Source: Anaerolineales bacterium (GTDB lineage Bacteria > Chloroflexota > Anaerolineae > Anaerolineales > RBG-16-64-43). Taken from it: DNA of 37,176 nt. How positions within the stretch are numbered: position 1 is the first letter of the stretch; each line of letters opens with the position of its first letter. The notes below the pieces were generated by a model. The model was not told where the DNA came from, did not search any database, and was given only the letters and a program-made list of their open reading frames with translations. The stretch covers positions 1 to 37,176 of the forward strand of contig JAFGKK010000017.1 of the NCBI GenBank assembly GCA_016928575.1. The letters are read 5' to 3'. Position numbers and translations under genes: made by a program. Shown here one piece after another: positions 1 through 37,176 of this stretch.

Positions 1-52
1 AAAAAGCAGGATTTCATTTCAATATTACTGAGGCTGAGCAGATACAAAAAAA

Positions 53-61
53 TGATATAAT
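53..61 (+). promoter_or_regulatory. Extended -10 promoter element
   Basis: TGATATAAT is a perfect TATAAT hexamer (56-61) preceded by the TG of an extended -10. No good -35 is visible about 17 bases upstream, which is tolerable for an extended -10 promoter. Transcription would begin near 68, upstream of the hairpin at 87-114 and the ATP-grasp gene at 150. Confidence 0.6.
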
Positions 62-86
62 GCGTTCACAGACGGCGGCCAAATGC

Positions 87-119
87 AAAGCCCTGACCCG
101 GCGGGTGGGGCTTTTCTGT
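87..119 (+). terminator. Leader hairpin with T-rich tail (attenuator or upstream terminator)
   Basis: AAAGCCC (87-93) pairs perfectly with GGGCTTT (108-114). An inner ACCC/GGGT pair extends the helix, and TCTGTT follows. The hairpin lies between the -10 at 56-61 and the start codon at 150, so any transcript from that promoter must pass through it. It could be a weak attenuator, or the terminator of a gene to the left of the window. Confidence 0.5.
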
Positions 120-149
120 TGCCTTGATGTCAACCAGGCGGAGGCGCGT

Positions 150-1361
150 ATGAACAACGAGAAAGTCGTCGCAGAACCTCCCGGACCACAAATCTCGCTC
201 CCGATGGTCCCGGCCGCCCCGCGCCGGGTCGGCCCTCCGTTGAAGGTCGCGGTTCTCGCGAATCTGAAAAAGAACGTTCCCCTGCGGACGGACGCCCCCC
301 CCGACGACAACGTGGAATACGACCGCGAAGAGACCGTCGAGGCGATCCTCGAATCGCTCCGATCGGTGGGCCACAAGCCGTTCTTTCTGGAGGCCGACGC
401 CTCGCTGCTCGACAGCGTCCGCAAAACCAAGCCCGAATTCTGCTTCAACATCTCCGAAGGGCTGCGCGGGGACGCGCGCGAATCGCACGTCCCGGCGATC
501 CTCGAGATGCTCGGCATTCCCTACAGCGGGTCGCGGATTCTCGCCAACGCCATCTCGCTGGAAAAAGTCATCGCCAAACGCATCTGGCGCGACCGCGGCC
601 TTCCGACCGTCCCGTTCCAGCTGTTCCACGATCCGGAAGCGCCGCTTCGCTCCACCCTGCGTTTCCCGCTGTTCGTCAAGCCCGTCCGCGAAGGCTCCGG
701 CAAAGGCGTCTCCCCGACCTCGATCGTCCAAAACGAGGAGGAGATGCGGCGGGAGGTGCGCCGGATCGTCCAGGACTACCACCAGCCGGCGCTGGTGGAA
801 AGCTTCCTGCCCGGCCGCGAATTCACCGTCGGGATCATCGGCAACCCTCCCACCGGACGCAAACGCGCCAACCCCGACCTGTACCACACCGACGGGTACC
901 ATTACTTCCCAATCCTCGAGATCGATCCAAACGTCGGGGTGGGCCACGGCGTATACGGATCGGAAGCCAAGGGAATCGTCCCCGGCGAAGAGGGCTCGCC
1001 GGTGTACACCTGCCCGGCCAAGATTCCCGACGCCCTGCGGAAGGAGATGTGCCGGCTGACAAAATCGGCGACGATCGCAATCGGCGCCGACGACTGCAGC
1101 CGGGTCGACATCCGTCTGGATTCCGACGGCCATCCGTACCTGCTGGAGATCAACACCCTGCCCGGCGTCAATCCGGACGTCAGCGACCTGTGCATCATGG
1201 CCAAGGCGGAAGGGATGCAGTACGCAATTCTGATCACGGAAATCCTCAATCTGGCCTGCGAACGCTGCGGCCTTGCGATGGAAGAGCAGGCGCCGGCCGC
1301 CGAGAAAAAAGCCGTCCAACGCGCACCTGCGGGATCCGGAACCGGCGCGGAAAAACGCTGA
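150..1361 (+). CDS. D-alanine-D-alanine ligase-like ATP-grasp protein
   Basis: This 403-residue protein is of the ATP-grasp/Ddl type, which uses ATP to join an acyl group to an amine, classically two D-alanines for peptidoglycan. After a proline-rich, probably disordered N-terminus (about 30 residues) comes a Rossmann-like domain (KVAVLANLKK), then the ATP-grasp core with FPLFVKPVREGSGKGV and the C-terminal metal/ATP signature VDIRLDSDGHPYLLEINTLP. The ATG at 150 is preferred over an in-frame ATG at 60 because GGAGG sits 6 bases before it; the ATG at 60 overlaps the -10 box. A canonical ddl is present in the dcw operon (22479-23594), so this paralogue may act on a different substrate. The family is clear, the exact substrate is not. 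It appears to be a single-gene unit with its own promoter and terminator. Confidence 0.85.
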   Translation: MNNEKVVAEPPGPQISLPMVPAAPRRVGPPLKVAVLANLKKNVPLRTDAPPDDNVEYDREETVEAILESLRSVGHKPFFLEADASLLDSVRKTKPEFCFNISEGLRGDARESHVPAILEMLGIPYSGSRILANAISLEKVIAKRIWRDRGLPTVPFQLFHDPEAPLRSTLRFPLFVKPVREGSGKGVSPTSIVQNEEEMRREVRRIVQDYHQPALVESFLPGREFTVGIIGNPPTGRKRANPDLYHTDGYHYFPILEIDPNVGVGHGVYGSEAKGIVPGEEGSPVYTCPAKIPDALRKEMCRLTKSATIAIGADDCSRVDIRLDSDGHPYLLEINTLPGVNPDVSDLCIMAKAEGMQYAILITEILNLACERCGLAMEEQAPAAEKKAVQRAPAGSGTGAEKR

Positions 1362-1389
1362 TCCGGCGCAGGAAAAATCCTCCAGACGA

Positions 1390-1419
1390 AAACCGGGCGC
1401 CCGAAGGCCCGGTTTTTTT
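1390..1419 (+). terminator. Intrinsic terminator after the ATP-grasp gene
   Basis: AAACCGGGC (1390-1398) pairs with GCCCGGTTT (1407-1415) around an 8-base loop, and the run of seven T ends at 1419. It is a textbook rho-independent terminator 28 bases after the stop codon. Confidence 0.9.
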
Positions 1420-1486
1420 CTCCGCAACCGCCCTGCAACGCGCCGCTCCTCCGACCGCGCCGGATCGGCGAAGGCGGCACAGGGAA

Positions 1487-1495
1487 TGTTACAAT
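1487..1495 (+). promoter_or_regulatory. Extended -10 promoter of trmI
   Basis: TGTTACAAT matches the extended -10 form (TG-n-TACAAT, hexamer 1490-1495). No clear -35 is seen. Transcription would start near 1502, leaving a short leader that holds the GGGAGG ribosome-binding site (1505-1510) before the GTG start. Confidence 0.55.
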
Positions 1496-1517
1496 CCAAT
1501 CCTCGGGAGGAACCCTC

Positions 1518-2351
1518 GTGACCGCAACCCAGGCAGGCGACCTGATTCAATTGGTCGGGCGCGACCACAAATACCGGCTGGTGCGGCTTCAACCGGGAGC
1601 GGATCTCCACACCCACCGCGGCCTGCTTAAGCACGACGACATGATCGGCAAGCCGTGGGGATCCCGCGTCGACAGCCATCTCGGGCGTCCGTTCTACCTG
1701 CTGCCTCCCTCCCTGCACGACCTCCTGCGCGACACGAAGCGCAGCAGCCAGATCGTATTTCCCAAAGACATCGGATACATACTGCTGAAGCTTTCAATCG
1801 TTCCGGGATCCACCATCCTCGAAGCCGGAACCGGTTCGGGCGCCCTGACCACGGCCCTGGCCACGGCGGTCGGCCCGCAGGGACGCGTGATCTCCTACGA
1901 TTCGCGCGCCGACATGCAGTCCCTGGCCCGGAAAAACCTAGAACAACTCGGATTGGAAGGGCGCGTGGAATTCCGCCTGCGCGACATCTCCGAAGGATTC
2001 GAGGAAACCGACGTCCCGTCCCTCTTCCTCGACGTTCCGACCCCGCATGAATTCATCGGCCAGGCGCGCGCCGCCCTGCGGCCGGGAGGATTCTTCGGCT
2101 CGATCGTGCCGACCACCAACCAGGTCAGCCTGCTGCTCGCGGCGCTCGAGCGGAACGAGTTCGAGTTCGTCGAAGTAAGCGAGCTTTCCCTGCGCTATTA
2201 CAAACCGGTGCCGGAACGGCTGCGGCCGACGGACCGGATGGTCGCCCATACCGGGTACCTGATCTTCGCCCGGCCGGTGCTGGAGGCGATCCTAGACGAG
2301 AAATCCGGCAAGCAGGATGCGCCGCCGGATGAAATCCTTCCAGGAGGATGA
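1518..2351 (+). CDS. trmI: tRNA (adenine-58-N1)-methyltransferase TrmI
   Basis: The 277-residue protein belongs to the TrmI family, which uses S-adenosylmethionine to methylate N1 of A58 in the tRNA T-loop. The N-terminal small beta domain (about 1-75) is followed by YPKD-like FPKDIGYILLKL and a Rossmann methyltransferase domain with the SAM motif ILEAGTGSGALT, then the acidic SYDSRAD strand and SLFLDVPTP. The order and spacing match bacterial TrmI. The start is GTG, supported by GGGAGG 7 bases upstream and the promoter at 1490. It is followed after 3 bases by the zinc-ribbon gene, so the two are probably co-transcribed. Confidence 0.9.
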   Translation: MTATQAGDLIQLVGRDHKYRLVRLQPGADLHTHRGLLKHDDMIGKPWGSRVDSHLGRPFYLLPPSLHDLLRDTKRSSQIVFPKDIGYILLKLSIVPGSTILEAGTGSGALTTALATAVGPQGRVISYDSRADMQSLARKNLEQLGLEGRVEFRLRDISEGFEETDVPSLFLDVPTPHEFIGQARAALRPGGFFGSIVPTTNQVSLLLAALERNEFEFVEVSELSLRYYKPVPERLRPTDRMVAHTGYLIFARPVLEAILDEKSGKQDAPPDEILPGG

Positions 2352-2354
2352 CCC

Positions 2355-2966
2355 ATGCCCAGGTTTCTCCGACCTCCGCGCCGCCCCCTCCGGCCGCTGG
2401 CCGCCGTCCGCCGCCGGGCCTTCAGACCGCCGCGGCCTTTGCCGCCGGGCCCGGTCCTGGCGCTTGCCGAAGCTCACCGGCTGATGGCGCAAGGGCAGTT
2501 CGCACCGGCGGCTGAAAAATTCGAGAACATCGCCGAAGCCGCGCGCGCCCAGGACCTGCCGTTCGCCCCGCGGCTTTTTTTCCAGGCCGCGCGGGCGAAC
2601 TGGAGCGCCGGGCGGATTCCGCACGGCATGCAGCTGCTGCACGACGGGCTGGGCATTCTCGCCGCCGCTGGCGCAACCAAGCGCATGCATCAGATCTCCG
2701 CCGCCGCGGCGGAGGAACTTGAAGCGCTCGGACACACCGCGGAAGCGGAGGAAATCCGCCGATACCTCGCCCAATTCCCCTCCCCGGCGGAATCCGGCGC
2801 CGCCGCCTCCGCCGCCGAAATGCCGGCCGCGGCGGTTCACCCCATCCTGCCCGCCAATTGTCCGAAGTGCGGGGGCGGCATCCGCTCCGAAGAAGTGGAA
2901 TGGATCGATGCCCAAACCGCGGAATGCGCGTATTGCGGCTCTCCGATCCGCCCGGAAAAGGGATAA
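2355..2966 (+). CDS. Helical repeat protein with C-terminal zinc ribbon, function unknown
   Basis: The 203-residue product starts with a very Arg/Pro-rich basic segment (about 1-33). It continues with TPR-like alpha-helical pairs (about 36-140, for example ALAEAHRLMAQGQFAPAAEKF) and an Ala/Pro linker, and ends in a four-cysteine zinc ribbon: CPKCGG near 169-174 and CAYCG near 192-196. The start ATG at 2355 lies just after the trmI stop (2351), with AGGAGG overlapping the stop region as ribosome-binding site. I do not recognise a specific family. The design suggests a protein- or RNA-binding adaptor. Position between a tRNA methyltransferase and a Nudix hydrolase does not fix its role. Confidence 0.7.
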   Translation: MPRFLRPPRRPLRPLAAVRRRAFRPPRPLPPGPVLALAEAHRLMAQGQFAPAAEKFENIAEAARAQDLPFAPRLFFQAARANWSAGRIPHGMQLLHDGLGILAAAGATKRMHQISAAAAEELEALGHTAEAEEIRRYLAQFPSPAESGAAASAAEMPAAAVHPILPANCPKCGGGIRSEEVEWIDAQTAECAYCGSPIRPEKG

Positions 2967-3003
2967 CGTCCCAATCGCCGCGCGCCTATGGCTTGGTGGC
3001 CCG

Positions 3004-3594
3004 ATGGAACTTGCTGACCGGCTCCGGGCGGCCTTGCCCCTGGATATCCGCACCCCGTACCCTTCGCCCCGTCCGCAAGGGGGAATTCCCTCGGCGGTTC
3101 TGACGGCGCTGCAAAAAGAGCAGAGCGGCTGGAGCCTGGTGTTCATCCGCCGCGGCGAACGGCTGGCCGATCACCGCGGTCAGATCGCCTTTCCGGGCGG
3201 GCGAGCCGAGCCGGGGGATTCGGGTCCATTGCAGACGGCACTGAGGGAAACGGAGGAGGAAATCGGCCTGCCGGCCGAGGCGGTGGATCCGCTCGGAATT
3301 TTAGAGCCGATGGACACGCCGACCGGTTTCCGCATTTGGCCGGTGGTGAGCCGGATCCTTCGTCCGGGGGCGGTGCGGCCGGTTCCTCCGGAAGTGGCGG
3401 AGGTGTTCCGGATTCCGCTCGAGTGGTTGGCCGCCGAGGGTCGCTGGATACGGAAAACGCTCCCCGCCGAATCCGAAGGCGGGGAACGGCGGACGGTGTT
3501 TTTCGAAGCCTTTCGGGGACGGGTCGTCTGGGGCGCCACGGCGGAAATCACCCTGCGGCTGATCGATATTCTCCGTCAAGGACAAATCGCATGA
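3004..3594 (+). CDS. Nudix hydrolase, probable CoA pyrophosphatase
   Basis: A 196-residue Nudix protein. It shows the CoA-pyrophosphatase subfamily signature just before the Nudix box, LADHRGQIAFPGG, and then the box GRAEP...RETEEEIGL with the catalytic RETEEE helix. The family splits CoA and its derivatives into 4'-phosphopantetheine and 3',5'-ADP. The start ATG at 3004 is preferred because the family's domain begins there and GGTGG lies 5 bases upstream; the open frame extends further back to 2719 only as a shadow of the previous gene. Its stop overlaps the start of panE (ATGA), so a CoA-degrading and a pantothenate-making enzyme are translationally coupled. Confidence 0.85.
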   Translation: MELADRLRAALPLDIRTPYPSPRPQGGIPSAVLTALQKEQSGWSLVFIRRGERLADHRGQIAFPGGRAEPGDSGPLQTALRETEEEIGLPAEAVDPLGILEPMDTPTGFRIWPVVSRILRPGAVRPVPPEVAEVFRIPLEWLAAEGRWIRKTLPAESEGGERRTVFFEAFRGRVVWGATAEITLRLIDILRQGQIA

Positions 3595-4640
3595 AATTTC
3601 TTTTTTTCGGCGCCGGGGCGATCGGCGCGTACGTCGGCGGCAGCCTGGCCTGCGACGGGCACGCGGTGGAATACGTCGAGCGTCCCGAGGCGGCCGAAAT
3701 CCTCCGCCGCGAGGGAATTGCGCTCACGGCCGCGGGGCAAATTCACCGGCCGCCGGCTCCGGGGGTCTGGATCCGCGCCGCCGACGCGCTGCAGGCGGGT
3801 CCGTACGATCTGGCCGTGTTCGCGCTGAAATCCTACGATACCGCCGCGGTCGTGGACACGCTCGTGGAATGGAAGGACAGGCTGCCGCCCGCGCTTTGCC
3901 TGCAGAACGGCGTGGAGAACGAGGCCGCGCTGGAGCAAGCCTTCGGCCGCGGCGGCGTGATCGCCGGGACGGTGACCAGCGCCGTCGGGCGCGGCCGGAC
4001 GGGTTCGGCCGTGCTGGAACGGAAGCGCGGGATCGGCATCGCCGACGGACATCCCCTCAGCCGCCCGCTGGCCGCCGCGCTGGAGCGGGCCGGCCTGAAC
4101 GCCCGCCTCTACCCTTCCGCCGCGGCAATGAAATGGTCGAAGCTGCTCACCAATCTGGTCGCCAACGCATCCGCGGCGATCCTCGGTATGCCCCCCGCCG
4201 CACTGTACGCCGATCCGCGGCTGTTCGCCATCGAGCGGGAGATGCTCCGCGAATGCCTGCGGGTGATGCGCCGGGCGGGCGTCGGCCTGACGGACCTGCC
4301 CGGCACCCCGGTGCGTGCGCTGGCATTCGCCGCCGAGCGGCTTCCCGCGTCGGTCGCGCGCCCGCTCCTGCTCCGCGCAGTCGGCGGCGGACGCGGCGGG
4401 AAGATGCCTTCCCTGTACCTCGACCTGCAATCCGGCCGCGGACGGTCCGAGGTGGCGTGGCTGAACGGCGCCGTCGCGCGGTCCGGAAGGCGTTGGAACA
4501 CGGCAACGCCGGTCAACCGGATCCTCGCCGAAATCCTGCTCCGGCTGACCGAGGGGCGGGAAGCGTGGGAGCACTACCGCGATAAACCCGAAAACCTCCT
4601 CTCCGCCCTGTCCCCGGCCCGGATAGGCGCGGAGGCTTGA
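3591..4640 (+). CDS. panE: 2-dehydropantoate 2-reductase
   Basis: The 349-residue protein is a PanE/ApbA-type ketopantoate reductase, which uses NADPH to reduce 2-dehydropantoate to pantoate on the route to pantothenate and CoA. The N-terminal dinucleotide fold has GAGAIGAYVGG (residues 7-17). It is followed by FALKSYDTAAVV, CLQNGVENE, and the catalytic lysine region AMKWSKLLTNLVANA. The C-terminal helical domain carries GRGRSEVAWLNGAV, the counterpart of the substrate-binding segment. The ATG at 3591 overlaps the Nudix stop as ATGA. The family also contains poorly characterised paralogues, so the exact substrate is less certain than the fold. Confidence 0.85.
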   Translation: MKFLFFGAGAIGAYVGGSLACDGHAVEYVERPEAAEILRREGIALTAAGQIHRPPAPGVWIRAADALQAGPYDLAVFALKSYDTAAVVDTLVEWKDRLPPALCLQNGVENEAALEQAFGRGGVIAGTVTSAVGRGRTGSAVLERKRGIGIADGHPLSRPLAAALERAGLNARLYPSAAAMKWSKLLTNLVANASAAILGMPPAALYADPRLFAIEREMLRECLRVMRRAGVGLTDLPGTPVRALAFAAERLPASVARPLLLRAVGGGRGGKMPSLYLDLQSGRGRSEVAWLNGAVARSGRRWNTATPVNRILAEILLRLTEGREAWEHYRDKPENLLSALSPARIGAEA

Positions 4641-4661
4641 CTGCATGCCGGGCGCCATCGA

Positions 4662-4690
4662 TTGACCCGCCGCGGGGGGGAACCTATAAT
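4662..4690 (+). promoter_or_regulatory. Strong sigma-70-type promoter of the yqeY operon
   Basis: TTGACC (4662-4667) and a perfect TATAAT (4685-4690) are separated by exactly 17 bases. It is the best vegetative promoter in the plus-strand half and lies 42 bases before the yqeY start codon. Confidence 0.85.
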
Positions 4691-4698
4691 GACAGGCA

Positions 4699-4715
4699 AC
4701 CGGTCCGTGACCGGT
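4699..4715 (+). promoter_or_regulatory. 5'-end hairpin of the yqeY transcript
   Basis: ACCGGTC (4699-4705) and GACCGGT (4709-4715) form a perfect 7-bp stem with a 3-base loop. It starts within a few bases of the predicted transcription start (about 4697), so the mRNA would begin with a stem-loop. That is compatible with transcript stabilisation. The palindrome could also be an operator. No T run follows. Confidence 0.5.
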
Positions 4716-4732
4716 GCGAAGAAAGGAACCGT

Positions 4733-5179
4733 ATGCTGACCAAAGGTACGCTCGAAAGCCAATTGAAGGACGCCATGCGCGCCAAAGACGAGGTCCGCCG
4801 GCGCACTCTGCGGATGATCCTTTCCGCGGTCAAGTTGGCCGAGGTGGAAAAGCGCGCCGCGCTAGACGAAGGGGCCTTGCTGGCGGTCCTCCAGAAGGAA
4901 GTGAAAACCCGCCAGGAGGCGATCGCCGATGCGGAGAAGGCCGGCCGGCCCGACCTTGCCGCCGATTCGCACGCCGAATTGGAGGTGATCAAATCCTACC
5001 TCCCGGCGGCGCTCACTCCGCAAGAGTTGGAATCGATCGTCCGCGAGGCGATTGCGGAGGCCGGCGCCGGATCGCCCGGCGACATGGGCAAAGTGATGAA
5101 ATTGGCCGCCCCGAAAACCCAAGGCCGGGCCGACAACCGCGAAGTCAGCCAGTTGGTGCGCAAGCTGCTGGGAGGATGA
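4733..5179 (+). CDS. yqeY: GatB/YqeY domain protein
   Basis: The 148-residue protein is a stand-alone YqeY domain, the helical module also found at the C-terminus of the GatB amidotransferase subunit. Its cellular role is not settled, though a tRNA-related role is assumed. Recognisable segments are LKDAMRAKDEVRRRTLRMI at the N-terminus, the LAADSHAELEVIKSYLP middle, and the C-terminal GDMGKVMKLA...GRADNREVSQLV. The length is typical. AAAGGA lies 6 bases before the ATG. First gene of the yqeY-pgpH-ybeY-dgkA operon; its stop overlaps the next start (ATGA). Confidence 0.9.
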   Translation: MLTKGTLESQLKDAMRAKDEVRRRTLRMILSAVKLAEVEKRAALDEGALLAVLQKEVKTRQEAIADAEKAGRPDLAADSHAELEVIKSYLPAALTPQELESIVREAIAEAGAGSPGDMGKVMKLAAPKTQGRADNREVSQLVRKLLGG

Positions 5180-7317
5180 CCCGCACAGGGACAGCCGTGA
5201 GAGGCGATTCCAATTCCGCCCCGCCGCCCCGCTGGCGGCAAGTGCTCGGGAGGATTCCGACCGCCCTCCTGGTTTTCGGCGCCATGCTGGCCGCCGCGGC
5301 GATCCTCACCCTGCCCATCCTGCCGGGCCAACAGACCGTCAGCCTGGAGCTGGGGGATGTCGCCGCCGCGGATGTCGTCGCCCCGCGCTCCGTAACCTAT
5401 GTCAGCGAAAGCCTCACCCGGCAGGCGCGCACGCAGGCCGCCGCGGCGGTGGCCCCGGTTTACGATCCGCCCGACCCGTTGATTGCGCGCGAACAAGCGG
5501 AAAAACTTCAGGCGGCGATCACCTTCATCGCCAACGTGCGCTCCGATCCCTACTCGACGTTCGAGGAAAAGCTTTCCGATCTCGCCCAGCTCAGCCAAGT
5601 GCAGTTGTCGTCCGAGACGGCCGCGCGGATCCTCCAACTCAACGACATCGATTGGGAACAAGTCCAGCAGGAGGCCAAGGCCGTGCTGGAGCGGATCATG
5701 CGCCAGCCGATCGGCCCCAGCCAGTTGGAGGAGATCGTCGAATCGATCCCCAATTACGTCAGCCTGTCGCTCCCCGAGACGCAGATCGCCCTGGTTTCGG
5801 AGTTGGTCCGCAACTTGGTGGTCCCCAACAGCCTCTACAACGCGGAGGCGACTGAAGCCTTGCGCGAAGATGCGTCGGCCAACACCGAAGCCGTCACCCG
5901 CAGCTTCGTGACCGGCCAGGTGGTGATCGCGCGCGGGAGAGTCGTGACCGAAGCGGATTTGGAGGCCGTCTTCATGCTTGGGCTGACGACCGAAGCGCTG
6001 AACCTCCGCACCACGGCCAGCATGGCGATCGCGGCGGCCCTCTTCACCGTTCTGCTTTCGGTCTTCGTCGCCCAATTCCATCCGGAGATCGCCCGCCGGG
6101 CGCGTTTGGTCTTCCTCTTCTGCCTGATCCTGCTCGCCTTCCTCGCCACGGCCAGGATCATGGTTCCGGACCATGCGGTCCTGCCGTTCCTGTTCCCGGT
6201 CTCCGCGCTGGGAATCCTTATCGCCTGCCTTTTCGGACGGGGGTTGGGAATCCTGTCGGCGATGGTCCTCTCCACATTCGCCGGCTGGCTCGGCAACAAC
6301 CAGCTGGAGATCGCGCTTTTCGGCGGATTGAGCGGCCTGACCGCCGTCCTCCTGGTGGGGAAGGGCGAGAAGCCCCTGCAATTCTTCAGCGCCGGATTGG
6401 CGGTCGGGATGACCGGGTCGTTCGTGGTCGTCATCACCCGCCTTTCCGAGCCGGCCAGCGATCTGATCGGCATTCTCACCCTGATCGCCTGCAGCTTCGC
6501 CAACGGGCTGATTTCCTCCATCCTTTCGCTCGGCTTGCTCTTCCTGATCGGGATCCTGTTCGACATCCCGACCAACCTGCAGCTCTTGGAGCTCTCCCGT
6601 CCGGACCACCCCCTGCTGCGCGAGATCCTGTTGCAGGCGCCCGGCACCTATCAGCACAGCCTGCAAGTCGCCAACTTGGCGGAATACGCCGGGGAACGGA
6701 TCGGGTCGAACACGCTTCTTCTGCGCGTCGGTGCTTTGTACCACGATGCCGGAAAAGCCCTGCATCCGGATTTCTTCGTCGAAAACCAAGCCGCCGAAGG
6801 GAATCCGCACGACCTCCTGGACCCGGAATCCAGCGCCCGCTTGATCATTCAGCACGCCCGCGACGGATTAGCCTTGGGCCGCAAGCACCGGCTCCCGACG
6901 CGGGTAAGGGACCTGATCGCGGAGCATCACGGAACCCTCCGCACGAGCTACCAATACGGATTGGCTCTCAAAGCCGCCGGGGGGAAAGCGCAAGACGTCG
7001 ACGAAGAGAAATACCGGTATCCCGGCCCGCGTCCGCAGTCCAAGGAAGCGGCGATCCTGATGCTGGCCGACGGCGTGGAGGCGAAATACCGGGCGCTGAT
7101 GCCCACCGCGCCGGAAGACGTGGAAAAACTGGTGCGGGACGTCCTCGACGACCGGATCGCCCAACGCCAGTTCGACGACACCGATTTGACCCTGCGCGAC
7201 TTGGAGACGATCCGGAAGGCTTTCATCGACGCGCTCCGCGGCCGGGCCCATTCCCGCCTGCTGTATCCGGAAGATGAAAAGAAAACCCAAGCACGCCCGG
7301 CCCGCCCGAAGCGTTGA
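5176..7317 (+). CDS. pgpH: 7TM-HD family membrane phosphohydrolase, PgpH-like
   Basis: The 713-residue protein has the PgpH/YqfF layout. An N-terminal membrane helix (about 30-50) precedes a large extracytoplasmic domain (about 51-280), then a block of membrane helices (about 282-462) and a cytoplasmic HD domain (about 485-690). Metal-ligand candidates are H494 (TYQHSLQVANLAEY), H523-D524 (LYHDAGKALHP), H560, H584-H585 and D632 (LMLADGVEAKYRAL). PgpH proteins hydrolyse the second messenger cyclic di-AMP; assignment to that substrate here is by family. The start ATG overlaps the yqeY stop, with GGAGG directly ahead of it. It overlaps ybeY by 44 bases, as expected of a tightly coupled operon. 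Confidence 0.9.
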   Translation: MTRTGTAVRGDSNSAPPPRWRQVLGRIPTALLVFGAMLAAAAILTLPILPGQQTVSLELGDVAAADVVAPRSVTYVSESLTRQARTQAAAAVAPVYDPPDPLIAREQAEKLQAAITFIANVRSDPYSTFEEKLSDLAQLSQVQLSSETAARILQLNDIDWEQVQQEAKAVLERIMRQPIGPSQLEEIVESIPNYVSLSLPETQIALVSELVRNLVVPNSLYNAEATEALREDASANTEAVTRSFVTGQVVIARGRVVTEADLEAVFMLGLTTEALNLRTTASMAIAAALFTVLLSVFVAQFHPEIARRARLVFLFCLILLAFLATARIMVPDHAVLPFLFPVSALGILIACLFGRGLGILSAMVLSTFAGWLGNNQLEIALFGGLSGLTAVLLVGKGEKPLQFFSAGLAVGMTGSFVVVITRLSEPASDLIGILTLIACSFANGLISSILSLGLLFLIGILFDIPTNLQLLELSRPDHPLLREILLQAPGTYQHSLQVANLAEYAGERIGSNTLLLRVGALYHDAGKALHPDFFVENQAAEGNPHDLLDPESSARLIIQHARDGLALGRKHRLPTRVRDLIAEHHGTLRTSYQYGLALKAAGGKAQDVDEEKYRYPGPRPQSKEAAILMLADGVEAKYRALMPTAPEDVEKLVRDVLDDRIAQRQFDDTDLTLRDLETIRKAFIDALRGRAHSRLLYPEDEKKTQARPARPKR

Positions 7318-7759
7318 AGTCCGCCGTACGATTCTGATCCGGCGCGAACCGCGCCTGGCCGGAAAAGTTACGGCGGCGGCGGTCCGCCGAGCCGTCCTGC
7401 GGGCCCTCGAGCATCAATCCTTCCGGGAAGATTGTTCCATTTCGCTGGTGCTGGCCGGCGAGGAAACGGTGGCGCGCCTGAACGCCCGCTACCGCGGCGT
7501 GCCGCAGGCCACCGACGTGTTGGCCTTTCCGTCGCGCGTCGTCGATCCCCAAACGGCGGTCCGCCACCTCGGCGATGTTCTCATCTGCCTGCCGCGAGCC
7601 GCCGCGCAAGCCTCCGCCCGCGGGAAGACTCTCGAAGACGAGGTCCTGCTGCTCGCCGTTCACGGGACTCTGCATCTGCTTGGCCACGATCACCACACCG
7701 CACGGAAGAAGAAGCGGATGTGGGACGCCCAGAAGCAAATCCTGAAGGAGCCGGCCTGA
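7274..7759 (+). CDS. ybeY: Endoribonuclease YbeY (rRNA maturation factor)
   Basis: The 161-residue protein is a YbeY-type metalloprotein with the zinc-binding motif HGTLHLLGHDH near residues 135-145. It is preceded by the conserved ARYRGVPQATDVLAFPS and HLGDVLICLP segments. YbeY acts in 16S rRNA 3'-end maturation and ribosome quality control. The N-terminus is about 15 residues longer and more basic than usual. It starts inside pgpH and no other ATG/GTG is available before the conserved part, so the start is plausible but not certain. It lies between pgpH and dgkA, a classic arrangement. Confidence 0.88.
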   Translation: MKRKPKHARPARSVEVRRTILIRREPRLAGKVTAAAVRRAVLRALEHQSFREDCSISLVLAGEETVARLNARYRGVPQATDVLAFPSRVVDPQTAVRHLGDVLICLPRAAAQASARGKTLEDEVLLLAVHGTLHLLGHDHHTARKKKRMWDAQKQILKEPA

Positions 7760-7765
7760 TACGCC

Positions 7766-8137
7766 ATGACCCCCTTGAAATCCGCCAACCTGCTCGAATC
7801 CTTCCGCAATGCCTTCTCCGGCCTATGGTATGCGCTGCGCACTCAACGAAACGCCAGAATCCACTTGGTCTTTACGATCCTGGCCTCCGCCGCCGGGTTG
7901 TGGTTAGAATTGACCCTCGAACAATGGTGCCTGATCGTCCTGTCGATCGGCATGGTCTGGATGGCGGAATTGTCGAACACTGTCCTGGAACAGGTGGTGG
8001 ATCTGCTCAGCCCGGAATACAGCATCCTCGCCAAAACCGCCAAGGACGTCAAAGCCGGGGTGGTGGTTGTGGCCAGCGGATCCGCCGTGCTTATCGGGAT
8101 CCTGATCTTCGGCCCGAAACTGCTCTCGCAACTGTAA
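7766..8137 (+). CDS. dgkA: Diacylglycerol/undecaprenol kinase family membrane protein
   Basis: The 123-residue protein is a DgkA-family integral membrane kinase with three hydrophobic helices (about 32-50, 54-72, 100-118). Signatures include the basic/aromatic N-terminus SFRNAFSGLWYALRTQRNARIH and MAELSNTVLEQVVDLL, followed by AKTAKDVKAGVVV. In bacteria with this gene order the enzyme phosphorylates undecaprenol to recycle the lipid carrier for wall synthesis. That would fit the cell wall genes of this window, but diacylglycerol as substrate cannot be excluded. The ATG is only 6 bases after the ybeY stop. Confidence 0.85.
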   Translation: MTPLKSANLLESFRNAFSGLWYALRTQRNARIHLVFTILASAAGLWLELTLEQWCLIVLSIGMVWMAELSNTVLEQVVDLLSPEYSILAKTAKDVKAGVVVVASGSAVLIGILIFGPKLLSQL

Positions 8138-8376
8138 ACGAAACCCCCGCCCTCCCTGCCAGGGTCGGCCTTCGTATTCTTTGTGCGGTTTTGGCAGGGA
8201 TCCGGCATTCCCTCCCTTGACGGATCGGCCGCCGGATGATCCCCTCAATCCGGATGGTAAACAATTTGGCTTCGGTGGCCTTGCCCAATCGACGGTATGC
8301 GCCGGAATCCCACCCGGTGCATTCCTGCTGGACGCGCCTGCCGACCGACTAATAACCTCCTCTCCGATCCTCCCCC

Positions 8377-8412
8377 GGCCGCGGGCTGACCAGCTCCCCC
8401 GTGGCCTTTTTT
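8377..8412 (+). terminator. Intrinsic terminator downstream of dgkA
   Basis: GGCCGCGGG (8377-8385) pairs with CCCGTGGCC (8398-8406), including one G-U pair, and six T follow (8407-8412). It lies 240 bases after dgkA, so the operon would have a long 3' tail unless a further transcript starts in the gap. Confidence 0.75.
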
Positions 8413-8479
8413 AATTTCGATTCCCGACCCATCGTCACATCCGGCGATCGGCGCCGGGAAAATCGCCGAAACGCGAACC

Positions 8480-8516
8480 AGCCGGCCGTGGGCAAACCAG
8501 GGCCGGCTTTTTTTTT
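8480..8516 (+). terminator. Terminator-like hairpin abutting the rsgA ribosome-binding site
   Basis: AGCCGGCC (8480-8487) pairs with GGCCGGCT (8501-8508), with an inner TGG/CCA pair, and nine T follow (8508-8516). The T run is directly joined to GAGGA (8517-8521) and the rsgA ATG at 8525. A terminator placed here either ends dgkA read-through or attenuates rsgA expression. Confidence 0.75.
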
Positions 8517-8524
8517 GAGGAACC

Positions 8525-9505
8525 ATGGACAACGAAATTCTTCCCTCCTCCGCGGAGGGTGTAGTGTGCCTAAGGGATTACGCATCCTTCCAGGTGCGGA
8601 TCGACGGCAAAACCGTCACCTGCGCCCTTTCCCCGCAGCGGCGGCGGGCCTTCTTCCGCCCGCACCGCCTGGCGGATCCGCCTTCCGAATCCTCCCGGCA
8701 CCGGCTGGAAATCCCCTCCCCGGTAGTCGGCGACCGGGTGCAGGTCGTTCGAACCGGGCCGGACGCCGCCCTCATCACAAGCGTTCTACCGCGGAAAAAC
8801 CGGATCTCCCGGCGGGCCGTCGGCGGATCCGGTGAACAGGTCCTGGCCGCCAATCTCGACCAAGTGGTCGCTGTTTGCGCCTTGGGCGCAACGAAGCCGG
8901 AATGGCATCTGCTGGACCGCTTCCTGGCGCTGGCCGAAATCGAGGAAATCCCGGCGGTCGTGATCCTGACCAAGGTAGACCTCCTACCCCTTTCCGGCCC
9001 GTTGCCGGAGGACGTCGGGCGCGAGGCGGCGGAATACCGCCGGATCGGATACCGGGTCGTAGCCTGCAGTGCAAAAACCCGGCAGGAAATTCTCGAAGTG
9101 GAATCGATCCTGCGGGGGAAGACATCCTTTTTTTTGGGCAAAAGCGGGGCCGGAAAATTGTCCCTGGCAAACGCCCTTTTTCCGAATTTGGGGTTGCGCG
9201 TGGCGGACACCGGCCGTTTCGGGGAGGGGCATTGCACGACGTCCAGCACCGAACTCCATTTCTTCCAACCCGGCGCGTTTGTGGATGCGCCCGGCCTGCG
9301 GATCCTCATCCCGTGGAGCGCAGACGATGTGGATCCGGCCTTGGGCTTCCGCGAAATGCGTCCTTGGATCGGACGCTGCCGGTTCGGCGTGGATTGCCGG
9401 CACACGGAGGAACCCGGGTGCGCCATCCGCCGCGCGGTTGAGTCGGGCTTGGTCAGCCCGCGCCGCTTCCGCAGCATGCTCCGCCTGGCGGAGAAACAGC
9501 AATGA
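8525..9505 (+). CDS. rsgA: Ribosome small-subunit-dependent GTPase RsgA, with atypical P-loop
   Basis: The 326-residue protein is a circularly permuted GTPase that acts in 30S subunit maturation. An N-terminal OB-fold (about 10-90, VVGDRVQVV) is followed by G4 (TKVD, 149-152), G5 (CSAK, 181-184), then G1 (205-212), G2-like HCTTSSTELHFF and G3 (DAPG, 254-257). A C-terminal zinc site comes last: C285, C291, H293, C299. The P-loop reads GKSGAGKL: the usual Ser/Thr after the lysine is Leu212 (codon TTG at 9158), and G3 has DAPG instead of the common DTPG. The reading frame is otherwise intact. GAGGA lies 3 bases before the ATG. The stop overlaps the next gene's start. Confidence 0.88.
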   Translation: MDNEILPSSAEGVVCLRDYASFQVRIDGKTVTCALSPQRRRAFFRPHRLADPPSESSRHRLEIPSPVVGDRVQVVRTGPDAALITSVLPRKNRISRRAVGGSGEQVLAANLDQVVAVCALGATKPEWHLLDRFLALAEIEEIPAVVILTKVDLLPLSGPLPEDVGREAAEYRRIGYRVVACSAKTRQEILEVESILRGKTSFFLGKSGAGKLSLANALFPNLGLRVADTGRFGEGHCTTSSTELHFFQPGAFVDAPGLRILIPWSADDVDPALGFREMRPWIGRCRFGVDCRHTEEPGCAIRRAVESGLVSPRRFRSMLRLAEKQQ

Positions 9506-9981
9506 AGGGCAATTCTTCCCCGGGTGAGTTCGCCTGCATGCGGTGCGGCGCAATCGTCTCCGCCGCCTACGAGCGGTCCGGCGTCCGCAACCGCAACCAC
9601 TGCCCGTACTGCCTCTGGTCCCGCCACCTGGATTGGAATTCCCCCGGCGACCGGCTTTCCTCATGCAAGAGCGCGATGCGGCCGATCGGTTTGACGCTGA
9701 AACGCAACCGGAACAAATACGCGGTGTTCCCGTCCGGAGAGCTGATGATCGTCCACCGCTGCCCGGCCTGCGGCAAGGTCTCCGCCAACCGGGTCGCCGC
9801 CGACGACGCGATGGAATGCCTTGCCGAGTTGTTCCGCGATTCCCTGCGGTTGGAAGCCCCCTTCCGCCGCACAGCGGATCTTTCCGGGGTCCGGATCCTC
9901 GGCTCCGGGGATTGGGAAATCGTCTCGAGGCGTCTGTACGGGGCAAGCCGGCCGGCTCCGTCCGGACGGCCGCAGGGTTGA
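9502..9981 (+). CDS. RNHCP-domain zinc protein
   Basis: The 159-residue protein carries the RNHCP signature: CMRCG near 12-16, then RNRNHCPYCLWSRHLD and PGDR, a further cysteine in LSSCKSAMRPIG, and a second CPAC pair in HRCPACGKVSANRVAADD. The domain is named for the Arg-Asn-His-Cys-Pro motif; its biochemical role is unknown, and a zinc-dependent nucleic-acid-related role is only a guess. The start ATG overlaps the rsgA stop (ATGA), so it is translated with the ribosome-assembly GTPase, which may be the best hint of its function. Confidence 0.8.
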   Translation: MKGNSSPGEFACMRCGAIVSAAYERSGVRNRNHCPYCLWSRHLDWNSPGDRLSSCKSAMRPIGLTLKRNRNKYAVFPSGELMIVHRCPACGKVSANRVAADDAMECLAELFRDSLRLEAPFRRTADLSGVRILGSGDWEIVSRRLYGASRPAPSGRPQG

Positions 9982-9997
9982 TCCGCACCCTCGGCCG

Positions 9998-10027
9998 TTC
10001 GACTTGCCGACGGATTACGGGTATGAT
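9998..10027 (+). promoter_or_regulatory. Possible promoter of the endonuclease IV-like gene
   Basis: TATGAT (10022-10027) is a good -10. The best -35 at usable spacing is the weak TTCGAC (9998-10003), 18 bases away. TTGCCG at 10004 is a better hexamer but only 12 bases from the -10. Transcription would start near 10034. Confidence 0.35.
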
Positions 10028-10068
10028 GGTCGCCGCCGTCGGCCCGTCCGCGGCGGGAGGGATCGGGA

Positions 10069-10908
10069 TTGAATTGCGCTTTTCGCTTCGGCACCGTCGG
10101 CAGCCCCCTGTCCACACCTGCCAAGCCCGGAGGAACGGTCGGCGGCATCCGCCGCGCGGCCGAACTCGGCTTGGATTGCCTCGAACTAGCCTGGGTCCGC
10201 TCCGTGCGGGTCTCGGAAGCCGCCTGCGAATCCATCCGCCGCGAAGCGCAGCTGCGCCGAGCGGCGCTGAGCGTTCACGCCCCCTACTTCATCAACCTCA
10301 ACGCGGATTCCGCGGAATGGCCCAAAAGCCGCATGCGAATCATGCAGGCGGCGCGATACGGCCGCCTGGCCGGAGCCACCGACATCGTCCTCCATCCCGG
10401 ATCCTATTTCGGGCGCCCGCCGGCCGAAGTCCTGCGGACCGCCGTTCCACGCCTGCGGGAGTGCGTCCTCGAATTGCGGGCGGAAGGCAATCCGGTCATC
10501 CTGCGGCCGGAAACCATGGGAAAGGCCGCCTTGCTTGGATCGCTCGAGGATGTCCTCGCCCTGTCCGCGGAAATCGACGGCGTGCTGCCCTGTTTGGATT
10601 TCGCCCACCTGCATGCCCGGAACGGCCTCGGTAACAGTTTTGAAGAATGGATGGGGATGCTCGATAAAATCGGCGCCGCGCTGGGGAAGGAGAGCCTGGG
10701 CAGGATGCACATCCACCTCTCCGGGATCGAATACGGAGGGAAAGGTGAACGCCGGCACCTTCCGATCCGGGAAGCGGACCTTCGTTTCCGCGAGTTGCTG
10801 GAGGCGTTGAAAACCGCGCGCTGTTCCGGCAGGATCCTTTGCGAAAGCCCGCTCCTGGAGCAGGACGCCTTGTTCCTGCGTGATGCGTGGCGCGCGGAAG
10901 GCGGGTGA
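10069..10908 (+). CDS. Endonuclease IV-like TIM-barrel protein
   Basis: The 279-residue protein resembles AP endonuclease IV (Nfo), a zinc TIM-barrel enzyme that nicks DNA at abasic sites. Candidate metal ligands are in the expected order: H70 (SVHAPYFINL), H109 (IVLHPGSYFG), E148 (RPETMGK), D177 and H180 (DFAHLHAR), H214/H216 (MHIHLSG), H230 (RRHLPI) and E259 (CESPL). The Asp that normally precedes the late His by two residues is not evident (Arg here), so one ligand may differ. The start is TTG, supported by GGGAGG about 8 bases upstream; no ATG lies near. Other sugar-phosphate isomerase-like TIM barrels share this fold. It ends only 14 bases from the convergent gene. Confidence 0.75.
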   Translation: MNCAFRFGTVGSPLSTPAKPGGTVGGIRRAAELGLDCLELAWVRSVRVSEAACESIRREAQLRRAALSVHAPYFINLNADSAEWPKSRMRIMQAARYGRLAGATDIVLHPGSYFGRPPAEVLRTAVPRLRECVLELRAEGNPVILRPETMGKAALLGSLEDVLALSAEIDGVLPCLDFAHLHARNGLGNSFEEWMGMLDKIGAALGKESLGRMHIHLSGIEYGGKGERRHLPIREADLRFRELLEALKTARCSGRILCESPLLEQDALFLRDAWRAEGG

Positions 10909-10922
10909 AGCTTGGCCCGCAA

Positions 10923-11495
10923 TTACGCCGGAAGCCACAAAGCATAAGAAAGCTTGTTGTCTTCTCGGAACCTGACCGCGAGGCTGCCCCCGAGTTTTTC
11001 GGCGATTTTCCGGCACAGCATCAATTCCGGCTGGGTTACGAATTCTTCCTCGAATTCCGCGTTATTTTTCCAAGGCAGGATGATGCTATCGGCCGTCAGC
11101 CGCAGGGTGAATCCGCGGCGCCCATCCACGGCGGTCTCTTCCAATCCGATGGTGACCCAGCCTCCTTGCTGGGAGACCGTCAGCAAATGAATCACCAGCG
11201 CGTTGACCGCCCGGCGCAGGATTTCCTCGTCCACTGTCAGGGAAACCCCCGCGGCGCGGATTTGGATGCGGAGAATGACGCCCAGTTCGGCGGCCATGGT
11301 GGACAGCACCGCCGCTCCCCGAAACAGCATTCCGACCAGATCGGCGTTCGACGGCCGCACAGGTTCGCACAGGCGCCGGGTTAACTCATCCGCGGCAGAT
11401 TCGGAAATCAGAATCTGCAACGGGTTTTCGCCGCGTGCCGGCGGACGATTCTCCACCGCCTCAAAGCCTTTTCCCAAGGAAAACGCCTCCGACAA
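10923..11495 (-). CDS. Degenerate histidine-kinase-type ATPase domain protein
   Basis: The product (190 residues from a TTG at 11495) looks like the catalytic half of a sensor histidine kinase. DEEILRRAVNALVIHLL stands where the N-box helix would be, followed by GWVTIGLEE, and the C-terminus LMLCRKIAEKLGGSLAVRF matches the G2-side helix and strand. There is no phospho-acceptor His domain, no membrane helix, no clear DxGxG (G1) motif, and the second N-box Asn is Ile. It may bind ATP weakly or only partner other proteins. A second possible start is a TTG at codon 7, with GGAGG 8 bases upstream. It lies downstream of the small-peptide locus but beyond a terminator. Confidence 0.6.
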   Translation of the reverse strand: MSEAFSLGKGFEAVENRPPARGENPLQILISESAADELTRRLCEPVRPSNADLVGMLFRGAAVLSTMAAELGVILRIQIRAAGVSLTVDEEILRRAVNALVIHLLTVSQQGGWVTIGLEETAVDGRRGFTLRLTADSIILPWKNNAEFEEEFVTQPELMLCRKIAEKLGGSLAVRFREDNKLSYALWLPA

Positions 11496-11570
11496 ACGCC
11501 CGGGGGGAAGGATACATGCCTGGGGCTAAAGCCATTATCCCACACCCGCCGTTCCCCGGCGTGCACACAC

Positions 11571-11606
11571 AAAGGAAAGGGCGCGCCACCCCCTAGTGGC
11601 GCGCCC
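11571..11606 (-). terminator. Terminator of the small-peptide cluster
   Basis: GGGCGCGCCAC (11579-11589) and GTGGCGCGCCC (11596-11606) form a perfect 11-bp stem with a 6-base loop. On the minus strand it is followed by TTTCCTTT. It lies about 100 bases after the zinc-ribbon gene and separates it from the ATPase-domain gene. Confidence 0.75.
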
Positions 11607-11702
11607 GGGGACGTACTGCCATCCAGCCCTTTTTCGGGCGCCCACCCCCCGGAGAATTCCGATTGCGAGTGCCTTTAGAAGTCCGGGATGGCTTTCAAAC
11701 CG

Positions 11703-11915
11703 TCATTGCATCGGGACAACATCCACGGGATTCAATCCGGACGGCTCCAAGGGGACAGGCAAGATGTCGGTTGCATTCTCCCTGGTGGTCAGGGCGCTGA
11801 GGCGGTCCCGCTGCATGCACCGCGGGCAGAATAGCCGGTACACTTCCCTTTCCACATATCCGCAGACGCTGCAGACCCGCTCGCCGCCCATCTTTTCGAG
11901 TAAGCTTTCGTTCAT
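11703..11915 (-). CDS. Small zinc-ribbon protein
   Basis: The 70-residue product has two CxxC pairs, C15/C18 (CSVCGY) and C30/C33 (CPRC), spaced as a compact zinc ribbon. The C-terminal half is Leu/Pro-rich and without motifs. It lies 45 bases after the NHLP-clan-like gene on the same strand and ahead of a strong hairpin terminator, so it is probably the last gene of that unit. The ribosome-binding site is modest (AAAGGA or AGGGA ahead of the ATG). Function is unknown; zinc-ribbon adaptors or regulators of this size are common. Confidence 0.65.
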   Translation of the reverse strand: MNESLLEKMGGERVCSVCGYVEREVYRLFCPRCMQRDRLSALTTRENATDILPVPLEPSGLNPVDVVPMQ

Positions 11916-11960
11916 CGGTCCCTGTCCTTTGACCTTTGGATGGCCGGATCCGGCCGGCGG

Positions 11961-12248
11961 TCATCCGCTGCGGGGCGGGAGGTCCACCTCAATCGGCCTT
12001 CGAAATTCGAACGCGGCATAGCCCTGAACCTTATGAGCCGCCTGCCTCCACAAACGCGCCACCCGCTCGACGCCGGCGGCGAATTCCTCGATGGTCTCGG
12101 CTTGAATGGCCAGCAAGGCTTCCTGCTCCCGGGGGTCAAGTCCAGCGGAACGAAGCAGTTGCACCCGATCCGATCCCAACAGCCGCGCACGGTAGGCGTC
12201 ACTCACAACAGCCTGACAGACAATTCTCTGTATCGCCGAGTTATGCAT
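11961..12248 (-). CDS. NHLP-clan-like small protein (nitrile hydratase leader-like)
   Basis: The 95-residue product resembles the leader-like proteins of the nitrile-hydratase-leader (NHLP) clan, part of which are RiPP precursors. It has an N-terminal helix, then SDAYRARLLGSDRVQLLRSA, then GLDPREQEALLAIQAETIEEF, the pattern of an Asp/Pro-capped 'F/YR..LL.D....L...GL' leader. No Gly-Gly cleavage site and no Cys/Ser/Thr-rich core is obvious; the C-terminus ends in EVDLPPRSG. It may thus be a leader-only partner protein rather than a precursor. GGAGG lies 9 bases before the ATG. It sits 54 bases downstream of the 27-codon peptide gene. Family placement is from memory of the pattern. Confidence 0.6.
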   Translation of the reverse strand: MHNSAIQRIVCQAVVSDAYRARLLGSDRVQLLRSAGLDPREQEALLAIQAETIEEFAAGVERVARLWRQAAHKVQGYAAFEFRRPIEVDLPPRSG

Positions 12249-12302
12249 CCCTTGGATCCTCCCTGCTGCCGGCTTGCACAGCCTGGTTTTTGGACTTGAT
12301 AA

Positions 12303-12386
12303 TTAGAACCATCCACCTCCTCCCGGCGGCGGTGCTCCCGGAGGGCAAGTGAAGCGGATGGTTTGGCGGGAATTGATGCGACGCAT
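12303..12386 (-). CDS. 27-residue peptide gene with GGGGWF C-terminus
   Basis: A short open frame with the strongest ribosome-binding site noticed in the window: AAAAGGAGG (12400-12392 on the minus strand), 5 bases before ATG. The peptide begins MRRINSRQTIRF and continues with TCPPGAPPPGGGGWF, then TAA. The N-terminal half is basic (four Arg) and the C-terminal half is Pro/Gly-rich with a single Cys and a terminal Trp-Phe pair. I do not recognise it. Its place just before an NHLP-clan-like gene and downstream of a very large transcriptional regulator on the same strand suggests a precursor or signalling peptide. A leader peptide that couples translation to the next gene is an alternative. Confidence 0.5.
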   Translation of the reverse strand: MRRINSRQTIRFTCPPGAPPPGGGGWF

Positions 12387-12400
12387 GTGGGCCTCCTTTT

Positions 12401-13023
12401 GGCCTGGTCCCTCCCGATCTCCCTTTCCATGCTATTACCGCATCCTCAACAAACACCTCACAGTGGGATTGTCAGATATAGACGTTTAATCCTATCCGGA
12501 CCTAATTAATCCAATTTCGGTTTTTCTTGTAGGAGAAGGAAGAATTGGGACAGGCGCTCGGGACGGGCGCTTGGGACATTCCGCTGATGGAAAGCTATCC
12601 CCTCCCCTGAGGTAAAGAGGGAGTGTAGGAAGCCCGCCCCGACTCCGCCGTGCAGGCCGGGGGGCCGGGGGATAGGGGCGAGGTTGAATAACAAAAGGAT
12701 TTCTCCAAATAATTGAATTGACTGAGTAGAAAGAAGCGTCAATTCCGACCGGGTTTTCCTGCGCGGGACTCACCGAAAAATCGCACTGCCGGCCTGTTCG
12801 ATTTTTGGTTTTTTGTTTCCCTCTGAGAAGATATCCCCGGTGTCTTCAGCCCTTCTTCGACATTTCGGTCTGCCATCCGAAGCCATGCCGGGGCGTCGCA
12901 GAAAGACACCCAGCGGAAGACATCCGGCCTTCCAATCTCGCCCCGGCGTTTTCCGGTCGCAGCCCGGGATCGGGCGGCGGCGCAGCCGGACGGCTGTCAT
13001 GGATTCCGATATCTATTGTGGCC
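12401..13023. other. 623-base gap upstream of the peptide gene; palindromes and decayed sequence
   Basis: No convincing gene. The stretch is more AT-rich in places than its surroundings. It contains the inverted repeat at 12715-12745 and a Gly/Cys-poor, C/G-tract-rich segment (about 12595-12690) with CCTC and GAGG arms that looks like a dispersed non-coding repeat. It must hold the promoter of the peptide cluster; a TAGCAT hexamer at 12434-12429 (minus strand) is a possible -10 but has no -35. Confidence 0.5.
12715..12745. repeat. 8-bp perfect inverted repeat, possible operator
   Basis: GAATTGAC (12715-12722) and GTCAATTC (12738-12745) are exact reverse complements, 15 bases apart, in an AT-rich patch between the SARP-type regulator and the peptide cluster. 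It could be a regulator binding site or a hairpin. No T run suggests a terminator. Confidence 0.4.
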
Positions 13024-16000
13024 TTATTCGGCGTTCGAAATCAAATTGTCGTAGAGGGTGCGGGTTTCGAGCGGAGGATCCAATCCTAAATCGTCCCGCA
13101 GCAATAAGAGGTATTTTTGATAATGATCTACCATTTCGTGCTTTCTTCCCATCGCCGAGAGGATCTTCAGCATCCGCTGATGCAGATCGTCCCGGAACGG
13201 ATCGATTTCCAATCCGCGGGCGGCGCGCGCGCGCGCCTCCTCATACCGGCACTGCCCGAAATATTCGTCCGCCGCATCCCGAACCAACGCCAGGAACAAT
13301 TGGTTGATCTCCTCCCGGCGCCGGCCGGCCCAGTCGACCGGCACGTCCCCTAGGTATTCCCCGCGGAACAACTGGGCGGCCCGGTCCATTTCCGCAAGCC
13401 TCCGCCGGTCCGTGATCGGTAGCGCCAACGCCCGGCGGCCGGTTCTCTCAAACGCGGCGACGTCGTATTCGACCGTGATGTTCTCCGCCAAGCGGCAGAT
13501 CTGGTCCTTCAGCAGGAGGATGTCGGCTCCGACCGCCCGCCGGATCCGGTACAGCGTTTGATAGAGATTCGCCTGAGCCCGGCCGGCCGGCATCTCCGGC
13601 CAGAAGACGCTCAGCAGTTCCTCCCTTCCCACCGGCGAACGGTCGACCAGGTACAAAAAGACCTCTTTCGTCTTTTGGGAAACCCAGGCCGACCGGGAAA
13701 CGGCCGCTCCGCACCAAGCGATCTCCAAGGAACCCAAGGCATTGACCGCAAGCACCAAGGTTTCGGCCGGCGCGGCCGGGGATTCCTCGGCGCGGGGTTT
13801 CCGCAACTGCCGCTCGGACCGCTCCGCGAGGGATACGCACATCCCGCCCAAGGTCGGATGCCCCGCAAAAGCGTCCAGCAGGTCCCGCGCACACCCCGCC
13901 TGGCGCACCAGGCTCTGGTCCGATCCGAAGGCGAACACCGAATCGAACGCCGCGCGCAGGGATTCTTCCGCCTGCGGATTATTGCCCGCGCGGAAAAATG
14001 ATCGCGCCAGCAGGAAGCGCGCTTCGGCGGTGACGGTCTGGCTGGCGCCTGCGCACTCCAAAACCCCGAGGCCGTCCTTCAACAAATCCACCGCCTCGCG
14101 TGTGCGGCCCATTTCCTCCAGCAAGACCCCTTGCAGGATCCGGTCGCCCGCGCGCGTCACCTCGGTTTCCTTTTCCACCAATTCTTCCGCCCGCTGCAGC
14201 CATTCCATCGCGGCGGGATAGTTCTTCAACCACCGGTTCAGATCAGCCCACGCCCGGTAGAGATACGCGAGCATCGGCAAATCCCCGGTCTCCTCCGCCA
14301 GCCGGTCGGCCATGGCGTAGTACCCGCCCGCCTTGCTGTACTGGCCTCGGTCCTTCATTAAATCGCCCAGGCCGGCGAAGATCAGCGTCTGCGAATGCCG
14401 GTCTCCGGATTTCCTGGACCATTCCATCGCCTCGGCATAGGCGGCTTCCGCCTCCTCCAACTGGCCCATCATGTGCTGGTCGTAGGCCAGGTTGTTCAAG
14501 CCGATGGCGATCGGTCCCGGATAGCCGAGTTCCCGCCACATCCCCAAAGCCCGCCGCTGGAGGACGTAGGATTCCGAGGTGTCTCCCGCCGCTTGAAGCG
14601 TATTGGCCAACTCGGTCAGAACGTGCGCCCGGTCGTAGCTTTTCTCACCTTCGGGGAATTTGGCCAGGGCTTCCCGGAGGCAGCGGATGGCTTCCGGCAT
14701 CCTTCCCAACGCCGCCGCGCACCGTCCGGCATGCTCCGCCGCCATCCGCAGGTCCGCGATTTCCACCCCTCCTTCCGGGCCTTTCCGCAGGAGCTCCGCA
14801 GCGAGATCCCAGCCCTTCTGATACTCCCCTTTGCGCAGCGCCAGCCAGGCCCGGCTGACCTGCAGGCTGTTCCGGCGGGCGGTGTTGTGCGATCTTTCCA
14901 AACCCTGGCGGGAGATCTCCAGGTACTCCTCCGCTTTCAAAAAATCCCCGCTCATTCCCAGCGTCATCGCCGCGCAGCCGAACAGCCGCGGAACTTCCAA
15001 TCGGACCGGATACACACGCCGGGCCCAATCTTGAAGGGTCTGGGTCCTGCCCGATTCGTAGTACTTTTGAACGTTTTCCTCCGCCACTTTCGCGGCGCGG
15101 GACAAATCCTCCGCCTCGACGAAGAACGAAAACGCCGCCTCGGGCATGCCGACCCGCAAACTCCACTCGGCGGATTGGTTGAACAGCTGCTTGTGCCTGG
15201 CCGCGTCGCGTTTCATATGTTCGGCCAGCAGGAATTCGCGGAACAGATTGTGGAAACGGTAGATGGGCGGATCTTCCCCCGCAGCAAAGATGAACAAACG
15301 GCGGGCGTCCAGCTGCGAAAGCATCTGCCGACTGTCGGAACGGCCGAGGACGAAGTCGCAGGCCGCCGCGTCCATATCCGGGAGCACCGACGCCTCGAGC
15401 ATGAATTGCCGCAGCGGGCCGGGCTGTTGTTCGAGCACCTCGCTCGCCAGGAAGCGGTAGATGCGGTCCTGGCCGATGATCCCCTCGCCGAGGGGCAGGC
15501 CTTTCCACAGCAGGTGGCTGCTGAGCAGGATCCCGGTCACCCAGCCTTCGTTCGCCGAAACCAACGCCTCCGCTTCGGCCGCCGGCAACGAGATGCGGTT
15601 GCGGGCCACGACCAGGGCTTGCACCTCCGCGGGGGTAAAGCGCAGGTGTTCCTCGCTGAAACCGGCCGCCTGCTGCAGCGCCACCAGGGGCGTGATGTGC
15701 AGCTCCGGAACGCGGCGGCTGATCAGGAGCAGGTGCAGGGCCGGCGGCATCTCCCGCAGGATGGCGTTTATGAATTCGACAATCTGGGGGGAATCGTCCG
15801 TCAGGTGGAAATCGTCGATCACCAAAACGGTGAAATCCGGAAGCGTGCGGTCCAGCGCACCGGCCAGAGCCGAACCGAGCGCGCCGGGTTTGCCGGTTGC
15901 GGCCGGCAAGCCGATCAGATTCGGCGACGGAGGATCCCAATCCTTCCAGGCGAAGGCCAGCGCCTGGACGATGTCCGCGCAGAATACGGAGGCATCCCGG

Positions 16001-16227
16001 TCGCCGGAATCCAGTTGCAGCCAGGCAACCGGAGCATCCGAAGCGCGGGCGAATTGCGCCGCCAGGGTGGATTTTCCATATCCCGGCGCGGCGCACAACA
16101 GGGTAATCTTCCGATAAATATTCCCCTGCACGGCTTCCAACAGCCGCGGCCGTTCTAACTCCCCCTCAAGCGGTTTGGGGGGTAAGAACCTGGCTTTCTG
16201 CCGCGGAGCAAGCGGCGGAACGGGCAT
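13024..16227 (-). CDS. MalT-type STAND ATPase with SARP/BTAD transcriptional output
   Basis: The 1067-residue protein is a large signal-integrating activator. Residues 47-54 form a P-loop (APGYGKST), residues 134-140 a Walker B (VLVIDDF), and the ATPase continues to about 330 with the MalT-like YRFHNLFREFLL segment. A long TPR array follows (about 350-760). The C-terminus combines a winged-helix DNA-binding domain (about 805-900, KTKEVFLYLVDRSPVGREEL and ANLYQTLYRIRRAV) and a bacterial transcriptional activation domain (about 905-1060, VEYDVAAFERTGRRAL). This ATPase-TPR-wHTH-BTAD order is common in Chloroflexota. The ATG follows a TACAAT -10 by only 7 bases, so the mRNA is probably leaderless. 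Its targets are unknown; the peptide cluster just downstream is a candidate. Confidence 0.85.
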   Translation of the reverse strand: MPVPPLAPRQKARFLPPKPLEGELERPRLLEAVQGNIYRKITLLCAAPGYGKSTLAAQFARASDAPVAWLQLDSGDRDASVFCADIVQALAFAWKDWDPPSPNLIGLPAATGKPGALGSALAGALDRTLPDFTVLVIDDFHLTDDSPQIVEFINAILREMPPALHLLLISRRVPELHITPLVALQQAAGFSEEHLRFTPAEVQALVVARNRISLPAAEAEALVSANEGWVTGILLSSHLLWKGLPLGEGIIGQDRIYRFLASEVLEQQPGPLRQFMLEASVLPDMDAAACDFVLGRSDSRQMLSQLDARRLFIFAAGEDPPIYRFHNLFREFLLAEHMKRDAARHKQLFNQSAEWSLRVGMPEAAFSFFVEAEDLSRAAKVAEENVQKYYESGRTQTLQDWARRVYPVRLEVPRLFGCAAMTLGMSGDFLKAEEYLEISRQGLERSHNTARRNSLQVSRAWLALRKGEYQKGWDLAAELLRKGPEGGVEIADLRMAAEHAGRCAAALGRMPEAIRCLREALAKFPEGEKSYDRAHVLTELANTLQAAGDTSESYVLQRRALGMWRELGYPGPIAIGLNNLAYDQHMMGQLEEAEAAYAEAMEWSRKSGDRHSQTLIFAGLGDLMKDRGQYSKAGGYYAMADRLAEETGDLPMLAYLYRAWADLNRWLKNYPAAMEWLQRAEELVEKETEVTRAGDRILQGVLLEEMGRTREAVDLLKDGLGVLECAGASQTVTAEARFLLARSFFRAGNNPQAEESLRAAFDSVFAFGSDQSLVRQAGCARDLLDAFAGHPTLGGMCVSLAERSERQLRKPRAEESPAAPAETLVLAVNALGSLEIAWCGAAVSRSAWVSQKTKEVFLYLVDRSPVGREELLSVFWPEMPAGRAQANLYQTLYRIRRAVGADILLLKDQICRLAENITVEYDVAAFERTGRRALALPITDRRRLAEMDRAAQLFRGEYLGDVPVDWAGRRREEINQLFLALVRDAADEYFGQCRYEEARARAARGLEIDPFRDDLHQRMLKILSAMGRKHEMVDHYQKYLLLLRDDLGLDPPLETRTLYDNLISNAE

Positions 16228-16234
16228 GGAAAGG

Positions 16235-16240
16235 ATTGTA
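16235..16240 (-). promoter_or_regulatory. -10 element giving a leaderless regulator mRNA
   Basis: On the minus strand TACAAT (16240-16235) is followed by 7 bases and then the ATG at 16227. The predicted transcription start is within one or two bases of the start codon. No ribosome-binding site fits between. No good -35 was found. Confidence 0.5.
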
Positions 16241-16291
16241 CTCCCGATTTCCCGCTTCCTTCCCGCGGGCCGCGTCCGCCGAAGGCTCGGA

Positions 16292-16297
16292 TATAAT
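16292..16297 (+). promoter_or_regulatory. -10 element of the Sua5/TsaC gene
   Basis: A perfect TATAAT, with the ATG 13 bases further on at 16311. The leader would be only about 7 bases. No -35 match is seen at 16-18 bases. It is divergent from the regulator promoter at 16240, 52 bases away. Confidence 0.5.
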
Positions 16298-16310
16298 CCG
16301 GTGGATTGCG

Positions 16311-17366
16311 ATGAACCGGGAAAAGCAAACGCGTTTGTTCGCCGTGGATCCGCTTGCGCCGGAGGCGGAAGTCCTCCGGCTTGCCGCCGAAGCCCTGATC
16401 CGCGGCGAGTTGGTGGCGTTTCCCACCGAAACGGTGTACGGTCTGGGCGCGCACGCCTTCGACACGGCGGCCGTCCGGCGGATTTTCGATGCCAAGGGCC
16501 GTCCGTTCAACGATCCGTTGATCGTCCATCTCGCCTCCATGGAGGATCTGCGGCTTGTGGCCTCGGAGGTCCCCGCCGCCGCGGAGGCCCTGGGCGCGCG
16601 GTTTTGGCCCGGCCCCCTGACTCTCCTGCTTCCGCGCCGGGCTTCCCTCCCCTTGGAGGTATCCGCCGGCCTGGAGACCGTGGCCGTCCGAGTGCCTTCG
16701 CATCCGGTCGCGCACGGATTGCTGCAGGCGGCGGGGATCCCGGTCGCGGCGCCTTCCGCCAACCGGTTCGGCCACGCCAGCCCGACCCTGGCCGGCCATG
16801 TAATGGACGACCTGGACCAGCGGATCGACATGATCCTCGACGCCGGACCAACCGAGTGGGGCGTGGAGTCCACGATCCTCGACCCGCTCGCTTCGCCCCC
16901 CGTCCTGCTGCGGCCCGGCGGCGTTTCGCGCGCGGATCTCGAGGCCGTCCTCGGCCCGGTGCGGATCGCGCGCCCCGGCGAACGGATCACCGCCTCGCCC
17001 GGCCGCCGGCCGCGGCATTACGCGCCGGACGCGAGGTTGATCCTGTGTCCGGGCGGCTCGGCCGAGGAAATCGCCTCCGCCGTCGCGGCGGCCGCGCGCC
17101 GCCTTGCGGCGCAGAATCAACCGCTCGGCTTGCTCGCGGCCAGCGAAGTCTGCGACCGCCTCGGCGAAGCCGGGATCCCCTTCATCCGCCGCGATCTCGG
17201 ATCCTGGAGCGACCTCCGCACCATCTCGCGCCGCCTGTTCGCCGGTTTGCGCGAACTGGAACGCGAGGGGGTTAAAACCATCTTCGCCCACCGCCTGCCC
17301 GCCGAAGGAATCGGCGCGGCCGTCAACGACCGGCTGGCCCGCGCGGCGGACGAAGCCGCGTCCTGA
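16311..17366 (+). CDS. L-threonylcarbamoyladenylate synthase, Sua5 type
   Basis: The 351-residue protein makes threonylcarbamoyl-AMP from threonine, bicarbonate and ATP, the first step of tRNA t6A modification. The N-terminal YrdC domain (about 20-210) shows AFPTETVYGLGA, KGRPFNDPLIVHL and PSANRFGHASPT. The linker SPGRRPRHYAP leads into a C-terminal Sua5 domain (about 240-345). The two-domain length identifies the Sua5 rather than the short TsaC form. The ATG at 16311 is chosen because it follows the TATAAT; GGTGG is a weak ribosome-binding candidate. It stands alone between the divergent regulator and the NIL gene. Confidence 0.9.
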   Translation: MNREKQTRLFAVDPLAPEAEVLRLAAEALIRGELVAFPTETVYGLGAHAFDTAAVRRIFDAKGRPFNDPLIVHLASMEDLRLVASEVPAAAEALGARFWPGPLTLLLPRRASLPLEVSAGLETVAVRVPSHPVAHGLLQAAGIPVAAPSANRFGHASPTLAGHVMDDLDQRIDMILDAGPTEWGVESTILDPLASPPVLLRPGGVSRADLEAVLGPVRIARPGERITASPGRRPRHYAPDARLILCPGGSAEEIASAVAAAARRLAAQNQPLGLLAASEVCDRLGEAGIPFIRRDLGSWSDLRTISRRLFAGLRELEREGVKTIFAHRLPAEGIGAAVNDRLARAADEAAS

Positions 17367-17395
17367 AACTCGGCTCGGGTTCGGCGCCCCTCCGA

Positions 17396-17424
17396 TTGAC
17401 CGCCGCTGCGAAGCGATGTAGCAT
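17396..17424 (+). promoter_or_regulatory. Promoter giving a leaderless NIL-gene mRNA
   Basis: TTGACC (17396-17401) and TAGCAT (17419-17424) are exactly 17 bases apart. The ATG at 17433 is 8 bases after the -10, which is where transcription should start. No ribosome-binding site can fit, so the transcript is predicted to be leaderless. Confidence 0.7.
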
Positions 17425-17432
17425 AGGTGCCT

Positions 17433-17672
17433 ATGGCGACCATCCTCCTGCTGAATTATCCTCCGGCCCTTGTCAGCCGCCCCGTCGTGGCAAGCCTGAT
17501 CTCCATGTTCCATTTGGAGGTCAACATCCTGCGCGCCCAGGTGACGCGCGAGGAGGGGTGGCTGATCGTCGAAATCGACGGCGATCCGCGCCAACTTTCC
17601 GCCGCCCGGGATTGGTTAGCTAAAGAAGGAATCGAGGTCATCGAAGATCCGGACTTGGACGCCGGAGGATGA
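17433..17672 (+). CDS. Stand-alone NIL domain protein
   Basis: The 79-residue protein is a single NIL domain, the ferredoxin-like fold first described at the C-terminus of methionine ABC-transporter ATPases, where it senses the ligand. Key segments are RPVVASLISMFHLEVNILRA, the strand GWLIVEIDGDP, and the end AARDWLAKEGIEVIED. Stand-alone NIL proteins also occur next to sulfur-metabolism genes or ferredoxins; none is adjacent here. A GTG six bases upstream is in frame, but the promoter position favours the ATG at 17433. The stop overlaps the next short frame (ATGA). Confidence 0.8.
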   Translation: MATILLLNYPPALVSRPVVASLISMFHLEVNILRAQVTREEGWLIVEIDGDPRQLSAARDWLAKEGIEVIEDPDLDAGG

Positions 17673-17860
17673 ACCGAGCGGCGTCCGATACCCGCCGCTT
17701 CGAGCGGGGAGAGCTTTGGATGGGCCGGGAGAAGCGCGGCCGGCGCTCTCCCTGGGCGGCGGACTTTTCCTGCGGACCGCACGGCCTGCACACCGCCGAG
17801 CGGCGGGTGTTGGGCGCCCGAAGCGCCCGACTCGGCGCCGACGACTTAAATGATCAGTGA
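17669..17860 (+). CDS. Doubtful 63-residue open frame
   Basis: This frame starts in an ATGA overlap with the NIL stop, has GGAGG directly ahead of the ATG, and ends by overlapping the methyltransferase start by 11 bases. The arrangement favours translation. The product is Arg-rich, has no recognisable motif, and its composition looks like random high-GC sequence. I list it because it fills the gap precisely; it may be non-coding. Confidence 0.3.
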   Translation: MNRAASDTRRFERGELWMGREKRGRRSPWAADFSCGPHGLHTAERRVLGARSARLGADDLNDQ

Positions 17861-18611
17861 ACCGCCCCCTCCGTCGGCCAATCCCGAACCTCCGATTCGC
17901 TCCCGCATTTCCATCCCCGGGCGAGGGGGATGGGCGCTCAGGGCAAGCATCGCTCTGATCTCCCGGGTGTTGCGCTTCGCCTTCCATCTGCTCTACTACC
18001 CGCTGGCCTTCACCTACGACGCCGTCGCCTGGATCGTCTCGGCCGGCGAGTGGGCCGAGTGGAGGCGCTGCGTCATCCCCCATCTCCTCCCCGGGCCGGT
18101 ATTGGAAATCGCGCACGGGACCGGGACGCTGGCGCTTGACATGGCGGAGGGGGGATACGCCGTGACGGCGGTCGACCTTTCCCCGGCGATGGGGAGGATC
18201 GCCCGCGGGAAGAAGCGCCGGTGGCTCGCGCGCCGACCTTCCGGCGGCGATAACCCCTCCGCCGGTCCGGCCTTTATCCGGGCGGATACAGGCGGGCTGC
18301 CTTTTCGCGCCGATTATTTTTCCTCCGCCACGGCCACCTTCCCGGCGGATTTCCTGTTCGAACCGGCCACCTTCCGTTCCGTCCACCGCGTCCTTCGGCC
18401 CGGCGGACGGTGGATCATCCTTCTCACGGCCTTCCCGGAATGGTTCGCCCAAAGGCTGCTCCCGCAGGAGGATTCCAGGGTCCTAGGCGGCATGAGCGGC
18501 CCGCTGATCCGTGCGCTGGGGGATTGCGGTTTTTCGGTCCGGATCGAAATCGTCCGCCGGCCGCGCAGCCGGGTGTTGCTCATCTTGGCGCAAAAACGGC
18601 AAGAGACCTGA
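17850..18611 (+). CDS. Class I SAM-dependent methyltransferase
   Basis: The 253-residue protein has a Pro-rich start, then a hydrophobic segment (about 33-68, IALISRVLRFAFHLLYYPLAFTYDAV) that may sit at the membrane. A class I methyltransferase core follows with VLEIAHGTGTLALDMA (motif I), VTAVDLSPAMGR (the acidic strand) and VLRPGGRWIILLTAF. Motif I has HGTG rather than the commoner GxGxG start, but the pattern is clear. The substrate is not predictable. It lacks a good ribosome-binding site, which suggests coupling to the short frame before it. It is the last gene before the convergent ftsZ terminator region. Confidence 0.75.
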   Translation: MISEPPPPSANPEPPIRSRISIPGRGGWALRASIALISRVLRFAFHLLYYPLAFTYDAVAWIVSAGEWAEWRRCVIPHLLPGPVLEIAHGTGTLALDMAEGGYAVTAVDLSPAMGRIARGKKRRWLARRPSGGDNPSAGPAFIRADTGGLPFRADYFSSATATFPADFLFEPATFRSVHRVLRPGGRWIILLTAFPEWFAQRLLPQEDSRVLGGMSGPLIRALGDCGFSVRIEIVRRPRSRVLLILAQKRQET

Positions 18612-18620
18612 ACACGGAGT

Positions 18621-18705
18621 AAACCCTTTCACCGCAAAGTCGCCAAGCCCGCAGGGGATTTCTTTATTCCTTTGCGGTCTTTCCGTCTTTGCGGTAAACG
18701 GGTTT
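18621..18705. repeat. Dispersed palindromic repeat
   Basis: AAACCC and ACCGCAAAG (18631-18639) on the left match CTTTGCGGT (18687-18695) and GGGTTT (18700-18705) on the right as an imperfect palindrome. A further internal CTTTGCGGT copy lies at 18670-18678. The 'caccgcaaagtcgccaag' style is typical of multi-copy non-coding repeats in draft bacterial genomes. The right arm ends in TTTTT, so it could also terminate the plus-strand methyltransferase gene. Confidence 0.6.
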
Positions 18706-18724
18706 TTGGAATTCGCGATTAAGC

Positions 18725-18765
18725 AAAAGCCTCCCGGCGGATCGGAGGAATCCGCCGGAGAGGCT
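18725..18765 (-). terminator. Intrinsic terminator of the dcw operon
   Basis: On the minus strand a stem of GAGGCT/AGCCTC plus CCGGCGGAT/ATCCGCCGG with one bulged base is followed by TTTTGCTTAAT. It lies about 35 bases after the ftsZ stop. It is the obvious end of the fifteen-gene operon. Confidence 0.88.
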
Positions 18766-18799
18766 GAGAGAGGATACGCAATCGAGGATCGGCCGGCTG

Positions 18800-19990
18800 T
18801 TAGGAGCGGTTGCCCTTCAGGCGCAGGAACGCCGGAAGGTCGTGATCCTCCCCGCCGTCGGCCATTCCGGAATAAGCCGGGACGCCCGGGCGCACCGCCA
18901 CTTCCATCGGGATCGCGGTGTTGATCCTCCGCGGCGCGGGTACGGCGGCCGGCGGGATGGCCGAGTTCGGCAGGGTCATCTGCGAAGCCTTCATCGGCGC
19001 CGGCCGGGCCAGGATGCGGTCGAGCTTGCGGGTCACCGCGGGCTTCTCGAATCCGGTCGCGATCACCGTGATCCGCAGTTCGTCGGTCAGGCTCGGATCG
19101 ATCACCGCGCCGAAGATCAGGTTGACGTCGGGATGGGCCGTCTCCTTGATGATCGCCGCCGCCTCGCTGACCTCGAATAGGCTGAGGTTGTTCCCGCCGG
19201 TGACGTTGAAGATCACGCCGCGCGCGCCGTCGATGGTGATGTCGAGCAGCTGGCTGGAGATCGCCTGCTCGGCCGCCTTGCGCGCCCGGTCCTCGCCCGA
19301 GGCGCGGCCTACGGCCATCAGCGCCGCGCCGCCTTCCTGCATGATCGCCCGCACGTCGGCGAAGTCGACGTTGATCAGGCCGGGGATGGTGATCAGCTCG
19401 GAGATCCCCTGCACGCCCTGGCGCAGGACGTCGTCGGCGATGCGGAACGAATCCTGCAGGCTGGCCCGCTTTTCGGTCAGTTGCAGCAGGCGGTCGTTGG
19501 GGATCACGATCAGCGTGTTGACGTACTCCTTGAGCTTGGCGATCCCCTCCTCGGCCGTGTGGGCCCGGCGGTTGCCTTCGAACGTGAACGGCTTGGTGAC
19601 CACCCCGATGGCCAGAGTCCCGACTTCCTTGGCGATCTGGGCCACGATCGGCGCCGCGCCGGTTCCCGTCCCGCCGCCCATCCCGCCGGTGATGAAGACC
19701 ATGTCCGAGCCCTTGATGATCTCGTAGAGCTCGTCCGCGGATTCCTCGGCGGCCTTCTGGCCTATCTTTGGATCGCCGCCCGCGCCGAGGCCTTTGGTGA
19801 CCTTTTCGCCGATCCGAACGCGGGTGGGCGCGTTCGAAAGCAGCAGCGCCTGGGCGTCGGTGTTGACCGCCACGAACTCGATTCCCTTGAGATCCTCGGC
19901 GATCATCCGGTTGACGGCGTTCTGCCCGCCGCCTCCCACGCCGATCACCTTGATTCTTGCAAACGCCTCCGACCTTTGTACCGATGCCAT
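18800..19990 (-). CDS. ftsZ: Cell division protein FtsZ
   Basis: The 396-residue tubulin homologue forms the Z ring. It shows the nucleotide-binding [13 protein letters not shown] (17-29), the tubulin signature [14 protein letters not shown] (101-114) and the catalytic T7 loop NVDFADVR (207-214). A Pro/Ala-rich linker (about 335-380) leads to the conserved C-terminal tail [13 protein letters not shown] that binds FtsA. The ATG at 19990 has GGAGG 5 bases upstream; a TTG 15 bases earlier is in frame but lies ahead of that ribosome-binding site. It is the last gene of the operon, about 106 bases after ftsA. Confidence 0.97.
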
Positions 19991-20096
19991 GGATCCTCCT
20001 CTCAATTTGTCGTGTCGCTTTGTCCGATCCGGTTCCGATCCGTTCGCGGATCCCGGTGTTCCGTCCGCGCGGCTCCTCCGCCGCGGGAAGGCCGTC

Positions 20097-21347
20097 TCAG
20101 GGCGCCATGCCTTTCAGAATCGTCTTGATGAAATCCTGGATTTTTTTTCCGAAATCGGCGCCCTCTTTGCGCCGGGGCTTGTGCGCCGGCTTCGCCGCCG
20201 AGAGCCCCTGGACTTCCTTCTGCAGCCAAATCAGCAGGCCGACGCTGGTGGCGTAGGCCGGGCTGTTCAATTGATCCACCAGCCCCTTGAGCTCCCCGGG
20301 GCCGGCGACCCGCACCGGCAGGCCGAGGGTTTGGCTGGCGTACATCCGCACTCCGGGAAGCAGGCTTGCGCCGCCGGTCAACACCACGCCCGCCGGCAGG
20401 TAATTCAGCATCCCCACCCGTTCGATCTCCTCCAGGACCATGGAGAAGATCTCTTCCATGCGCGGCTGGATGATCGACACCAGATCCGACCGCAGAACCT
20501 GAGCCGGAGCCTCCTCGCCGAACAAGCGGACCATGAAGCTTTCGCCGGGCGTGATTTCCGAAGGCAGGGTGTGGCCGTGCTGCAGCTTGATCGATTCGGC
20601 AATTTCGGCGGGCATCCGCAGTCCGTGGGCGATGTCGGCGGTAACGTGGTTGCCGCCGACGGGCAACACCGCGGTGTGGCTGACCGTGGCCTCGTGATAG
20701 AGCGCCAGGTCGGTCGTGCCGCCGCCGATGTCGACCACAGCCGCGCCCATCTCGCGCTCCGTCTCGCGCAGGACCGCCTCGGCCGAGGCGATCGGATTGA
20801 GGACGAAGCCCTCCACTTCCACGCCGCAGATCTGGACGCATTGAGCCAGATTGCGCAGCGCGGTGGTGGAGGCGGTGATGATGTGGGTCTCCATCTCCAG
20901 CCGGAAGCCGTGCATCCCGACCGGATTGCGGATCCCCTCCTGGCCGTCGACGACGAATCCGCGCGGGATCACGTGCACGATCTGCCGGTCGTAAGGAACC
21001 GCGATTGCGCTGGCGGCTTCGTTCGCGCGGGCGACGTCCTCCGCGGCGATGATCTCCCCGGACACCCCCACCACGCCCCGGCTGTTGATCGAGGAAACCT
21101 GCGCCCCGGCCAGGCTGACCACCGCCGAGGCGATCTCGTAGCCCGCCGTCCGCTGGGCTTTGTCGACCGAGGCGGCGATCGCGCGGGCCGCTTCCTCGAC
21201 GTTGACCACCACGCCGCGCCGGAGGCCGCGCGAAGGTTCGATCCCCACCCCGATGACCTGCAGCGAGCCGTCCTCCAGCTCCTGCGCCACCAGGGTGCAG
21301 ATTTTCGTCGTCCCGACGTCGATTCCTGTGTACAGATTCACATTCAT
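20097..21347 (-). CDS. ftsA: Cell division protein FtsA
   Basis: The 416-residue actin-like ATPase anchors FtsZ to the membrane. Visible are phosphate 1 (GIDVGTTKI, 9-17), an SHS2/1C domain (about 85-165), phosphate 2 ([14 protein letters not shown]) and the adenosine motif [14 protein letters not shown]-terminal amphipathic helix, [16 protein letters not shown], would serve as the membrane tether, preceded by a Lys/Arg-rich linker. Length is typical. It starts 24 bases after ftsQ. Confidence 0.96.
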
Positions 21348-21371
21348 CCGATCCGCATCCTTGCCGCGCGC

Positions 21372-22307
21372 CTACCGGCGGTAGAACGGCTGACGCAAAT
21401 TCTCCACGCTCACCATCCCCGGCCGGATTCCGCGGGCGGTCAGGGAATCGACCAGCCGTCGGTAGGCGTCCAGCTTCCGGACGATCTGCCCCGAAGTGCC
21501 GAAGTACACCATCCATCCGCCGGGGTCCATCATCCCCAGCCCGTGGCGGACGTCGTAGATCAGCCGGGTTCCCGAGGGAAGCGCCACGGTGAGCTCCAGC
21601 GCTTGCACCACCACCTGCGGGTCGATGTCCGCCGCGCCGTCCAGGGCGATCGCCAGCCCCTGCTCGCGGACTTCCAGGCGGACCAAATCCGAACGTTCGG
21701 CGAGCGCCGGGAAGAAGACGCCCTCGGCATCCACCCAGAAGGAGGCGTTTTCCTGGATCCACAACAGAATCGGTTCGCGCTCCAGGATCCGCACCGTCAC
21801 CTCGCCGTTGACCTCCACGCTCACCGACGCCCGCCGCACGGCCGGGATTTTTCGAAGGATCTCGGCTTCCGCCGCGGCGGGCGAGATCAAAAACAGATTG
21901 CCGCCCTGCAAGCCCGAGGCGCTGAATACTCCATCCGGGCTGAGATGCCGCAGGCCTTCGATCTGCGCCGACCGCACCTGGAAATTCGGAGAGGTCAGCA
22001 GAAACAACAAGCCGGCGCAGGCCAATCCGGCCAGAAGCACGGCCAGAGAGCGCGGCGAAAAGGAAATCGTCACTGCCGGCAGCTGGACTTCGGCCCCCCG
22101 TTCGGCCAGGGGGATGCTGTACATCCGCTGGGCCCGGGCCGCCGGACCGCGGGGGCGAATTTCCCATCTCGGCTGCGGCGCGGCAGGGCGGGCCGCAGCC
22201 GGATGGGAACGCCACTCCGGATTGTTCCGCGCCGCCGCCTTGCGGCGCTTGCGGCGCAGCTGATCCGCTCTGGTCGTGTTCTCCTTCCGTCCCAATACGA
22301 TTGCCAT
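21372..22307 (-). CDS. ftsQ: Cell division protein FtsQ/DivIB
   Basis: The 311-residue divisome protein has a basic cytoplasmic N-terminus (about 1-85, many Arg/Lys and Pro), one membrane helix (LAVLLAGLACAGLLFLL) and an extracytoplasmic POTRA domain that begins FQVRSAQIEGLRHLSPDGV. A beta domain (VRRASVSVEVNGEVTVRILERE onward) follows. FtsQ links FtsL and partners to the Z ring. The ATG at 22307 is chosen because GAAGG lies 5-6 bases upstream; an in-frame GTG at 22340 is possible. Members diverge strongly, but position and topology make the call secure. A 171-base gap to ddl contains a GC hairpin. Confidence 0.9.
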   Translation of the reverse strand: MAIVLGRKENTTRADQLRRKRRKAAARNNPEWRSHPAAARPAAPQPRWEIRPRGPAARAQRMYSIPLAERGAEVQLPAVTISFSPRSLAVLLAGLACAGLLFLLTSPNFQVRSAQIEGLRHLSPDGVFSASGLQGGNLFLISPAAAEAEILRKIPAVRRASVSVEVNGEVTVRILEREPILLWIQENASFWVDAEGVFFPALAERSDLVRLEVREQGLAIALDGAADIDPQVVVQALELTVALPSGTRLIYDVRHGLGMMDPGGWMVYFGTSGQIVRKLDAYRRLVDSLTARGIRPGMVSVENLRQPFYRR

Positions 22308-22423
22308 GTTTGCCTTCAAATTCCTCAGATTGTCCGCCACCCGGAGCGCCCGCTTTTTTCCTGGTTTGGAAGCGAAAGATCCCGATCCAGGTCCGGAGAG
22401 GCTCCGCTTCCCCTCGCAGCCCC

Positions 22424-22454
22424 CGCTCCGCAGAGGCCGGCGCGGGGCGGAGCG
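22424..22454. repeat. GC-rich hairpin in the ddl-ftsQ gap
   Basis: CGCTCCGC (22424-22431) and GCGGAGCG (22447-22454) are perfect 8-base inverted arms. No T run follows on the minus strand, so termination is unlikely. The 171-base gap is the longest in the operon and may contain an internal promoter for ftsQAZ, although no convincing hexamers were found. Confidence 0.45.
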
Positions 22455-22478
22455 CTTGGAAAGACTTCCTTCCCGCGA

Positions 22479-23594
22479 TTAATTCCTGCGATAGCTCCGT
22501 TCGTTCTTGGCGCGCTCCGCGTGCCGCTCGAGCGCAAGATCAATCAATCGGTCGAGCAAATCGGGATAGGGCAATCCGCTTTTTTCCCAAAGCTTCGGGT
22601 ACATGCTGATGGCGGTGAAGCCCGGCATGGTGTTCAATTCGTTGAGGAACACCTCGCCGGTCCGGCGGTCCATCAGGAAATCGGCCCGCGAAAGCCCGGC
22701 GCCGTCGATCGCCCGGTACGCCTCCACCGCCCAGCGCTGGATCTCGCCGGCCTTTTCCTCCGGGATCGGCGCCGGGATGAGCAGCTGCGAGGTTCCGTCG
22801 ACGTATTTCGATTCGTAGGAATAAAACTCGCGGCTGGGAACGACCTCGCCCGGGACGGAGGCTTCCGGCCGTTCGTTGCCGAGCACGCTGACTTCGATCT
22901 CGCGGGCGTCGATCCCGCGCTCGACCAGCACCCGCCGGTCGTAGCGCGCGGCATCGGCCATCCCCTCCATCAAATCGGAGCGGTTGGCGCAGCGCGAAAT
23001 GCCGACCGAGGAGCCGAGGTTGGCCGGTTTGGTGAACAGCGGGTAGGCGCCCACCGCTTCCGCCCGCCGCACGGCCCCGTCCAGGTCGTGCGCGATCTCG
23101 CTCCGGGTGCAGAGGATGTATTCCGGAATCGGAATGGCGTGGGCGCGCATCAACTGTTTGAACAGCGCCTTGTCCATCGCCACCGAGGAAGCCAGCACGC
23201 CCGCCCCGACATAGGGCACCTCGGCCATCTCGAGCAGCCCCTGCAGCGTGCCGTCCTCGCCGAACGTCCCGTGCAGGACCGGGAAGACCACGTCCACCTC
23301 GCGGAAAAGCTTTAAACGCAGCTCCGCGTCGCCCCCGTCCGGCCGGATCTCCCAGATCCGCGACGGCCCCGGCTCGGCCAGCATGGCGGCGCGTTTGCCC
23401 CCGCCGCTCCGGCTTTGCAACGCCTGCATCACCCCCGCGCCCGCCATCCAGCGGCCTTCCGGGGTGATGCCGATCTCCACCACTTCGTAGCGCGCGGGAT
23501 CGAGCGCGTCGAGCACCGAACGGGCCGACATCAGGGAGACTTCGTGTTCCCCGGAGCGGCCGCCGTATATCACTCCGATCCGCAGTTTACCCAT
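22479..23594 (-). CDS. ddl: D-alanine-D-alanine ligase
   Basis: The 371-residue enzyme joins two D-alanines with ATP to make the dipeptide that MurF adds to the peptidoglycan precursor. It shows the N-terminal GVIYGGRSGEHEVSLMSA, then HGTFGEDGTLQGLLE and the ATP-grasp PLFTKPANLGSSVGI. The C-terminal FLNELNTMPGFTAISMYPKL completes the magnesium/ATP and dipeptide site. It starts at ATG 23594 and overlaps the murCB stop by 8 bases (ATGGGTAA), so the two are translationally coupled. This is the canonical Ddl; the gene at 150-1361 is a divergent relative. Confidence 0.95.
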   Translation of the reverse strand: MGKLRIGVIYGGRSGEHEVSLMSARSVLDALDPARYEVVEIGITPEGRWMAGAGVMQALQSRSGGGKRAAMLAEPGPSRIWEIRPDGGDAELRLKLFREVDVVFPVLHGTFGEDGTLQGLLEMAEVPYVGAGVLASSVAMDKALFKQLMRAHAIPIPEYILCTRSEIAHDLDGAVRRAEAVGAYPLFTKPANLGSSVGISRCANRSDLMEGMADAARYDRRVLVERGIDAREIEVSVLGNERPEASVPGEVVPSREFYSYESKYVDGTSQLLIPAPIPEEKAGEIQRWAVEAYRAIDGAGLSRADFLMDRRTGEVFLNELNTMPGFTAISMYPKLWEKSGLPYPDLLDRLIDLALERHAERAKNERSYRRN

Positions 23595-25968
23595 GTCCGC
23601 CTCGCAGCGTCTCCGGCCAATCTCCAGCCATGACGATCTCCGGTTCAAGGTCGATCCCGAACCTTTCCCGCACCGAACGGCGGGCCAAATCCATCAGGGC
23701 GCGGATGTCTTCGGCCCGGGCGTTCCCCAGGTTGAGGAAGAAATTCGCATGTTGGGTCGAAATCTCCGCATCGCCCATCCGGTATCCTTTTAGTCCCGCC
23801 GCCTCGATCAGCCGTCCGGCGTAATCCCCGGGAGGATTCTTGAACATCGATCCCATCGAGGATCCGGTCGGCTGGGTTTCCCGGCGCTTGGACAGAAATC
23901 CGCCGATCCGGGCGACGGCTTCCGAAGGATCGCAGCGCCGCAGCGCAAACTCCACCGCCAGCACCACCGCCTGCCCGGGGCTCTTGCGCAGGAGGCTGGA
24001 ACGATAGGAAAATTCCAGCGCATCCGGCCCGATCCGCCTGCGGTCGGCCGAGATTCCGGCCTTTTTTTCCGATTCCATTCGTTGCAAGATTTCGACCATT
24101 TGCAGCGAGCCGGCGGTGTCGGCCCCGAAGGCGCCGGCGTTGCCCACCACCGCGCCGCCGACGGTGCCCGGGATCGCCGCCGCCCACTCGAGGCCGGTCC
24201 AACCCATCTGCGCCGCCTGGCGCGCCACCGCACCGATCGAAGCGCCGGATTCGGCCCAGACCACCGCGTTGTCCTTCGCCCCGTTGTTCCCCGGCCGGAT
24301 TTCGTAGCGCTTGCCACGGTTCAGCAGGACCAGGTCGCGGCAGCCGTTGTCGGAAATCAGCGTGTTCGATCCGCCGCCGAGGACAAAGAACGGGATTTCA
24401 TCCCGCCAGAGCCATTCCGCCGTCCGGGCCAATTCCTCCGCATCGCGCACTTCCACCAGCGCGTCCGCCAGCCCGCCGATTTTAGCCGTGGTCAGGCGGT
24501 CCAGGGGGACTTCCTCCTGTAGCCGGTCCCCGAAGTGCGCGCGCAGTTTTTCCAACGGGAGGATCGGCGCCCGGATCGCCGCGGCGCCCTCGGCTTCGAT
24601 CTGCCGCATCCGGCGCAGGACTTCCTCCCCGATCCGGTTGGCGTCGCCCGCGCTGAGCATCACCAGCACGTCCCCGCAGCGCAGTTCGCGCGTCAGGTAT
24701 GGGACGGCTTCCATTAGTTCAGGGATGTAGACGGCTTCGGTGTCGGTCATCGCGCGCACCATCTCCTCGATCGGGAACGCGGCGTCCACCGGTTCGCGCG
24801 CCCGATACACGGGAAGCACCACCGTTTTGTCGGCTTCGCCAAAGGCCTGCTCGAATTGCTTCAACAGCACCCTCGTCCGGGAATAGGTATGCGGCTGCCA
24901 TACCGCCCAGATCCGCCCCTGCGGAAAGCGCTGGCGCGCCGCGGAAAGCGTGGCGCGGATCTCGCTGGGATGGTGGGCGTAATCGTCCACCACCGTCACC
25001 CCGCAGGATTCCCCCTTGATCTCGAAGCGCCGTTCGGCGCCGTGATACTGGGCCAGGGATTTCGCCGCGTGCGAAAACGGAATCCCGCACAAATCCGCCG
25101 CGCACAGGGCGGCCAGCGAATTGCAGACGTTGTGCATGCCCGGCAGCCGGATTCGCACCCGTCCGAGCACCTCGCCGCTCCGCACCGCGAGGAAATCGCT
25201 TCCGCCCTCGGCGTTGGCTTGGATCTGGGTCGCCTGCCAATCGGCCTCCATCTCGACGGCGTAGGAATACACCGAAATGTCGGGCCGCCGCTTTCCCAGA
25301 TCCTCGACGACGTGGATCGCGCCGGCCGAATCCGCGCACACCGCCACCGAGCCGTCGGGCTGCATGCGGCCGAGGAATTCGGCGAAGGCCCGGTACAGGT
25401 CCTCGAGCGTCGGGTAGCAGTCCGGATGGTCGTGCTCGACGTTGGTCAGCACCGTGATCCACGGCGCCAGCCCGAGGAAGGCGCGGTCGTATTCGTCGGC
25501 CTCAATAACGAAATGGTCGCCCTGCCCCGCCCGCGCGTTGGCGCCGCCGAAATCGGCCAGCGCGCCGCCGGCGATGAAAGAAGGATCCAACCCCCGGCGG
25601 ACGAGCAGGTGGGCGATCATTCCGGTGGTGGTCGTTTTGCCGTGGGTGCCGGCCACCGCCACGGTGCGCTTGCCGCGGGTGAGCGGACCGAAGAATTCGG
25701 AGCGCTTGTAGACCGGCAGCCCCGCCCGGCGCGCCGCGGCCACCTCGACGTTGTCTTCCTTCACCGCCGAGGAGACGATCACCGCGTCCGCGCCGCGGAC
25801 GTTTTCCGCCGCGTGCCCGAGCTCCACCTGCGCGCCGAGGTCGCGCAGGCCGTCGAGGAAGGTGGATTCCGCCATGTCTGAACCGCTCACCCGCTCACCC
25901 CGTTCCAGGAGCACCCGGGCAATCGCCGAAAGCCCCGAACCGCCGATTCCGACCAAGTGGTAATGCAT
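23587..25968 (-). CDS. murC/murB: Fused MurC-MurB: UDP-MurNAc-alanine ligase and enolpyruvoyl reductase
   Basis: One 793-residue frame carries two enzymes. Residues 1-465 are MurC, which adds L-alanine to UDP-MurNAc: GIGGSGLSAIA (7-17), P-loop GTHGKTTTTG (107-116), EADEYD (156-161), NVEHDH (176-181) and DDYAHHPSEIRATL (328-341). Residues 470-793 are MurB, the flavin enzyme that reduces enolpyruvyl-UDP-GlcNAc: TTAKIGGLADALVEV, VLGGGSNTLISD, AAIPGTVGGAVVGNAGAFG (597-615), GSMFKNPPGDYAGRLIEAAG and EPEIVM. The linker is short and both halves retain their key motifs. MurB makes the substrate of MurC, so the fusion joins consecutive steps. ATG 25968 follows the preceding gene's stop by 1 base. Confidence 0.95.
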   Translation of the reverse strand: MHYHLVGIGGSGLSAIARVLLERGERVSGSDMAESTFLDGLRDLGAQVELGHAAENVRGADAVIVSSAVKEDNVEVAAARRAGLPVYKRSEFFGPLTRGKRTVAVAGTHGKTTTTGMIAHLLVRRGLDPSFIAGGALADFGGANARAGQGDHFVIEADEYDRAFLGLAPWITVLTNVEHDHPDCYPTLEDLYRAFAEFLGRMQPDGSVAVCADSAGAIHVVEDLGKRRPDISVYSYAVEMEADWQATQIQANAEGGSDFLAVRSGEVLGRVRIRLPGMHNVCNSLAALCAADLCGIPFSHAAKSLAQYHGAERRFEIKGESCGVTVVDDYAHHPSEIRATLSAARQRFPQGRIWAVWQPHTYSRTRVLLKQFEQAFGEADKTVVLPVYRAREPVDAAFPIEEMVRAMTDTEAVYIPELMEAVPYLTRELRCGDVLVMLSAGDANRIGEEVLRRMRQIEAEGAAAIRAPILPLEKLRAHFGDRLQEEVPLDRLTTAKIGGLADALVEVRDAEELARTAEWLWRDEIPFFVLGGGSNTLISDNGCRDLVLLNRGKRYEIRPGNNGAKDNAVVWAESGASIGAVARQAAQMGWTGLEWAAAIPGTVGGAVVGNAGAFGADTAGSLQMVEILQRMESEKKAGISADRRRIGPDALEFSYRSSLLRKSPGQAVVLAVEFALRRCDPSEAVARIGGFLSKRRETQPTGSSMGSMFKNPPGDYAGRLIEAAGLKGYRMGDAEISTQHANFFLNLGNARAEDIRALMDLARRSVRERFGIDLEPEIVMAGDWPETLRGGHG

Positions 25969-25969
25969 G

Positions 25970-26491
25970 TCACACAAAGACCACGATCACGAAGATGAAC
26001 GCCACGGCGACCGCCACGAACACCCACAGCTCGCCGAGCAGAATTGGCGGCATGTACTTCATCATCGACACGATCTCCGGATCCCTGGCGTGGGCCAGCG
26101 CCTGTTCGAAACCCGGAAACGGATATCCCGCCTGGTGCAGGAAAAACCACAGGCTGCCGAAGAGCAGCAGGCCGTTGAGCGCGCCGAGGACGATCCCCAA
26201 CAGCCAATCCTGCAGTCGTTCGCGCAGGAAACGGTCCGCCGGAATCCACGGCAGGCGCGGGGTCAGGTATCCGAAATACGCCAGGATCGCGAACACGCCC
26301 GCCCGGATGGCGAACACTTCCGGCGCCGGGAGCGAAGCCATGAGCCCCGAGGCGTATTTGTCGAGCAGCATGTTGATGAACATCGCCAGCACCAGCGCGC
26401 AGCTGACCAACAGCTCCTTGGCCCATCCGCGCAGCGAGCCGATTGCCGCGAAGAACAGCACCGCCAGCGAGAACACCAGGGGCATGGTCAT
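25970..26491 (-). CDS. CvpA-like membrane protein inside the dcw operon
   Basis: The 173-residue protein has four or five hydrophobic helices (about 3-22, 28-44, 62-77, 95-115, 152-172). The N-terminal GSLRGWAKELLVSCALVLA resembles the G-x-x-RG...E-L pattern of the CvpA (colicin V production) family, whose role is linked to envelope or cell-wall homeostasis in some bacteria. CvpA genes are not standard members of the dcw cluster. There is no ribosome-binding site; GATAAT lies 5 bases before the ATG, so a separate near-leaderless transcript is possible. The gap to murG is 128 bases. Confidence 0.65.
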   Translation of the reverse strand: MTMPLVFSLAVLFFAAIGSLRGWAKELLVSCALVLAMFINMLLDKYASGLMASLPAPEVFAIRAGVFAILAYFGYLTPRLPWIPADRFLRERLQDWLLGIVLGALNGLLLFGSLWFFLHQAGYPFPGFEQALAHARDPEIVSMMKYMPPILLGELWVFVAVAVAFIFVIVVFV

Positions 26492-26619
26492 GGCGGATTA
26501 TCCCGCTCCCGCCTGCCCTCGGCCGAAAAGGCCGGGGACGGGACGCTCCATCCGGCGGCCTGCCGCGCAGTCGCCGGCAGACGCACTTCTAGCCGCCGTA
26601 TAGCCTAGGGCGCGGTCGT

Positions 26620-27726
26620 TCACTTCGGCCCTTCCTTGACCACCGCGACCACTTCCCCGGCCAATTTCAGGGCTGAGTTTTTCTGATTGATCTTCTCGAG
26701 CACCCGGCGCATGTCCTTGCGCCGCGGCTTGTCGGCCATCAGCGCCAGCACTTCCGCCGCCATCCTTTCCGAAAGGGTTTCGTCCGGCAGAACGACCGCC
26801 GCCCCCTGGGATTCCAGGTAGCGGGCGTTGGTGCGCTGGTAGCGCCAGGCGTGCGGGTAGGGGATCAGGATCGACGGCAGCCGGAAGTGCGGGTATTCCC
26901 CAAGCACCGAAGCGCCTGCCCGCGAAACCGCGATGTCGGCGGCCGCCAGGGCGCCGCCCATCTCCTCGTGCAGGTAGGGATGGGCGTGGTAGCGCGCCTT
27001 GTGCCACTTCGGCAGGTTGTGCCGCACCTTCTCTACTTCAGGCCAATCCAGGGTTCCGGTTATGTGTATCACGTGCATCTCCTCCAGCAGTTTCGGCAGC
27101 GCCGCCGTCAGCGCGCGGTTGATCGACCGCGCTCCGCGGCTCCCGCCGAATGCCAACAACACCGGCGCCTCCGCCGGGATCCCGAAGGTTTTCCGCCCTT
27201 CCGCGCGGGTCGCGCGCAGGATCTCCTCGCGCAACGGATAGCCGGTGACGACCACCGGTGCGCCCTTCGGGTAATGGACCGCCGAGCGGTCCGTCGTCAC
27301 CGCGATCCGCCGCGCGAACCGCGCCGCGAACCGCGCCGCCAGCGCCGGTTCGATGTCCGGCACGTACACCACCACGGGAACGGCCCGCAGGCACGCCGCC
27401 AAAACCGCCGGGGCGGCCAGATACCCGCCCGTCACGAACACCGCCTGCGCTCCGAAGCAACCGATTTCCCGCCAAGCGTCCACCGTCCCCAGCAGCAGCC
27501 GGACCGCGTTCCCCGGCGCGGCTTTCCATCCGACCCCGTGCATTCCGGCGGCGCGGATCAGCCGGATGGGGATGCCGGCCCGCCGGACCAGATCCTCCTC
27601 CATCCCCCCCCGCCCGCCGAGCCACAACAGCTCGGCTTCAGGCGCTGAATGCCGAAGCGCCTGCGCCGTTGCGAGGGCGGGGTAGATTCCTCCCCCCGTC
27701 CCCCCGGCGCAAAGTAGTATCTTCAC
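26620..27726 (-). CDS. murG: UDP-GlcNAc:lipid I N-acetylglucosaminyltransferase MurG
   Basis: The 368-residue GT-B glycosyltransferase converts lipid I to lipid II at the cytoplasmic membrane face. Visible are the first G-loop CAGGTGGGIYPALATAQAL, YVPDIEPALAARFAARFARRI, GGSRGARSINRAL (second G-loop) and ISRAGASVLGE-like VSRAGASVLGEYPHF with LIPYPHAWRYQRTNARYL. In many MurG proteins the first loop reads GGTGGH; here the His is Gly13. The start is GTG, with GGAGG 6 bases upstream, 88 bases inside the ftsW frame. Confidence 0.92.
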   Translation of the reverse strand: MKILLCAGGTGGGIYPALATAQALRHSAPEAELLWLGGRGGMEEDLVRRAGIPIRLIRAAGMHGVGWKAAPGNAVRLLLGTVDAWREIGCFGAQAVFVTGGYLAAPAVLAACLRAVPVVVYVPDIEPALAARFAARFARRIAVTTDRSAVHYPKGAPVVVTGYPLREEILRATRAEGRKTFGIPAEAPVLLAFGGSRGARSINRALTAALPKLLEEMHVIHITGTLDWPEVEKVRHNLPKWHKARYHAHPYLHEEMGGALAAADIAVSRAGASVLGEYPHFRLPSILIPYPHAWRYQRTNARYLESQGAAVVLPDETLSERMAAEVLALMADKPRRKDMRRVLEKINQKNSALKLAGEVVAVVKEGPK

Positions 27727-28861
27727 CCGTCGCCTCCGCGGCGCCGCCGCCTGGGCTGCGCGAGATGTTTAACAGCATCCCCATCGCTCCGAGCGTCAGC
27801 ACCAGGTTCGAACCGCCGTAGCTGAAGAAGGGCAGCGCGTTCCCGGCGAACGGCAGGACCTGCAGGATCGTCAGGATGTTGATCACCGCCTCGAGCGCCA
27901 CCCAGCTGGTGATTCCCGCGGCCAGCAGCAGCCCCAGTTCGTCGCGAGCCCGCATCGCGATCCGGTAGCCGCGCCAAATCAGCACGGCAAACAGGACCAG
28001 CACGAACAGCGCGCCGAGCAATCCAAGCTCCTCGCCGATGACCGCGAACACGCTGTCGGTGTGCGCCGCCGGCAGGGAAAAATACTTGAAGCGGCTGGCG
28101 CCGGCGCCCACTCCGAAGATCCCGCCGGAGGAAATCGCCGACAGCGCCTCGCGGATGTGCAGGTTCGCCTCGCGGATGTTCCGCCATCCGGCCAGGTAGT
28201 CCAGAATCCTTTGCGGCCGCATGACCCCCGCCAGGAGAATCCCGCCCACCCCGATCACCAGCGATCCGATCACCACGTTGTGGAGCTTCCCGCCGCCGAA
28301 ATAAAACATCGCAATCCCGATCAAAACCACCGTCACGGCGGCGCTGTAATCCGGCTCGATCGCGATCAATCCGGAGAACAACGCGATCAGCGCCGCGTAG
28401 GGGATCAGGCCGAGCTTCACGTCGTGCAACACTTCGGCCTTGGATACCAGCCAGACCGCCAGGTAGATCACGGTGACCAGCTTCGCCAGTTCCGACGGCT
28501 GGACCGAATTTCCGAACAGGCCCACCCGGGTGAGGGAATCCCCCTTGAGGATGACCACCGCGATCAACGCGGCCACGGTCGCCAGCGCCAGCAGGACGAC
28601 CAGGCCCTTGACCCGGAAGAAGATGTGGTAGTCGAGGACGTACATCACGCCCAGGAAGACCAGCCCGATCCCCGCCCAACCGAGTTGGCGCAGGAACAGC
28701 ACCCACACCGACTCAGCCTCGTAATAGACGTAGGAGACTCCCCAGGTGGTGGAGGCGACCGTAATCAGCCCGGCCGTCAGCATGGTGATCACTACCAGCA
28801 GGAGGATCACGTCGAAGCCGAGGTCCGCGCCGGTCATGCGCTCCTTCCACTGCCCTCTCAT
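27638..28861 (-). CDS. ftsW: Peptidoglycan polymerase FtsW (SEDS family)
   Basis: The 407-residue membrane protein is a SEDS glycosyltransferase that polymerises lipid II at the septum with FtsI. About ten hydrophobic helices start at FDVILLLVVITMLTAGLI. Signatures include the HTDSVFAVIGEELGLLGALF region and the C-terminal PFFSYGGSNLVLTLGAMGML. The start ATG at 28861 overlaps the murD stop as ATGA with GGAGG close by; a second ATG at 28837 is possible. The hydrophilic C-terminal tail (about 35 residues) overlaps murG by 89 bases. Confidence 0.94.
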   Translation of the reverse strand: MRGQWKERMTGADLGFDVILLLVVITMLTAGLITVASTTWGVSYVYYEAESVWVLFLRQLGWAGIGLVFLGVMYVLDYHIFFRVKGLVVLLALATVAALIAVVILKGDSLTRVGLFGNSVQPSELAKLVTVIYLAVWLVSKAEVLHDVKLGLIPYAALIALFSGLIAIEPDYSAAVTVVLIGIAMFYFGGGKLHNVVIGSLVIGVGGILLAGVMRPQRILDYLAGWRNIREANLHIREALSAISSGGIFGVGAGASRFKYFSLPAAHTDSVFAVIGEELGLLGALFVLVLFAVLIWRGYRIAMRARDELGLLLAAGITSWVALEAVINILTILQVLPFAGNALPFFSYGGSNLVLTLGAMGMLLNISRSPGGGAAEATGEDTTLRRGDGGRNLPRPRNGAGASAFSA

Positions 28862-30264
28862 TCGTCCTCCGCTTTCATCGCCCTCACCAAAGCCCGGAAG
28901 GCTTCTCCGCGCTCTTCGAAATCCTTGTACGCGTCGTAACTCGTCCCGCCCGGCGAGAGCAGGACCACGCTTCCGGGCCGGACGGTCTCGGCGGCTTTCC
29001 GCACCGCGGCTTCCAGGGTCGGAACGACCGCCACGCTGTAGGGCCGTTGCCCCGCTTCCGCATCCCCCAGCACCCGATGGATCAAGTCCGCCGCCTCGCC
29101 AAAGAGCACCAGGTGGTCCACCCGCCGGCGCACCAGGTCCGCCCACTCCTTCCACGGAAGGTTTTTATCCCTTCCGCCGGCCAGGAGGACGATCGGCTCG
29201 TCGAAGGAGCGGATCGCGGCGGCCGCCCGTTCCGGGGCGGTGGCGATCGAATCGTTGTACCAGTCGGCCCCGCGCCGCCGCGCGACGAACTCCAGCCGGT
29301 GCGGAACGCCGCGGAAGCCCGCCATGCCCCGGGCCAGCACGTCCGCCGGAATTCCGGCCGCCGCGCCGACCGCACAGGCGGCGACGGCATTCGCCAGGTT
29401 GTGCTCGCCGCGCAGCAGAACCGCTTGGCGGTCGGCGACCGGTTCGGCCTTCCCGCCGCGTTCGACCACGATCCGGCCGCCGTCCAGGTACGCCCCGTCG
29501 CCGTCCCAGGCTTTCGGGCTCAGGCTGAAGAAGGAGCGGCGCCCGCGCACGGCCGATTGCAGGCCGCGGGTCTCCGGCGAATCCCACCCCAGAACCGCGG
29601 AATCCTCCGCGGCCTGGAATTCGAATATGCGCATCTTGGCCCGCCGGTAGGCCTCCATGGTGCGGTGCCGGTCCAGATGGTTGGGCGTGATGTTGAGAAC
29701 CGCCGCCACCTGCGGACTGCGCTCGGCCAGCTCCAATTGGAACGACGACAGCTCGAGCACGGCCAAATCCTCCGGCCGCATTTCATTCACCTCGTTCAAC
29801 AGCGGATTGCCGATGTTCCCGCCCACCCAGGCTTTGCGGATCAAACCGGCTTCGGCGGCGCAGGCCGCCATCCGGCCGACGAGGGTGGTGGTGGTCGTTT
29901 TGCCCGAGGATCCGGTGATGCCGACGACCTTCGCCGGAGCCGCCTCGAGAAACAGCTGGGTGTCGTTGGTCAGCGGGAGCGACCGCTCCCGGGCCTCCGC
30001 AACGATCGGAAGGTCGGTGGGCACGCCGCCGGATAGGCACAGCAGGTCGATCCCCTCCAGCAATCCGGGAGGATGCCCGCCCAGCCGATACTCGACCTCG
30101 TATCCCGCCAACTCGTCCATCTCCTTTTTTAAGGCTCCGGCCTCCTTCATGTCAGAGACGGTGATCCGGGCTCCCTTTGCGGCCAGGTAGCGGACCAGGG
30201 CGGTACCTTGCCTGGCCAAGCCGAGGACTGCCACCCGTTTGCCCGCCAGATCCCGGGCCGCCAT
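28858..30264 (-). CDS. murD: UDP-MurNAc-L-alanine:D-glutamate ligase MurD
   Basis: The 468-residue Mur ligase adds D-glutamate to UDP-MurNAc-L-alanine. It has an N-terminal nucleotide-binding fold (VAVLGLARQGTALVRYLA), the P-loop GITGSSGKTTTTTL (115-128) and LELSSFQLELAE. NITPNHLDRH follows in the central domain. The C-terminal domain shows NDSIATAPE and LLSPGGTSYDAYKDFEERG, which is MurD-specific. ATG 30264 is one base after the mraY stop; the stop overlaps ftsW. Confidence 0.95.
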   Translation of the reverse strand: MAARDLAGKRVAVLGLARQGTALVRYLAAKGARITVSDMKEAGALKKEMDELAGYEVEYRLGGHPPGLLEGIDLLCLSGGVPTDLPIVAEARERSLPLTNDTQLFLEAAPAKVVGITGSSGKTTTTTLVGRMAACAAEAGLIRKAWVGGNIGNPLLNEVNEMRPEDLAVLELSSFQLELAERSPQVAAVLNITPNHLDRHRTMEAYRRAKMRIFEFQAAEDSAVLGWDSPETRGLQSAVRGRRSFFSLSPKAWDGDGAYLDGGRIVVERGGKAEPVADRQAVLLRGEHNLANAVAACAVGAAAGIPADVLARGMAGFRGVPHRLEFVARRRGADWYNDSIATAPERAAAAIRSFDEPIVLLAGGRDKNLPWKEWADLVRRRVDHLVLFGEAADLIHRVLGDAEAGQRPYSVAVVPTLEAAVRKAAETVRPGSVVLLSPGGTSYDAYKDFEERGEAFRALVRAMKAEDE

Positions 30265-30265
30265 C

Positions 30266-31234
30266 TCACATCGCCTTGGCCAGCGCCACGCCGACCATCG
30301 CCGCCAGCAGCCCGATCAGCCAGAACCTTTGCACCACCTGGGTTTCGCTCCAGCCGAGCAGTTCGAAATGGTGGTGCAGCGGCGCCATCTTGAACAGCCG
30401 TTTGCCCTTGGTCATCTTAAAATACCCCACCTGCAGAATGACGCTGGCCGTCTCCGCCACCGGGATGATCGCGATCACCGGCAGGATCGCCCATTGGGCG
30501 GTCATCAGCGCGACGACGCTCAACACGGCGCCGACCGAAAGCGACCCGGTGTCGCCCATGAACAATTCGGCCGGGTGGGCGTTGAACCACAGGAAGGCAA
30601 ACAGCACTCCGACCACCGTGAAGCAGAAGCTCATCAGGTACACCTGGCCCTGCAGGGCGGCGATCATCCCGTAGGCGGCGAAGGCCGTCGCGGAGATGAT
30701 CCCCGCCAAGCCGTCGAGCCCGTCGGTGATGTTGACGGCGTTGGTTCCGCAGAGGATGATGAAAGCGGCGATCGGCACGTACCACACGCCCAGATTGATG
30801 TCGGCCGGGACTCCGGGCAGGTACATGTTCGGCACCCGCAGAACGTATTTCAACCCGACGGCCACGCCGACCGCCACCACGGCCTGCAAGGGGAACTTCA
30901 CCCGGGCCCGCAGCGGCCGGCCTTTGAGGCCGAGCAGATCGTCGATCGCGCCCAATCCGGCGTAGACCACCATCACCGCCAGCGGCAGGAGGATGGATCC
31001 TCCGATGAGGGTCCGCCCGAGGATCGGCACCGTATTGAGCAGAAGGGTCATCGCCACCACCGGAATGACGATCAACAATCCGCCCATCGTCGGGGTGCCC
31101 AGCTTGGTCTGGTGGCTGCGCGGGCCTTCGACCCGGATCTGCTTCCCCACCCCCAAACGGCGCAGGATGCGCAGCAGCGGCCCGCCCCAGATGACCGTCA
31201 ACGCGAAGCCGATGGCTCCCAAGCTGAGCGCCAT
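30266..31234 (-). CDS. mraY: Phospho-MurNAc-pentapeptide transferase MraY
   Basis: The 322-residue integral membrane enzyme transfers phospho-MurNAc-pentapeptide to undecaprenyl phosphate, giving lipid I. It shows the catalytic acidic motifs GAIDDLLGLKGR, CGTNAVNITDGLDGLAG and FMGDTGSLSVG, plus the MraY-specific MAPLHHHFELLGW loop. About ten membrane helices are visible. ATG 31234 is preferred since AAGGAG lies 5 bases upstream; ATGs at 31249 and 31252 (the latter overlapping the murF stop) are in frame. Confidence 0.95.
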   Translation of the reverse strand: MALSLGAIGFALTVIWGGPLLRILRRLGVGKQIRVEGPRSHQTKLGTPTMGGLLIVIPVVAMTLLLNTVPILGRTLIGGSILLPLAVMVVYAGLGAIDDLLGLKGRPLRARVKFPLQAVVAVGVAVGLKYVLRVPNMYLPGVPADINLGVWYVPIAAFIILCGTNAVNITDGLDGLAGIISATAFAAYGMIAALQGQVYLMSFCFTVVGVLFAFLWFNAHPAELFMGDTGSLSVGAVLSVVALMTAQWAILPVIAIIPVAETASVILQVGYFKMTKGKRLFKMAPLHHHFELLGWSETQVVQRFWLIGLLAAMVGVALAKAM

Positions 31235-31248
31235 CGGGACTCCTTCCA

Positions 31249-32697
31249 TCATTCCGGCACCTCCAGCGAGAGCACGATGTCATCCAGCTTGAGCGCCCGC
31301 GAGCCCTTCACCAGCACCACGTCCCCCGCGCCGATCGACCGGCGCAGAAACTCGCACGCCTCCTTGGCGGTTTCGAACAACGCGATCTTGGCCGAGGAGA
31401 GGCCCTGCAAGTGCGCCTCGTCGGCGATCCAGCGCGCCTTCGGCCCCACCGCCAGCAGGAGATCCGCCACGTCCGCGGACCGCGCCCCGACCATCCGGTG
31501 CCCCGTCTCCTCGAATTCCCCGAGTTCGAGCATGTCGCCGAGGACCGCCACCTTGCGTCCGTCCAGCTCCGCCAGCAGGTTGAGCGCGGCGATCATCGAA
31601 TCCGGCGAGGCGTTGTAGGTGTCGTCGATCAGCAGGGAGTCCCCCGGGCCGGTCACCGCCACCAGGCGCAGCTGGGTCGAAGGCGTCAGCAGTCCGCCGA
31701 GGATCTCCTGCCAGTTCAGCCCTTCCGTCAGGCCGACCGCCGAGGCGCGCATCGCCGTATGCACCGAATGCTGTCCGAGCAGCGGCAGGCGCACGTGCAG
31801 GGTCTCCCCTTCGTAGTGCAGGTCGAAACTCACCCCCTCGAGGCCCAAGCCTTCGATGCGATCGGACCACAAATCGGCCTCGGGCGACAGGCCGTAGGTG
31901 AAGATCCTGGCCTTGGTGCGCGGCGCCATGGCCCGCACCCGCTCGTCGTCGTAATTGAGGATCGCCGTCCCGTCTGCCGGCAGGGCTTCCACCAACTCGG
32001 CTTTGCCGTCCACGATCGCCTCGAGGGAACCGGCCCGCTCGAGGTGGACCGGGGCGATCATCGTGATCACGCCCACCTGCGGCCGGGCGATTTCGCACAA
32101 GAAGGCGATGTCGCCCTCCACGTAGAAACCCATTTCCAGTACCAGGCGGCGGTGGGATTCGGTCGCTTTAAGCATCGTCAGCGGAAGGCCGATTTCGTTG
32201 TTGAGGTTGCTCTCGTTGGCCAGGGTCGAATAGCGCGCCGCCAGCACGCTCGCGGTGAGCTCCTTGGTGGTGGATTTCCCCACCGAGCCGGTGATGCCGA
32301 TCACCCGCACCTCGGGCAGCCGGAGCCGCCACGCGGCGGCGGTCCGTTGGAGCGCCTTGAGCGAATCCTTCACCCGCAGGCAGAGCTGCAGGGGTGTTTT
32401 CGGATCCGCCGCGGGGAGGACGGCGGGGTCGATCCGGCCGGACCGCAGGTCGACGGTTGCGAACCCCGGCATGTCCTTTTCCACCAGGGCGAACGCCGCC
32501 CCGCGCCGGAAGGCGTCGCCCACGTAATCGTGCCCGTCCACCTTCTCGCCGGGGAGCGCGATAAACAGACAGCCGGGAATGGCCTGGCGCGAATCGATCA
32601 CCGCGTCGGTGATCACCCGGCGGGAAAGCGGCAGGGCGTCGTGCGCCCCCGCGCCGGCATCCGTCATCGCATCCCAGATCACGCCCAGAGTAAGCAT
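31249..32697 (-). CDS. murF: UDP-MurNAc-tripeptide:D-alanyl-D-alanine ligase MurF
   Basis: The 482-residue ligase adds D-Ala-D-Ala to the UDP-MurNAc tripeptide. Domains are an N-terminal substrate domain (DSRQAIPGCLFIALPG, 36-50), the ATPase domain with P-loop GITGSVGKSTTKE (134-146) and NLNNEIGLPLTML, and a C-terminal domain with DDTYNASPDSMIAALNLL and VLGDMLELGE. The last two motifs are MurF hallmarks. No murE lies between ftsI and murF, the place where it is often found. The ATG is 11 bases after the ftsI stop. Confidence 0.95.
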   Translation of the reverse strand: MLTLGVIWDAMTDAGAGAHDALPLSRRVITDAVIDSRQAIPGCLFIALPGEKVDGHDYVGDAFRRGAAFALVEKDMPGFATVDLRSGRIDPAVLPAADPKTPLQLCLRVKDSLKALQRTAAAWRLRLPEVRVIGITGSVGKSTTKELTASVLAARYSTLANESNLNNEIGLPLTMLKATESHRRLVLEMGFYVEGDIAFLCEIARPQVGVITMIAPVHLERAGSLEAIVDGKAELVEALPADGTAILNYDDERVRAMAPRTKARIFTYGLSPEADLWSDRIEGLGLEGVSFDLHYEGETLHVRLPLLGQHSVHTAMRASAVGLTEGLNWQEILGGLLTPSTQLRLVAVTGPGDSLLIDDTYNASPDSMIAALNLLAELDGRKVAVLGDMLELGEFEETGHRMVGARSADVADLLLAVGPKARWIADEAHLQGLSSAKIALFETAKEACEFLRRSIGAGDVVLVKGSRALKLDDIVLSLEVPE

Positions 32698-32708
32698 AGG
32701 CTCCTGAA

Positions 32709-34664
32709 TCAGCCGCCCGGAGAAAGCGTCAGCCGCACGTTGTCCGGCGGGATCCCGAGCAGCGTGAAAACCCGCGCCGCCAAGTCGGCGAATACCGGAG
32801 CGGCGGTGATCGATCCGTAATGGCGGTCGTCGGCCGAGGTCGGCTCGTCGATCCGGACATAAACCAGAATTTGCGGGTCGTCGACCGGCCCCCAGCCGAC
32901 GAAGGAAGCGACCGTCTTGGTGGTCACGTAGGGCGGGATGTCGGCGGTCCCGGTTTTGCCGGCGATGCGGTATCCCTCCACCAGCGCCCGCGAACTTTCC
33001 TGTTCGAGCGAGGTGGCCAGCATCTCCGAAAGCGTTGCGGCCGTCGCGGCGGAAATCGGCTGGCCGAGCGGGACCGGCGCCACCGTGTGCACCCTGCCGT
33101 CCGGAAGGATGATCTGGCGGACGACGTGGGGGGTCATCATCACCCCGCCGTTGGCAACGGCGGAAACCGCCACGGCCATCTGCAGGGTTGTGGCGGAGAC
33201 GCCCTGGCCGAAGGCATTGGTGGCCAGCGTTGAATCGGTCCAGGATTGGTCGCCCGGCCGGCGCAGGACTCCGCTGATCTCCGGAGCCATGTCGACTCCG
33301 GTCAGGCGCCCGATCCGGAAACGGTCCATGTATTCGTAGAACGGCCCCGCTCCGAGCTGGGTGGCCACCCAGGCCAGGCAGGTATTGATCGAATGGCGCA
33401 GACAGCCGGTCATATCCTGCGCGCCAAACCCGCCTTTCTGCCAGTTGTGGATCACCACCCCGCCGATCTCGATCCGGCCGGTATCCCAGAACCAGGTGTT
33501 GGGCTGGACCGCCCCGACATCCAGCGCAGCCGCCATCGTCAGCACTTTGAAGGTGGATCCCGGTTCGTACGGGGCGGCGACATTAAGCGAGACCACCTGC
33601 CCCTCCGGATCTATCGGTTGACGCCCTTTGGTGCGGAAAATATCCAAAAAATCCTCCGGCTCACGAAGATCGACGGCCGGATAATCCGCCATCGCCAGGA
33701 TCTCCCCGGTCTTCGGATTTAAAACCAGGATCGATCCGCGCAGAGCTTCTCCCGCACGGATGCCCCGGACCAAAGCCGCCTCGGCCTCGGCCTGGATGTC
33801 CCGGTCGATGGTCAGCACCAGATCGGCTGGAGGCTGGGCCCGGTCGAGGTTGCTGGTGATCTCCACCGGCACGACCGTCCAGGAAACGTCCTCGCGCGCG
33901 CCCTGGAGAATGTCATTGTAGAACCGCTCGACCCCCCAATCGCCGATTTCGCGGTAGTAGCGGACGACCCCGTCGGCCGAACTCCCCAGGCCCGAACCCT
34001 CCTGGCGGCTGTAGCCGATCACCTCCGAGGCCAGTCCGCCTTCCGGATATTTACGGAAGTACCAAGCCTCGGTCCGGACGTTGTACAGCAAAACGCTGGC
34101 GGAATGGAACGTTCCGGTCGAATCCGCCCGCAATCCTTGCGCCACTTCCAAACCGAAATTCTGCTCCTCCGTGAGCCAAAGCGGGATCGCGAGTTGCTCG
34201 CCCTCGGAGTCGGCGGTCGTCCCGGCGATCAGGGTGCAGGTGGACAGCGGCTGTCCGTACTCAGCCTGCAAGCGTTCGTCCACCCGCCGAAGCATGTCGA
34301 CCACGTCGGGGATGTCGATCTCCGCGCCGGAGGCGCGGGCGACCGCCGACAGCACATCGCTGAGCGACGATCCCGATCCTTCGGCCAAGCCGCCGAACTT
34401 TTCCATGTAGAGGTGGTACTGGCAGCTGTCGAGGTAGACGCGGTACTTGCTGTCGTTGCCCGCCAGGAGCCTGCCTCCGCGGTCGAGGATCCGCCCGCGC
34501 GGCGTCTCGATGTGCTGGGTCAGTGCGTAGGGAGCTTCGTCCAGCGCTTGGCGGTCGGCGGTCGGAAGAACCTGGAACCGCGCCAGCTGTACAAACACCA
34601 GCCCCAGCGGAAGCAACAAACCCAGCTGGGCGAATTTAATGCGGCGGTTCAGCGAGTGGTCCAT
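32709..34664 (-). CDS. ftsI: Septal penicillin-binding protein (FtsI, class B PBP)
   Basis: The 651-residue transpeptidase cross-links septal peptidoglycan with FtsW. It has one N-terminal membrane helix (about 11-28), a pedestal region starting at ETPRGRILDRGGRLLAGND, and the transpeptidase domain. The catalytic triad motifs are S370-T-F-K373 (PGSTFKVL), S425-I-N427 and K570-T-G572 (AGKTGTADIPP). No C-terminal PASTA repeats are present. The pedestal has an unusual acidic insert (about 85-260). ATG 34664 follows the ftsL stop by one base; a GTG at 34676 is in frame. Confidence 0.94.
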   Translation of the reverse strand: MDHSLNRRIKFAQLGLLLPLGLVFVQLARFQVLPTADRQALDEAPYALTQHIETPRGRILDRGGRLLAGNDSKYRVYLDSCQYHLYMEKFGGLAEGSGSSLSDVLSAVARASGAEIDIPDVVDMLRRVDERLQAEYGQPLSTCTLIAGTTADSEGEQLAIPLWLTEEQNFGLEVAQGLRADSTGTFHSASVLLYNVRTEAWYFRKYPEGGLASEVIGYSRQEGSGLGSSADGVVRYYREIGDWGVERFYNDILQGAREDVSWTVVPVEITSNLDRAQPPADLVLTIDRDIQAEAEAALVRGIRAGEALRGSILVLNPKTGEILAMADYPAVDLREPEDFLDIFRTKGRQPIDPEGQVVSLNVAAPYEPGSTFKVLTMAAALDVGAVQPNTWFWDTGRIEIGGVVIHNWQKGGFGAQDMTGCLRHSINTCLAWVATQLGAGPFYEYMDRFRIGRLTGVDMAPEISGVLRRPGDQSWTDSTLATNAFGQGVSATTLQMAVAVSAVANGGVMMTPHVVRQIILPDGRVHTVAPVPLGQPISAATAATLSEMLATSLEQESSRALVEGYRIAGKTGTADIPPYVTTKTVASFVGWGPVDDPQILVYVRIDEPTSADDRHYGSITAAPVFADLAARVFTLLGIPPDNVRLTLSPGG

Positions 34665-34665
34665 C

Positions 34666-35145
34666 CTAGGTTCCACCCAGACTCAACAGCCACCGGAGAA
34701 TCCATTCCAGCAGGGTTTCGCGGAATGCCGGCGAGACGGCGACGTCGTCTATGGTATAGAGCAGGCTGGTCGGACCGGCGGGGACCGGCTCCTCGGCCGG
34801 GGCTTCTTCGACCACGAGGTATTCGATTTCCTCGGCGGTCGCCGGGACGAATCCGAGCTCCGCGGCCCGGGTCCGCATCCATTCCTCCGATTGTTTTTCC
34901 GCCAGTTCCCCCGCCTGGGCTTCGAGTTGGCGCAGCCAGCGGTCGCGCTCGCGGATCAGGCTTTGCACCCGCAATCCCGCCTCCGCCGCCTGGGCTCCGG
35001 TGAAGACGAACAAGCCGAGCATCGCCATCAATCCGAACACCGAGGCCAACCCGATCGCCAGCAGGCGGGTTTGCTCCCGCCACGGGGCCTGTTTGTAGGC
35101 GCGGACCTTGCCCGGCGTAAGTTTGCGGATCGGCTCGTTTTGCAT
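34666..35145 (-). CDS. ftsL: FtsL-like divisome protein
   Basis: The 159-residue protein occupies the ftsL position and has its topology: a short basic cytoplasmic N-terminus (1-27), one membrane helix (about 28-50) and an extracytoplasmic coiled coil (about 52-95, ERDRWLRQLEAQAGELAEKQ). It is longer than usual FtsL, with an acidic Pro-rich stretch and a C-terminal hydrophobic segment (RETLLEWILRWLLSLG). FtsL sequences are poorly conserved, so the call rests mainly on position and topology. Six bases separate it from rsmH. Confidence 0.75.
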   Translation of the reverse strand: MQNEPIRKLTPGKVRAYKQAPWREQTRLLAIGLASVFGLMAMLGLFVFTGAQAAEAGLRVQSLIRERDRWLRQLEAQAGELAEKQSEEWMRTRAAELGFVPATAEEIEYLVVEEAPAEEPVPAGPTSLLYTIDDVAVSPAFRETLLEWILRWLLSLGGT

Positions 35146-35151
35146 CGACCG

Positions 35152-36129
35152 TCAATTCCTTCCGCCGCGGGATTCCCCGGCGGCTTGCGCTTCCGGAAGG
35201 GAAAGGCGCTCGATCCCGCGCAACTTCGCGCTGCGGGACCTGGGATTGGCCGCGAGTTCGGCCGCATCCGGACGGACCGGCTTGCGGGTGATTTCTCGGA
35301 ATGCGGACGGCGGCCGCGGGCCGGGAAGGATTCGCTCGCCCTTGGCCGTTTCCCCGCAAGCCCGGCGGAATGTCTGCTTCACCAGGCGGTCCTCCAACGA
35401 ATGAAACGAGATCACCATCAGCCTCCCGCCCGTTTCGAGCGAATTCATCAACAGCGGCAGACCCTCCGCGAGCTCCTCCAATTCGCGGTTGACGGCAATC
35501 CGCAGCGCCTGAAACGTTTTGGTCGCCGGATGCACCCGCCAAGGCCGGCTTCCGGCGCCGACCGCGGCGGCCACTGCATCCGCCAACTGCCGCGTGCCGC
35601 TCAGCGGCCGGGCCCGGACGACCGCCCGGGCGATCCGCCGGGCGCGGGGCTCCTCGCCGCAACGGAACAGGATCTCGGCGATCTCATCCTCCGGAAGCGT
35701 ATTCACCAAATCCGCCGCCGTCTCCCCTCCCGAGCGGTCGAAGCGCATGTCCAGCGGGCCGTCTTCGCGGAAGGCAAACCCGCGCTGCGGATCGCCCAGC
35801 TGGAGGGATGAGAGGCCGAGGTCCACGACGATTCCCGCCACCCGCCCCCAGCCGACTTCCTTTAATATCTCCCCCGCCCTGCGGTATGACGCCTGGCGGA
35901 GAATCAGCCGGTCGGCAAAGGGAGCCAGGCGGCGGGCGGCGGCGCGCAGGGCGTCCGGGTCGCGGTCCAGCCCGAGCAGGCGCGCGCCGAGTTTGAGAAT
36001 TCCTTCCGCATGGCCGCCGCCTCCAATCGTCCCGTCTACGTAGGGCCGTCCGGGTTGGGGATGGAGCCATTCCAAAACCGATTGGTAAAGAACCGGAACG
36101 TGCTCCGCCGAACCGGTATCCGCCTGCAC
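35152..36129 (-). CDS. rsmH: 16S rRNA (cytosine-1402-N4)-methyltransferase RsmH
   Basis: The 325-residue enzyme (MraW) methylates C1402 of 16S rRNA. It shows HVPVLYQSVLEWL, the SAM motif VDGTIGGGGHAEGIL (31-45), GLDRDPDAL, GIVVDLGLSSLQLGDPQRGF, an inserted helical domain (about 110-210), and AVNRELEEL with ISFHSLEDRLVK. GTG 36129 is chosen because GAGGA lies 5 bases upstream; a GTG at 36141 overlaps the mraZ stop as GTGA and is the alternative. Confidence 0.95.
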   Translation of the reverse strand: MQADTGSAEHVPVLYQSVLEWLHPQPGRPYVDGTIGGGGHAEGILKLGARLLGLDRDPDALRAAARRLAPFADRLILRQASYRRAGEILKEVGWGRVAGIVVDLGLSSLQLGDPQRGFAFREDGPLDMRFDRSGGETAADLVNTLPEDEIAEILFRCGEEPRARRIARAVVRARPLSGTRQLADAVAAAVGAGSRPWRVHPATKTFQALRIAVNRELEELAEGLPLLMNSLETGGRLMVISFHSLEDRLVKQTFRRACGETAKGERILPGPRPPSAFREITRKPVRPDAAELAANPRSRSAKLRGIERLSLPEAQAAGESRGGRN

Positions 36130-36137
36130 GGCATTCC

Positions 36138-36578
36138 TCACGGTCCGGTGGTAAGATCGAGCTCGGCGAACCGGCGCGCGTTGGTTTCGGAGTCGTTCAA
36201 TTGGGCGAGTTGTTCGCCCCACTTCTGCGCGTCCCAAATTTCCAAGTATTGGCCGGCGCCGATAAACACCACCTGGTTCTGCAGGCCGGCGTACCCTCGC
36301 AGGTATTCGGGTACGACGACCCGGCCCAAGCTGTCGAGGTTGGCGTCCGATGCGCCGCCGAAGAGCAACCGGAAGAGCGCCCGGTGGGAGGGGTTGGTGG
36401 AGCTCAAGGCATGGGCCTTCTGCTCGAGAACTCGGAAGGTCTCAAGCGGGTAAACTTGGAGGCAGGGCTCGAAGCCGCGAGTGATCACCAACCCGTTGGC
36501 GAAACCAGCGCGTAGTTTGGCCGGGATGGTTACCCGGCCTTTCTCATCGAGCGTATGAGCATACTCTCCTAAGAACAT
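36138..36578 (-). CDS. mraZ: Transcriptional regulator MraZ
   Basis: The 146-residue protein has two AbrB-like MraZ halves, each with the D-x-K/L-GR signature: HTLDEKGRVTIPAKLR (8-23) and ANLDSLGRVVVPEYLR (about 78-93). MraZ forms multimeric rings and binds tandem repeats ahead of its own gene to repress the dcw operon. Such repeats are present at 36631-36670. It is the first gene of the operon. The ribosome-binding site is weak (AAAGA). Confidence 0.95.
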   Translation of the reverse strand: MFLGEYAHTLDEKGRVTIPAKLRAGFANGLVITRGFEPCLQVYPLETFRVLEQKAHALSSTNPSHRALFRLLFGGASDANLDSLGRVVVPEYLRGYAGLQNQVVFIGAGQYLEIWDAQKWGEQLAQLNDSETNARRFAELDLTTGP

Positions 36579-36597
36579 TTGTTCGTCTTTCTATTTT

Positions 36598-36623
36598 AAA
36601 AACAGGTGCCGGTATGACCGGCA
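36598..36623 (-). terminator. Terminator-like hairpin in the mraZ leader
   Basis: TGCCGGT and ACCGGCA (36623-36617 and 36613-36607 on the minus strand) form a perfect 7-bp stem with a 3-base loop. CCTG and TTTTT follow. It lies between the predicted start of the dcw transcript (about 36658) and mraZ (36578), so it could attenuate the whole operon. Confidence 0.6.
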
Positions 36624-36630
36624 TCTTAAC

Positions 36631-36670
36631 CCACAATCTTCCATTTCATTCCACAATTGCCCACAGTATA
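36631..36670 (-). promoter_or_regulatory. MraZ operator: four tandem 10-bp boxes
   Basis: In minus-strand order the 10-bp units TGTGGGCAAT, TGTGGAATGA, AATGGAAGAT and TGTGGGTTAA are contiguous; read on the plus strand each starts with CCACA or CCATT at 36661, 36651, 36641 and 36631. The core TGTGG/ATGG repeating every 10 bp matches the known MraZ binding pattern (TGGG-type boxes separated by 5 bp). GTGGG at 36685-36681 is in the same phase. The first box overlaps the -10, which fits autorepression. Confidence 0.88.
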
Positions 36671-36693
36671 TATCAATCCACCCACCAAGGCAA
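36665..36693 (-). promoter_or_regulatory. Promoter of the dcw operon
   Basis: On the minus strand TTGCCT (36693-36688) and TATACT (36670-36665) are exactly 17 bases apart. Transcription would start near 36658, within the MraZ boxes, about 80 bases ahead of mraZ. Confidence 0.8.
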
Positions 36694-36720
36694 GTAGGAA
36701 TAGGTCCCGTCCGGCAACCC

Positions 36721-36863
36721 CAGGCCCTACGGCCTGACGTTCCTCGGACCTTGCCCAGCAAGGTTCTCCGGATTGCAGGAAAGCGATCACCCGGCTTGAA
36801 AGCGAACCGGAGTTCGCCGGAAAGAGGCGGCCGCAAGCAGGCGACATCCTCCACCATTTGGTG
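36721..36863. other. Hairpin-rich stretch upstream of the dcw promoter
   Basis: Four short perfect hairpins follow one another: CAGGCC/GGCCTG (36721-36736), ACCTTGC/GCAAGGT (36748-36764), GCGAAC/GTTCGC (36802-36817) and CACC/GGTG (36852-36863). No reading frame here is convincing. It may be a structured RNA or a non-coding dispersed repeat; I could not match it to RNase P RNA, tmRNA, SRP RNA or 6S RNA from memory. Confidence 0.4.
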
Positions 36864-37020
36864 TGAACCTGTCCGCACATTACTAAGGGATTGAATTAGC
36901 CATTCAAAAACCGCGTGGCATCAAGGAGCGCTGCCTCCAAAAACAGCGCAGCCCGCCCCGCACAACGGGGCTGTCGATAAAGTGAACCAATGGTGTTTGT
37001 GGAAAATTCCCTGCCGGAGA
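36864..37020. other. Non-coding stretch with inverted repeats
   Basis: No gene is seen. It contains GCGCTG/CAGCGC arms (about 36927-36948) and CCCCG/CGGGG arms (about 36956-36970). GGGGCTGTCGATAAAGTG resembles the ends of some mobile elements but no transposase or matching second end is visible. Confidence 0.35.
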
Positions 37021-37024
37021 TAGT

Positions 37025-37140
37025 TTGTTATTCCCGCGTGGGTTTAGCGGGAATCCAAGGTTTCCATGGCTGGATGCCCGCTTAAAACGCGCGGGCATGA
37101 CAATGGTTGTCATCCCCGAGTGGGTTTATCGGGGATCCAG
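37025..37140. repeat. Three palindromic units of a dispersed repeat
   Basis: Unit 1 has TTCCCGC...GCGGGAA (about 37031-37052). Unit 2 has GCCCGC...GCGGGC (about 37075-37096). Unit 3 has ATCCCCGA...TCGGGGAT (about 37111-37137). Units 1 and 3 are direct copies with the shared spacer GTGGGTTTA, and unit 2 is inverted. ATCCA/TGGAT and TTGTTA/TGACAA flanks are typical of multi-copy REP-like elements. Confidence 0.75.
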
Positions 37141-37176
37141 GGCGGACGGTTCAGGATTCACTCCGATGGTTCCTGG

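Follow-up and report, generated by a model that had tools for sequence, protein, structure and literature searches.

A recurrent SARP regulator, micro-peptide and Os1348-like gene cassette in Chloroflexota as a candidate peptide-signalling unit

The window analysed here, a stretch of 37,176 nucleotides from an Anaerolineales bacterium (contig JAFGKK010000017.1), carries a bacterial gene cassette that is widespread and apparently undescribed. It consists of a gene for a large NTPase-TPR-SARP/BTAD regulator, a micro-peptide gene and a gene for an Os1348/NHLP-like protein, in an order that recurs across Chloroflexota. That the regulator and the micro-peptide/NHLP genes form one conserved unit is well supported in silico. 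The reading favoured here, with moderate confidence, is that of a peptide operon controlled by the adjacent SARP regulator, in which the micro-peptide would act as a signal.

The regulator, 27-residue peptide, 95-residue protein, 70-residue zinc ribbon and terminator, which the first-pass annotation had placed on the minus strand, were all found there (Table 1). The putative SARP operator, the ATPase-like gene and the wider peptide family did not figure in that annotation. The sequence AAAGGAGGCC at the Shine-Dalgarno site of the micro-peptide is kept in both other members of the window's family. The zinc ribbon was seen only in the three genomes of this family, where it belongs to the unit, and was ruled out as a general cassette member. 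The identity of the 190-residue protein is uncertain, because its match to Pfam HATPase_c had an E-value of only 0.16. PADLOC returned nothing beyond one generic TPR match, so a defence-system reading is unsupported.

Table 1. Features of the cassette and its surroundings in the window
Feature	Position	Strand	Remarks
Regulator gene	13024..16227	-	1067 aa
Putative SARP-type operator CTGTGAGGTGTTTGTTGAGG	12444..12463	-	imperfect direct repeat GTGAGG / TTGAGG, period 12
-10-like hexamer TAGCAT	12429..12434	-	putative promoter element
Shine-Dalgarno AGGAGG of micro-peptide	12392..12397	-	5 nt before ATG
Micro-peptide gene, MRRINSRQTIRFTCPPGAPPPGGGGWF	12303..12386	-	27 aa; conserved in sibling genomes
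Os1348/NHLP-like all-helical protein	11961..12248	-	95 aa
Zinc ribbon, CxxC...CxxC	11703..11915	-	70 aa; family-specific operon member
Intrinsic terminator, then TTTCCTTT	11579..11606	-	12 pairs, including 10 G-C
HATPase-like protein, past the terminator	10923..11495	-	190 aa; syntenic in 3/3 family genomes

The regulator lies directly upstream in 48 of the 122 NHLP loci of the class, and the remaining loci belong mostly to another subfamily. Manual reading placed a micro-peptide between the regulator and the NHLP gene in 47 of the 48 linked loci. Under a fixed rule a peptide was called in 36/48 linked versus 3/76 unlinked loci (Fisher 1.9e-17), with none on the reverse strand and 0.32 expected from shuffles. 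The neighbourhood comparison across Anaerolineae that had been suggested at first pass yields recurrent linkage, also when a peptide-only model is used independently, which finds peptides beside BTAD regulators and NHLPs; the gene order is not peculiar to this genome and recurs across the class. The cassette is common in Anaerolineae and is carried by the cultured Thermanaerothrix daxensis. In Anaerolinea thermolimosa the peptide and NHLP genes lie under the operator, without the regulator next to the peptide.

The micro-peptide is kept in the sibling genomes of the window's family. Over its last 14 codons, 7 codons differ between the window and the family member L033, with one amino-acid change, and tandem peptide copies differ chiefly at synonymous sites (9 synonymous and 0 nonsynonymous differences in L178, 11 and 3 in L041), indicating that the micro-peptides are real, constrained coding genes. 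A translational leader or arrest peptide controlling the next gene might be suggested by the PPG and PPPG stalling motifs near the end of the window peptide and by the 54 nt that separate its ORF from the NHLP-like start. Such a role is very improbable, since the peptide genes occur in one to three tandem copies, have their own RBS and a conserved protein sequence, and carry tails of varying length and sequence, and since an Rfam search matched no RNA element.

Most slot peptides have 30-60 residues, with an N-terminal hydrophobic or signal segment and a short Gly/Pro tail, for example ASGAPxxFGGxGGG. Export-like tails include AFA/GPIPGGAGS (L298), AIAFA/GPAGGGGFGGG (L321) and VHA/CPLDSCSVGGG (L289). 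The window's family retains the tail CPPGAPPPGGGGWF and is missing the hydrophobic segment; there is no signal sequence in the window peptide, nor is a dedicated exporter linked to it. In relatives the same slot is filled by TM/GAP peptides or by repeat peptides (L335, L313, L296, L305, L314), the cultured T. daxensis having a multi-copy form, RRSPQASGDIS x4. The notion of a peptide limited to the window's family was dropped after other families were inspected at this slot. Sequence anatomy thus supports lineage-specific peptide shapes, probably membrane/Sec, repeat and leaderless. The slot peptide switches type several times along the regulator tree, which fits diversifying signals and equally secreted effectors. 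The sampled slot peptides matched no Pfam or NCBIfam family and are therefore probably unannotated in most genomes.

An intracellular effector downstream of the regulator, as in an AfsR/AfsS-like cascade, would have its layout in common with the cassette, that of a tiny gene activated through direct repeats by the AfsR-type SARP beside it, and would agree with the leaderless window peptide. However, most peptides of the homologous slot have an export or membrane segment, a 27-residue Gly/Pro peptide is not expected to fold and no family model is matched by the slot peptides of relatives, so that an effector in place of a ligand is quite unlikely. The recurrent neighbours in the 48 linked loci are DUF5317 (near 31), histidine kinases and response regulators (a gene of kinase/response-regulator type near 24), and related peptides ending in AGA[EDN]xxW directly precede MASE9 HD-GYP or kinase proteins in other Chloroflexota. 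The TM peptides might then stay uncleaved in the membrane as micro-proteins, modulating the membrane or sensor proteins encoded nearby (DUF5317, histidine kinases, MASE9 sensors) instead of being diffusible signals. We consider this unlikely, as the window-family and repeat-type peptides retain the slot and the operator without a membrane segment, and several peptides contain canonical AxA cleavage sites.

The 95-residue protein matched PF14407 (E 2.6e-4; 21.7 of 48 bits) and NF038399 (E 5.2e-5; 23.2 of 40 bits), both under the curated cut-offs. Several of its regulator-linked relatives pass the NF038399 cut-off, and a profile of its relatives matches the Os1348 crystal structure 6lk7 (E 6.5e-5). 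The helical domain is homologous to that of Os1348; the homology is remote, because Foldseek with a model of the protein returned no match. A single-query search of genome contigs with the protein also gave no match. The NHLP-like proteins contain no conserved core region, and at several loci they end about 8 residues past the helical domain, which makes a precursor function unlikely. No modifying enzyme (radical SAM, YcaO, LanM etc.), protease or ABC exporter recurs beside the cassette in the 48 loci. The NHLP-like protein was rejected as a RiPP precursor on the absence of a core and of enzymes, and the RiPP reading considered in the first-pass annotation is unsupported, its peptide unit being retained. 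The precursor-like gene of the cassette is the micro-peptide, and the Os1348-like protein probably acts inside the cell as a helper or modulator.

It is also conceivable that the pathway ends with the peptide itself, as a small secreted antimicrobial or as a RiPP derived from the micro-peptide; the SARP would then be the pathway activator, and the NHLP would serve in trans as leader or carrier. Antibiotic genes are under SARP control, a cluster that influences antibiotic activity in Pseudomonas Os17 contains NHLP/Os1348 proteins (PMC7726476), the multi-copy repeat units with RR spacers resemble multi-core precursors, and the slot sequence diversifies fast. Nevertheless, many of the peptides are without Cys/Ser/Thr-rich cores and are mostly Gly/Pro, the NHLP often stops at its domain and the enzymes, protease and exporter are not recurrent, so that this explanation is rather unlikely.

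The regulator consists of a MalT-like STAND NTPase (residues ~20-330), a TPR superhelix (~430-805) and a SARP winged helix with BTAD (820-1065), with matches to TPR_12 (6.8e-22), BTAD (1.3e-17) and the MalT-like NTPase. Profile comparison with structures gave MalT 8bob (8.5e-77) and AfsR 8jke (6.6e-49), and the AF2 model (pLDDT 88.5) matched 8bob (TMt 0.81) and AfsR 8k60 (TMt 0.76) in Foldseek. The peptide receptors NprR and Rap were among its TPR matches, although TPR fold matches are generic. This composition is that of a large, AfsR-type SARP, with a domain order differing from that of AfsR. The output is SARP/BTAD with a STAND NTPase and not an Xre-HTH or Rap phosphatase receptor, and the regulator is not counted as an RRNPP member.

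Of 60 peptide promoters, 35 have direct repeats of 11-12 bp ahead of a -10 hexamer, against a mean of 1.1 and a maximum of 4 in 40 dinucleotide shuffles; the 35 do not include the window promoter, whose repeat was too imperfect to be scored. The repeat sequence differs from clade to clade. The window operator is kept in both family members and is the sole site in its own genome at <=2 mismatches, and the -10-like hexamer (TAGCAT in L032, TACCAT in L033) lies 9 nt past the second repeat in 3/3. In form the predicted operators are of the AfsR type, with direct repeats of ~11 bp immediately before -10. AfsR itself binds a pair of 11-bp direct repeats, of which the upstream member overlaps -35 (PMC10936776), and SARP-LAL sites are heptamers with 4-nt spacers (PMC5930380). 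In two Anaerolineales MAGs the operator also stands ahead of giant Rhs genes, and in A. thermolimosa it stands ahead of two Rhs remnants. A regulon scan gave 17 exact or 1-mismatch sites versus 0 in the control, including Rhs genes of 3414 and 4069 residues; the off-cluster Rhs sites come from three genomes only. A search of the window's genome and of family f45 for additional operators yielded none that was convincing, and no off-cluster Rhs site.

In the peptide-operon reading, the SARP domain most likely activates the adjacent operon from the repeats just upstream of -10, much as AfsR does at afsS. In most lineages the micro-peptide probably enters the membrane or the Sec pathway via a basic N-terminus and a hydrophobic segment, often with an AxA site, and a Gly/Pro-rich tail of 7-15 residues is then presumably presented or released; other lineages instead encode a short unit in several tandem repeats, and the window's family has a short leaderless form, the tail only. 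The peptide is probably exported and sensed. By way of the MalT-like NTPase switch, the TPR superhelix might sense this signal, or a secretion state reported by it, leading to autoinduction of the peptide operon, and in some Anaerolineales giant Rhs proteins may also belong to the regulon. More tentatively, the cassette may represent a distinct Chloroflexota form of peptide signalling between cells: secreted micro-peptides of the GAP-tail or multi-copy repeat type would be read by STAND-TPR-SARP regulators, and related micro-peptides by MASE9 membrane sensors; they would autoinduce the operon that encodes them and, in some lineages, switch on giant Rhs surface proteins.

The open-access papers searched contain no description of the peptide genes or the cassette, and no system of this kind emerged from literature searches on peptide pheromones, SARP peptides, DUF5317 and MASE9. 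Since the cultured T. daxensis and A. thermolimosa carry these genes and the operators are predictable, peptide signalling in the phylum is directly testable. The cassette offers an entry to such signalling in a poorly studied phylum, and the operator a handle on the control of giant Rhs proteins in some Anaerolineae.

Among known systems, MalT and the LAL regulators share the STAND NTPase and TPR sensor half (8bob), whereas their LuxR HTH is replaced by SARP/BTAD in the cassette regulator. The known inducer of MalT is a sugar. In RRNPP quorum sensing (NprR, Rap, PlcR) a peptide gene likewise adjoins a TPR regulator and the precursors have several shapes, but the candidate receptor of the cassette is a STAND-SARP activator and not an Xre-HTH or phosphatase TPR protein, and no Opp/Phr-type processing was seen in the cassette. 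The small all-helical domain is shared with the Os1348/NF038399 NHLP-clan of Pseudomonas Os17 (6lk7), although the cassette protein is a fixed partner of the regulator and the micro-peptide, without RiPP-type modification genes. In the Streptomyces AfsR-afsS pair a SARP, STAND/NOD and TPR regulator also activates a tiny gene next to it, acting from two direct repeats of 11 bp close to -35/-10 (PMC10936776, PMC10972967), and the SARP domain is similar (8jke). The Chloroflexota regulator has the reverse domain order (NTPase-TPR-SARP), an Os1348-like gene follows in the cassette, the phylum is different, and AfsS is a sigma-factor-like protein, whereas the Chloroflexota tiny gene encodes an exported-looking GAP-tail or repeat peptide. 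Finally, a passage of PMC10972967 cites as a precedent NosP, a SARP that responds to peptidyl ligands derived from the precursor of nosiheptide; although NosP sits in a thiopeptide cluster, of which there is none at this locus, it provides a precedent for a SARP that senses a peptide ligand.

The four minus-strand genes that the first-pass annotation had described are all present, and the terminator after the zinc ribbon was confirmed. The AlphaFold2 model of the giant regulator (pLDDT 88.5) resembles MalT (8bob, TMt 0.81) and promoter-bound AfsR (8k60, TMt 0.76), which are also its best solved relatives by sequence profile (8.5e-77 and 6.6e-49, respectively); its TPR part additionally matches, by profile, many generic TPR proteins, the peptide receptors NprR and Rap being among them. 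The 95-aa protein is a remote Os1348/NHLP-type helical protein (NHLP). A HATPase-like gene (window 10923-11495) follows the terminator and is syntenic in 3/3 genomes of the window's family (its own, L032 and L033; 190-274 aa); its product has no significant match in Pfam, and may be the counterpart of the histidine kinases that other lineages have downstream. A short GC-rich repeat, interspersed through the genome in >20 copies, is also present in the intergenic region 12560-12780 (core about 12661-12703) and may explain why this spacer is longer than in L032 and L033.

The first-pass annotation proposed that linkage beyond this genome would support a unit, and the regulator-peptide-NHLP order does recur in other genomes. 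Relatives of the NHLP were searched in 396 genomes of the class, and some 120 loci, each several kb long, were retrieved; of the 122 NHLP loci whose upstream sequence was long enough, 48 have the giant regulator directly upstream on the same strand. A fixed rule that required a ribosome site, a hydrophobic segment and a GAP-like motif placed a micro-peptide between the two genes in 36/48 linked loci versus 3/76 regulator-less ones (Fisher p 1.9e-17); the reverse strand gave 0, and 0.32 would be expected by shuffling. When the remaining 12 linked loci were inspected by eye, L149 proved the sole locus without a peptide. A peptide-only model (A1), run on 400 genomes of the phylum, again had its matches next to BTAD regulators and NHLPs. 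The regulator-linked proteins group together in a single clan, separate from other MalT-like paralogues (SH-aLRT 83), and in four more distant genomes the best match of the window's regulator is a peptide-linked one. On the NHLP tree, which is poorly resolved, linked loci cluster strongly: the label changes 10 times, as against 38 when shuffled.

The common form of the peptide is 30-60 aa long, with a basic start, a hydrophobic segment and a short tail (e.g. GSGAPEAFGGTGGG, AGGAPHDFGGGG, GAGAPEDGGGVGR). Textbook-like signal-peptidase sites were predicted by eye in L298 (AFA|GPIPGGAGS), L321 (AIAFA|GPAGGGGFGGG), L289 (VHA|CPLDSCSVGGG) and L034 (TYA|DPLGGGGGGCGC). Where a locus has tandem copies, these differ mostly by synonymous changes (synonymous:nonsynonymous 9:0 in L178, 11:3 in L041, 11:5 in L044), and therefore the peptide genes are translated and constrained. 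In the window's family the peptide consists only of MRRINSRQTIRFT-CPPGAPPPGGGGWF; the hydrophobic part was probably lost and the [CD]P...GGG tail retained, since the close relatives L034/L290 and L289 (100% clade) keep that part. In other lineages the slot between regulator and NHLP is filled by a signal-less multi-copy peptide, with units such as RRSPSDGGSST, FNQPLGGGIGTGPS, HHPVGGGVGTGPGLS and SAGVKAPGGGCG; these swaps have several separate origins on the regulator tree. No family of Pfam or NCBIfam covers any peptide tested. One of the two main rival explanations is that the peptide is an antimicrobial or RiPP product.

Features of the cassette and of related loci (L-numbers, loci from other genomes; G:C, genome and contig)
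Feature	Location	Description
Giant regulator	window 13024-16227	MalT-like STAND NTPase, long TPR superhelix, C-terminal SARP/BTAD output
Predicted operator CTGTGAGGTGTTTGTTGAGG	window 12463-12444	conserved block in three family genomes
Repeat peptide	L335 8419-8607	cultured Thermanaerothrix daxensis GNS-1: RR(S/A)PQASGDIS x4, 33-bp repeat, dibasic spacers
Giant Rhs genes (3414 and 4069 aa)	L283 (G301:C50), L284 (G330:C14)	predicted operator directly upstream
AGA[EDN]xxW micro-peptides, e.g. MKWRMAYLKVMYALLVVASLVLAAGAELRWR	L241 3448-3711, L244 2593-2697, L246 1049-1147	two copies in L241
AGA[EDN]xxW micro-peptides	L247 3981-4079, L248 2690-2896, L249 2953-3129, L250 3761-3865	

Peptide promoters carry direct repeats with an 11-12-bp period that end just before a -10-like hexamer (e.g. 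TTTTGAAGCCTGTTTTGAAGCCTGGGGGTATGTATAGT, GTAAGCACTTTTGTAAGCACCCTCTGTTACAAT, CGTGAGTGTTTCGTGAGTGTTTCGTGAGAGCGGTCTGCTATACT). The geometry of these predicted sites is that known for SARP operators: the afsS promoter has two 11-bp direct repeats (PMC10936776), and SARP-LAL regulators use heptamers with 4-nt spacers (PMC5930380). By a fixed rule, repeat and -10 occur together in 35/60 promoters (mean 1.1 and maximum 4 in 40 dinucleotide shuffles), an excess over chance rather than a tally of independent events, as related promoters are non-independent. The repeat sequence varies by regulator clade, which would be expected of regulators that each recognise their own operator. The window's operator is too imperfect for the rule; TA(G/C)CAT stands exactly 9 nt past its repeats in the three family genomes, and no other site in its genome comes within 2 mismatches of it. 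The T. daxensis peptide is preceded by a three-repeat operator. Taken together, these sequence comparisons show a conserved unit, real coding peptides and putative SARP-type operators at the peptide promoter.

A search with TTTGAAGCCNNNTTTGAAGCC in 19 genomes of the window's order gave 17 sites, 11 at peptide promoters and 6 elsewhere; its reversed control gave 0 in the same genomes. Two off-cassette sites precede secreted Rhs proteins, with RHS repeats and Rhs core over the cut-off. Another stands ahead of a histidine kinase/HD-GYP pair, and the rest ahead of a second peptide, an unknown gene and a small LuxR-type protein accompanied by an M23 peptidase. In L285, a gene without family assignment (4688-5359, start MAKVRNNIVIKGLSGSIGDQLVIKQ) stands behind a perfect SARP-type operator and is followed by a SNF2-type helicase gene. 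Cultured Anaerolinea thermolimosa has one site ahead of peptide MKTAFQLFITRMDGQKVRLALLILTLVLFILGAGAPEDTGGFYH and NHLP and two (L373, L376) ahead of short or broken Rhs genes. At its locus L371 peptide and NHLP carry the operator while the upstream gene is PAP2-phosphatase-like and the regulator is not adjacent; operator and regulator are therefore separable. T. daxensis and the family f45 have the operator at the peptide and at no other site. Control of Rhs genes, as predicted from these sites, is a feature of some lineages only.

DUF5317 membrane proteins occur in 31/48 loci and kinase/response-regulator-type genes in 24/48. Other classes of Chloroflexota encode related micro-peptides that end in AGA[EDN]xxW and directly precede membrane sensors of MASE9 type, whose output is HD-GYP or kinase; in L250, one such peptide lies together with a STAND-BTAD regulator, a MASE9 protein and DUF5317. 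These neighbours are consistent with peptides feeding signal-transduction proteins; the other main rival explanation makes the peptide a membrane micro-protein with DUF5317 or the kinases as its target. In the autoinduction scheme that we propose, the peptide tail would be exported, the TPR-NTPase half of the regulator would sense the peptide, and the peptide operon would be autoinduced; we also infer a role for the NHLP in the cassette. The two cultured hosts bring biochemistry within reach. NosP, as cited in PMC10972967, is a precedent for a SARP answering to peptidyl ligands, and the closest layout to the cassette is that of AfsR-afsS.

Follow-up and report, generated by a model that had tools for sequence, protein, structure and literature searches.

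A conserved 27-codon gene beside a STAND/TPR/SARP regulator in Anaerolineales and its glycine-tailed relatives in Chloroflexota: a possible peptide signalling system

Is a frame of only 27 codons, lying between two longer genes of an Anaerolineales bacterium, a real gene, and if so what could its product do? The frame is part of a stretch of 37,176 nucleotides, the whole of which is called the window. The features needed below are the following, with the basis of each in brackets.

10923..11495, minus strand: gene for a 190-amino-acid protein with very weak HATPase/histidine-kinase similarity (kept in both close relatives)
11703..11915, minus strand: gene for a 70-amino-acid zinc-ribbon-like protein (order kept in both close relatives)
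11961..12248, minus strand: gene for a 95-amino-acid Os1348/NHLP-clan-like protein (sub-threshold match)
12303..12386, minus strand: 27-codon peptide gene, product MRRINSRQTIRFTCPPGAPPPGGGGWF (translation, orthologues, pN/pS)
12392..12400, minus strand: ribosome-binding site AAAAGGAGG (sequence)
12429..12437, minus strand: candidate -10 region TAATAGCAT (aligned position in relatives)
12444..12461, minus strand: candidate SARP operator, an imperfect direct repeat GTGAGG-N6-TTGAGG with a 12-bp period (12-bp repeat across loci)
13024..16227, minus strand: gene for a STAND ATPase/TPR/SARP regulator of 1067 amino acids with OmpR-type wHTH and BTAD (domain and structure matches)

The 27-codon gene and its neighbours

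The initial annotation had described a strong ribosome-binding site five bases before a 27-codon ATG..TAA frame, and this is what the minus strand contains at 12400-12303. AAAAGGAGG (12400-12392) is followed by the five-base spacer CCCAC, the ATG (12386-12384) and a frame with a TAA ending at 12303. The translation MRRINSRQTIRFTCPPGAPPPGGGGWF agrees with the description of a basic N-terminal half and a Pro/Gly-rich C-terminal half ending in GGGGWF. The peptide has no hydrophobic export segment according to its hydropathy, and no Pfam or NCBIfam model matched it, or the related peptides tested, at a meaningful score. Of 100 control regions on the opposite strand, 17 also contain some short frame behind a good ribosome-binding site, which makes such a frame weak proof alone; it is conservation that raises the peptide frame above chance.

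Relatives were found by searching the genomes of the family with the 95-amino-acid downstream protein, the route that the annotation had suggested for finding conserved endings. Two related genomes, whose versions of this protein are 61% and 51% identical to it, were obtained and both carry the peptide; a scan of genome contigs with the protein gave no relatives. The orthologous peptides, MRHIISVNTVRFSCPPGSPPPGGGGWF in genome G002 and MFQTFSAATIRFSCPPGAPPPGGGGWS in G001, occupy the same slot, have 27 residues each and are preceded by strong ribosome-binding sites. Identity to the window peptide is 20/27 and 19/27 in the two genomes. Because the spacer between regulator stop and peptide start varies in length (637 nt in the window, 215 and 340 nt in the two relatives), the peptide frame is a conserved island, and the several open frames in this gap of the window are unconserved. 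In the window about 560 nt separate regulator and operator (12462-13023), far more than in either close relative, and this spacer may be an insertion. Frames starting at the GGAGGAGGTGG stretch within the peptide gene were rejected, being unconserved in the relatives.

Pairwise comparison of the three orthologous peptides gave pS 0.29-0.64 and pN 0.15-0.21, and pooled values of 0.49 and 0.18 (pN/pS 0.38, Nei-Gojobori). The conserved half is RF[ST]CPPG[AS]PPPGGGGW while the basic N-terminal half drifts. A synonymous excess was found in all nine peptide groups compared (pN/pS 0.10-0.49), and four MVSTRCPRDGALID copies had zero non-synonymous changes with 2-6 synonymous changes per pair. Two outcomes had been named in advance as refuting the frame, namely a lack of conservation and synonymous changes no more frequent than non-synonymous ones; since the frame and its C-terminus are kept ahead of the orthologues and pN/pS is below 1, purifying selection is indicated instead. 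The CCGGGAGGAGGTGG stretch is identical across the three closest relatives, as it would be if the frame were untranslated and the conservation that of a DNA or RNA element. Such an element is hardly credible given the synonymous excess in every group, the retention of start, stop and ribosome-binding site and the lack of any Rfam family match in the window. From the pattern of substitutions, the 27-codon frame is very likely a real gene.

The peptide gene sits between the regulator gene upstream and the Os1348-like gene downstream, all on the same strand, and the genes for the 95-, 70- and 190-amino-acid proteins have the same order in the window and the two close relatives. The 95-amino-acid protein scored 21.7 bits with PF14407 (cut-off 48) and 23.2 bits with NF038399 (cut-off 40), below the curated cut-offs. 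Its relatives scored higher (33.6 and 31.7 bits), still sub-threshold. The initial description of this gene as NHLP-clan-like thus gains from the scores of the relatives and from a partner model described below, with the match in the window itself staying under the threshold. The suggestion of a ribosomally made precursor or signalling peptide holds in so far as the frame is conserved ahead of orthologous neighbours; its functional part stays conditional. What had been overlooked was the STAND/TPR/SARP regulator upstream, together with the operator, and this regulator is a more informative neighbour than the 95-amino-acid protein. Elsewhere on the minus strand (18800-36578) is a cell-division and cell-wall (dcw-type) cluster, in which a 796-amino-acid frame (23587-25977), judged by eye, resembles a fusion of MurC and MurB.

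A family of glycine-tailed peptides at regulator loci

An alignment of ten sequences of the regulator's C-terminal part, used as a query, gave matches in 132 of the order's 201 genomes. In 59 of 100 loci the same strand carries, at most 650 nt downstream of the regulator, a short frame that has both a ribosome-binding site and a Gly-rich tail. The same rule gave 0/100 on the opposite strand, 2/100 at 850-1500 nt downstream and 9/2000 (0.45%) in dinucleotide shuffles; the rule was picked after viewing examples, so these controls carry the weight, and because many loci are related the counts are of non-independent events, in genomes of which some are fragmentary. Re-reading 11 loci that had the partner but failed the rule gave a peptide in L037, L040, L121, L124, L137, L154 and L158, very short peptides in L035 and L052, and an apparently broken copy in L095. 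No such peptide was found behind the second regulator of the window's genome (contig C71, locus L163). As judged from sequence, the window peptide is a member of a large family of tiny peptides with glycine-rich tails, hitherto overlooked, that adjoin regulators in Chloroflexota; the phylum name follows the initial annotation and what is generally known of such gene families, the genomes having been grouped by kinship.

The precursors comprise signal-peptide-like, tandem-core and minimal (8-29 residues) types, and the Gly-rich core is retained. Peptide lengths in the relatives are mostly 11-90 amino acids, with exceptions of 8-9 (L035 MRGSDGGFC; L052 MRGLDGGL, read directly from the sequence). 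Scoring of 80 peptides by hydropathy and repeats gave 46 with a short tail behind a hydrophobic segment, such as MKTKLNLIAASLSSLNRQHIQLFFVLLTLTMLVLGAGAPEDGGGVGR, 11 with tandem cores but no segment and 23 with neither, a class that includes the window peptide and in which the scoring also placed L101, a clear tandem-core peptide. The sequences CPPGAPPPGGGGWF, GPIPGGAGS and DGPSPGPVGG are examples of cores, and the L040 peptide reads MKSPRDQGVGSM. In L115 the core SPSDGGVGGRR occurs three times, and relatives of the same family have a single APEDGGGVGR-like core behind a hydrophobic segment (GAPEDGGGVGR in L118). Since the same core type is found either singly behind a hydrophobic segment or in tandem without one, the core is the likely functional unit. 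In genome G576, which is of another order, both features occur together: the N-terminus is hydrophobic, three LLANPPVGGGSSATG cores follow, and the gene is preceded by a near-perfect 12-bp repeat.

Three observations concern individual loci. L018:7180-7413 (G276) encodes MVMIETVFAQ followed by six KPGASGGFGG(Y/C) units, a 33-bp tandem repeat. Tandem cores in L115 and L039 (also L166 and L178) are split by RR (SPSDGGVGGRR, SPQASGDISRR), resembling dibasic cut sites. In L095 (G130:C49), about 160 nt past the regulator stop, the slot reads ATG TAA and then remnants of a Gly-rich repeat; this is apparently a broken peptide copy, with the operator and the Os1348 partner still present.

Of 74 loci, 51 have a tandem direct repeat with a period of exactly 12 bp in the 150 nt ahead of the peptide's start codon; shuffled sequences gave 2.9, and each of the other periods between 8 and 35 gave 1-11. 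The repeat sits near the -35 position. The repeated unit varies by lineage (GAAGCCT, TTCATAG, TTGACGG, GCATCCT) while the period is constant, and where a TANNNT box followed the repeat, its distance from the beginning of the second copy was 15-18 nt in 41 of 51 cases. The copy in the window is imperfect, yet in phase with TAATAGCAT. In SARP operators, which are direct repeats with a period of 11 or 22 bp, 8 bp lie between the 3' repeat and the -10 region (PMC10936776). The peptide gene probably heads an operon that the neighbouring SARP regulator activates.

The promoter-like element directly before the peptide counts against a very unlikely reading in which the frame is a leader peptide, with ribosome stalling at PPG/PPP and Gly runs controlling the downstream genes. 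The window frame does have PPG and PPP runs shortly before its stop and precedes the Os1348 gene, but tails elsewhere have no polyproline and several precursors are 45-90 residues long with a hydrophobic segment or tandem cores. The operator also recalls AfsR, the closest SARP with NOD and TPR, which activates afsS from a direct-repeat operator (PMC10936776). The peptide could accordingly be a small intracellular effector like AfsS, a SARP target acting on transcription or on downstream proteins and with no part in communication. The order of regulator, operator and small gene is the same and the window peptide has no export segment; the hydrophobic segment in 46 of the 80 relatives, the peptides of just 8-14 residues and the tandem cores without other sequence make an AfsS-type role rather improbable.

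With a partner model (HMM) built from fourteen Os1348-like proteins, all but one of 71 peptide loci (70) proved to have such a gene on the same strand. An HD-GYP-motif protein was encoded in 13 of 20 loci read to about 5 kb downstream, and Pfam gave an HD_5 domain in eight scanned proteins, mostly together with PAS or GAF. In the window's lineage the zinc-ribbon and HATPase-like genes are found in place of the HD-GYP gene. DUF5317 and Peptidase_M78 proteins are also present in the loci. L180:3997-4509 is an IrrE-like M78 peptidase gene by Pfam match, with similar frames in L017 and L019; its product might process peptide or regulator.

The constant partner and its NHLP-clan similarity speak for a RiPP-like product, modified or secreted, for which the Os1348/NHLP-like protein would act as leader or chaperone in trans while the SARP controlled expression in response to another ligand. 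Canonical Frankia_peptide/Os1348 proteins of other families in the phylum (L053-L081) end in the short Gly-rich tails KSAGRGFF, KTGGRGFI or KRGGTGLM, as if leader and core were split in the present loci, and these tails possibly represent an undivided leader-core form. No convincing separate Gly-tail peptide was found upstream of the strong Frankia_peptide members elsewhere in the phylum. Tandem cores would suit a RiPP-like product as well, and SARPs typically govern secondary metabolism (PMC10936776). No radical SAM, YcaO or lanthipeptide enzymes were noticed in the 20 loci (about 5 kb downstream) or in ten proteins scanned there, however, many precursors have a signal-peptide-like segment of their own, and it is sensors and HD-GYP proteins that recur beside the peptide genes. 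A RiPP-like product is the main rival to a signalling role, though an unlikely one, and the AfsS-type effector is the next.

The regulator and a possible autoinducing loop

The regulator matched TPR_12 (6.8e-22), BTAD (1.3e-17) and the NCBIfam MalT model (E 1e-56). Its AlphaFold model has pLDDT 85 and pTM 0.47, so the domain folds are good and their mutual arrangement is uncertain. Foldseek matches of the model were MalT, a STAND-TPR protein and AfsR. The TPR region (450-809) aligned with Rap-pheromone complexes at Z of about 25, with NprR-NprX at 19.3 and with MalT domain III (1hz4) at 22.8; the eukaryotic degron receptor APPBP2, in complex with a degron, scored as high as Rap, the two leading the list, and since TPR proteins generally score high these alignments indicate a suitable fold rather than binding. 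For the ATPase and sensor domains, the MalT chain 8bob_C gave Z 21.9 (rmsd 20.4). The SARP part (822-1067) aligned with AfsR structures at Z 19-20 (19.6). The predicted structure suggests that the TPR domain folds like known peptide-pheromone receptors, and that the locus may belong to an undescribed bacterial signalling system.

Co-divergence was analysed in 68 regulator-peptide pairs by comparing core distance with the distance of each regulator domain. The correlation with core distance was highest for TPR (r 0.60), followed by BTAD (0.55), ATPase (0.50), WHD (0.50) and DNA-binding (0.49), and peaked at about residues 501-650 of the regulator. With column numbers matched, TPR gave 0.566 and the other parts 0.486-0.538. 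Partial Mantel tests, which are noise-sensitive, left r 0.28-0.40 for TPR when each other part was controlled for (0/499 permutations; 0.38 with ATPase controlled), and the reverse partials were near zero or negative (-0.10 for ATPase given TPR). The TPR correlation persisted after controlling for Os1348 distance (0.32) and was weak in distant pairs (r 0.12-0.29). These values are suggestive of peptide-core divergence that tracks divergence of TPR over that of the other regulator domains.

The TPR sensor, the short peptide encoded next to it with its conserved core, the export-like N-termini seen in many relatives and the co-divergence together fit an RRNPP-like autoinducing system. That the peptide is an autoinducing signal sensed by its own STAND-SARP regulator is a proposition on which we are evenly divided. 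The model builds on the observed coding conservation, recurrent arrangement, operator periodicity, -10 phasing, domain architecture and predicted fold. The SARP part would bind the 12-bp direct repeat near -35 and activate the peptide gene together with those that follow it. Released from its precursor, the core would be sensed by the TPR superhelix of the regulator, closing the loop. The signal-peptide-like segment in many relatives suggests export and re-uptake. The peptide of the window's lineage has no such segment, so either another exporter would act or sensing would be intracellular. Eight PF00496 matches (oligopeptide-binding transporter proteins) were found in the window's genome, a type of transporter that is common and unspecific. 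Because a PAS/GAF/HD-GYP protein ends the operon in many relatives, turnover of cyclic-di-GMP would be a frequent output; the zinc ribbon and the HATPase-like protein occupy this place in the lineage of the window. The autoinducing model assigns no role to the Os1348-like protein.

Extended to the phylum, the proposal is that STAND/TPR/SARP receptors and Gly-tailed pheromone cores encoded immediately downstream, whether single, tandem or minimal, form a Chloroflexota-wide system of peptide communication with an HD-GYP phosphodiesterase as frequent output. This wider claim is a tentative one, which we judge to fall just short of even. If signalling is true, genetically encoded peptides would be a new class of ligand for STAND regulators, and synthetic peptides would allow a direct test of what naturally induces a large group of uncharacterised SARP regulators. 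Even without signalling there are dozens of conserved genes, some of 11-14 codons, with coding-level evidence, in a class that is usually dropped by gene callers.

Comparison with known systems

The literature on Franean1_4349, on SARPs with peptides, on RRNPP in Chloroflexi and on HD-GYP with SARPs, searched mostly outside subscription journals, gave no prior description of peptide signalling in Chloroflexota. MalT shares with the regulator a STAND ATPase and TPR-like sensor domains. It has a LuxR-type DNA-binding domain and senses maltotriose, and unlike the regulator it is not known to have an adjacent peptide gene. The 95-amino-acid protein and its relatives match the Os1348/Frankia_peptide models of the NHLP clan weakly. 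The proteins scored are below the curated cut-offs, however, the protein is here a separate partner of the peptide, and no counterpart was noticed of the Pseudomonas modification genes (PMC7726476).

AfsR-afsS of Streptomyces likewise combines SARP, NOD/STAND and TPR in one protein, with a small target gene and a direct-repeat operator near -35 (PMC10936776). The OmpR-type wHTH and BTAD of large SARPs are present in the regulator, as the BTAD match and the AfsR alignments indicate. The domain order is reversed, with the SARP part C-terminal, and the small genes encode peptides with Gly-rich tails, many of which begin with a hydrophobic segment. The operator period is 12 bp rather than 11 (or 22), found in 51/74 loci with the -10 region in phase; the imperfect copy in the window is a candidate.

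RRNPP/RRNPPA systems (Rap, Rgg, NprR, PlcR, PrgX, AimR) resemble the locus in having a small propeptide gene adjoining a TPR receptor gene. In many relatives of the window peptide the N-terminus looks export-like and the C-terminal core is short, and the predicted TPR superhelix aligns with the Rap-Phr and NprR-NprX complexes. The RRNPP literature found concerns Firmicutes and does not mention Chloroflexota. Membership is defined by several features (PMC10075063). The window peptide, with 27 amino acids, is within the 10-100 residues of a propeptide, and the genes are adjacent in that no other Gly-tail frame with a strong ribosome-binding site comes between them on the same strand, over a distance of 637 nt. 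The TPR receptor is represented by the TPR_12 match and the Rap-complex alignment, with peptide binding predicted. For Sec-type/PptAB export, judged by hydropathy alone, the hydrophobic segment is absent from the window peptide and present in 46/80 relatives. The cores are Gly-rich and in some lineages multi-copy, unlike those of RRNPP systems, and the receptor has 1067 residues (about 1070, against 250-500). It combines a STAND ATPase with a SARP domain at its C-terminus, where RRNPP receptors have an HTH domain at the N-terminus. Being twice too long and having other effector domains, the regulator is not an RRNPP member, though it would work alike in the proposed model. If signalling is true, RRNPP-like logic would thus reach a receptor of a different architecture.
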